DNA of 64,000 bases. Source: Blastomussa wellsi. Lineage: Eukaryota > Cnidaria > Anthozoa > Scleractinia > Plerogyridae. Location of the stretch: positions 13,515,749-13,579,748 of the forward strand of contig OX393566.1 of assembly GCA_947652115.1 (NCBI GenBank), given 5' to 3'. This document shows positions 1 to 64,000 of this stretch, in pieces. Numbering within the stretch: the first letter of the stretch is position 1; each line of letters opens with the position of its first letter. A program made the translations under genes and the position numbers. The notes beneath the pieces are model-generated. The model was given only the letters and a program-made list of their open reading frames with translations. It was not told the origin of the DNA and searched no databases.

Positions 1-727
1 GAAGATGCTCCTCGTTGTTTGGACCAGTAACAATTAGATCATCCAGGATGCCGCCAACTCCATTAAGGCCACTCATAATAGAATCCATTGTTTGCTGGAA
101 AATGACTGGACTTGCTACCACTCCAAAAGGTAACCCCAGAATAACCCCAGATGTGTGTTAATTGTTACATACTGCCTGGATTCTTTCTCCATTAAGACTT
201 GCTGATACGCCCAGGACAAATCAAGTTTGGTGGACTTCTCACCACCAGTCAGCTGGTTAAACAATTCTTCAGCCATCGGCATGGGATACTCAGGTACGTC
301 CAAAACAGGGTTGATAGTGACCTTGTAGTCACCGCAAATTTGCATGGTGCCATCTGGCAATCTGAGAACTCCACTTTTTCCAGCACTCCAAATTTTTCCA
401 ACCTCTTCAGCTCCTCTGCAATCTTCTCTTTCAAGGCAAAAGGAACAGGTCTGGGCTTGAAGAATTGAGGGGTGGCATTCTTCTTGAGATTTAGATGAGC
501 AGTCACTCCTTTAATTGCACCCAAGCCCCCATCAAACAGTGATGTATACTTGGACACCAAACCCTCAACTTTGTCCAACGGTTTCTGGGAAATCTGTTTG
601 ATCTGCTTCCAATCCAGCTTGGGAACGGACAACCAATTTCGCCCCATCAGTGCTGGGCCATCTCCAGCGGTGACAATAACTGGAAGTAAGGCTTCTTGAC
701 CACTATATATAAGACACATGAACATTC
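1..727 (-). pseudogene. Reverse transcriptase N-terminal part of gypsy element (runs off window)
   Basis: The minus-strand frames at 725-249 and 360-115 read as the protease tail (GDGPALMGRNWL) followed by the RT fingers and palm: FKPRPVPFALKEKIAEELKRLEK, then the domain-1 stretch with ICGDYKVTINPVL and KLDLSWAYQQV. A frameshift lies near 360. These are standard Ty3/gypsy RT blocks. The catalytic YxDD block would lie beyond position 1 and is not visible. Confidence 0.8.
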
Positions 728-744
728 ATACTCTTACTCAATTT

Positions 745-1006
745 TTCTTAGACAAGTCCATCCAAGGGGGAAAGGTGCAGTGAGGTTATCACTATGTTAA
801 GCACCAACCCATGAAACAAGGCCAGACCACAACACTGGGAAGCTCGTTCTCTACTCTTTACGTGAAGTGCGTGGGTTCTTTAACGTCCCCTGCTTACTGT
901 AACACTGAAGATGCAGGAGACGGGACCTACGGTTTTTCGTCCTTATCCGAGAAGACTAGAAGGTCTAACCATTTGCAGATGTCATTGCAAAGGCAGCACA
1001 TTCTCT

Positions 1007-1038
<32 letters not shown>

Positions 1039-1113
1039 TTCTGGGGCTCGAACCCAAGACCTTCCGTGCAGCAGTCTGGTGCTCTACCAACTGAGCTAAT
1101 CAGGCGGCGGTAA
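745..1113 (-). mobile_element. tRNA-derived SINE inserted in the gypsy element
   Basis: On the minus strand the element opens near 1110 with a tRNA-like head: an A box (TTAGCTCAGTTGGTAGAGC) and a B box (GGTTCGAACCC) about 35 bp apart. The anticodon stem no longer pairs, so it is not a functional tRNA gene. Behind the head is a roughly 270-bp body with a run around 880-960 that resembles a conserved central domain of eumetazoan SINEs (from memory, the Nin-DC type; not verified). The gypsy coding sequence is recognisable on both sides, which fixes the insertion. No clear target-site duplication is visible. Confidence 0.75.
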
Positions 1114-1149
1114 AATATTGGCCTTTCCCACAACTGGAATCTCATGGCC

Positions 1150-1464
1150 TTAATAACTACCCAACTTAACATTAGTTCTCTGCAAGGACCTTGTTGTCAA
1201 TACATCTGGCCATACATTCTTGGGGATGATCGTCACAGAGGCACCAGTATCCAGCGGCTTCCCATCAATCTGCATTGGAACAATTAGCTCCTTGCATCTG
1301 CTCTTGGAATCAAATACGGTAATCATAGGCCAGGCGGATTTGTCAGCAGATTTGGCCATCATCTCCAGCTGTTTGACACTATGAATTCCACCAGGTTTCT
1401 TTTTCTTGCCTTTCTTACTTTCTCCTCCCTTGGGGTTTGATCCACGCTTCTCCGGGCACTTCAA
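1150..1464 (-). pseudogene. Retropepsin-like protease fragment of gypsy element
   Basis: The minus frame starts with a basic linker (GGESKKGKKKKPGG) and then carries the aspartic protease active-site motif LDTGASVTIIP, typical of Ty3/gypsy proteases. The frame stops at 1150 after NVKLGSY. A few codons further, in a shifted frame, the coding sequence is still recognisable up to about 1113, where a SINE begins. The retropepsin is therefore broken by a small frameshift and by the SINE. Confidence 0.75.
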
Positions 1465-1520
1465 GATAGTATGACCAAGTTTCTGGCACCCGTGACATCG
1501 CGCGTTCTGATGAAAACACT

Positions 1521-2122
1521 TCTATGGAGAATGGTTAGCTTTCCCACATCTAAAACATTCGGGAAAAGTTCCTTCCACTTTCTTTACTTCATGTGAATCA
1601 CCATGAAATGCCGATGCTTCCTTTTCCATTAATTCAGCGGTGCAAGCTTTATCCACGGTGGTCTTTAATGTCAATGACGCTTCAGTCAGTAACTTGCGTT
1701 GAATTGACTCCACTCGCAAACCACAAACAAATCGGTCACAAATAGCTTCGTGGGATAAGCACCAACTCACAAGTTTCTGCTAACTTCTGTAGCTTGGCAA
1801 GGTACTGCCTAACAGATTCTGACTCTTCTTGTTCGGCTTTGTGAAACTTGAATCTTTCTGCAATAATTATCGGCTTTGGATCAACGTGTTGTGCCAGAGC
1901 ATCTATGATTTCTGAAAAACTTAATTCTTTTTGTTTTCTCGGCACAGGAACAGACCTAAGCAAAGCATACATTTTACTACCCATCAAGGTAAGTATGCTC
2001 GCCACACATTTGTGCAGCGGAATACTATTCATTTCGAAGAACATCTTGAGTCGTTCCACATAATGCTTCCCGCTGCCCGGCATAAACTCCTCAATACGTC
2101 CTAAATACGATGGATGTACCAT
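1521..2122 (-). pseudogene. Gag-like fragment of gypsy element
   Basis: Two overlapping minus frames (2122-1736 and 1770-1522) together read as a Ty3/gypsy Gag: a capsid-like stretch with a YVERLKMFFEMN-type segment, a long helical middle (AERFKFHKAEQEESESVRQY), then a cysteine-containing tail ending ECFRCGKANH, the start of a zinc knuckle. A frameshift around 1740-1770 separates the halves, and a stop follows the knuckle start. It is non-functional as read. The assignment rests on its position immediately 5' of the protease and on the knuckle. Confidence 0.7.
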
Positions 2123-2159
2123 GACATTTGGCTACGCTAATTAACGTTTCCAGCATCTG

Positions 2160-2300
2160 TACAGCCCCTGAAATGATCCCGACCCCAAACTGATCCCCAT
2201 CCCCGAAATGATCCCCAATTTGACCCTGAAATGATCCCGATGCCAAAATGATCCCCAATTTTTTTCGCGCTCTCCCCAAACTGATCCCCAAGTAATTTTG
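2160..2300. repeat. Degenerate short tandem repeat (ATGATCCC-type units)
   Basis: About 140 bp made of loosely repeated units containing CTGATCCC or ATGATCCC followed by CAATTT or GACCC. The units vary in length and are too diverged for a fixed period. Confidence 0.5.
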
Positions 2301-2394
2301 GGAACGGCGTTTAAGCATGGGAGTGTGGATTAGTAAACTAAAGAAACTGAAAGCTAAAACAAAAAAGGTAATTGTCATTGTAACCACAGGTAGC

Positions 2395-3647
2395 CCAAGC
2401 TCCTTTGGGAACCGTTGACATGACGTTGTTATAAGAGTGTCTGGGAATATAACGATCGTACAAAATAGTTCAAAATAAGGAGAAAAAATAAAATCTACTT
2501 ACCTGTCCTGTTGTGTGTATAACTTGTGTTTTTATGGCGTTTGGCGGCGTTCAGAGCGATTCCAGTGAGTTTTAGCTTCTCTGTATTCTCCTTATATAAT
2601 TCCTCATTCCTTATATTCTATCGGCAAATAGAACAAATTCAGGGAACCAATCAGATTCAAGGATTTCCATTAGAACACAGCTGAGTTTCTACTATGGGAT
2701 GGGCCATTTGATTATTGATGTGGGGGGGGGGGGGGGGGCTGGAAAAATCCCAAAAGCATGCGCTTCTCATCTTAAAAATAATTGAGCAGAATTGTTTTGA
2801 AGGAAAAAAAAATATCGAGCAGCCATTCAATAGAAAGGCATACCATATGGGTCTTCCTTGTATATGATGTGAGGCAGTCACAGTAACATAGGTTTGATTG
2901 TCCCAATTACCGGTAGTGGCTGCCCAACCCACTCTCCCTGGCTGTTCCCCGGCATATCTGAACCCGATAATTGAAACAAGACTTTTATTTGCAGAGATTC
3001 CAACCCTCCCATTTTGGCCAGAAAGTTGTGGAAACCTCGTTTTTGGTGAATACTTCCGGCCTACTGTTTTCGGTTAAAATTCTCCTAGTTTTGAAAATCT
3101 TGTTACTAAAGAAACATAATTTTTCGCTGCTTAGCCAGTCTTTCAAGCATGATTCTTTGCTGTTTTTCTGTGGTTTCTCAGCCTTCTTTTACCCGTTGGG
3201 CATCCTAGCATGAGCCTGCAGTAATTTTGGGTGTCATAATGTACTGGATTGCCTTGAATGTGTAAGGTTTGCATTCATTTGTCATAGTGGCATGCACTTG
3301 TGGCGCTCGATTTCTTTGTCGATCGATCCACTATGTTCCATTGACTGTGATCTCCAAATGCAGGAAATGGCATCTGAGAGTTACATATAATTTGGTTTTA
3401 TCAACTGGGTTGATAATGTGAATTGGCCACGGTAAAGATAGCTGAAAAAAAAGTAGCTGAAAATCCGCAGACTATGTAATCTGTTTAAAAGTTCCATGAA
3501 AAAATATTGCGCAAGTACACAGGGATTAAAAAAATAATCCTACAGGGCTGGGAGACTAAAAAATAATATCAAGCAGCTAAAATTCATACAACCCCCCATC
3601 AATAATCTGATGGTCCAACCCTAATTGTGATCATTGTGTGTCAACAG
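2395..3647. other. Intronic stretch without recognisable gene
   Basis: This is upstream of the first visible reductase exon. It has a poly-G run near 2720-2738. On the minus strand an open stretch at 2932-2840 (GRVGWAATTGNWDNQ) has the look of old coding sequence but matches nothing I recognise. Around 3396-3436 there is a 40-bp minus-strand scrap of the Penelope 3' tail seen complete at 47236-47490. No upstream reductase exon was found, so the 5' end of that gene lies before the window. Confidence 0.5.
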
Positions 3648-6600
3648 GTTCATGACATGGAGTTTGCACCATCTTTAGACATTATTATCCATGAAACCTT
3701 ACCTGCCCTTCAAAAGGTATGATGTGCTATAGCAGTATAATTTATAGTGCTACTGCAATGAAATTTTCGACATCCATTTTTTTACATTTTCGTTAATAGT
3801 ACGACTTTTTCAGGTATGTTGCCAATTTTCAGTCCATTATAAATATTAGAAGTTATCTTTTTTAGATTTTTATTTCCGAGAATTTACAGCCGCCACCCAG
3901 TTCATGGCCAAGTGATATTGTGGAGCCATTCCATGGACCAATGATATGGTGGATCCAGTCCATAGACCAATGATATTGTGGATCCAGTCCATGGACCAGT
4001 GATATTGTGGACCCAGTCCATGGACCAATGATATTGTGGATCCAGTCCATGGACCAGTGATATTGTGGATCCAGTCCATGGACCAATGATATTGTGGATC
4101 CAGTCTATGGACCAGTGATATTGTGGATCCAGTCCATAGACCAAACATATTGTGGATCCAGTCCATGGACCAATGATATTGTAGATCCAGTCCATGGACC
4201 AATGATATTGTGGATCCAGTCCATGGACCAATGATATTGTGGATGCAGTCCATGGACTAATGATATTGTGGATCCAGTCCATGGACCAATGATATTGAGG
4301 ATCCAGTCCATGGACCAATGATATTGTGGATCCAGTCCATGGACCAATGATATTGTGGATCCAGTCCATGGACCAATGATATTGTGGATCCAGTCTATGG
4401 ACCAGTGATATTGTGGATCCAGTCCATAGACCAAACATATTGTGGATCCAGTCCATGGACCAATGATATTGTAGATCCAGTCCATGGACCAATGATGTTG
4501 TGGATCCAGTCCATGTACAAGTGATATCGTGGATCCCGTCCATGGACCAATGATATTGTGGATCCAGTCTATGGACCAGTGATATTGTGGATCCAGTCCA
4601 TAGACCAAACATATTGTGGATCCAGTCCATGGACCAATGATATTGTAGATCCAGTCCATGGACCAATGATGTTGTGGATCCAGTCCATGTACAAGTCATA
4701 TCGTGGATCCAGTCCATGGACAAGTGATATTCTGGATCCAGTCCACGGACCAATGATATTGGGGATCCAGTCCATGGACCAATGATATTGTGGATCCAGT
4801 CCATAGACAAGTGATATTGTGGATCCAGTCCATGGACCAATGATATTATGGATCCAGTCCATGGACTAATGATATTGTGGATCCAGTCCATGGACCAATG
4901 ATATTGTGGATCCAGTCCATAGACCAATGATATTGTGGACCCAGTCCATGGAGCAGTGATATTGTGGCCTAATTCATAGACCAATGATCTTGTGGATCCA
5001 GTCCATGGAGCAGTGATATTGTGGGCTAATCCATAGCCCAATGATCTTGTGGACCCAGTCCATGGACCAGTGATATTGTGGCCTAATCCATAGACCAATG
5101 ATATTGTGGACCCAGTCCATGGACCAGTGATATTGTGGCATAATCCATAGACCAATGATATTGTGGACCCAGTCCATGGACTAGTGATATTGTGGACCCA
5201 GTCCATGGACCAATGATATTGTAGACCCAGTCCATGGACCAGTGATATTGTGGACCCAGTCCATGACCCAATGATATTGTGGATCCAGTCCATGGACCAA
5301 TGATATTGTGGATCCAGTCCATGGGCCAGTGATATTGTGGACCCAGTCCATGACCCAATGATATTGTGGATCCAGTCTATTGACCAGTGATATTGTGGAT
5401 CCAGTCCATAGACCAAACATATTGTGGATCCAGGCCATGGACCAATGATATTGTAGATCCAGTCCATGGACCAATGATGTTGTGGATGCAGTCCATGTAC
5501 AAGTGATATTGTGGATCCAGTCCATGGACAAGTGATATTGTTGATCCAGTCCATGGACCAATGATATTGTTGATCCAGTCCATGGACCAATGATATTGTG
5601 GACCCAGTCCATGGACAAGTGATATTGTGGATCCAGTCCATGGACGAATGATATTGTGGATCCAATCTATGGACCAGTGATATTGTGGATCCAGTCCATA
5701 GGCCAAACATATTTTGGATCCAGTCCATGGACCAATGATATTGTGGATCCAGTCCATGGACAAGTGATATTGTGGATCCAGTCCATGGACCAATGATATT
5801 GTGGATCCAGTCCATAGACCAATGATATTGTGGACCCAGTCCATGGAGCAGTGATATTGTGGCCTAATCCATAGACCAATGATCTTGTGGATCCAGTCCA
5901 TGGAGCAGTGATATTGTGGGCTAATCCATAGCCCAATGATCTTGTGGACCCAGTCCATGGACCAGTGATATTGTGGCCTAATCCATAGACGAATGATATT
6001 GTGGACCCAGTCCATGGACCAGTGATATTGTGGCGTAATCCATAGACCAATGATATTGTGGACCCACTCCATGGACCAGTGATATTGTGGACCCAGTCCA
6101 TGACCCAATGATATTGTGGATCCAGTCCATGGACCAATGATATTGTTGATCCAGTCCATGGGCCAGTCATATTGTGGACCCAGTCCATGACCCAATGATA
6201 TTGTGGATCCAGTCTATGGACCAGTGATATTGTGGATCCAGTCCATAGACCAAACATATTGTGGATCCAGGCCATGGACCAATGATATTGTAGATCCAGG
6301 CCATGGACCAATGATGTTGTGGATGCAGTCCATGTACAAGTGATATTGTGGATCCAGTCCATGGACAAGTGATATTGTGGATCCAGTCCATGGACCAATG
6401 ATATTGTGGATCCAGTCCATGAACCAATGATATTGTGGACCCAGTCCATGGACAAGTGATATTGTGGATCCAGTCCATGGACCAATGATATTGTGGATCC
6501 AATCTATGGACCAGTGATATTGTGGATCCAGTCCATAGGCCAAACATATTGTGGATCCAGTCCATGGACAAGTGATATTGTGTATCCAGTCTATGGACCA

Positions 6601-9600
6601 ATGATATTGTGGATCCAGTCCATGGACCAATGATATTGTAGATCCAGTCCATGGACCAATGATGTTGTGGATCCATTCCATGTACAAGTGATATCGTGGA
6701 TCCAGTCCATGGACAAGTGATATTGTGGATCCAGTCCATGGACCAGTGATATTGTGGACCCAGTCCATGGACCAATGATATTGTGGATCCAGTCCATGGA
6801 CCAGTGATATTGTGGATCCAGTCCATGGACCAATGATATTGTGGATCCAGTCTATGGACCAGTGATATTGTGGATCCAGTCCATAGACCAAACATATTGT
6901 GGATCCAGTCCATGGACCAATGATATTGTAGATCCAGTCCATGGACCAATGATGTTGTGGATCCAGTCCATGTACAAGTGATATCGTGGATCCAGTCCAT
7001 GGACAAGTGATATTGTGGATCCAGTCCATGGACCAGTGATATTGGGGATCCAGTCCATGGACCAATGATATTGTGGATCCAGTCCATGGACAAGTGATAT
7101 TGTGGATCCAGTCCATGGACCAATGATATTATGGATCCAGTCCATGGACTAATGATTTTGTGGATCCAGTCCATGGACCAATGATATTGGGGATCCAGTC
7201 CATGGACCAATGATATTGTAGATCCAGTCCATGGACCAATGATATTGTGGATCCAGTACATGGACCAATGATATTGTGGATCCAGTCCATAGACCAATGA
7301 TATTGAGGACCTAGTCCATGGAGCAGTGATATCGTGGCCTAATCCATAGACCAATGATCTTGTGGACCCAGTCCATGGACCAGTGATATTGTGGCCTAAT
7401 CCATAGACCAATGATATTGTGGACCCAGTCCATGGACCAGTGATATTGTGGATCCAGTCCATGGACCAATGATATTGTAGATCCAGTCCATGGACCAATG
7501 ATATTGTGGATCCAGTCCATGGACCAATGATATTGTGGATCCAGTCCATAGACCAATGATATTGTGGACCCAGTCCATGGAGCAGTGATATCGTGGCCTA
7601 ATCCATAGACCAATGATCTTGTGGACCCAGTCCATGGACCAGTGCTATTGTGGCCTAATCCATAGACCAATGATATTGTGGACCCAGTCTATTGACCAGT
7701 GATATTGTGGATCCATTCCATCGACCAATGATATTGTGGATCCAGTCCATAGACCAATGATATTGTGGACCCAGTCCATGGACAAGTGATATTGTGGATC
7801 CAGTCCATGGACCAATGATATTGTGGATCCAGTCGATGGACCAATGATATTGTTGATCCAGTCTATGGACCAGTGATATTGTGGATCCAGTCCATAGACC
7901 AAACATATTGTGGATCCAGTTCATGGACCAATGATGTTGTAGATCCAGTCCATGGACCAATGATGTTGTGGATCCAGTCCATGTACAAGTGATATCGTGG
8001 ATCCCGTCCATGGACCAATGATATTGTGGATCCAGTCTATGGACCAGTGATATTGTGGATCCAGTCCATAGACCAAACATATTGTGGATCCAGTTCATGG
8101 ACCAATGATGTTGTAGATCCAGTCCATGGACCAATGATGTTGTGGATCCAGTCCATATACAAGTCATATCGTGGATCCAGTCCATGGACAAGTGATATTG
8201 TGGATCCAGTCCACGGACCAATGATATTGTGGATCCAGTCCATGGACCAATGATATTGTGGATTCAGTCCATAGACAAGTGATATTGTGGATCCAGTCCA
8301 TGGACCAATGATATTATGGATCCAGTCCATGGACTAATGATATTGTGGATCCAGTCCATGGACCAATGATATTGTGGATCCAGTCCATAGACCAATGATA
8401 TTGTGGACCCAGTCCATGGAGCAGTGATATTGTGGCCTAATTCATAGACCAATGATCTTGTGGATCCAGTCCATGGAGCAGTGATATTGTGGGCTAATCC
8501 ATAGGTCAATGATCTTGTGGACCCAGTCCATGGACCAGTGATATTGTGGCCTAATCCATAGACCAATGATATTGTGGACCCAGTCCATGGACCAGTGATA
8601 TTGTGGCATAATCCATAGACCAATGATATTGTTGACCCAGTCCATGGACTAGTGATATTGTGGACCCAGTCCATGGACCAATGATATTGTGGACATAGTC
8701 CATGGACCAGTGATATTGTGGACCCAGTCCATGACCCAATGATATTGTGGATCCAGTCCATGGACCAATGATATTGTGGATCCAGTCCATGGGCCAGTGA
8801 TATTGTGGACCCAGTCCATGACCCAATGATATTGTGGATCCAGTCTATTGACCAGTGATATTGTGGATCCAGTCCATAGACCAAACATATTGTGGATCCA
8901 GGCCATGGACCAATGATATTGTAGATCCAGTCCATGGACCAATGATGTTGTGGATGCAGTCCATGTACAAGTGATATTGTGGATCCAGTCCATGGACAAG
9001 TGATATTGTTGATCCAGTCCATGGACCAATGATATTGTTGATCCAGTCCATGGACCAATGATATTGTGGATCCAATCTATGGACCAGTGATATTGTGGAT
9101 CCAGTCCATAGGCCAAACATATTTTGGATCCAGTCCATGGACCAATGATATTGTGGATCCAGTCCATGGACAAGTGATATTGTGGATCCAGTCCATGGAC
9201 CAATGATATTATGGATCCAGTCCATGGACCAATGATATTGTGGATCCAGTCCATGGACCAATGATATTGTGGATCCAGTCCATAGACCAATGATATTGTG
9301 GACCCAGTCCATGGAGCAGTGATATTGTGGCCTAATCCATAGACCAATGATCTTGTGGATCCAGTCCATGGAGCAGTGATATTGTGGGCTAATCCATAGC
9401 CCAATGATCTTGTGGACCCAGTCCATGGACCAGTGATATTGTGGCCTAATCCATAGACGAATGATATTGTGGACCCAGTCCATGGACCAGTGATATTGTG
9501 GCGTAATCCATAGACCAATGATATTGTGGACCCACTCCATGGACCAATGATATTGTTGATCCAGTCCATGGGCCAGTGATATTGTGGACCCAGTCCATGA

Positions 9601-12600
9601 CCCAATGATATTGTGGATCCAGTCTATGGACCAGTGATATTGTGGATCCAGTCCATAGACCAAACATATTGTGGATCCAGGCCATGGACCAATGATATTG
9701 TAGATCCAGGCCATGGACCAATGATGTTGTGGATGCAGTCCATGTAAAAGTGATATTGTGGATCCAGTCCATGGACAAGTGATATTGTGGATCCAGTCCA
9801 TGGACCAATGATATTGTGGATCCAGTCCATGAACCAATGATATTGTGGACCCAGTCCATGGACAAGTGATATTGTGGATCCAGTCCATGGACCAATGATA
9901 TTGTGGATCCAATCTATGGACCAGCGATATTGTGGATCCAGTCCATAGGCCAAACATATTGTGGATCCAGTCCATGGACAAGTGATATTGTGTATCCAGT
10001 CTATGGACCAATGATATTGTGGATCCAGTCCATGGACCAATGATATTGTAGATCCAGTCCATGGACCAATGATGTTGTGGATCCAGTCCATGTACAAGTG
10101 ATATCGTGGATCCAGTCCATGGACAAGTGATATTGTGGATCCAGTCCATGGACCAGTGATATTGTGGACCCAGTCCATGGACCAATGATATTGTGGATCC
10201 AGTCCATGGACCAGTGATATTGTGGATCCAGTCCATGGACCAATGATATTGTGGATCCAGTATATGGACCAGTGATATTGTGGATCCAGTCCATAGACCA
10301 AACATATTGTGGATCCAGTCCATGGACCAATGATATTGTAGATCCAGTCCATGGACCAATGATGTTGTGGATCCAGTCCATGTACAAGTGATATCGTGGA
10401 TCCAGTCCATGGACAAGTGATATTGTGGATCCAGTCCATGGACCAGTGATATTGGGGATCCAGTCCATGGACCAATGATATTGTGGATCCAGTCCATGGA
10501 CAAGTGATATTGTGGATCCAGTCCATGGACCAATGATATTATGGATCCAGTCCATGGACTAATGATTTTGTGGATCCAGTCCATGGACCAATGATATTGG
10601 GGATCCAGTCCATGGACCAATGATATTGTAGATCCAGTCCATGGACCAATGATATTGTGGATCCAGTACATGGACCAATGATATTGTGGATCCAGTCCAT
10701 AGACCAATGATATTGAGGACCTAGTCCATGGAGCAGTGATATCGTGGCCTAATCTATAGACCAATGATCTTGTGGACCCAGTCCATGGACCAGTGATATT
10801 GTGGCGTAATCCATAGACCAATGATATTGTGGACCCAGTCCATGGACCAGTGATATTGTGGATCCAGTCCATGGACCAATGATATTGTAGATCCAGTCCA
10901 TGGACCAATGATATTGTGGATCCAGTCCATGGACCAATGATATTGTGGATCCAGTCCATAGACCAATGATATTGTGGACCCAGTCCATGGAGCAGTGATA
11001 TCGTGGCCTAATCCATAGACCAATGATCTTGTGGACCCAGTCCATGGACCAGTGATATTGTGGCCTAATCCATAGACCAATGATATTGTGGACCCAGTCT
11101 ATTGACCAGTGATATTGTGGATCCATTCCATCGACCAATGATATTGTGGATCCAGTCCATAGACCAATGATATTGTGGACCCAGTCCATGGACAAGTGAT
11201 ATTGTGGATCCAGTCCATGGACCAATGATATTGTGGATCCAGTCGATGGACCAATGATATTGTGGATCCAGTCTATGGACCAGTGATATTGTGGATCCAG
11301 TCCATAGACCAAACATATTGTGGATCCAGTTCATGGACCAATGATGTTGTAGATCCAGTCCATGGACCAATGATGTTGTGGATCCAGTCCATATACAAGT
11401 GATATCGTGGATCCAGTCCATGGACAAGTGATATTGTGGATCCAGTCCACGGACCAATGATATTGTGGATCCAGTCCATGGACCAATGATATTGTGGATC
11501 CAGTCCATAGACAAGTGATATTGTTGATCCAGTCCATGGACCAATGATATTATGGATTTAGTCCATGGACTAATGATATTGTGGATCCAGTCCATGGACC
11601 AATGATATTGTGGATCCAGTCCATAGACCAATGATATTGTGGACCCAGTCCATGGAGCAGTGATATTGTGGGCTAATCCATAGACCAATGATCTTGTGGA
11701 TCCAGTCCATGGAGCAGTGATATTGTGGGCTAACCATAGCCCAATGATCTTGTGGACCCAGTCCATGGACCAGTGATATTGTGGCCTAATCCATAGACCA
11801 ATGATCTTGTGGATCCAGTCCATGGAGCAGTGATATTGTGGGCTAACCATAGCCCAATGATCTTGTGGACCCAGTCCATGGACCAGTGATATTGTGGCCT
11901 AATCCATAGACCAATGATATTGTGGACCCAGTCCATGGACCAGTGATATTGTGGCGTAATCCATAGACCAATGATATTGTGGACCCAGTCCATGGACCAG
12001 TGATATTGTGGACCCAGTCCATGGACCAATGATATTGTGGACCCAGTCCATGGACCAGTGATATTGTGGACCCAGTCCATGACCCAATGATATTGTGGAT
12101 CCAGTCCATGGACCAATGATATTGTGGATCCAGTCCATGGGCCAGTGATATTGTGGACCCAGTCCATGACCCAATGATGTTGTGGATCCAGTCTATTGAC
12201 CAGTGATATTGTGGATCCAGTCCATAGACCAAACCTATTGTGGATCCAGACCATGGACCAATGATATTGTAGATCCAGTCCATGGACCAATGATGTTGTG
12301 GATGCAGTCCATGTACAAGTGATATTGTGGATCCAGTCCATGGACAAGTGATATTGTGGATCCAGTCCATGGACCAATGATATTGTTGATCCAGTCCATG
12401 GACCAATGATATTGTGGACCCAGTCCATGGACAAGTGATATTGTGGATCCAGTCCATGGACCAATGATATTGTGGATCCAGTCCATGGACAAGTGATATT
12501 GTGGATCCAGTCCATGGACCAATGATATTATGGATCCAGTCCATGGACTTATGATATTGTGGATCCAGTCCATGGACCAATGATATTGTGGATCCAGTCC

Positions 12601-15600
12601 ATAGACCAATGATATTGTGGACCCAGTCCATGGAGCAGTGATATTGTCGCCTAATCCATAGACCAATGATCTTGTGGATCCAGTCCATGGAGCAGTGATA
12701 TTGTTGGCTAATCCATAGCCCATTGATCTTGTGGACCCAGTCCATGGACCAGTGATATTGTGGCCTAATCCATAGACCAATGATATTGTGGACCCAGTCC
12801 ATGGACCAGTGATATTGTGGACCCAGTCCATGACCCAATGATATTGTGGATCCAGTCCATGGACCAATGATATTGTTGATCCAGTCCATGGGCCAGTGAT
12901 ATTGTGGACCCAGTCCATGACCCAATGATATTGTGGATCCAGTCTATGGACCAGTGATATTGTGGATCCAGTCCATAGACCAAACATATTGTGGATCCAG
13001 GCCATGGACCAATGATATTGTAGATCCAGGCCATGGACCAATGATGTTGTGGATGCAGTCCATGTACAAGTGATATTGTGGATCCAGTCCATGGACAAGT
13101 GATATTGTGGATCCAGTCCATGGACCAATGATATTGTGGATCCAGTCCATGAACCAATGATATTGTGGACCCAGTCCATGGACAAGTGATATTGTGGATC
13201 CAGTCCATGGACCAATGATATTGTGGATCCAATCTATGGACCAGTGATATTGTGGATCCAGTCCATAGGCCAAACATATTGTGGATCCAGTCCATGGACA
13301 AGTGATATTGTGTATCCAGTCTATGGACCAATGATATTGTGGATCCAGTCCATGGACCAGTGATATTGTGGACCCAGTCCATGGACCAATGATATTGTGG
13401 ACCCAGTCCATGGACCAGTGATATTGTGGATCCAGTCCATGGACCAATGATATTGTGGATCCAGTCTATGGACCAGTGATATTGTGGATCCAGTCCATAG
13501 ACCAAACATATTGTGGATCCAGTCCATGGACCAATGATATTGTAGATCCAGTCCATGGACCAATGATGTTGTGGATCCAGTCCATGTACAAGTGATATCG
13601 TGGATCCAGTCCATGGACAAGTGATATTGTGGATCCAGTCCATGGACCAGTGATATTGGGGATCCAGTCCATGGACCAATGATATTGTGGATCCAGTCCA
13701 TGGACAAGTGATATTGTGGATCCAGTCCATGGACCAATGATATTATGGATCCAGTCCATGGACTAATGATTTTGCGGATCCAGTCCATGGACCAATGATA
13801 TTGGGGATCCAGTCCATGGACCAATGATATTGTAGATCCAGTCCATGGACCAGTGATATTGTGGATCCAGTACATGGACCAATGATATTGTGGATCCAGT
13901 CCATAGACCAATGATATTGAGGACCTAGTCCATGGAGCAGTGATATCGTGGCCTAATCCATAGACCAATGATCTTGTGGACCCAGTCCATGGACCAGTGA
14001 TATTGTGGCCTAATCCATAGACCAATGATATTGTGGACCCAGTCCATGGACCAGTGATATTGTGGATCCAGTCCATGGACCAATGATATTGTAGATCCAG
14101 TCCATGGACCAATGATATTGTGGATCCAGTCCATGGACCAATGATATTGTGGATCCAGTCCATAGACCAATGATATTGTGGACCCAGTCCATGGAGCAGT
14201 GATATCGTGGCCTAATCCATAGACCAATGATCTTGTGGACCCAGTCCATGGACCAGTGCTATTGTGGCCTAATCCATAGACCAATGATATTGTGGACCCA
14301 GTCTATTGACCAGTGATATTGTGGATCCATTCCATCGACCAATGATATTGTGGATCCAGTCCATAGACCAATGATATTGTGGACCCAGTCCATGGACAAG
14401 TGATATTGTGGATCCAGTCCATGGACCAATGATATTGTGGATCCAGTCGATGGACCAATGATATTGTTGATCCAGTCTATGGACCAGTGATATTGTGGAT
14501 CCAGTCCATAGACCAAACATATTGTGGATCCAGTTCATGGACCAATGATGTTGTAGATCCAGTCCATGGACCAATGATGTTGTGGATCCAGTCCATGTAC
14601 AAGTGATATCGTGGATCCCGTCCATGGACCAATGATATTGTGGATCCAGTCTATGGACCAGTGATATTGTGGATCCAGTCCATGGACCAATGATATTGTG
14701 GACCCAGTCCATGGACCAGTGATATTGTGGACCCAGTCCATGACCCAATGATATTGTGGATCCAGTCCATGGACCAATGATATTGTGGATCCAGTCCATG
14801 GGCCAGTGATATTGTGGACCCAGTCCATGACCCAATGATATTGTGGATCCAGTCTATTGACCAGTGATATTGTGGATCCAGTCCATAGACCAAACATATT
14901 GTGGATCCAGGCCATGGACCAATGATATTGTAGATCCAGTCCATGGACCAATGATGTTGTGGATGCAGTCCATGTACAAGTGATATTGTGGATCCAGTCC
15001 ATGGACAAGTGATATTGTTGATCCAGTCCATGGACCAATGATATTGTTGATCCAGTCCATGGACCAATGATATTGTGGACCCAGTCCATGGACAAGTGAT
15101 ATTGTGGATCCAGTCCATGGACCAATGATATTGTGGATCCAATCTATGGACCAGTGATATTGTGGAACAAGTCCATAGGCCAAACATATTTTGGATCCAG
15201 TCCATGGACCAATGATATTGTGGATCCTGTCCATGGACAAGTGATATTGTGGATCCAGTCCATGGACCAATGATATTATGGATCCAGTCCATGGACCAAT
15301 GATATTGTGGATCCAGTCCATGGACCAATGATATTGTGGATCCAGTCCATAGACCAATGATATTGTGGACCCAGTCCATGGAGCAGTGATATTGTGGCCT
15401 AATCCATAGACCAATGATCTTGTGGATCCAGTCCATGGAGCAGTGATATTGTGGGCTAATCCATAGCCCAATGATCTTGTGGACCCAGTCCATGGACCAG
15501 TGATATTGTGGCCTAATCCATAGACGAATGATATTGTGGACCCAGTCCATGGACCAGTGATATTGTGGCGTAATCCATAGACCAATGATATTGTGGACCC

Positions 15601-18600
15601 ACTCCATGGACCAATGATATTGTTGATCCAGTCCATGGGCCAGTGATATTGTGGACCCAGTCCATGACCCAATGATATTGTGGATCCAGTCTATGGACCA
15701 GTGATATTGTGGATCCAGTCCATAGACCAAACATATTGTGGATCCAGGCCATGGACCAATGATATTGTAGATCCAGGCCATGGACCAATGATGTTGTGGA
15801 TGCAGTCCATGTACAAGTGATATTGTGGATCCAGTCCATGGACAAGTGATATTGTGGATCCAGTCCATGGACCAATGATATTGTGGATCCAGTCCATGAA
15901 CCAATGATATTGTGGACCCAGTCCATGGACAAGTGATATTGTGGATCCAGTCCATGGACCAATGATATTGTGGATCCAATCTATGGACCAGCGATATTGT
16001 GGATCCAGTCCATAGGCCAAACATATTGTGGATCCAGTCCATGGACAAGTGATATTGTGTATCCAGTCTATGGACCAATGATATTGTGGATCCAGTCCAT
16101 GGACCAATGATATTGTAGATCCAGTCCATGGACCAATGATGTTGTGGATCCATTCCATGTACAAGTGATATCGTGGATCCAGTCCATGGACAAGTGATAT
16201 TGTGGATCCAGTCCATGGACCAGTGATATTGTGGACCCAGTCCATGGACCAATGATATTGTGGATCCAGTCCATGGACCAGTGATATTGTGGATCCAGTC
16301 CATGGACCAATGATATTGTGGATCCAGTCTATGGACCAGTGATATTGTGGATCCAGTCCATAGACCAAACATATTGTGGATCCAGTCCATGGACCAATGA
16401 TATTGTAGATCCAGTCCATGGACCAATAATGTTGTGGATCCAGTCCATGAACAAGTGATATCGTGGATCCAGTCCATGGACAAGTGATATTGTGGATCCA
16501 GTCCATGGACCAGTGATATTGGGGATCCAGTCCATGGACCAATGATATTGTGGATCCAGTCCATGGACAAGTGATATTGTGGATCCAGTCCATGGACCAA
16601 TGATATTATGGATCCAGTCCATGGACTAATGATTTTGTGGATCCAGTCCATGGACCAATGATATTGGGGATCCAGTCCATGGACCAATGATATTGTAGAT
16701 CCAGTCCATGGACCAATGATATTGTGGATCCAGTACATGGACCAATGATATTGTGGATCCAGTCCATAGACCAATGATATTGAGGACCTAGTCCATGGAG
16801 CAGTGATATCGTGGCCTAATCCATAGACCAATGATCTTGTGGACCCAGTCCATGGACCAGTGATATTGTGGATCCAGTCCATGGACCAATGATATTGTAG
16901 ATCCAGTCCATGGACCAATGATATTGTGGATCCAGTCCATGGACCAATGATATTGTGGATCCAGTCCATAGACCAATGATATTGTGGACCCAGTCCATGG
17001 AGCAGTGATATCGTGGCCTAATCCATAGACCAATGATCTTGTGGACCCAGTCCATGGACCAGTGATATTGTGGCCTAATCCATAGACCAATGATATTGTG
17101 GACCCAGTCTATTGACCAGTGATATTGTGGATCCATTCCATCGACCAATGATATTGTGGATCCAGTCCATAGACCAATGATATTGTGGACCCAGTCCATG
17201 GACAAGTGATATTGTGGATCCAGTCCATGGACCAATGATATTGTGGATCCAGTCGATGGACCAATGATATTGTGGATCCAGTCTATGGACCAGTGATATT
17301 GTGGATCCAGTCCATAGACCAAACATATTGTGGATCCAGTTCATGGACCAATGATGTTGTAGATCCAGTCCATATATAAGTGATATCGTGGATCCAGTCC
17401 ATGGACAAGTGATATTGTGGATCCAGTCCACGGACCAATGATATTGTGGATCCAGTCCATGGACCAATGATATTGTGGATCCAGTCCATAGACAAGTGAT
17501 ATTGTGGATCCAGTCCATGGACCAATGATATTATGGATCCAGTTGATGGACCAATGATATTGTGGATCCAGTCTATGGACCAGTGATATTGTGGATCCAG
17601 TCCATAGACCAAACATATTGTGGATCCAGTCCATGGACCAATGATGTTGTGGATCCAGTCCATATACAAGTGATATCGTGGATCCAGTCCATGGACAAGT
17701 GATATTGTGGATCCAGTCCACGGACCAATGATATTGTGGATCCAGTCCATGGACCAATGATATTGTGGATCCAGTCCATAGACAAGTGATATTGTGGATC
17801 CAGTCCATGGACCAATGATATTATGGATTTAGTCCATGGACTAATGATATTGTGGATCCAGTCCATGGACCAATGATATTGTGGATCCAGTCCATAGACC
17901 AATGATATTGTGGACCCAGTCCATGGAGCAGTGATATTGTGGGCTAATCCATAGACCAATGATCTTGTGGATCCAGTCCATGGAGCAGTGATATTGTGGG
18001 CTAACCATAGCCCAATGATCTTGTGGACCCAGTCCATGGACCAGTGATATTGTGGCCTAATCCATAGACCAATGATATTGTGGACCCAGTCCATGGACCA
18101 GTGATATTGTGGCGTAATCCATAGACCAATGATATTGTGGACCCAGTCCATGGACCAGTGATATTGTGGACCCAGTCCATGGACCAATGATATTGTGGAC
18201 CCAGTCCATGGACCAGTGATATTGTGGACCCAGTCCATGACCCAATGATATTGTGGATCCAGTCCATGGACCAATGATATTGTGGATCCAGTCCATGGGC
18301 CAGTGATATTGTGGACCCAGTCCATGACCCAATGATATTGTGGATCCAGTCTATGGACCAGTGATATTGTGGATCCAGTCCATAGACCAAACATATATTG
18401 GATCCAGGCCATGGACCAATGATATTGTAGATCCAGGCCATGGACCAATGATGTTGTGGATGCAGTCCATGTACAAGTGATATTGTGGATCCAGTCCATG
18501 GACAAGTGATATTGTGGATCCAGTCCATGGACCAATGATATTGTGGATCCAGTCCATGGACCAATGATATTGTGGACCCAGTCCATGGACAAGTGATATT

Positions 18601-21600
18601 GTGGATCCAGTCCATGGACCAATGATATTGTGGATCCAATCTATGGACCAGTGATATTGTGGATCCAGTCCATAGGCCAAACATATTGTGGATCCAGTCC
18701 ATGGACAAGTGATATTGTGGATCCAGTCTATGGACCAATGATATTGTGGATCCAGTCCATGGACCAATGATATTGTGGATCCAGTCCATGGACAAGTGAT
18801 ATTGTGGATCTAGTCCATGGACCAATGATATAAATGTGCAACTACTCAAAAAGAAGTCTAGTGGAGTGAAAAGAAAACAACAACAACAAGCTTTATTACC
18901 AAATTAACAAAAGTTAAACATAATTCACAACAATATATTGATACAAAAATAGGTAACACTTACTCAGAACAACTAAAACGCTAATCGCTAATCCACAAGC
19001 CACTAGGACAAAATCAGTCCCACAGCTGGTTGATCAGCAGGTGATCCAGTGGACTGGGTCTTTGTCCAGAATAACAAGGTTCCACTGACAGAACAGTATT
19101 AAAAAAATATAGTTGTTTCCCATGCGTATAGTGTACAGAGCTGTCATTTTTATTAATACTATAAAATTCAATATATTAATAATAATAACTGGAAAAAATT
19201 GATGAAAAACAATGGCCATGTATATGATAACACTTAATCTTCATTGATGGATCACTGATTTCCAATCATCCAGGTAATTTTGGATATATGATTTTATGAT
19301 GTGTTATTTTGTTTTCTTAAGCTGAAAGATATTGGGAAAGTGAAGTTTATTGGAATTACAGGATATCCACTTGAAAACTTTCGGTTGGTGAGGCTTTGTT
19401 GTTTTCATAATTTTTGATTTTGCTTCTTGATTGATAAGCAATGCAGAATCGGTGATGTTAAATTATGTCACATTTAGTTCATAATGTAATTCAGGTGAAG
19501 GTATTGCTAATAACATAGGAGCACTACGATCGTTGGCCCAGTAAATTATACATATAATATTAATCTACAAGATAATAATATAGAGTTGACTGATAGTTTG
19601 AAGATTCTTGGTGTCACTTTAGATGAAAGAATAACATTTAAGCCTTATATACAAGAACAACTTAAGAAGGCATGTGCTAAGGCAGCTGCCCTGCATATTA
19701 TTGGCTGTGCAAATTTATACCACAAGATGTGATGATTCGACTTTATAAAGCATATGTACTACCTCACCTAGAGAACTGTAGCCGACTCCTGCTAGGAATA
19801 AGTGAAGGACTTAAAAACAAGTTCGAGGACACTAATTACTATATCCTTAGGACTATCCTAGGGTATTCAAGCTCAGTGTTTTATGATTTTCTCCTTAACT
19901 TGGCTGAATTACAGAACTAAGAGACACAGAGGCAATTTCAGTCATTAGTCATTTATATAAATGTTTAAGAGGCCTGGAAACTTTTCAAAATAACAAAGTG
20001 CCGGGAATGATGGCATTCCTGCAGAGTTTTATAAGAAGTTATGGCCTTTAATTAGTGAACCTTTCATTAAATGTGTTAACAATTCTTTTGAAAAGAAAGA
20101 ATTATCAAACTCCCAAAAATAAGCTGTTATAACGCTTATCGAAAAAAAAGGAAAAGACCGTACATTATTAGAAAACTGGCGACCAATCTCTCTATTAAAT
20201 ATACCAGTAGATGTAAAAATAATGTCTAAAGTTATAGCTACTAGGATTAAAAATGTTTTGCCTAATATAATTCACTACAGTCAAACTGGTTTTATTAAAG
20301 ATCCGGGTACATTGGCGAGACGATACGATCGATCTACGATATAATGGATTTTGCTCTTGAAGAAAATGTTTCGGGATTGCTGTTATTTATTGATTTCCAC
20401 AAGGCGTTTGATAGCGTCGAATGGGACTTCATTTTAGAATGCTTACATTATTTTAATTTCGTCCCTGATTCTCTTGGGTTAAAATTTTCTACAAAAACAT
20501 TCAAAGCTGTATTATAAATAATGGTACAACTTCCGACTTTTTCACTCTAGAACATGGCATAAGGCAAGGAGACCCCTTATCACCATATCTGTTTGTTTTG
20601 GCAGCTGAAGTGTTGGCGATTGCTGTTCGGCAAAATGAAGAAATAAAGGGCATTACTATTGGGACTGAGGAAACAAAACTTCTCCAATATGCCAATGATA
20701 TTATTGTGACACTTTCAGATATTAGTTCTGCACAGGCACTTTTCGATTTGCTAGTTATCTTTAAAAACGCTTCAGGTCTAATGATTAACTGCACTAAAAC
20801 TGAAGGAATGTGGATCAGGTCCTTGAGAAACAACAAACAGAAACCTTTTGGAATTAAATGGCCTAATGAGCCTATCAAAGCACTTGGAGTCTATTACTTG
20901 CATGATCAAAAACTACTGCTGGAAAAGAACTTTATAGAAAATCTAGATAAGATAAAAAAGCTTATAAACATCTAGTCGTCAAGAGGTTTATCGCGGTATA
21001 GAAAGGTGACGATAATCAAAGCTCTTGTAATCCCCAAAATGGTTTATTTATTCTCATTAATGCCAACCCCAGAAGGAGTAGTTACAGAATTAAATCAAAT
21101 GCTCTATAGATTTTTGTGGAAAGGTACTGATAAAGTTACAAGGCTATCTACAATAAATGAGTATGAGAAAGGGGGATTGAAAATGATTGACTTTGAATGC
21201 CAGATAAAATCATTATGTTTAGCTTGGTTGAAGAGAATTTTCACCGTGAATAATCTTGGTACATGGAAGTGCTATCTGTCTCATATTCTAGCCAAATATG
21301 GCGGATTTTTCCTTTTTAATTGTAATTTCGATTTCAAAGATTATTTGATCCGTTCCCAATTTTATACGGGATTATTGAAGTGGTGGTCTGACTTTCGCGA
21401 GGCTTTCTCGTCAAGTAAGGAGTGGAATAATATAATTTGGAACAATAAAGAAATTTGTGTTAACGGCTCTCCAGTCTACTATAAAAATTATTTTGAGAAC
21501 GACATTCTTTATGTAAGTGATCTGTTATTTAACTTAAACAATACAGAATCTTTCGATTGTAACACGAAAAAAATAAAAGAAACAACTTCTTAGTATGGAC

Positions 21601-24600
21601 TGGTCTTTGCTATTCTGTACCATAGCTACATCAAAATCCATTATTGTCAACAGATGCATTTTTTGTTAATTTTTGCCAACTGTCCAAATTTAAAATAAAG
21701 TGGACAGTTTTTGCTCAAACTGTCCAATTTAAGAAAAATCTGGATACCTTCCATAAACCAATCAATTGTCAAGAAAAACTAGTTTGGAGGGCAAAACATT
21801 TGCCATGTTCATATATTTTTGGAGGCTATATAATTAATAGGTAACAGGACTACATGCTTGTCCAATTTGGAAATAATTGGATTCAAAAACATTTCTTGAA
21901 CTTCCAAATTGGACTCGGCCTACGGCGTTGTCCAATTTTGCAGTCCTGAATTTTTTCTCATCCAATTATTTTCAAATTGGACAACATGTAGTCCTATTAC
22001 ATATACATATTACCTGAAAAATACATCCACTATGACCACACCCTCGACATCCTCTCCCTCTTTTACAATTGACAAGAATATATTTTATGTGACTCAAAAG
22101 AAATCAAAGCAATACTATTCATTTTTAATTGGTAAAAAGGCACAACAACCGAGTGCTGCTAATAAATTACAAATGGAGTTTAATTTATCGATTGATCAAT
22201 TGAAACAGAGATATATATATAAATATCTATACAAATATATAGAAATATATACATATATACACAACAGATATATATACTTCCCCATAAATCTGCTTTAGAG
22301 ACTTACGTCATAGCTTTTCAATACAAAGGTCTTAACTCTATTCTTGACACAAACGCTAAACTTTACAAAATAGGTTACACTCTGTGTGACAAGTGTACCT
22401 TTTGTAAATCGCATCCAGAACATTTGTATCACTTATTATACAGTTGTCCTCTTTCTAAAGCTTTCTGGGATGATTTCAAATTGCTCTGGTTCTCTTGTAC
22501 TAGAGAGATAATTAATCTTAGTAAACAAGATGTTATAGTAGGTGTGGCCCCTTGCTTAACTATTTTCTTCTTATTGCTAAACTCTACCTATGGATTGCAG
22601 AAGAAACCAAGCTCTTCCAAATGTCAATGGATTTAAAGCGAAAATTACAATTAAATATGAAACTGAAAAGTATATTGGGCGAACCAATAGTAAAACAGAT
22701 ATTTTGGAGGCAAAATGGACGAACTTCCAATTTAATTAATTGTTTTTCATCATTTGTTATAATTTAAGTCAGTAATAGTGGTCTTTGTCAGTTATGTTTT
22801 GTAAGTACTTCTACGTTGATATATGTATCTCAGTCAAAATTCTTAGAACTAGTAAATGTAAGTAGGGGTTCTTTGTAATGTATTGTTAGTGATGTAGCGT
22901 GATTTTGTATTGTGTTGTATTATGAAATACATTAATAAAAACAATAATAAAAGAGGCCAGGGACCGGAATATCTCAGTAAGTTTTTAACATTTTAAATGT
23001 GAATTACAATCTAAGGGGGTCCGGCACACGCCTCATGCTGCTATCTTTCAATTTAGAATACAAGCATAAATCATGGTCATATTTAACTACTAAGCTTTGG
23101 AATGGTTTGCCTACTAGAGTTAGGGAGTGTCCGGACTTGGCCACTTTCAGGCACGCATTGCCTTCGTTTGTGGCACGGCTTTAACTTTGCGGGATTGTTA
23201 CGGGTCTGGGGTGGCTGGGCTGGACACATAGGTGTCCTTTTCCATAGCATACCTATGAATTTTTTGAATTTTTTTTATTAATTTTCAATTTTTATGCACA
23301 TTCATTTACAATTTAGATATTATACATAATTAGATATTATATACAAATTAGATAATACATCGCTTTTTGCTTTTATCTTTTGTTATTAGTTCTTATTAGC
23401 TAATTATCTTTAATTAGTTTCACTTTCACATTTAAACAAGCTTTCTGCTCCTAGGTGACACGTGGGTAAATAAAAGTATTACTACTACTACTACCGGTAC
23501 ATCCCCCTGACACTGACCTCAGGAAGGAAATTTGAACTTTCTATCCAACCAAGTGTTTTGACAATTAGCAATTTTACCACAGCTGTAAAAATGTACGTTC
23601 AACATTTCTAATTTTGCACAGTTCTGAAGTGACTAGATAGTAATGCCTTTGACCTGTTGTTGTCTTTGACCTGTTGTCTGCCTTTGATTAATTACACAGG
23701 ACAGTTCTTGAAAGAAGCAAAATGAAAATTGACACCTTGTTGACTTATTGCCACTGTTCACTGAATGATACTGAATTGCTAGATTACATGGCATTCTTCA
23801 AAGTAAGAATTACTTAATATTTAAGTGTCAAATTTGGCATGGGTGCACTCAGTCAAATTGTTAAAATATTAGATAACACCCAGAATGTACAACGTGTGTT
23901 TACATTTTGACTAGAAATATGTAAAGACCTTGCAAAACGTAGTAATGAGCAAAATGTCTCTTTGCTTGTAAATATTTGAAGAAATAAAAGATTTCAAAAA
24001 CTGTAAAATATACCTGAGCAGATAATTCGTACGAATGAGGCCACTAGGGTTGTTTACCATTTACCATAAAATCTGGAAATTCCGGATGGAATGTAAATGA
24101 CTAATTTTACCTCCCCGAATGGAAATTTTCTCGGGAAAACGGGATTTCTTGAAAAGTAGTCCAAAATTCCCAAACGGAAAATGTGCTTACCATTTGCCAT
24201 TCGCCACAAGCTCCAGGCCCTACGTCAATATGTCAAACTCACCCTTGACTTTCTTGGTAAGTTGGGTCTGTTTTGTAAATGGAACACGCCATTCCCAAAC
24301 AGAAATTTCCATTGGGGACTTTTGCTTTCCATCTGCACAAACCGTCGACCAACTGGTTTCCCCATGTAAATGGTAAACAACATAGGTTTTTGCTTGGACT
24401 GAGGTGCGCTGGTGCAGGCCTGGTCACTAGCTGTCAAAAGCGGGGGTACGGTGTTCTTTTTGACAGCTTGGCCAAGCTAGACTTAATTGTTTTGAGCTTA
24501 TCCCGGTTTCTGTAGCATTAAGCAGCTAGGAATGCAGATGGTCTCACCTATCAGTTTGAATGTTGCAACACAACTGGCGCCTATTTTGTGAAGTCCAAAT

Positions 24601-27600
24601 GGGTGTAGAACTTTTTGTAGACCTCTACACCCCTACTTGCTCCTTAGTGAACAGTTTGTACCTCGTATGGTCACTCAGTCGCTTTTATAATACCTTTTAT
24701 ATATAATTTTCCAAATTTCAGCTGTAACCAATTCAATTAAGGCCTGGTTCATATGTCGCATTTCTGCCGTGTCTAATGCAATTAAGTGTGGCAGAAATAC
24801 GCCTGTTGATTCAGACATTGCACTTGTGTCACGTATGTATGTTGGTCAGCTGAAAAATGTTACAAAGCTTACGTAGAGGTATATTGAATTAGATTTGACA
24901 TGGCAGAAATTGAACGTTTGAATCGGTGTCACATTTCTGTTGGATAATGCGACAAGACCAGTTGAACATGTGGCAGAAATGTGGCAGCCGATTCAGATGT
25001 TGAATTTCTGCCAAATTTAATTCTTTGAATTGAATTCGACATGGCAGAAATGCGAAGTATGAACCACAACACCACTACGTAATGGCGTAGAGGTGTAAAG
25101 GAAAGTAGTTGTCACAATGCAAGGATATGTTGTAGACTCTTAGATACTCTTACACACAATTACGTAATATATCAATACATCATTAATAAACTAACAATTT
25201 ACTACAATTTAGGATAAACTTGAATTTGGGTACATAAGACTTGAAGGTTTTAAATAATTACCCAGTAATTCTTGCAGACAGTATTTACTACTAACACTAT
25301 TTTCCTCTATGCCTGTTTCAACCTAGCTACTATTCCCTACACTTCTACACCTAAAAGTATACCTAAAGTATACTTAACTATACTATTTAGGCACACTTTC
25401 TTTGAAGAAATGTAGAAGTGTAGAAGAGTAGATGCATAGATCTAGGTATAGCCAAGGTCTAAACAGTAGTAATGCGATGTGTACTGCAAGAGTAGAGGCG
25501 TAGAGGTGTAGAGGGATAGAGGTAGAGACTTGAGGCGTAGAAGCGTAGAGGCATATATCTAGGTGCAGAGAATGGTAGGTTGAAACAGCAGAGGCGTAGA
25601 GATGTACAGGCGTAGAGGTGTAGAGGCATAGAATCAGAGGAGATTGAACAGTAAAGATACTGTGTGTAAATAGTGTAGTTAGGTTTAAACATTAGTTAAC
25701 ATGATGTCTGAATAGTTGGTTGAATAGTTGGTTGTTAGTTAGGTTTTAGAAAATAAAAGTTTTAAGTCTACTTACTAAGAGATTTTAAGTAGAAGCGTAG
25801 AACAGTGCAAAAACATCTACGCGGATATTGCAACATCAGCAGATTCTGTGAATGTTGATGCTTTGTAACATGATTTTAGATCATTAAAAAATAAAGATAA
25901 AAGTACTGTAGAGCAAGAACCGTGCTTGGCCCAGGCTTGCACGGCCAAAAAGGATTTATGAGATTCCCTTCTAATTTATGATTTGTCATGGGCTTTCCAT
26001 TAGGAACAGGGAGTAGGGGTTGTGAATGCCTCTCCGGTATCAATGGGTTTGTTATCTAATCGTGGACCTCCTTCATGGCATCCTGCTGGGGAAAGTGTAC
26101 GTAACAAATGCAGACAAGCTGTTGACTATTGCCAGGTTTGTTGTAAGATAATGTCAATTTACGCATTTTTAGCCCTTGGTTTCAATTAACATTGTGCTGT
26201 ATCTGGTGTTTTATAAGGAGACATATAATGGTTGGCTTGCTAAATTTTTGGATCAAGTTTTGACATTAGAACTTGTAAATGTTCTTCCAGGCCTAATATA
26301 GAGAACTGCTGACTGCTTTTCTTGTTTGAAAGATAATTAACTAGCTATCTGCCATGATGAAAGCAGTGACAATCACTCAAGTTCAGTATGATTCATGTCC
26401 AGCTGTTGCAGCCTAAAATGTTTAAGGTTCCAAACATTTTATGGCAACTTTTTAAATCTGGTGGTCCAAATTAGATTGTTTTTAGTTGCAAGTACTTTTA
26501 GGGTAAAATTAGGGTATTTTGGCAACTTATAATTAATATTGCTACAGTAACCTGTTACGTCAAGGAGATTATTTATAACTTGTTCACCAATATTGAGCTT
26601 TTCTTTGATCAATACCATGAAATCAGGTCTTAATCAACCATAACTTGTTGCAACTTCGGTTTCAACATTGCAATCCATTCTTGCTCCTTAATTGTGATCT
26701 GTTCCCTTTATTGGACTAGCTATCTGCAAAGCATTGATTTGTTTCTTCAATTTTTTTTTCTTTCCTGCTGCATTAATGATTGTAGCGTACAAGAATTCGT
26801 GTCCAAATATACTATTTTGCGTATGCCCTTTTCTGGGATGCCAGACGAACAATTCTCCCATTCTGTCAGCATTAAGAATTCCCTTACAGTCTTTCCCGTA
26901 AAACCGTGAACACCTGAAATATTTCAGGAGTGTTGATTATGTGGTGACCAATCACAGCAAAGTTCAGGACACGCGAACAAACCTCAAAACCACAAACTAA
27001 TTACCGTTGGTGTTTGCGGTTTAGTTTTCTCACACCTGATTGGCTTTTTCTTTGTAACACAATAACATTCCATATACATTTCTGATGTTCACGGTTTTAC
27101 AGGAAAGACTGTAATATATGAATGAATGTAAAGCCAGATTCATAAGTGCTATTATTTTTGTATATCTTGTATCTTTATGTCATTACAATAATATATTTTG
27201 TATTCATTATTGTAATTACATGTAATCTCTGTAATTTTGTAATTATTGTATATCTTTTGTGTCATTAGAACTATATTGTATATTGTAATAGCCATGTCTC
27301 CGTACTACCTGCCTCAATTGGCTCCACTATTTTACAGGTAGTCTGTATTTATAATTTTATTTTATTGTAAATGCAAACAATCAAACATGTTGTTGTATTT
27401 TAATTGACAATTTATGTAATAAACCTATTTTTACACCTTTTGAAGGAACAAGGAGTTGACATCTCCAAGCTTTCTCTTCATTTTACCTTGGATATAGAAG
27501 ACATTCCTACAACTCTGGTTAGCACTGCAAGTATCGAAAATCTTCAGAAGAATATTGATGTTGTGTACCAGAAATTAACAGATGCTGAGAGTAAATGTCT

Positions 27601-27921
27601 GCAGTATATCAGAGACAAGTAAGTGTCAGGTTACGTGTATGAGCAAGAAAGAACTGCGCCCCAAATATAAATCTATTCAGTAATTTTTGCAGGTATTGTT
27701 TTGATGAAAACAAACAAAGTTACTTTAAAATCATTATGAGGCATTTTGACTTCAGTATTCCAAAAATAATAAATTGTATGTGCTGACAGTATTTTGTATG
27801 TCCCATACCAAATTTCCTTTGCAGAATTTTCAAACCAAGTGGTAATCTCTCTTGGGAAGGTGTAGAAGTTTCAAGATACTGGCAGAAGATGGAGCAGCTA
27901 AAGCCTGCTCATCCTGTATGA
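3648..27921 (+). CDS. L-galactose dehydrogenase-type aldo/keto reductase, six 3' exons (5' part outside window)
   Basis: Exons: 3648-3716, 19322-19383, 23700-23802, 26004-26135, 27446-27618, 27825-27921. All are bounded by AG/GT, phases are compatible, and they sum to 636 nt (211 aa plus stop TGA). The product is an NAD(P)-dependent TIM-barrel oxidoreductase. The first visible exon opens at VHDMEFAPSLDII, whose His matches the position of the AKR catalytic His. Later exons carry KFIGITGYPLENFR, YCHCSLNDTELLDY and GVGVVNASPVSMGLLSNRGP, all characteristic of the L-galactose dehydrogenase branch; the end reads EQLKPAHPV. The nucleotide-binding C-terminal segment (IPTTLVSTASIENLQ) is intact. The catalytic Asp, Tyr and Lys would be in missing upstream exons. 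Introns are very large because of a satellite array and LINEs. The substrate in this animal is unknown. Confidence 0.93.
3893..18832. repeat. Giant 29-bp satellite array (about 515 units) inside a reductase intron
   Basis: An uninterrupted head-to-tail array of 29-bp units. On the + strand one unit is the block TGGATCCA, then GTCCATGGAC, then CAATGATATTG (8+10+11). Common variants are TGGACCCA for the first block, GTCCATAGAC or GTCTATGGAC for the second, and CAGTGATATTG, CAATGATCTTG or CAAACATATTG for the third; a 28-bp variant contains TGGCCTAAT. Variants recur in fixed order, giving higher-order blocks of about 2.8-3.5 kb; for example a TCCATTCCATCGACC marker occurs near 7711, 11121, 14324 and 17131. 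The array begins in degenerate units near 3893, ends near 18832, and fills almost all of the intron 3717-19321. Long minus-strand open frames (up to 772 codons) are a by-product of a unit without minus-strand stops. Confidence 0.97.
18840..19200 (-). mobile_element. Possible retroelement 3' end flanking the satellite
   Basis: Immediately right of the array, the minus strand reads an A/T-rich 3'-UTR-like stretch with an AATAAAG signal followed by GTTGTTGTTGTT (18873-18895), as at the tail of a LINE. No coding part is visible. A GATCCAGTGGACTGGGTC string near 19042 resembles the satellite but is not in register. Confidence 0.3.
19490..19974 (+). mobile_element. CR1/L2-like LINE, RT C-terminal fragment (left half, split)
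   Basis: The plus-strand sequence reads DSLKILGVTLDERITFKPYI, then AYVLPHLENCSRLL and a helical tail, the post-palm region of many non-LTR retrotransposons. In-frame stops and shifts are present. The reading breaks at AAGAGGCC (19967-19974) and resumes at 22951 after a second LINE. Confidence 0.7.
21841..22000. mobile_element. 160-bp MITE with long inverted repeats inside the Tx1-like LINE
   Basis: The left end GTAACAGGACTACATG continues into TTGTCCAATTTGGAAATAAT. The right end is its reverse complement with few changes (CATGTAGTCCTATTAC). Each arm is about 45 bp. It interrupts the LINE coding sequence, and ATA is present on both sides (21837-21839 approximately, and 22001-22003), a likely 3-bp target duplication. 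Confidence 0.75.
22205..22280. repeat. TA-rich microsatellite in LINE
   Basis: ATATATAAATATC/ATACA-type repeats interrupt the LINE's C-terminal coding region. Confidence 0.6.
22951..23495 (+). mobile_element. CR1-like LINE, right half and 3' tail
   Basis: After the second AAGAGGCC the broken coding sequence resumes (GQGPEYLSKF), followed by NYNLRGSGTRL, KLWNGLPTRVRECPDLATFR and a stop near 23183. This is the standard end of CR1/L2-type ORF2. The 3' UTR ends at an ATTACTACTACTACTAC microsatellite (23477-23494), the usual tail of such elements. With 19490-19974 it forms one old insertion split by a younger LINE. Confidence 0.7.
24049..24382. mobile_element. MITE with GTTGTTTACCATTTAC terminal inverted repeats
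   Basis: The left terminus GTTGTTTACCATTTAC is inverted at the right end (GTAAATGGTAAACAAC). TAGG is present on both sides (24045-24048 and 24383-24386), a possible 4-bp target duplication. A second, heavily interrupted copy of the same family lies in inverse orientation at 56519-58240. It is non-coding. Confidence 0.65.
24745..25066. mobile_element. MITE with TGGTTCATA terminal inverted repeats
   Basis: The left end TGGTTCATATGTCGCATTTC and the right end are inverse copies (about 28 bp, few mismatches). The word GGCAGAAAT recurs inside in both orientations. No open reading frame is present. Confidence 0.65.
25485..25645. repeat. Degenerate GTAGAGGYG minisatellite
   Basis: Loosely repeated GTAGAGGCGTAGAGGTGTAG-type words of roughly 9-18 bp. 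Related words (CTCTACACC) occur inverted near 24620-24640. Confidence 0.5.
26887..27111. mobile_element. 225-bp Tc1/mariner-type MITE
   Basis: Terminal inverted repeats of about 35 bp begin CAGTCTTTCCCGTAAAACC and end in the inverse (GGTTTTACAGGAAAGACTG). Both ends are flanked by TA (26885-26886, 27112-27113), the target-site signature of Tc1/mariner elements. There is no coding capacity. Confidence 0.75.
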
Positions 27922-27964
27922 TGGCTGTACACTTAGTTCAACAGCATCTCTATGCTCTTTATGT

Positions 27965-27970
27965 AATAAA
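27965..27970 (+). terminator. Polyadenylation signal of the reductase gene
   Basis: An AATAAA hexamer lies 44 bp after the TGA stop, a usual distance for a short 3' UTR. Confidence 0.6.
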
Positions 27971-28239
27971 ATTTGTGATCTCTTGCCAAGCAGAGAATGG
28001 CTAAATCCTTGCTTGGAAAAATTGGCACATATTTAATATCCTAGTTTTTATTAATAGCTCAGCTGTGTTGGGCTAATTGTGCTGAAAATCCATTCCATTT
28101 GAAGAAAATTACAAAATAAATAACTGTTAGATATGATGATGCACTTGGTCCATGTTTTGGTATAATGGTGCCACTGGAGGTCTGAAACCCTGACCCTCTT
28201 TAGGACCAAAATAACATCAAAAATAACACACAAAATTAC

Positions 28240-28249
28240 AAATGAATGG

Positions 28250-28289
<40 letters not shown>

Positions 28290-28460
28290 AAGAAGTATAA
28301 CAATTTGGTTTCATCAACTGGGTTGATAATGTGAATTGGCCACCGTAAAGAGATTCAAGAGCTGACGTTTCGAGCGTTAGCCCTTCATCGGAGCGAATCA
28401 AGGCATTGGAAAGAAAGAAAGAAAGATGCAGCTCCGCTATTGGTTGGTTCCTGGTAACGT
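28240..28460 (-). mobile_element. Penelope-like element 3' tail fragment with hammerhead-like motif
   Basis: The minus-strand sequence matches the tail found at 47236-47490. It includes the segment with GATTCGCT, CCGATGA, GGGCTAACGCTC, GAAACGTC, AGC and GAATC (about 28351-28400), then the GGTGGCCAATTCACATTATC stretch. Only the tail is present, with no coding region. It lies downstream of the reductase gene. Confidence 0.75.
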
Positions 28461-28613
28461 GAAAATTAGACCCTGTGTAGGATTAAGGAAATCGTTTTTA
28501 TACAAAAACGCTAATATCTAGTCCTGAAAATGATGTAATGATGACTGATAACTGACTAAATGAATACTGATGAATGTTTCTGACATTGGATATGCTTAAC
28601 AATGTTAATTATA

Positions 28614-29087
28614 TACCCTGTTCAGGACTGAGGGGTCAAAAACCATACCCTATCCAGCAGCACATCCCTGTATAGCCCAGTTAAGGGAGTACCCCCACCC
28701 GCAGGTTGGACTGCATATATCAAGAAGTTGAATCTTGGATAGTATAGCTTGAATAGCTAAGTGCACTAGTCTGCTGTAAATATGTGTGGAATACCCTTTG
28801 GGCTGGCATCGAAATGATTCATGCTCCTTTGCTTGCTAATACAGACTGGGACTGTTATACTTTGATACAGTTATTTGCTTGAGACTTTGAAATAGTTTTT
28901 TCTTCCACCAGTATTCACTAGTCATATTGCATACACATAAAGGACGGTAGTACTGTTGGGTAATTTGCACTTTGTGGCTGTTGCAGATCCCTCAGCATGT
29001 GGTGGGGGATACTCCCATACATTGCCTATGTGGGAATTTGTTGCTGGTAAGGGTTTAGTTTTTAGCCCATGTGCCCTGAACAGGGTA
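28614..29087. mobile_element. Putative MITE with TACCCTGTTCAGG terminal inverted repeats
   Basis: TACCCTGTTCAGG at 28614 is exactly inverted at 29075-29087 (CCTGAACAGGGTA). Similarity continues inward for about 40 bp with gaps. No target duplication or coding sequence is seen. Confidence 0.5.
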
Positions 29088-29089
29088 CA

Positions 29090-30020
29090 ATATTTCAGTC
29101 TGCTAGTCAGGGTCTGGATTCATCCTGGACAGGGAATGGCTGCAAAACTCTTTACAAATACTTAGCCACCTGAAATTGGAAACATTTATATCTGTATTTG
29201 TTTAGCGTATTGTATTATTTCAGCATTGAAATGCTTAACTGAAAGTGTGTTTTGGGGGGCATGCTCATGGAAGTGGAGTGTAAACAAATGACTTCATTCA
29301 CACCTCATATCTATTTTTCCTCAAACCTGCCTCTCCCAAAAAAAACAAGTCAAATCAGTTATAAGAGCTTGGCACTAAAGATATTTCAATTTAATGTTAC
29401 ATAACTGTAGTTGTTAAGTTTTTTCAGTTATAGTTCAACACTGCCCTTAGCCAGGGATACCGGCGTTACCCTTCGGTGCAAGGAACTATTTTTATTGGAG
29501 TGTGAGTTTTATACTGCTGCAAACTTCGCCATAAAAAAGGAATATGACACTGGAATGAATTTTCGTACCAAAATGAAAATCTCAATCCGGTGCAGGAAAC
29601 AAGGTTGAACTCATGCCATACAAAAGTCTCCCCAGTATCATGTAAACACCCCCTTAGAGATCAGCTAGAGATCAAATGTTCCAGTAGCCCAATGGCAGTA
29701 TTGGCAGTGGTACCTGTTAATTCACAAGATACTGTCACAAAAAAATGCTGTTTTATTTTAATTTATCTGTGCTACAATTTATCTGTGTTTTCAAAAGGCT
29801 TTCTTGTTACAAATTATTTTTTTAATTATTTAAATTATAAATATGTAAATATAAAAAAATATTTAGTTAAATATTTAACCTGCTGTTTTATAAGTTACAC
29901 TATTTTCCACTAATTTGTAAGAAATGCAGAGCAGCAGTAAGGGAGTGCTGTTGTCATGGATAAAGAGATTAGATTTTGTGCATAGTTACTGTAGAGTTTC
30001 ATTAAGATTGTTTCATGACT
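29090..30020. other. Intergenic stretch, nothing recognised
   Basis: An A/T-rich region with only short chance open frames. No splice-bounded exon or repeat family was recognised. Confidence 0.4.
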
Positions 30021-30026
30021 TGGCTA

Positions 30027-30176
30027 CAGAAAATATAACAGTGGAGTTGATGTTTGTGGGTGTTAATATGTTTTTGGCCCGACTCGGGCTCATTTTGCAG
30101 CTCGGGCTAAAATGAGCTCTGAGGAGGGCCAAAAACATATTAATGCCCACGAACATCAACTCCATTGTTATATTGC
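30027..30176. mobile_element. Fold-back element (150-bp palindrome)
   Basis: Arms of about 50 bp or more (left: ATATAACAGTGGAGTTGATG...; right: its inverse with few changes) meet around 30075-30125. A second inner pair, GCTCGGGCTAAAATGAGC and its inverse, lies near the centre. Confidence 0.7.
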
Positions 30177-30611
30177 CTGCAGTCAAGTTATGTAATAAGT
30201 CAAGTCAAGTAACCAGTGTGTCCAGGCCTGGCATTTCAAGACTAATAAAAATATATAGAGTAAATAGGAAATTTATAAATATTTGACAGCAGTAATAAGG
30301 TTGTGAAAGGCTTAAAATCAACTGAACAAAACAAATATTGTCAGTGAGGAGAACTGATGTGAAGCATAAACTTTCAATAACCATAACTTTTCATAGACAG
30401 CTACTACACTCATGAAGCAATGTACTCCTTTCACATTAATTAGCTTACTCCTTACAAAATATGGTAATAATAAGCTGAAGTCTTTTACTTTGTTTACTGT
30501 AGATCCTACTGGGCCTTTCAATTACACTCTGATGTTTAAAAATTAACTTGCGATTTCATTTTTTTGTTGCCATCAATTGTTATTATTCCAATAGCCTACA
30601 AAGCAAGCCGT

Positions 30612-30778
30612 TTTTGTGTGGGTGGGGGGGGGAATGCTTCCCAAACCACACCCTCCACCCTTTCCCCTTCTCGTTTTTCTTCTCCCCAGTATTCGCGCTC
30701 AAAATGGCGGCCGGTCTTTCTTGATTGCTGTTTTCGAAGCCTTCTCCCCCCCCCCCCACAAAAACCTCTCTATGGCTA
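30612..30778. mobile_element. Short inverted-repeat element with G/C homopolymer arms
   Basis: GTTTTTGTGTGGGTGGGGGG at the left is mirrored by a CCCCCCCACAAAAAC block at the right; GGAATGCTTCCC and GAAGCCTTCTCC also roughly pair. The interior holds CAAAATGGCGGCCGGTC. It may be a MITE remnant. Confidence 0.4.
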
Positions 30779-30829
30779 TCCCTAGACTTCGTTTTCATCA
30801 CAGTGTTTTGCAAATCTTTCATATCTAAT

Positions 30830-32840
30830 TACATGTAAGTAGAATCTTTGTTTTATGGATTGAAATCATTGCATGGAAGTGAATTCTGAGCATTTTTGTT
30901 ATTTTCAGTCTTGTAATGGCTCCCCCAGGTTTTGTTGTAATCATCATTGATATTGCTATGAAATTTCAAAAATTGGTTTTTCGCGTGCTTTATATCTTTA
31001 TAAATATCAGATTTCATTCAATTTTTTGAATCTTTGCTTCATCAGTCTTTTAAGATTTTTTTCAGCTGTAATTGACACGTGTTGGATTTCTACAAAAATA
31101 CCCATAGAGAGGCTCAATTACAATAAAAAATAGTGATCCAAATCTGCCAATCATAATTAAAGCTGATACATTCATGATCTCTTGAACCTGCCTGAGGGAA
31201 GTTCTGTTTTGATTGGTCAGCTAAGATTATTGACAGCAACAAAAGGCACAACTGTTAATTGGCAGAATTTGTGAGTTATTAAAAAGTGTAGTAATGTATA
31301 ATAGTCCACCTCCAATCAACATGGATTAATCCAGTGGATTTGAGAATAGTTTATGATCATAGTTTTCAAATTATACTGCATTATTTCCAAGCTGCATGTT
31401 TTGCCTTAGTGTGGCTTAGCACGATTATAATTTTCTATAATTCAGCTGTACTTTTTGGTTTAGATCCTATTGAGCTCTTTGTTGTGTGCTGTTACTTCTA
31501 ACCAGTCAACTGTTTTGTTGTCAAAGATGTCAGGCCTTCTGAATTGATCAATCTTGTCTTGTGGTGAACACCATGGTAGTTGTTTAGCTATCCTGTCCAT
31601 GAGAGCACTCTTTGGTGAGCGACCTATTTTGTATGGCTGCATGATTAAAACATCAGAGAACAATATTTTAGCTGACAAAATGGCAATGTTATTCCAATAA
31701 ATGGTTTCTGTTACTCATTGGTTTATGGTAACTGACTGTCAGGTTTTACACATTTCAGCAAAATTATGTTTGTGAATCTGTGGTACTCTGGCAATATATG
31801 AGTGGAAAGATCTAAGACTGTAAGTCTTTGACAGTGTTAATATTGACAATAATGAGGTTATCTGGAACTGGTTTGGTATGAACTTAGATGCACATTTAGG
31901 CCCATGGGCCTAAATGCACATCATGTGCCGAACCTAACTCGATAACAAGGCTTGAATTTAGAGTGACACTGGAGCAACAGTTGAAACAGATAGCATAATT
32001 GTGTCAAATTTAATTTGTAGAAACCAGTGGTGAAATACGTTTGATAGAACATCACATGCATCAAGAATGCAAAGATTCTGTTTAATGAATGAAAGGCAAT
32101 GGTTTTATCTTGACAGTTTGGTTCCCGCCAAAGCAATCATTGATAAATTTCAAGTTACATTTCTTGTCACTGAATCCTAGAAGAGTCTGGTTGAGCGATA
32201 GAACTTTTTTCTGAATAGACCATTCCAGCATTTGCTCCAGTGATTAAGAGGCTGCTGAGGCTGGTGTAGGCAAATATATAGAAAAGGTATGAAATAATAT
32301 GTAAATTGTCCACCCCAGCCTGGACTTGAAACCATTGTTCATAGCACTGAAGCCCAATCTGAGCTTCATGCATAACTGGTCATGCACTCCATTTTGGGCA
32401 AATCATGATCCAGTGCTAGCACTGTTTTCAGTAATTCATGCATTAGGTTCAACACATGAGAAGAATGCCTTATGAATCAGCCACTGCTCCAGTGTCGCTT
32501 AATGTGACAGACCTTGCCAAACGTAACATAGTCTGCTGTTCCTAATTGAAACTGCTGAACCAAACTAATACGAACATCGCTCCTTTAGGTTCGCCACATG
32601 AGTGGAGTGATGTTTGGAACAGGACTTAATTTGTTTAAAAATATAAATGGCAACAAATCAATCTTAATCTTAATAAAGAAATTAAAAATAGTAGCAAATT
32701 GCACACAATAGAGGATAGAAAAGGCTGGGTTGAAAAGTAACTCAAGCACAGCAGTTATGAATTAGCACACATACATATAGGAGGAAGGTAAGGTAAAGCA
32801 GCGTGCCTAAGCTAATAAAACCTTGAAGACCTTGAATTAT
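30830..32840. other. Intergenic stretch, nothing recognised
   Basis: A minus open frame at 31678-31460 (IGRSPKSALMDRIAKQLPWC) looks protein-like and could be an old transposon fragment, but I cannot place it. The rest is A/T-rich without splice-bounded exons. Confidence 0.35.
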
Positions 32841-32846
32841 TTTATT
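32841..32846 (-). terminator. Polyadenylation signal of the unrecognised minus-strand gene
   Basis: AATAAA on the minus strand, 114 bp beyond the stop codon at 32960-32962. Confidence 0.5.
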
Positions 32847-32959
32847 CTGAGCATTACCATTAAACCTGAGTAATTTTATCATTTTATCCAAGTGGAGTTG
32901 AATACTAGCAGGCAGGGGACATTTACTGTCTGCGACTCATTCAACTACTTGAAGTGAAG

Positions 32960-35900
32960 TCATACCCCTTTTGGTAAGATGAGCAAACTATCCCAATCTG
33001 GCTCTTGTTCTTTGTATGTTATCATCTGTTTTCTGTAGCCATCTTTGGAATTCAAGAACTCCTGATCTTTGTAGGCTATAAAAAGATAAAATTATAATGA
33101 ATCATAATATTCTTAAATTTTTTCATTCAGTTTTCGTTGCAATTTCTTCTCATCATAATTAAACATTAAAGATTTTAGGGACCCCTCCCATGCAGCTCAA
33201 ACTAACCTATAGCATTACAGAGTTTGATCAAAATAATGTGAGGACCATAGTAAGATTGATTAGTTACATGTACCTGAGTGTATTTATAGAAATTATTAAT
33301 GAAACATGTTTTTGCAGTCAATATCAGTGCAGTGTGTAGACGCAGGATTTTTTATATTTAAATATTTCAATTATTCTATTGTTCATGTTATAAAATATCC
33401 TGTCAGTGTGATATAATTATGACTAAGTTGTAATGATTTGTCTGAAATCTTGCAAAGTGCCACTTAAGGGACACTGTCACGTCTGATATATCATATTTTA
33501 TACTACACCCATATTTTATCATATATCATATATCATATTTTATACTACACCCATATTTTATCATATATCATATATCATATTTTATACTACACCCATATTT
33601 TATCATATATCATATATCATATTTTAATAATTATGGCCTGTAGGTTGCTGTAATCATGTCTTGCAATAGAAGGATAAAAATGCGAAAAGTGGTGAAAGCA
33701 AAGAAATACCAACTAAGAAGAAAAAATAACTATTAAAATATTCAAAATTTCACCAAAATTTCAGCTTTGATTTCTGAACATCCTGTCCAGAAATCAATTT
33801 TGATGAATTGTAAACTACTTCCATCCTTGTAATCCTGTACTGCTTCCCCAAAATACCTGTGCTATCTTGTTCTGTGGACTCTTTTTATCAAATTTATTCA
33901 TGTATTTGGTGGCAATCGGCACAATGATATGGAAATAAAAACAAAAATTTCTATAATCACGTGTGACAATGTCCCTTTAACCACAATCTCGTTGGTTAAG
34001 TATCAGGCAATATTCCACAAGATTTTGCAGGATATTGTTAATTATGATAATAAGACTGCAATATAAATTATTGTTATCATACTTAGAGGGTGTCTAGGCA
34101 ATATTATAGGTAGGTAATACTTACGATCATACAATACATTTAATGTTCTGGACTGGAACTTCAGATTGCCGGGATCATGATCATAATTAGTATTAAACTC
34201 TGGCAAACCATACTTCTTTGGATTCTCCAGCTGCATTGGAACACAACATTATATGCATGTTAAGTTATAGATAGTGTAAAACCATGATAGTAGTACTAAC
34301 CATCAGGATTTCTAAACTTCAGAGTTTGCTTGTAATTGAAAGTTGTAGCACATATACAGCAGATGGGAACTTTGGATCAATCATTGTTCCTGGGAAAATC
34401 CCACCCTTAGCTCATGTTTCTCAGTGATTTGTGACGTTAGTGGTGGGGTGGTGAGGGTTTTCCCAGGAAACATGATTGATCTGGAACTTCTCAGGACACA
34501 CGTCATTTGAGGTCTTACACACCACTTGACTTGTAGTACCTTGGCAGGACTGTTGCATTAGCAAATCCAGAGTTACCTGTGGGGAGGGTGCCCCAAATAG
34601 TTCATTGAGCTGGAGGAGGAGGACAGAAGAAAATATGCTGGATTTGATAATTAAAAAAAATGCTTTGAATTCAACATAACAATAACAATGTTGTACCACA
34701 TAACAACAAGAACAACAACACACTTTACTATCATGCATGGTTCTGATTTTATACAACCCAAGGCTGTAATGGTATATTTAATAGGGTAATTCCACAGGAT
34801 AATTTATGACATAAGTTCTAACAATAAAATGGACTAAGAAGACAATGTACAGTAGCAGCATTTCCAGGCTGGTTTTAATTAAGTTATTTTTATGAAATCA
34901 TGCTTTTCTGATGATGGAATGATTTCACAACATAAATTATAATTATTTTGTCATTAAACATTTGGCTGTGACATGGAGGGGACATTGACAAATAGCCATG
35001 TTAGACTGTTAGTCGAAGAACATTTAGCTAGTTACCTAGACTGTATATAATTATTTATTGTTTGTCCCTGGCTTTGTTTGAAGGAAGGAATGTACATGTA
35101 ATGCTTTAGCCAACAATCGTTGTGCCCTCCATGACAAAACCAGGCATAAAAATTGGTCTCTTTTCAAAATAACTGATAATTGTATCAAACCCTGTTAACT
35201 ATGAGTAGTAAGGGATAACAAACTCAGATATTGTAAAGGAGTCCTTCAACTTCTGTTAATATCTTAGGACTGCTGTAAAAAGATGATCAATGTCACGAAG
35301 GGGAACTTTTGTCATAGAGGGGACTTTTCTGCCAGAGATGCGTGAAGAAGCAATTGTTGAAAACATCCACAATCTCTTCACATAAAACAACAATCTGATG
35401 TTTGCAGTCAAAACGTGTTTTTAATGGAAGAGTAAGATACACATTTTCATGAACCATTCATATATTTGGATCTCGTTTGACTGATGAGCAATGAAATAGT
35501 TCCAACCCTATGGACAAAATCTTGGATTTCAATTGTTGCTTGAGGTTTGGGGTGCAGGTCCGTAGGGAGGGGGCGTGATGGGTGTGCCTGCCCCCCCCCC
35601 CCCCCACACACATACACACACAAACACACACAGGTCCAAACGGATTTCATTTATTATTATTATTATTATTAGTTACTTTTTTAGTGTATACATGTATAAG
35701 AATTAGTTGTACTGTAATCTACTCCCTAAATTAAGTGTGTAAAAGTGGTCACTCAACTAGTTTAGCTTCTTAGTTATTTTGGGTGACCAGCTACTGTATG
35801 TATTTTTAATTTATTTATTATATATATATAATTAGTAATCAAGTTCAAATAAATCTTCTTTGAACCTGATCCGGATCATCCCGGGGAAACTCTCCCGTAA

Positions 35901-45336: not shown

Positions 45337-45474
45337 TTTTAGCCAATCAAAAAGCTAGAAATGCAATAGTCGGAGCTGAGAATATACTAAAATACAATAG
45401 ATAATAAACAAAAACAACTCAATACACAAGATAACAATCTAGCACATACTGCTCCTCTATTTTCCAAACTGAAA

Positions 45475-45955
45475 ATTGTAGACATCTTCCAAATCAATAT
45501 CCTCGATACTGCTAAATTCATGTTCCGCTACCACAATAATTTGCTGCCTCCACTTTTCCTCAATCTGTTTATGACAAACAGTCAAGTCCATAGATATGAC
45601 ACAACAACAGCCGGAAATTATCGCGTGCATTCCTGTCGCAAGAACATCAAGAAATTCACAATTCTTTACCAAGGACCTAGGATCTGGAACTGTCTTCCTG
45701 CAGCTATTACCAATTTGTCAAGCTTTTCTACCTTTATGAACAAAGTGCTAGAGTTTTTATTAAAATAGTTTCTGAGTTAGTTTCTGCCGCACTCCCTCGC
45801 AGCCCTTATCTCGCTTAATATTGTGATGTCGAGGTGGCCTCTCCTATAAGCCAGGTGGTTTCCTGAGGTCTCCTCGCCTAACAACCTGCTGTATTTCTAA
45901 ATTTGTTATTCGCATAAAGGCAAATAAATGATGACGATGATGATGATGATAAATA
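45475..45955 (+). mobile_element. LINE 3' end (RT C-terminus and tail)
   Basis: Frame 45520-45768 reads FRYHNNLLPPLFLNLFM, then KKFTILYQGPRIWNCLPAAI and FMNKVLEFLL, a common C-terminus of cnidarian non-LTR elements. The 3' UTR ends in AATAAATGATGACGATGATG (GATGAT microsatellite). It is 5'-truncated. Confidence 0.75.
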
Positions 45956-46089
45956 CAAAACCACAACATATTAAAGGCATAAAGCAAAATGGCGAGGGAA
46001 CCTAATAAAAAACCACGGGCTTGTAGGTTTAGGTTCCCTCACAATAAACACCAGATGACTGATTTATATAATTTATGACAAGCCTATCT

Positions 46090-46235
46090 CCACCTGGGTG
46101 GAGAGAGGCACTTTGAGAGTATAGTGTCTTGCCTAAGAACAACACAGTGCCCCGGCCAGGAGTCTGGAGTCAGTACACTTGCCATTTGGGGCATTACTGC
46201 ACCTTTCAATAACATGTGAACTCTGCTCAGTCAAG
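46090..46235 (-). mobile_element. SINE-like fragment (other half)
   Basis: Begins CACCTGGGTGGAGAGAGGCA and runs through GTGTCTTGCCTAAGAACAAC and GCCCCGGCCAGGAGTC. It continues the block missing at 45043, and the expected tRNA-type B box has decayed. Between the halves lie a fold-back MITE, a hairpin and a LINE end. Confidence 0.5.
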
Positions 46236-46389
46236 AGCTACCTCGCAGGAATCGGAAGTTCCAAAGGTAGGGTCCCTGGTTAAATTGTTATAATTTGGTA
46301 GATTTTCAATTGATTTTTTTTATTGGTCCTTTTACTTTTCTGACTGTTATCATAGGCTTGAGAAACCAAGGGTTTGAGAAAACAGGATT

Positions 46390-47490
46390 CAACTGTGTGT
46401 GGTTTACAGTTTTATGCACCAGTGTGCACTACAAACCCACAGATTCTCATAGCTATTTGTTGCATTCATCTTCACATCCATCACATGTCAAGAATTCCAT
46501 TCCTTATTCTCAGTGATTTTCCTTAAAATCAGAGGAAATGTGCAATACCTTCGACAAACGCGGATATCCTGCTTCTGTTGTTCAAGCGGGCCATCATCGC
46601 GCCCAACAATATGATCGACAGTCAGCACTACAAACGTCACAGAGAGAAAACGATAGAATTCCATTCACCCTCACATTTCACCCTCACAACCACGCAGTAA
46701 AATCCATCATTCTCAAAAACTTTAAATTACTTCAAAATGATCCCGACACTGGTAGAATCTTTTCGCAACCTCCATTAATTTCATTCAAACGCGACAAAAA
46801 CATAGGTAACTTTTTAGTCAGAAGTGCATTCCAAACAAGTGATCAACCCGGAACTTTTAAATGCGCTCGGGCACGATGCATAACATGCCCTTTTATTCAC
46901 AACGTCGACAAAATATCGGGACCCAAGCGATCTATCAAGATCACTGATCATTTCACCTGCACCTCGGCTACTGCATAACTTGCACTCTTTGCAAAAAGTT
47001 ATACATCGGCGAAACAGGGAGACGACTTGACGTAGACAAAGACGACAAAAATGCATCGAAACCGGTCACGAGACACTTCAATCTCCCAAATCATTCTAAG
47101 CAACATATGGCAGTCTGCGGCCTTTCCCTTCACCAAGGAAACACGGAAAGCCGTAAAACTCTAGAACAAAAATTTATTTTTCAAATCGGCACTCTTAATC
47201 CTCACGGTATCAACGAACGCTTTTCATTCAACTAATTTATTCCGTTGTTTTCACGTTACCAGGCACCAGCCAATAGCGAAGCTCCATCTTTCTGTATATA
47301 AAAAACACAGGACCCACAATTCCTTGATTCGCTCCGACGAAGGGCTAACGCTCGAAAGGTCAGCTCTTGAATCTCTTTACGGTGGCCAATTCACATTATC
47401 AACCCAGTTGATGAAACCAAATTATATTGTTATACTTCCCACCGACGCAGCACCACGGTTTCTTTAGAAACTTACCCCCTCTACTACACT
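46390..47490 (+). mobile_element. Penelope-like element, 3' half with GIY-YIG region and tail
   Basis: The plus strand reads the linker of a Penelope-like polyprotein (VHYKPTDSHSYL; CNTFDKRGYPASVVQAG; IILKNFKLLQNDPDTG; CARARCITCPFI). It then enters a GIY-YIG endonuclease segment (LCKKLYIGETGRR at about 46988-47026; RHFNLPNHSKQHMAV; LEQKFIFQIGTL), ending at the stop near 47235. Compared with the second copy at 55260-55610, this copy has a 10-bp deletion near 46970 and a deletion of about 27 bp near 47030, so the nuclease is broken. The RT domain is absent (5' truncation). The tail 47236-47490 carries the hammerhead-like motif at about 47325-47373. Confidence 0.85.
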
Positions 47491-48300
47491 GAGACCTGTA
47501 CAATTAACAAATGCGTCTGTATTGTCCAGTAAGAGATAACTGATGATGTCAAAATGTGGTAAGATCAAAAATGGCAAAGTGTGTCACTGATGTTCTTATA
47601 ACATTTTGGCGTCAGTCGTTGATCTATTACTGAACAGACGCATGCAGCAACGTGCATGGAATCTATTTGTTTTATATAATAAAGGAACAAAATTTAAAAA
47701 GCTTGACGTCATCAGTGCAGATGTGCCTTAATAGATCATAGCTAGGAACCAATCAAAATGCGTCCATAATTGAGCTTATTATATAATAAGATATAGTTTA
47801 GGCTAGCCTGTGGTCATCACCTCCCCTGATCACAGGTTTAGTTTAGGTGTTACGTATCCGTTTCTTACCTTTTTAACCCATATTTTTCAAAGTTATAACT
47901 TTCTGATTTGTGGAATTGTTTTATCAATATAAGGTACAGTAGAACCCTCTCAATGCGGTCACAAACAGGCCATAAAAATGTGGCCGCATCAGAGTAAGAG
48001 AAAAATTTTGGTATCCACTTGTCTGTTGCACAACCATCATATAATTTGGTTGTCCGAAACCCAAAAGTGCTTGTCCAAAAAGTTTTGTTCAAACTGCATT
48101 TAGAAATAAAATAAATGCATGTGGCTTTTGGTGCGTTTCAATGTATAGCAATGTTAATTGTGAACTATTTACAAGGTTACAAATGTTATTAGAAATAAAA
48201 AACTGACCATTTTCGACTTCATTACAAGTAACTCACCTTATCCTGCAGATAGCATACACTATTCACAATACTCAAAATCGGAGCGCGAAGCCAAAACATC
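47491..48300. other. Intergenic stretch with a possible pogo/Tigger-like end
   Basis: CAGTAGAACCCTCTCAATGC at 47937 resembles the terminal repeat of pogo/Tigger transposons, but no matching inverse end is seen. Otherwise nothing was recognised. Confidence 0.35.
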
Positions 48301-48488
48301 AAAATAACATGTTTTATGCACAAGGGTATGCAAGTGCACGGAGCCCTGAATCCCAAGGGGCTATAATAAATATGAATGAACACTCCCTCTCCGCTCATTC
48401 TCTGATCAGCGCCAAGGAGGAACGGTGGAACTCTTTTCAATTTATTCACGAATTTTCAGCAAAGAGCAGAAAGAAGACTAGATTGAGA

Positions 48489-48635
48489 ATGCCCCGAGAG
48501 GAAGAAGGAGCTCGAGGAGAAGTTCAGATACCACAGGAAATTCCAGGACCAGCTGTTCCTTTGCCGGGAAATAACGCACCTGGACAACCGGCGGCACAGC
48601 AAGCACGTCAACTGACGGCCGAAGAGAAACTTGAG
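48489..48635 (+). CDS. Leader exon of the tyrosine-recombinase retroelement
   Basis: ATG at 48489 opens 49 codons: an acidic/basic start (MPREEEGARGEVQ), a Pro/Gly/Ala-rich low-complexity middle and QLTAEEKLE at the end. Codon phase at the end is 0. Two donors sit 6 bp apart, GAG/GTAAAT at 48636 and AAT/GTGAGT at 48642; the second fits the consensus better and would add two residues without changing phase. The frame is also open upstream to 48309, so a longer N-terminus is possible. It has no recognised domain and probably provides a common N-terminus for Gag, Pol and recombinase. Confidence 0.65.
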
Positions 48636-48997
48636 GTAAATGTGAGTCTTGTCTACTCGTTTCTATTTGCATGCGGTTTTGTATAATGTTTTCGGCGATA
48701 GTTCTACATAGACGTTTTCTTGTCCCGATTTGGTTCGCAGTGTGCTCAGAATTCGCGACGGATTTTGTGTTTCTCGTCGCACGTGGTCGGGTCTGTATTA
48801 CATAAAGACGCCTATCCCAGGGGCTCCCAGGGTTTGCTTTTGCTGGTTTTGTCCAACGTCCATGGCTGGTTCCTTCGTTCTCGTCGTTTTGGGGCTATTG
48901 GGTTCACGTTTTATAGCTATTTTGTACTGTTTGTGTTTTACCCTGTTATTGTAAAGTAAATTACATAATATACATAGCTTTGTTAGTTTGTGTGGCC

Positions 48998-49845
48998 AGT
49001 CATGGTATGATTCCTCAGCGAGTCGTCTGTTGATGATCATGACTGTGTCGAATTGTGAAATGTATGCAATCTGTGATTTGCATTTTGTCATGGCGTGATT
49101 CTTCAGCGAGTCGTCTGTTGATGATCATGACTGTGGAAATGTATGGCCAGTGAGGCAATCTGTGATTTGCCTTTTGTCATGGCGTGATTCTTCAGCGAGT
49201 CGTCTGTTGATGATCATGACTGTGGAAATGTATGGCCAGTGGGGCAATCTGTGATTTGCCTTTTGTCATGGCGTGATTCTTCAGCGAGTCGTCTGTTGAT
49301 GATCATGACTGTGGAAATGTATGGCCAGTGGGGCAATCTGTGATTTGCCTTGTCATGGCGTGATTCTTCAGCGAGTCGTCTGTTGATGATCATGACTGTG
49401 GAAATGTATGGCCAGTGAGGCAATCTGTGATTTGCCTTTTGCCATGGCGTGATTCTTTAGCGAGTCGTCTGTTGATGATCATGACTGTGGAAATGTTTGG
49501 CCAGTGAGGCAATCTGTGATTTGCCTTTGTCATGGCGTGATTCTTCAGCGAGTCGTCTGTTGATGATAATGACTGTGAAAATGTATGGCTAGTGAGGCAA
49601 TCTGTGATTTGCTTTTTGTCATGGCGTGATTCTTCAGCGAGTCGTCTGTTGATGATCATGACTGTGAAATGTATTTGCCTTTTGGTCATGGCGTGATTCT
49701 TCAGCGAGTCGTCTGTTGATGATCATGACTGTGAAATGTATTTGCCTTTTCGTCATGGCGGGATTCTTCAGCGAGTTGTCTGTTGATGATCATGATTATA
49801 AAATGTATTGGTTTTTTGTCATGGCGTGACTCTTCATAATTGATC
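48998..49845. repeat. VNTR of 87-89 bp units in the leader intron
   Basis: Units start GTCATGGCGTGATTCTTCAG and include CGAGTCGTCTGTTGATGATC. Starts fall near 48998, 49087, 49176, 49265, 49352, 49441, 49529, 49618, 49685, 49752 and 49818. The first seven or eight are 87-89 bp; the last three are 66-67 bp because a GGCCAGTGAGGCAATCTGTG-type segment is missing. The array fills most of the intron 48636-49889. Confidence 0.92.
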
Positions 49846-49889
49846 AGTTTTTTGAATAGAATTTTGACTCAGCCTATTGTTCTCTATAG

Positions 49890-50423
49890 GCGTTGCAGTC
49901 TAAGTATGAAGATTTAAAGAAGAACTTAGACGCCCTTACAACGTCTTCTGTTGACAACCTTCTGGACAAAATACGTCGCTTGGCCTCCCGTCCTACTCCT
50001 GAATTTAATCGATTTGAGGCACTGGACCTTCTCGAAGCTCTGAAGAACGCGGCCCAAGATACGAAACATGAGAAAGCGGGATATTATCGCTACACATTTG
50101 AGACTTTACGCGGAAAGGCAGAAGAGCCTAACGACCAGTTCCGTAATTTCCTCCTTCCTTTGCTTGGCGATAAGGACATGGAGAAAGTGCTAGAAGTGGT
50201 GGCGAAAGTTGAAAAGACCAATCGCGCGAAGAAGGAGAGACAGAATACTGGGAATGGAAGAAGAGTGATGTCAGCTCCTTATACGGGGGCCCGCTGCTTC
50301 TACTGTGATCGTCCTGGTCACTTACAGGCAAACTGTTTTAAGAAGAGGCGAGATTTGGGCGGGCAATCTGGTCTCCCCCGCAGGGCTTCCCAATCCAGAG
50401 CCAGCACAAGCCACAATAAATAG
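49890..50423 (+). CDS. Gag-like exon with CCHC zinc knuckle
   Basis: It opens at the acceptor TTCTCTATAG/GCG (49890) and reads ALQSKYEDLKKNLDAL, a helical capsid-like region (FNRFEALDLLEALKNAAQD), a coiled-coil-prone stretch, then the zinc knuckle CFYCDRPGHLQANC (CX2CX4HX4C) near 50292-50334 and a basic Ser/Arg tail, stop TAG at 50421-50423. It has 177 residues in this exon with no internal ATG near the start, so it needs the leader for translation. Nucleocapsid-type packaging of the element's RNA is the expected role, from the knuckle and the position before RT. Confidence 0.8.
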   Translation, partial: ALQSKYEDLKKNLDALTTSSVDNLLDKIRRLASRPTPEFNRFEALDLLEALKNAAQDTKHEKAGYYRYTFETLRGKAEEPNDQFRNFLLPLLGDKDMEKVLEVVAKVEKTNRAKKERQNTGNGRRVMSAPYTGARCFYCDRPGHLQANCFKKRRDLGGQSGLPRRASQSRASTSHNK

Positions 50424-50787
50424 GAGACTGATTTTTGCAAAGTTTAAGTGGACTTTGAGATCACTGTAATGTCATTTAATTGTCTACAGGCTTTGAAGAA
50501 AATACTTACCATACGAATATTGGAAATAAATGTTTTCTTTTCCTCCATATTGAGCTGTTTTTCCTTTTTCGGGAATTTTTTCTCCTGTATAGATTGTAAT
50601 TTGCCCAGGGTTTGCTTGGAGTAACAGTTGTGAAAAAGAGTATCTAAACAAACTCCCCCGGTTATGCTGGGTCATGACTGTCATCCCTTGCTAGCTCCCC
50701 CGGGGTTCCCCACCTATGCGTCCTTCTAGGTGTTCTGTTTTGTTCACAAGTGTTTGTAATTGGGTTGTCTTTCCCTTCCCTCCTCAG

Positions 50788-53052
50788 AATTCTTGTCATT
50801 TGGCTTGGGACTGGGAGAACGATTTGGAATTTGAGAGAAAGCTTCACGCATATACCCAATATTCTCCAAGGCCAGTCAATTGGGTAGACTGGTCGGGGAA
50901 CTCTGTTGGGGATAGCACTGGGGTGACAGTCTCAGAGATCACGAGGGAGGAAATTGACCAGATTTTCCATGGAAATAAACTTGGAGACCCAGCAAGACTA
51001 CGGTTCAGAGACCCTGCTAGTTTTCGCGCTGGGGAAGTTCACAATCACTACCATCAATGGCATAATATAGTTGATGACCCTCCATCCCCCCAACAAGTAC
51101 AGCTTCTGAAATGGATCAACGATAAAGTCTCCATTTTCGAATATTTTCAACCCTTTTCTGGTAGTTTTAAAGGGAATCAGTATTGTTCGGATCGTCCACC
51201 CTCTGAACAATTCAGGAACAATATGTCATGTAAACCGTTTGTGAATTTTGTGAGAAGTACATTGCTTGATCGTTTGACGACGGGGGCAATTTCTCTGAAA
51301 GGTAAAGTTGGGGAAGTTGAACCTCCTCATCTGGTCCTACCCTTAACGGTGGAACCTACAAAGCCGAGACTTTGCCATGATGCTCGTTTTTTAAACTTAT
51401 GGATGAGGGACATGCCCTTCAAGTTAGATACCCTTCTGAATCTACCAAGATACGTGAGCCGTGATACCTATCAGACCATACTCGACGATAAGTCGGGCTA
51501 CGATCATCTCCTTTTGACTGAGGAAAGTAGAACTTTCTTTGGAATACAATGGGGTGGCTGGTACTTTGTCTACAACACCTTGCCCTTCGGATGGAAAATA
51601 TCCCCCTTTGTATATCATTCTACTGGTTTAGTGGTATCTAATTTCTTCCGTTCAATGGGAATACCGTGCTCACTGTATATTGATGATCGGCACAATGGCC
51701 AACTTCAGATCCAGCCAAACCAAGGGGCCTATGCTAATTTTACAAATCTTGATGAGCACAATTTCGCGGCTGCAAAATCGGCTGTTTTTCTGGTAGCCTA
51801 TTTTTTGATCAGCCTTGGATATTTTCTTGGTTTGTCAAAGTCCATTCTGATGCCTCGTAAGATTGTCCCATATTTGGGTTTTCTATCCGACTCCACTCGA
51901 GAGGTTTTTCTCCTTATCCCGGCAAAAAAGGAAAAGTTTCTTAGTCTGATTGAACGAACCCTGGCATGCTCGATGGTATCAGTCAAAAGCCTGCAGCGTT
52001 TGGTGGGTAAATGTGTCTCCTTTTCATTGGTGGTGCCAGGAGCTCTTCTCTATACCAGGGAGATGAATAGTGCAATTTCCAGGGGTCTGCGCACATCTAA
52101 ACCCATTAAGTTGCATGGAGCGCTGAAAGAGGAAATCTCACAATGGCTTTTTCTTCGCTCATGGGATGACCCACTCCCCTGGAGAGATGAACGCCATATC
52201 CGCATCTCCTTAGCATCAGATGCCTCAGCTTCAGGTTGGGGAGGTTCAGTTACCCTGAGTGATCGTACGGTGCAGGTCTCTGATTACTGGTTGGAGGAGG
52301 AACAAGGGTTCGATATTTCTGTGAAGGAGGCACTGGCACTCGATAAGGTCCTTCTTTCTTTCTCTGACTCCTTAAAGAACGCATGGGTAGATGGCTTCGT
52401 TGATAATCTGGCTGTAGTTCACTCCTGGCAAAGACAAGGGGGTAGGAGTATGTCTTTGAATAGGGCAATAAAGAAGCTATTTCTCACGACTACAAAGTAT
52501 AATATTGCCCTCCATTTGATGTACGTCCCATCGGATGAAAATGAGGCAGATGCACCCTCTCGCCGTCTGACAACCCTTGATAGCAAACTTCACCCGGAGT
52601 TATGGGAAAAGATACAACAAGAGTTTGGTGGTCCAAAGGGACATACATGTGACTTGATGGCACTTGACTCGAATGCGATGACAGACCAAGATGGTTCGCC
52701 CTTACCGCACTTCACGCCCCGCCCGTCACCACAATCGTCCGGTGTTAATCTTTTTGCGCAAGACCTATCTAGTGGAGCCCCGTTTTTGGACCATCCTTAT
52801 GTTTTCCCGCCTCTTTCCCTGATGGGATCTGTTCTGCGTTTTCTGAAATTTCATAGGCGATCGTGCACGATTGTAACCTTGGATGTTTACCCAAAAAAGT
52901 ATTGGTGGCCTCTTGTCCGAAATAATGCCAGAAAATCGCGTAAATTAGCAGTTAAAGGGAAAGTTGGAGCATTGCTGTCACCTTCCAAACAAGGATGGAT
53001 TCCTCATCCGGGGATCCCAGGAGACCTCTGGGCCTTTAGTGTACATTTTTAA
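50788..53052 (+). CDS. Reverse transcriptase-RNase H exon of the retroelement
   Basis: Acceptor CCCTCCTCAG/AAT at 50788, phase 0, then 754 codons without interruption. An N-terminal region of about 170 residues is followed by RT: VEPTKPRLCHDARFLNLWM, LDDKSGYDHLLLTEESRTFF, YNTLPFGWKISPFVYH, catalytic YIDD at 51676-51687, and PYLGFLSD. RNase H: SLASDASASGWGGSV, ISVKEALALDKVLL, VDGFVDNLAVVHSW and DENEADAPSR, with all four acidic positions present. A C-terminal region (HPYVFPPLSLMGSVLRF; CTIVTLDVYPKKYWW) resembles the Pol tail of DIRS elements. The frame is also open upstream of the acceptor to 50716, but the pyrimidine tract and phase favour 50788. Confidence 0.88.
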   Translation, partial: NSCHLAWDWENDLEFERKLHAYTQYSPRPVNWVDWSGNSVGDSTGVTVSEITREEIDQIFHGNKLGDPARLRFRDPASFRAGEVHNHYHQWHNIVDDPPSPQQVQLLKWINDKVSIFEYFQPFSGSFKGNQYCSDRPPSEQFRNNMSCKPFVNFVRSTLLDRLTTGAISLKGKVGEVEPPHLVLPLTVEPTKPRLCHDARFLNLWMRDMPFKLDTLLNLPRYVSRDTYQTILDDKSGYDHLLLTEESRTFFGIQWGGWYFVYNTLPFGWKISPFVYHSTGLVVSNFFRSMGIPCSLYIDDRHNGQLQIQPNQGAYANFTNLDEHNFAAAKSAVFLVAYFLISLGYFLGLSKSILMPRKIVPYLGFLSDSTREVFLLIPAKKEKFLSLIERTLACSMVSVKSLQRLVGKCVSFSLVVPGALLYTREMNSAISRGLRTSKPIKLHGALKEEISQWLFLRSWDDPLPWRDERHIRISLASDASASGWGGSVTLSDRTVQVSDYWLEEEQGFDISVKEALALDKVLLSFSDSLKNAWVDGFVDNLAVVHSWQRQGGRSMSLNRAIKKLFLTTTKYNIALHLMYVPSDENEADAPSRRLTTLDSKLHPELWEKIQQEFGGPKGHTCDLMALDSNAMTDQDGSPLPHFTPRPSPQSSGVNLFAQDLSSGAPFLDHPYVFPPLSLMGSVLRFLKFHRRSCTIVTLDVYPKKYWWPLVRNNARKSRKLAVKGKVGALLSPSKQGWIPHPGIPGDLWAFSVHF

Positions 53053-53231
53053 AGTGTATCTTATGACTGGCGGGTAACATGCACGAACGATTAATGATTT
53101 TTGTCCCTAACTTGTAGAGTTAATCTTGCCCCGCTAATTTATATTTGGTTAACATTGTCCGGGCATTGTATACGTTGGGGAAATAACACTTAACATTTTG
53201 AATACACATTTGCTGTTTCTGCTTTTGTTAG

Positions 53232-54587
53232 GATTTACCCGTTGTTGCGAAGCTGTTTACTCCTTCTGTGAGATGTCCAAATTGCAGCCATGCCAATGAC
53301 TCTGATTTTCGCTTTTGCCAACTATGCGGATATAAAAGGAAAATCTTAAACAACAAAAGTGGTACGCCTTTGGCTGTGGATTTAAACGCTATTGATGATC
53401 GTCTACGACAATTAACCGTGTTTGATCAAGCAACTAGCTACTCTAAACAAAAAGACTCGCTTCAAAGGGAACTAGAAAATTTCCTTTCTTCCCTACCAGG
53501 CTCCATTACAGTTTCAACTGTAACACCACGCGATATTTGCCGTTTCTTGGTTTTCAAAGACAAGAACGGGAAAACCCAGGTTCATCGTAACGGGTGCCCT
53601 CATCTGGGAAAGAGAGGCACATTTGAGTGTGTTTGTCCATTTCGACTTTCCTACAAAACCGTAGACTCGTACATTGGAAAGCTGCGGGCGATCTCTCATG
53701 CTATTGGACGTGATGGGGAATGGGATAGACGCCTTGGTCTCGGAAACCCGGCTGCGGATAAGTCCGTTAAAGACTATCTTCGCTTAATTACGGCTGAGCA
53801 ACTACAAGCAAGAGTAACACCAAAACAAGCTTTACCATTTTTTGTGGACAAACTTGCACAGTTAGCTGACCATATTGGTAGAGCCCTGCAGTCTCCCGAC
53901 CTTATTCCAACACAGCGTTTTATTCTTGCAAGGGATCAGGCATATTTTAAGGCGGTGTTTTTTAGTGGCGATAGGCCGGGGGATATGGGCCAAGTGAAGG
54001 TACCAGAAATTCTGAGATTCCCAAACGATGATGGGTTTCTTTTCAACCACGTGTGGGGTAAAACCTTGAGGGACGGGGATAGTAACGTCTTTGGAATCAA
54101 ACGAAACCCACAAACAAAGATCTGCCCAGTTCAGGGAATCGAATATTATATGGCGATGGCACAGCAACTAAGGATCGATTTAACAAAGGGTTATCTTTTT
54201 CGCCCAACTACACCACAAGGGGGCATACTCGATGCACCGTTCAACTCGTCTGCAGCGGAAGCTCGTTTAAAGGGATACCTTAAGGAGATGGGGTCAGACG
54301 ATGGAGAAACCCTTCATGGCTTTAGAGCGGGATGCGCTATAACCCTGGCATTATCAGGAGCTGAGTTATCGGAAATCATGGATCACGTTGGGTGGACACG
54401 ACGACATACTGCCTTACATTACTTGCAATTGGCCAAGGTTCTTAATCCAGCGGGTGCCTCTGCTCGCTTATCGACCGTAGACTTTCCATTTGTAACGTCC
54501 GAGTGGAATGATGTCAATGATTTAAAACGTTTTGTCTGCGCTTTCCCTTCACCCACAACTGAGAAAAGGTCGTTTACGGGGAAGTGA
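53232..54587 (+). CDS. Tyrosine recombinase exon with N-terminal zinc ribbon
   Basis: Acceptor TTTTGTTAG/GAT at 53232, phase 0, 451 residues to TGA. No usable ATG lies near the start, which again points to splicing. It reads DLPVVAKLF, then a four-cysteine zinc-ribbon motif (CPNCSHANDSDFRFCQLCG), a core-binding domain with a second Cys/His cluster (HRNGCPHLGKRGTFECVCPF), and the catalytic domain: Arg in FSGDRPGDMGQV, His-x-x-Arg in LHGFRAGCA, His/Trp in DHVGWTRRH and Tyr in TALHYLQLAK. All catalytic residues of the family are visible. It probably integrates the element's circular DNA. Confidence 0.88.
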   Translation, partial: DLPVVAKLFTPSVRCPNCSHANDSDFRFCQLCGYKRKILNNKSGTPLAVDLNAIDDRLRQLTVFDQATSYSKQKDSLQRELENFLSSLPGSITVSTVTPRDICRFLVFKDKNGKTQVHRNGCPHLGKRGTFECVCPFRLSYKTVDSYIGKLRAISHAIGRDGEWDRRLGLGNPAADKSVKDYLRLITAEQLQARVTPKQALPFFVDKLAQLADHIGRALQSPDLIPTQRFILARDQAYFKAVFFSGDRPGDMGQVKVPEILRFPNDDGFLFNHVWGKTLRDGDSNVFGIKRNPQTKICPVQGIEYYMAMAQQLRIDLTKGYLFRPTTPQGGILDAPFNSSAAEARLKGYLKEMGSDDGETLHGFRAGCAITLALSGAELSEIMDHVGWTRRHTALHYLQLAKVLNPAGASARLSTVDFPFVTSEWNDVNDLKRFVCAFPSPTTEKRSFTGK

Positions 54588-54609
54588 AATATTATCTTAA
54601 ATAAATCAC

Positions 54610-55125
54610 ATTGGTTACCGACCCTCTTATTTGAGTTTGGGTTTGAGTTTGGGTGAGAGTTGGGGAATAAGAATGGGTGTTTTCTAGGTTGTTTTGGGGT
54701 CTTTTTGTATTAAAATAACCTTGTTGGGGGTTTGCAAACGGAGCGGGTTAGCGCGTAGATCAATTTTCCCATAACTTAATAACAATGAGCGCGAGGTATT
54801 GTGTGATGTGAAATAGGATACCTTTTACCCCAGTTCTGCAGGAGGGAAAGAGCTTTCCAATGATACCCAGATGATATTGAATGGGCCGCTAATGGAGCTT
54901 TAAATACGCACAGAAACGCTTAGAAATTTCCATCAAAAACTAGGAGGAAAATTTCCCTCACTTACCCATGGCTACTTCGTGTTAAGTACTTCCTGTCTCA
55001 TTGATGGTTTCTTGGAAATTCTTGAATCGGAAGCAAACCCAGAAAAAAACCAATCAATGCATGACTACAAAATTTTTAAAAATCGCTTTTTTTTGCAAAA
55101 ATCTCCAGGAATCAATGGGTTAACT
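54610..55125. other. Region downstream of the retroelement, nothing recognised
   Basis: It starts with a short GTTTGAGTTTGGGT direct repeat (about 54634-54652). There are no open frames of note and no terminal repeat matching the upstream side near 48200-48340. Confidence 0.4.
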
Positions 55126-55129
55126 CAAA

Positions 55130-55612
55130 ATTAATTCCGATACTGGTAGAATCTTTTCGCAACCTCCATTAATTAATTTCATTCAAACGCGACAAAAACA
55201 TTAGTCTGAACTGTCAGACATCTTCCCGCCCTAAGACGTCTGACACTTAAGACTACAAAAAACATGGGTAACTTTTTAGTCGGAAGTGCATTCCAAACAA
55301 GTGATCACCCTGGAACTTGTAAATGCGCTCGTGCACGATGCAAAACATGCCCTTTCATTCACAACGTTGACAAAATATCGGGACCCAAGCGATCTATCAA
55401 GATCACTGATCATTTCACCTGTACCTCAGCCAATGTCATCTACTGCATAACTTACACTCTTTGCAAAAAGTTATACATCGGCGAAACAGGGAGACGACAA
55501 GGCGACCTATTCCGAGAACACCTTCGTGACGTAGAGAAAGACGACAAAAATGCATCTAAGCCGGTCGCGAGACACTTCAATCTCCCAAATTATTCTAAGC
55601 AACCCCTGCACA
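55130..55612 (+). mobile_element. Penelope-like element fragment with intact-looking GIY-YIG start, cut by a minisatellite
   Basis: The same family as 46390-47490. CKCARARCKTCPFIHNVDKI, then the GIY-YIG block YCITYTLCKKLYIGETGRR (about 55441-55498) and FREHLRDVEKDDKNAS follow in one frame without the deletions of the other copy. An insertion of about 50 bp (55203-55255) breaks the upstream linker. Coding ends at LPNYSKQ near 55604, where a 20-bp minisatellite takes over. Confidence 0.85.
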
Positions 55613-56112
55613 TTTTCCGAAACCCCCTACACATTTTGCACAGCCCCCTACACATTTTGTACATTTCCTGCACATTTTGTGCAACCAGCTACACATTTTG
55701 TCCAGTCACTGCAGAAAATGTGCAGGGGGCTGCACAGAATGTTTAGGGGGTTGCACAAAATGTTTAAGGGGTTGCACAAAATTTGCAGGGGTTGCACAAA
55801 ATGTGCAGGGGTTGCACAAAATGTGCAGGGGGTTGCACAAAATGTGTAGGGGGTTGCACAAAATGTGTAGGGGGTTGCACAAAATGTGTAGAAGGCTGCG
55901 CAAAATGTGCAGGGTTGCACAAAATGTGTTGGGGGTTGCACAAAAATGTGTAGGGGGTTGCACAAAATGTGTAGGGGGTTGCACAAAATGTGCAGGGGGT
56001 TGCACAAAATGTGTAGGGGGCTGCAGAAAATGTGTAGGGGGCTGCACAAAATGTGTAGGGGGTTGCACAAAATGTGTAAGGGGTTGCACAAAATGTGCTG
56101 GGGCTGTAGAAA
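55602..56112. repeat. 20-bp minisatellite that switches orientation
   Basis: From 55602 to about 55700 some five units read CCCCTACACATTTTGTGCAA-like. From about 55712 to 56112 some twenty units read as the reverse complement (TTGCACAAAATGTGTAGGGG). The turn lies at a unique spacer near 55701-55711. Both strands give long low-complexity open frames that should not be taken as genes. Confidence 0.92.
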
Positions 56113-56640
56113 ATGTACACTACATCAGTCGCCACGAGCTAAGTATAAGGATAATGTTTGAATTGGATTTATTAATTTGGAGGTGAAAGAGCCAGCAGTC
56201 AATGCTTGAAACATGTATCTTTGGTGCCGATATTGTCAAAGAGTTTTCACTCGTGTAAACAGTATAATCCGTAGAGATAATCAAAGCTTGTCTTCAAACA
56301 AAGTGTGAACACATTAACAGGGCCAAGAGAGCGTGTTGTAAAAATTACAGGGAACGTAACAGGAATTACCAAAGAAAATACTGTCAAGACAACAGGGAAC
56401 AGATCAAAGATTTCGTGGGCGACTGGGACAGAATGGCACGCAGGTCTAAGATCATGTCGACACGAGTCCGGAAGAGGATCACGGGATTTAGATGTGAACC
56501 GATCGAGAACCGAGATGTTACTGGTTGTTTACCATTTACACGGGGAAACCGGTTGGTCGACGGTTTGTGTAAATGGAAAGCAAACGTCCCCAATAGAAAT
56601 TTCCGTTTGGGAATGGCGTGTTCCATTCCCATACCCATTC

Positions 56641-56946
56641 CCATAGCCCTTTTCGTTTCTCTTAGCCGACAGGGCCTTGGCACGAAAATCGTAGGGTTCT
56701 GGGGACATACGATTTTCCAAAAAAATTCGATTTTTTTTATTGGCTGTTGAGAACAAAGAAATCGTTAACGGAAGTCAAAATGTTCTCCGGCCGCCTTGCT
56801 ACAACACACAACATGTAGAAACATCAATGCTATATACATGAAGTCCGGAAGTCCTAGAATCTCGGACTGGAAATCGTATGTCTCCAGAGCCCTTCGTTTT
56901 TCGCGCCAAGGCCCTGCCGGCTAAGAGAAACGAAAAGGGCTATGGG
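56641..56946. mobile_element. Fold-back element with 75-bp arms
   Basis: The left arm (CCATAGCCCTTTTCGTTTCT, then CTTAGCCGACAGGGCCTTGG) is inverted at 56864-56946 (CCAAGGCCCTGCCGGCTAAG, then AGAAACGAAAAGGGCTATGG). The loop is about 140 bp. Confidence 0.75.
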
Positions 56947-56950
56947 GACG

Positions 56951-58170
56951 TAGTCTCCTACACAGACGTTATTAGGAGATTGCGTTACACTTGTCCCCAC
57001 TAACGTCTGCTTAACCGAGGCCAACATTCCTTTCCGCCGCTTCGCCAATCAGATTTTACCTTAGCCATTCAGATTTTATCAACTAAAATCCCCACGACGC
57101 ATCTCCCGCCGCGAGACATGCCATGAGATGAAACCTGCCAGAGATTTCTCTGGTAAATTCATTTTAGATGAAAGCAAGTTCTGAATTTGCGAAGGGAAAC
57201 TTATTTACTCCTTAATTTATCAACTGGCTACGGTAAGTCGTTTGTTATCAAGGTTTGCCTTCAGTGTGTTCGACAGTCCGGCTCATTGATTTTCAGTTTT
57301 CATATTTTTCCCCACAGCTCCGCAAAAAGACGTACAATCCAGCAACAAATTACTGAAGTTCAGCCAAATGAAAAGCTAGCCTATATGGGTCAAAGTTTCC
57401 ACGTTTCAGACTCTAAACGATTGCGTAGCGATTTTGGTGTTCGGAACAATATTATTTCAAGTGTGTGCGCCGTCCATTAATCGTCGGTTGTTCAAACCCA
57501 ATTTTAAGCAAATGGAGGCCTCAAATCAAAGGGCCAATGAACTATCGAAAGGAGAAGTTGAACATATTTTCAAGCCAGCCTTTTAACCCAGCAGCACTGG
57601 ACGTTTTAAATCGTTCTGTGGCAAGTTTGTCGAATGAATGATTCAGCGCGGTGAAGTTGTATTCGCCTTGACTCGCTCTTTCCAATTTTACCGTTCGATT
57701 TGTTCGCTCGTAAATACCACGGATGTGGACCTCTGATGCTTTCTAAATTAATTCCGCTTTGCGTTTTCGAGTTGCAAAGTCTTTTGTAGCATTTTATAGC
57801 ATTGAAATAAATATTTCTGATCCACTGTTGTGTTCATGGGAGAGAGATCATCGTTCCCAAAATAGTAACCCTTCCAACTTATGACCGAATCAGACTCGCA
57901 CGCTTACCTCTTGTATTCACAATGAATAATATTTTATTTGGTGTTTCAACCATCGAAATACACCAGAGTATTGTATCCAACAGCGCCGGCATCCCGAAGA
58001 ACGGATTCGCGGGAAATTTTATAACGATCGTTTTGAATGCCTCCAGACAATGCTGATTGGTTAGTTTGTCTGGCGAGAGACAATGGGAAAGGAATGTTGG
58101 TCGCGGTTAAGCAGGCGTTAGTGGCGACAAGTGTAACGCAATTGCCTAATAACGCCTGCGTGAGAGGCTA
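56951..58170. mobile_element. MULE-like non-autonomous transposon, 1220 bp, long TIRs and 9-bp target duplication
   Basis: Terminal inverted repeats of about 85 bp: left 56951-57034 (TAGTCTCCTACACAGACGTT, with TTGCGTTACACTTGT and CTAACGTCTGCTTAACC further in), and right 58085-58170, the inverse with scattered changes. ATGGGGACG occurs on both sides (56942-56950 and 58171-58179), the 9-bp duplication typical of Mutator-like elements. The interior has only a short open frame and an AATAAATA near 57806. Confidence 0.7.
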
Positions 58171-58689
58171 ATGGGGACGAGAATGAGGGCGAGTTTGACA
58201 TATTGGCGTAGGGCCTGGAACTTGTGGCGAAGGGCAAATGGAAAGAAAAGAAAACGATGGTTGCCTCGTGAAGCTCTTGTTACGATGTCATTGATTGGTC
58301 AATAGAACAATTGTGTGCTTGAGCGGATGTGTTGAATGTCAATCAATAAAAAACATTGAATAAAATATCACGTTTTGCGCATGCCATTATTTATTTGAAT
58401 TGAATCAACTATTTGTAACAGCCAGGAGAAGAAACTCGTTCCCAGGGACCAAGGAATGTCTGTAGGCTTCAGTTCATGATCAATACATGAGTTGAGGCTG
58501 ACCAACAATTACGTATGGGAGTATTAGGCGCAGTTTCTCACACCAGACAACTATTTTATACCAGTTAATTACCATATGCTTGAATAGAATGCTTAATGAT
58601 TCTTTTAACATGTTCAAGAAAACAACGTGGCGACATGGGATAGGGGGTACCTCTCATTCATTAGCATATCAAAGCACGCACTAATTTGA

Positions 58690-59845
58690 ATAACTGTCAA
58701 CTTGATCAAGCGTTGTGTAAAAATGTTCAGATCACATTGACAGGCGTAATACGATTCGATAAGTAAGAAAAACTATTCCTTGCCTTTCTTAGGAATCAAC
58801 AAGAATAAACCATACGAATCTTTCCGATTCTCTCCGAAAACACTTCGTGGGGTGGGGGGTATTCCATTCATTCATGGCACAATGCGTGCGGAGGGACAAC
58901 AAAACAAGCGGCAACTTGATTTACGCTGCGTAAAAATGTTCAGATCACATTGACAGGCGTAATAGAGTCGTAATACTATTCGTTAAGTAAGAAAAACGAT
59001 TCCTTGCCTTTCTTAGGAATCAACAAGAATAAAAATCATACGAATGCTTCTGAAAACACTTCATGGGGTGGGAGATATTCCATTTATTAATAGGGACTTT
59101 ACGAAACCACGACGGCGACGCCAACGACAACGTCCACAAAAAATGCATTTAAATTTTGCGTAAATCTCGCAACTATCAGAATTTGTTTAGTGTGATTATC
59201 AGTATCAGCGCTAATTTCTACTTGGATTTTGCAGCGCTTATTTAATTCAAACGAGAAACATGAAAAACTCGCCGTTGCGGTTCACGTTCTCCACACCACG
59301 AAGAATTTATTCATTCCACGTCGTTGTTTTGCAGAGGACGACTAAGAAATGAACAAAGATGGACAACGCACGTGCAGGACTATTGTTCTGCTCATTAAAT
59401 CTTTTGTTTGGCGACGTTCTCGTTGACGTCGTCGTCCTGGTTTCGTAAAGTTCCAAATGCGTACGCCCACACGGACAACAAAACAAGCGACAACTTGATA
59501 AAGCGCTGCGTAAAAATGTTCAGATCACATTGACAGGCGTAATACGATTCGAGAATTAGAAAAAATCGAATCCTTGACTTTCCTGGGAATCAACAAGAAT
59601 AAACCATACAAATACTTCTGAAAACACTTATTCCATTCCATAAGGACAACCTAACAAGCGGCAACTTGATTAAGCGTTGTGTAAAAATGTTCAGATCACA
59701 TTGACAGGCGTAATACGATTCGATAAGTAAGAAAAACGATTCCTTGCCTTTCTTAGGAATCAACAAGAATAAACCATACGAATCTTTCCGATTCTCTCCG
59801 AAAACACTTCGTGGGGTGGGTGGTATTCCATTCATTAATGCATCA
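58690..59845. repeat. About 200-bp direct repeat, four copies, interrupted by a MITE
   Basis: The shared core AAAATGTTCAGATCACATTG occurs near 58721, 58933, 59513 and 59684. Each is followed by ACAGGCGTAATACGATTCG, CCTTGCCTTTCTTAGGAATC and usually CACTTCGTGGGGTGGG. Copies 2 and 3 are pushed apart by the MITE 59093-59454. Confidence 0.8.
59093..59454. mobile_element. 362-bp MITE with GGGACTTTACGAAACC terminal inverted repeats
   Basis: The left end GGGACTTTACGAAACCACGA and the right end (TCCTGGTTTCGTAAAGTTCC) are inverse copies. Similarity runs about 42 bp inward through GACGNCGACG-type words. It is non-coding. Confidence 0.75.
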
Positions 59846-59934
59846 AAGCGTACGGTATTCTGATTAATTGTATGGGGAAGGGATGGTAGGTATTTCATTC
59901 ATTAACGTATCAAAGCGCGCGGTATTTTGAATAT

Positions 59935-60108
59935 TGAACGAAATCCAGGATCCCTTAGTGCCAGGAAAGGCGCAGCAAACGGAGGTGACCAAACTAGGAG
60001 GAATTTCTTCTCGTGCCCTTACGGATACCTGCACCCAGATCCCGTGGCAGAGGAAATAGAACGACAACTATGGGACAGACAGGTTGATGTCAATGTCGAA
60101 CTCTAATG
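59935..60108 (+). other. Possible terminal exon or coding fragment of unknown origin
   Basis: The frame after the acceptor-like CCCTTAG/TGCC (about 59960) reads ARKGAANGGDQTRRNFFSC, PYGYLHPDPVAEEIERQL and WDRQVDVNVEL, then TAA. The composition is protein-like, and codon use resembles coding rather than the flanking repeats. No partner exon was found nearby, so it may be a retrocopied or captured fragment. Confidence 0.3.
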
Positions 60109-60450
60109 CAATTTGCAAATAGTTCCCTCACAAGACTCACGTCCATGCACTATGCCCAGTTTGACAAGACACACTCTCTACCTTGTATTCCCCCTCAATT
60201 CACACACACACACTCAACTTGCTTGTAACTTGTAATTTATTGGAGAAAATATACTTATACTGTATATGAATTTGCTTGGTTTTTATTTGCGTGACAAAAT
60301 GGCGGATTACCAGTAGTCCTGTTACGTGATTTTATTGTAACGCTTTTGCCCCTCTCTCATTCTATATGGAACATGGTTCTGTGACCCAAACCCAGGCTTC
60401 TGATTTGGCTAGTGCCTAAACCGGCGGTCTTTACTTCTCTCATGGTTTCA
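60109..60450. other. Intergenic stretch, nothing recognised
   Basis: Contains a short ACACAC run near 60202 and an AATTTATTGGAGAAAATATA stretch. No gene was recognised. Confidence 0.4.
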
Positions 60451-60454
60451 TTCA

Positions 60455-60655
60455 AGTGATTTATTCCGTTGTTTTCACGTTACCAGGTACCAGCCAATAG
60501 CGAAACTCCATCTTTCTGTATATAAACCACACACGACCCACAATTCCTTGATTCGCTCCGATGAAGGGCTAACGCTCGAAACGTCAGCTCTCTAATCTCT
60601 TTACGGTGGCCAATTGACATTATCAACCCAGTTGATAAAACCAAATTACACTAGT
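60455..60655 (+). mobile_element. Penelope-like element 3' tail fragment with hammerhead-like motif
   Basis: Matches the tail at 47236-47440 almost base for base (GTTTTCACGTTACCAGGTAC, TCTGTATATAAA, then the motif at about 60549-60596, then GGTGGCCAATTGACATTATC). No coding sequence precedes it, so this is a solo tail. Confidence 0.75.
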
Positions 60656-60659
60656 CTTA

Positions 60660-61220
60660 ACAGGCCTGGTTACTAAGACCAGGTTCCCAAGACATAAGAC
60701 ACGGAGGTCACAGAAACAAATGAATGGCACTTATTTTGTGAAGTTAAAGATTTTCTTTAATTTATGACTATTAGATATATTTCAATTCTACTACAACTTG
60801 AAATCAGTTTTCACCTGTTCCTGTAGTTCCTTAGTAATCAGAAATTTGCTTGTCACACGGACCAAGTCATGTTAAAGATTTACATGTCCGAACTAAATTT
60901 CTACTTGTCCTGGACAATTGGACATGGGTTTTGGCGCACCCTGCGCATTGATGGAGTCAGCAGTCCCGACAGATAAAAATACATGGTATGTCGATGTGCG
61001 TGAATGTTCCACCACAATAAACTTTTAACCCTATACACATTCTGGTAGCTTTTCTGCGGGCCGAAATGAAAATCTACAAGCGTATGTAATGCTTGTATTT
61101 CAGCTTATATTGTTTCTGATTGTCAGTGCAAAAGTGCTCGGTTGGGAATTCTGAAATAGCTTTAAGACAAAAAATATAACAAGCCGTACAAGTCTCCAAT
61201 GTGGAGCATACTTTGCTAAT
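60660..61220. other. Region 3' of the HINT3-like gene
   Basis: This probably includes the 3' UTR of the minus-strand HINT3-like gene; no clear minus-strand AATAAA is seen. A GTCCGAACTAAATTTCTACT/TGTCCTGGACAATTGGACA stretch near 60886-60928 looks like a transposon scrap. Confidence 0.35.
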
Positions 61221-61222
61221 TA

Positions 61223-61681
61223 TCATAAAGAATTCGATAGATTTTTCTTCAACCGTTCCAACAACCACTCGTGAGAAACAAACCAGAAGCTATTAGGGTT
61301 GAAGATCTGCCGGGCAAAAAAACCCATCTGTGTACGCGGTGATATAACATGAAGATGAAGGTGTTGTACTGAGTTAAATGGCGGCCAGTGATAGCCATAT
61401 AATACATCCTCAGGGTCAGCTTCGGTCCGATCACCAATAACACTCTTTCCGACCTCTTGCAAACGCTCAACCAGTTGGATGTGTTCCTCAGTCAGGGACT
61501 TTGGATTGCCGTAATGTGCCTTGGGAATAACTAAATAATGGTGTTGTGAGGCTGGTCGACGATCTGAAAACACCGCAATAATTTCATCTTCATAAACTAA
61601 AGGAGTTTCTTGTTCTTTGGCTGCAATTTTACAGAAAATACAACCCGTTTTTTTCCCCAAATTGCCCTTGGCCGCCGCCAT
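61223..61681 (-). CDS. HINT3: HINT3-like adenosine 5'-monophosphoramidase (HIT family)
   Basis: 152 residues from ATG at 61681 to the stop at 61223, in one uninterrupted frame. HIT-domain features in order: GCIFCKIAAKEQETPLVYED (residues 13-32), the substrate-pocket stretch SQHHYLVIPKAHYGN (45-59), and the histidine triad QHLHLHV (106-112) with its catalytic central His. The C-terminal helix FWFVSHEWLLERLK is typical of the HINT3 branch. The enzyme hydrolyses AMP-lysine and other nucleoside phosphoramidates. It is shorter than vertebrate HINT3 (about 182 aa), mainly at the N-terminus. It has no introns, so a retrogene is possible, but its shared promoter with the CDV3-like gene argues for a native locus. 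Confidence 0.92.
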   Translation of the reverse strand: MAAAKGNLGKKTGCIFCKIAAKEQETPLVYEDEIIAVFSDRRPASQHHYLVIPKAHYGNPKSLTEEHIQLVERLQEVGKSVIGDRTEADPEDVLYGYHWPPFNSVQHLHLHVISPRTQMGFFARQIFNPNSFWFVSHEWLLERLKKNLSNSL

Positions 61682-61847
61682 GTTTCAAACAACCGCGAGA
61701 GAATGGGAATGAGATTCTCCGAGCACATGCGTCACCTAGTGCAACACAAAGTTCGAAGAAAAATCAAAAGAATTATTAGTTTCTGGAATTTCGGTTGCTG
61801 TTTCCTTTTCCCGGCGTTTGGCCTGGGTCCTTTTCGCGTGGAAAGGT
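61682..61847. promoter_or_regulatory. Bidirectional promoter between HINT3-like and CDV3-like genes
   Basis: Only 166 bp separate the two divergent start codons, so both 5' UTRs and the promoter lie here. A TGCGTCAC (CRE-like) word is at about 61727-61734. No TATA box is evident. Confidence 0.6.
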
Positions 61848-62039
61848 ATGTCTGACAATGACAAGTCCTTAGAGGATTTCTTTGCGAAAAAGGCAAAAGG
61901 TAAGAAGGTTAAAGGGAAAAGCAAATTCACAACTAGTGATGCTATTACCAAGCAAGTTGGTAGCACTCAAAAGGAGTCTGATAGTCGAGACCAGCCAACT
62001 AAAAAGAGCTCAGGAGTCACACCTATGCCATCCAAACCG
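61848..62039 (+). CDS. CDV3: CDV3-like protein, first exon (rest outside window)
   Basis: ATG at 61848 opens MSDNDKSLEDFFAKKAKGKK, the conserved CDV3 start (acidic LEDFFAKK followed by a lysine-rich run), then a Ser/Thr/Lys-rich disordered region to SSGVTPMPSKP. The exon ends at a GTAGGA donor (62040), phase 0, after 64 codons. An in-frame ATG 10 codons upstream is less likely because the conserved start is at MSDND. The family's C-terminal block was not found in the remaining 2 kb, so later exons lie beyond the window. CDV3 is a small cytosolic protein of poorly known function. Confidence 0.8.
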
Positions 62040-64000
62040 GTAGGAATAAAAAACATTTTAATGTTTTATCAAATAAATTATCGTCAGCCCGTCATCATGA
62101 TTTTAGGCTTACTTTTAGCCCACTGTTGGTGTCACGTGCGCGAATAGAATTTTTCAATGGCGGACCGAGCTGGTAGAGCTCATATCGTGAAGCCAGTCCT
62201 TAAGTGTATTGCTAACTCAGTTATTTTGCAGTGACATCGTCGAAATATTTATATGTAGCAGTTCAATTTCACCCTTGGTACAATCTGGTATTTTCCTTTG
62301 TTTTATATTCATTAATTAAATTATCATGCATGCATCAGAGCAGAGAATGCTAACCAAAGAATGTTTGCTTCAAGATACCTCATCCAACCTTTATACAAAG
62401 TAAAAAGAAAAACAGCACCCAAAATCCATCCACAAAAATTCTTCAATATTTTCAACAACAAAAAGTGTGGTTTTCTTGACTCAATTTGTTGAAGGGTAAG
62501 CAATTTTATTTCTTATGTGCATGAAACTTGCGTGATGCTTGCGTGACGTGAAAACCACCAATTCTACCATGTCACCATCCATTCCCCCCCCCCCCCCGGA
62601 CATTTGTCGTTTTTTCTTATTTTGCGGTCTATTTCCCACCTTGGGCACACAGAAAAAGACAACTCCCATCCCTGGGACTCCTCCTCAACCACAAGTGCGT
62701 CATTTTGTGTACACAAAATCGAGATAAAGATACTGATTTCTGTAAAAAATAGCAAAAGACATTTTTTTTGAAGACATATACTTCTCTGAAAGCGACTGCA
62801 AAGGCCCTTGCTTCTCACGACTTAGCCACTTGTTATTGCGATGTCGTCTTTAATAAAGTTATAAGGGCCGACTTGCATTTGAAATAACTCTACAACTGAT
62901 AATCATGATCGATGACCAGCTATCATAGGTGAGAAATACTCTAAGCACTTTGATGGGATCAGAAGACCATTAATCCCTTGGGGCTTTAATCCATTATCTT
63001 TCAGAGATCCAATCCACAAACCTCCAAATAATAGTTTGCTAAGAGCGAAAATACCAAAGGAGTGATACTGAACTAAAAAGGAACAATAGGGCTTCTGATA
63101 ATTCGCGGGGAAAAAAGTCAAATTTCACAGGATTTGCAGAGACAAATCCATGGAGAAAACGGCCTATTTCGTGGGAATTTCGCGAGAAAGCAAAGAAGGA
63201 AGTTTCCAGAGAAAAAATATTGGAAGGATGTCACATTCAGGGCAAGAAAGAAAACACAAAAGTTCAACCAACAATTCTAAAGGCAACTGTACTTGTTTCG
63301 AGCGACAAGAAAAAACATAAGCTTTACTGAAACGGTTAACCTCCTTTTTCAGCTGCAATTTAAAGATGAAAACAGCAATGCAATAAATTTCTTTTCTGTC
63401 CTCATACTCTTGTGTTGCTTTGCAGTTTACAATGTAAGGATTGTTCGCATCGATTGAACGTTCAAATCCGTTTGTGAAGTCAAAACATTCTTGTCGTCCA
63501 TTTGCCTGCATTACTAGAGACAGCAGTTTCCTTTCACATGCCGTATAGTGGCAATGAAAAGTCTTCTTGTGGCCAGTGTCCAGTTTTTCGCAACATTAAG
63601 CTAAGAACGCCTGGTAGTTTTGGTACGTTGTTTTCTCGTGGCATTGACGTAATTTCAAGATAAATTTGCAAGTTTACGGTAAGTAAATAGTCCCAATAGC
63701 CAAGAAAAGTTTCAAATATGTTGTACTGACATATATTTGGTAGGATTTCTAGCGAATTTTGCGGTATTTTGCACATTTTTTGTCAATTGTGCGGGATTTC
63801 ATGGATATACCTCAATTTTGCGGCTACGCAACTGGGCGGAATTTCAGAAGCCTGGAACAAGGATGGCTGAGGATGGAGAAGATTGAAACTGATTGAAAAT
63901 GGCAATTTTGAACAATTTAGGGTACATTTTTCAAAGTGCATGACCAACGATGACGTAGCTCCTTTAAATAAACATGTTTTTGCTAGTGCGGATAGACCCT
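62040..64000. other. CDV3-like intron / flank, repeat-rich, no exon recognised
   Basis: It contains a poly-C run at 62585-62598. From about 63090 to 63850 there are many words of the type AATTTCGCGAG, GAATTTTGCGG and GCGGAATTTC in both orientations, which suggests an old non-autonomous transposon. Minus open frames at 63511-63164 and 63776-63534 look like parts of it rather than genes. Confidence 0.4.

Follow-up and report, generated by a model that had tools for sequence, protein, structure and literature searches.

A retroelement RNA has to serve both as message and as template for reverse transcription, and how the two uses are reconciled has long been asked. In most retroelements the genomic RNA carries Gag-Pol, expressed through frameshifting, read-through or a polyprotein, and in foamy virus Gag comes from the unspliced RNA. 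Foamy virus Pol has a singly spliced mRNA to itself, separate from that of Gag, as described in the accessible part of PMC8003144; this is similar to what we propose below, although foamy virus is an LTR retrovirus. The LTR elements BARE1 (accessible text of PMC3735527) and Arabidopsis EVD (accessible text of PMC8892269) have a spliced Gag mRNA, with splicing tied to Gag supply. They differ from our element in that the full-length EVD RNA codes for Gag-Pol and the unspliced BARE1 RNA keeps the whole frame, whereas here splicing would be required for Gag and for each of the two enzymes, all three sharing an N-terminal leader. According to the same part of PMC8892269, the intron-retaining EVD RNA is mostly nuclear, and similar nuclear retention is a plausible parallel for the element described here. 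Intron-containing transposon genes of Ectocarpus have been curated with RNA-seq, and DIRS elements are not named in the available portion of that work (PMC12477816).

The ALOG-domain DIRS1-type retroposons (Iyer & Aravind, 2012; PMC3537659), described from Nematostella and Acropora, resemble our element in having a recombinase with zinc ribbon, ALOG and catalytic domains, a zinc-knuckle Gag, RT-RNase H and terminal direct repeats, as given in the accessible part of that paper. Its main text holds no word starting with "intron" or "splic". Its authors judged the animal copies to be inactive, whereas we found full-length Pol without stops at 11 of the 60 places listed; Pol relatives occupy at least 60 places in the genome, a lower bound from 1403 first-look candidates and 59 that were scored. 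PAT-like DIRS elements, as far as the accessible text of PMC4157794 covers them, share A1...B1-A2-B2 repeats, a Gag zinc finger, RT-RNase H and a recombinase with ours but differ in that no spliced leader is described there and "intron" does not occur. That text assigns the A1-B1-A2-B2 arrangement to PAT elements and describes Ngaro elements, too, as having split direct repeats. In the accessible literature we found no description of DIRS-type elements whose proteins share a spliced leader, and a word search of the main texts of PMC3537659, PMC3266345, PMC9210276, PMC6681497, PMC4157794, PMC8547959, PMC5718144 and PMC5890265 returned no relevant match. Judged from its sequence, the element appears to be a variant of the known ALOG-DIRS kind (PMC3537659), with the proposed spliced-leader expression as the new part.

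We analyzed a 64,000-nt stretch of the Blastomussa wellsi genome, referred to here as the window, in which blastn of copies placed the element at 48258-54821; the initial annotation had drawn it too short, at 48489-54605. It is an ALOG-type, split-direct-repeat DIRS tyrosine-recombinase retrotransposon, PAT-like in its repeat plan, with the features listed in Table 1. The repeats run from left to right as A1, B1, A2, a short stretch and B2 in 14 of the 18 other fetched copies, a count to be read knowing that some fetched stretches may end too early. The window copy stops after B1, without A2 and B2. The left end was not found by blastn of copies in L014, L016 and L022. Direct repeats of 81, 174 and 101 bp were present in the related elements L027, L029 and L030, respectively. 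Split direct repeats, combined with the lack of a methyltransferase domain, also define Ngaro elements. The inverted terminal repeats and internal complementary region of strict DIRS1-like elements were not found, the only inverted feature being the 20-nt copy of 48447-48466 in the short stretch between A2 and B2.

Table 1. Features of the element in the window, and predicted leaders of the six families with Pol identity to the window family. A slash marks the predicted splice boundary.
Feature	Positions	Strand	Description
Terminal repeat A1	48258..48431	+	174 bp; blastn of copies
20-nt stretch	48447..48466	+	found again as its reverse complement, between A2 and B2 of other copies
Leader exon	48489..48635	+	49 codons, ATG-led, Pro/Gln-rich; ends Leu-Glu at GAG/GTAAAT
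Predicted leader-Gag intron	48636..49889	+	contains tandem array
Tandem repeat array	48999..49836	+	89- and 67-bp units, inside leader-Gag intron
Gag exon	49890..50423	+	177 aa, CCHC knuckle; acceptor ...ctctatag/GCG
In-frame ATG	50716..50718	+	upstream of Pol acceptor; in window family only
Pol exon	50788..53052	+	reverse transcriptase, RNase H, C-terminal domain; acceptor ...ccctcctcag/AAT; stop ends 53052
Recombinase exon	53232..54587	+	zinc ribbon, ALOG domain, tyrosine recombinase; acceptor ...tttgttag/GAT
Terminal repeat B1	54751..54821	+	71 bp; right end of window copy
Leader, window family			MPREEE...KLE/V
Leader, L027			MANVQY...GELE/V; Pol identity 59%
Leader, L028			MADPQV...VSLE/V; Pol identity 49%
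Leader, L029			MAQVPR...VNLE/V; Pol identity 47%
Leader, L030			MTEPER...VSLE/V; Pol identity 44%
Leader, L035			MSQTLQ...ATYQ/V; Pol identity 40% (L035/L036)

The protein domains are those of ALOG-DIRS elements. Both the ALOG domain (PF04852, E 7.7e-21) and the tyrosine recombinase domain (Phage_integrase, PF00589, E 2e-6) were matched by Pfam in the recombinase, and an N-terminal zinc ribbon was recognized from Cys 15, 18, 29 and 32, which vary little or not at all across 16 aligned sequences; the matches to Pfam ribbon models fall short of the cut-offs. RT-RNase H is encoded upstream of the recombinase. The Gag knuckle, CX2CX4HX4C, can be read in the sequence and its Cys and His are nearly invariant in 36 sequences, with a Pfam zf-CCHC score of 18.0 bits, below the cut-off of 20.8. 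Reading by eye bore out that the knuckle, the YIDD motif, the acidic residues of RNase H and the R...HxxR...Y residues of the recombinase are all intact. The predicted Gag structure (pLDDT 67) was too uncertain for a structure search. The fold of the Pol C-terminal domain was predicted confidently; structure matches to Pol cover only residues 34-594, and the lack of a match to the C-terminal domain among the matches listed excludes nothing. No Pfam match at E<=1 was found for an adenine-methylase-like or methyltransferase domain after RNase H, a domain that ALOG-type retroposons have in inactive form and that is also expected of PAT-like elements.

Gag, Pol and recombinase lie in three long frames, and the initial annotation proposed that one short leader exon is spliced onto each of them. 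Conservation of this layout in six families supports the proposal: on the sequence evidence, we consider it highly probable that one AUG in the leader exon serves all three proteins through one donor and three competing acceptors, which is also the simplest reading. Direct observation covers sequence features, conservation and phase in the six families, protein domains and terminal repeats. For comparison, we fetched 18 copies of the window family and representatives at 59, 58, 49, 47, 44 and 40% Pol identity; the 58% copy (L033/L034) was grouped with L027 and not counted as a separate family. The positions first given for the leader, its donors and the three acceptors all proved right on direct reading.

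An ATG-led leader ending at a phase-0 donor was found in all six families, with GAG/GT at the boundary in five and CAG/GT in one. The leaders range from 43 to 107 codons, are very divergent in sequence and look Pro-, Gln-, Ala- or Ser-rich. Donor scores reach 8.5, with weak values for L028 (4.5) and L030 (5.1), and the leader end of the window family was matched at 16 of the 16 loci found. Of the tandem phase-0 donors first described, GAG/GTAAAT at 48636 and AAT/GTGAGT at 48642 are both present in the window, but the tandem arrangement is not conserved. Upstream of its ATG, the window leader frame stays open as far as 48207 and includes extra in-frame ATGs at 48309 and 48372, inside A1. Over five pairs of copies, the leader carried six substitutions (two synonymous, four not) in 1,050 sites and the intron 37 in 6,117 sites, an equal rate, which is too few leader changes to establish selection; gap runs numbered zero in the leader versus 18 in the intron (L028 occurring in two of the five pairs). 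Within the window family, the leader held a single variant, synonymous, in 147 sites. In unspliced RNA the leader ATG reads only 65 codons, to a stop at 48686 within the intron, and the genomic RNA would therefore be no mRNA for Gag, RT or recombinase.

The 18 predicted exon starts of the six families all follow YAG (13 TAG, 5 CAG), positions -20 to -4 are 65-100% pyrimidine, and 17 of the starts share the phase of the leader donor. The conservation expected in other copies was thus largely present, with one exception: in the L028 family Gag has a phase-1 acceptor, the sole exon start out of phase and the same in all three copies (L028, L031, L032). A second donor 4 nt further on could be rejected for this Gag, as the only nearby GT that would restore the phase scores 0.0. 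Phase 0 is in itself weak evidence for Gag and recombinase, because the TAG of the acceptor is an in-frame stop and the phase is then automatic. In the window family, the AG was kept at the start of each of the three exons at 19 of the 19 loci found. An ungapped search of 18 copies recovered the Gag and Pol sites in all 18 and missed the recombinase site in 10 of the 18 and the donor in 3 of the 18; our results for the recombinase acceptor rest on later searches.

The position of the recombinase acceptor could also be measured against the protein. At 22 of 24 recombinase loci, an in-frame AG precedes the first ribbon Cys by exactly 14 codons (21 of the 23 loci with a fully readable ribbon, plus L049, the incomplete 24th). 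This rule was derived from the window family, the window itself is one of the 24 loci, and the loci include many near-identical copies, the rule holding in effectively five families. The two loci that depart from it both belong to the 40% family; their in-frame CAGs stand one and two codons farther upstream. Window-family recombinase frames of 451 aa start with the match itself.

As a control, we asked how often frames of the window outside the element open directly after TAG and a pyrimidine tract. None of 85 frames of at least 100 aa and 4 of 260 of at least 60 aa did so, many of these control frames sitting in a satellite array. By the same criterion, 68 of 258 frames of at least 100 aa passed in the fetched copies, and these were mostly exon starts; also passing were the upstream end of Pol (50695 in the window), an overlapping frame of the L028 family and two flanking frames.

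The first Met inside each window exon lies deep, at residue 97 of Gag, 146 of Pol and 252 of the recombinase, and starts at these internal positions would therefore lose conserved parts. The initial annotation held that all three frames begin exactly at their acceptors. This is so for Gag and recombinase, but the window Pol frame is open upstream to 50695 and includes the ATG at 50716. In the window family another, weaker AG is found at 50695, ahead of the Pol frame, and is taken as chance. ATG starts for Pol or recombinase in other copies had been named as evidence against a common leader; in-frame Pol ATGs do occur in two families but at different places, the second being a Met at residue 4 of L028 Pol. 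Each of the five other families has at least one copy with TAG at the Pol acceptor, so an upstream start like 50716 is ruled out in those copies. In the 40% family, the Pol acceptor is TAG in L035 and CAG in its sister L047, the YAG being kept and the stop not. YAG was present at the predicted Pol place in eight of eight further copies. A single continuous frame, the other observation named beforehand as speaking against splicing, was seen in none of the copies examined; of two apparent continuous-frame rows, of 2552 and 2214 aa, the first was examined and rejected as an artefact of unread bases.

These upstream ATGs bear on the possibility that the leader is spliced to Gag only, with Pol and recombinase made through donors in Gag or Pol (as fusions), from their own promoters and first exons, or from ATGs such as 50716. 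We regard this as improbable. The ATGs at 50716 and in L028 Pol would suit it, as would gene models P0129 (Oculina), P0147 and P0226 (Porites), which join Pol pieces to a segment starting exactly at the recombinase acceptor. That these three models use the acceptor exactly also counts for a common leader; models P0166, P0213 and P0263, which join Pol to places inside recombinase, count against it. Single in-phase donor-like sites, again in favor of a Gag-only leader, lie at differing places: L027 has such a site in both Gag and Pol, L030 in Gag and L029 in Pol. Against a Gag-only leader, a scan of five of the six families for both genes (in L035 only Gag was scanned) revealed no in-phase donor at a common position near either the Gag or the Pol end, and on this basis fusion products spliced from Gag or Pol ends were rejected. 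In each other family the acceptor TAG of at least one copy rules out an ATG equivalent to 50716, and the six Pol and six recombinase acceptors are all in the phase of the leader donor. Out-of-phase donor-like sites also occur: L027 and L029 each have one 97 nt ahead of the Pol stop, and L035 has a strong one in Gag.

It is very unlikely that the element is an ordinary single-intron one, with a leader-Gag intron that is removed constitutively, the acceptors of Pol and recombinase being cryptic and rarely used. TAG acceptors are generally weaker than CAG, and 13 of the 18 acceptors are TAG, as this would predict; yet the Gag acceptors are no stronger by sequence than the others, Pol and recombinase would be left without an efficient start, and such an element would differ from one with three working acceptors in proportions only. 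The idea that nothing is spliced, one RNA being translated from non-AUG or internal starts while the sequences that resemble acceptors arise by chance or decay, could appeal to the sequence basis of the splicing reading and to a near-cognate TTG as second codon of the window Gag but is scarcely credible given the constant codon position of the AG in 22 of 24 recombinase loci, the alternation of TAG and CAG while the position stays, and the recurrence of leaders with phase-0 donors in six families.

Under the favored reading of one donor and three acceptors, a transcript would start in or near A1, a promoter position that we infer, and would carry a 5' splice site at the leader end and three competing 3' splice sites. 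Joining of the leader to Gag, Pol or recombinase in phase 0 would give three one-gene mRNAs, and the three proteins would share a Pro/Gln-rich N-terminus. Competition between the acceptors would set the protein ratio, and the unspliced RNA would be the necessary template for reverse transcription. Both roles of the RNA would then be fully separated and transposition would depend on intron retention. This predicts three junctions, a shared N-terminus and nuclear genomic RNA in corals, and might account for the frames of related elements that lack start codons. We give about even chances to a broader proposal, namely that this is an old anthozoan ALOG-DIRS system in which the full-length RNA is purely genome, the three proteins come from separate mRNAs by acceptor choice, and an intron array, which only the unspliced RNA would contain, marks that RNA for packaging or regulates the splice choice.

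The leader-Gag intron contains a tandem array in five of the six families, with units that look different and measure about 36-103 bp; L027, L028, L029 and L030 each have arrays of other units in the same intron, and an array of this kind is absent from that of L035. RNA folding gave z-scores of -0.3 to -2.6 for the sense strand and -0.6 to -4.7 for the other strand, compared with +1.5 to -2.6 for controls. Because these are not clearly beyond the controls, we make no claim on array folding, and a role of the array in packaging or splicing is speculation.

If the unspliced RNA is the template, DNA copies should keep their introns. A search for spliced DNA copies of the window family at 19 exon starts and 16 leader ends per junction, for three junctions, found none joined; the recombinase junction query gave two weak partial matches besides, and the exact leader-Gag junction pattern had no match. 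This is in line with unspliced RNA as template, and 19 loci carry little weight.

Homologs in other species were taken as the best 120 each among 146 Gag, 442 recombinase and 420 Pol matches. A leader spliced onto an exon was not seen in the N-termini and sequences selected from the homologs listed, and 27 pattern matches in viral contigs included no relative. Among upstream-extended homologs in the matches listed, Gln (CAG) stands just before the predicted exon start in 13 of 17 for Gag (several being near-identical to each other), 10 of 15 for recombinase and 1 of 7 for Pol, where the test is poor because the Pol N-terminus is too variable to align. The Paramuricea clavata model P0095 has a leader upstream of Gag, MAEEPQ...QENLE/V, that likewise ends Leu-Glu-Val.

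The Pol acceptor differs between two sister copies of the family whose Pol is 40% identical to that of the window element, reading TAG in L035 and CAG in L047. This is a natural swap in which the 3' splice site was kept and the stop codon was not. Members of the L028 family (L028, L031, and L032; about 49% Pol identity) have a phase-1 acceptor for Gag, whereas those for Pol and the recombinase are in phase 0. An extra GT 4 nt 3' of the leader donor would restore the Gag phase in this family, yet it scores 0.0. The donor-like site found within Gag of L035 is strong (score 8.9) but out of phase. Splice-like words (TTTCAG|GTGCC, TTAG|GTATGT) are numerous in the tandem repeat units of the leader-Gag intron of L029, a copy with 47% Pol identity, and could possibly act as decoy sites.

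The right end of the window copy has neither A2 nor B2, the last two segments of the split direct terminal repeats (A1...B1-A2-B2), which are present in 14 of the 18 other copies fetched. Their absence would be accounted for if B1 had recombined with B2. Two sets of similar pieces lie on either side of the element, about 8.4–8.5 kb apart, and contain a frame that presumably resembles the GIY-YIG endonuclease of a Penelope-like element. Tandem arrays also occur elsewhere in the window.

Positions of the features in the window and in two fetched copies
Stretch	Position	Feature	Details
Window	3897-18831	29-bp satellite	~15 kb, ~517 copies
Window	46729-47104 and 55123-55603	Flanking pieces	85-100% identical
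Window	54821-54822	Right end of element	
Window	55603-56106	Tandem array	21-bp unit, with inverted copies
L029	1659-2458	Intron repeats	
L035	2738	Donor-like site
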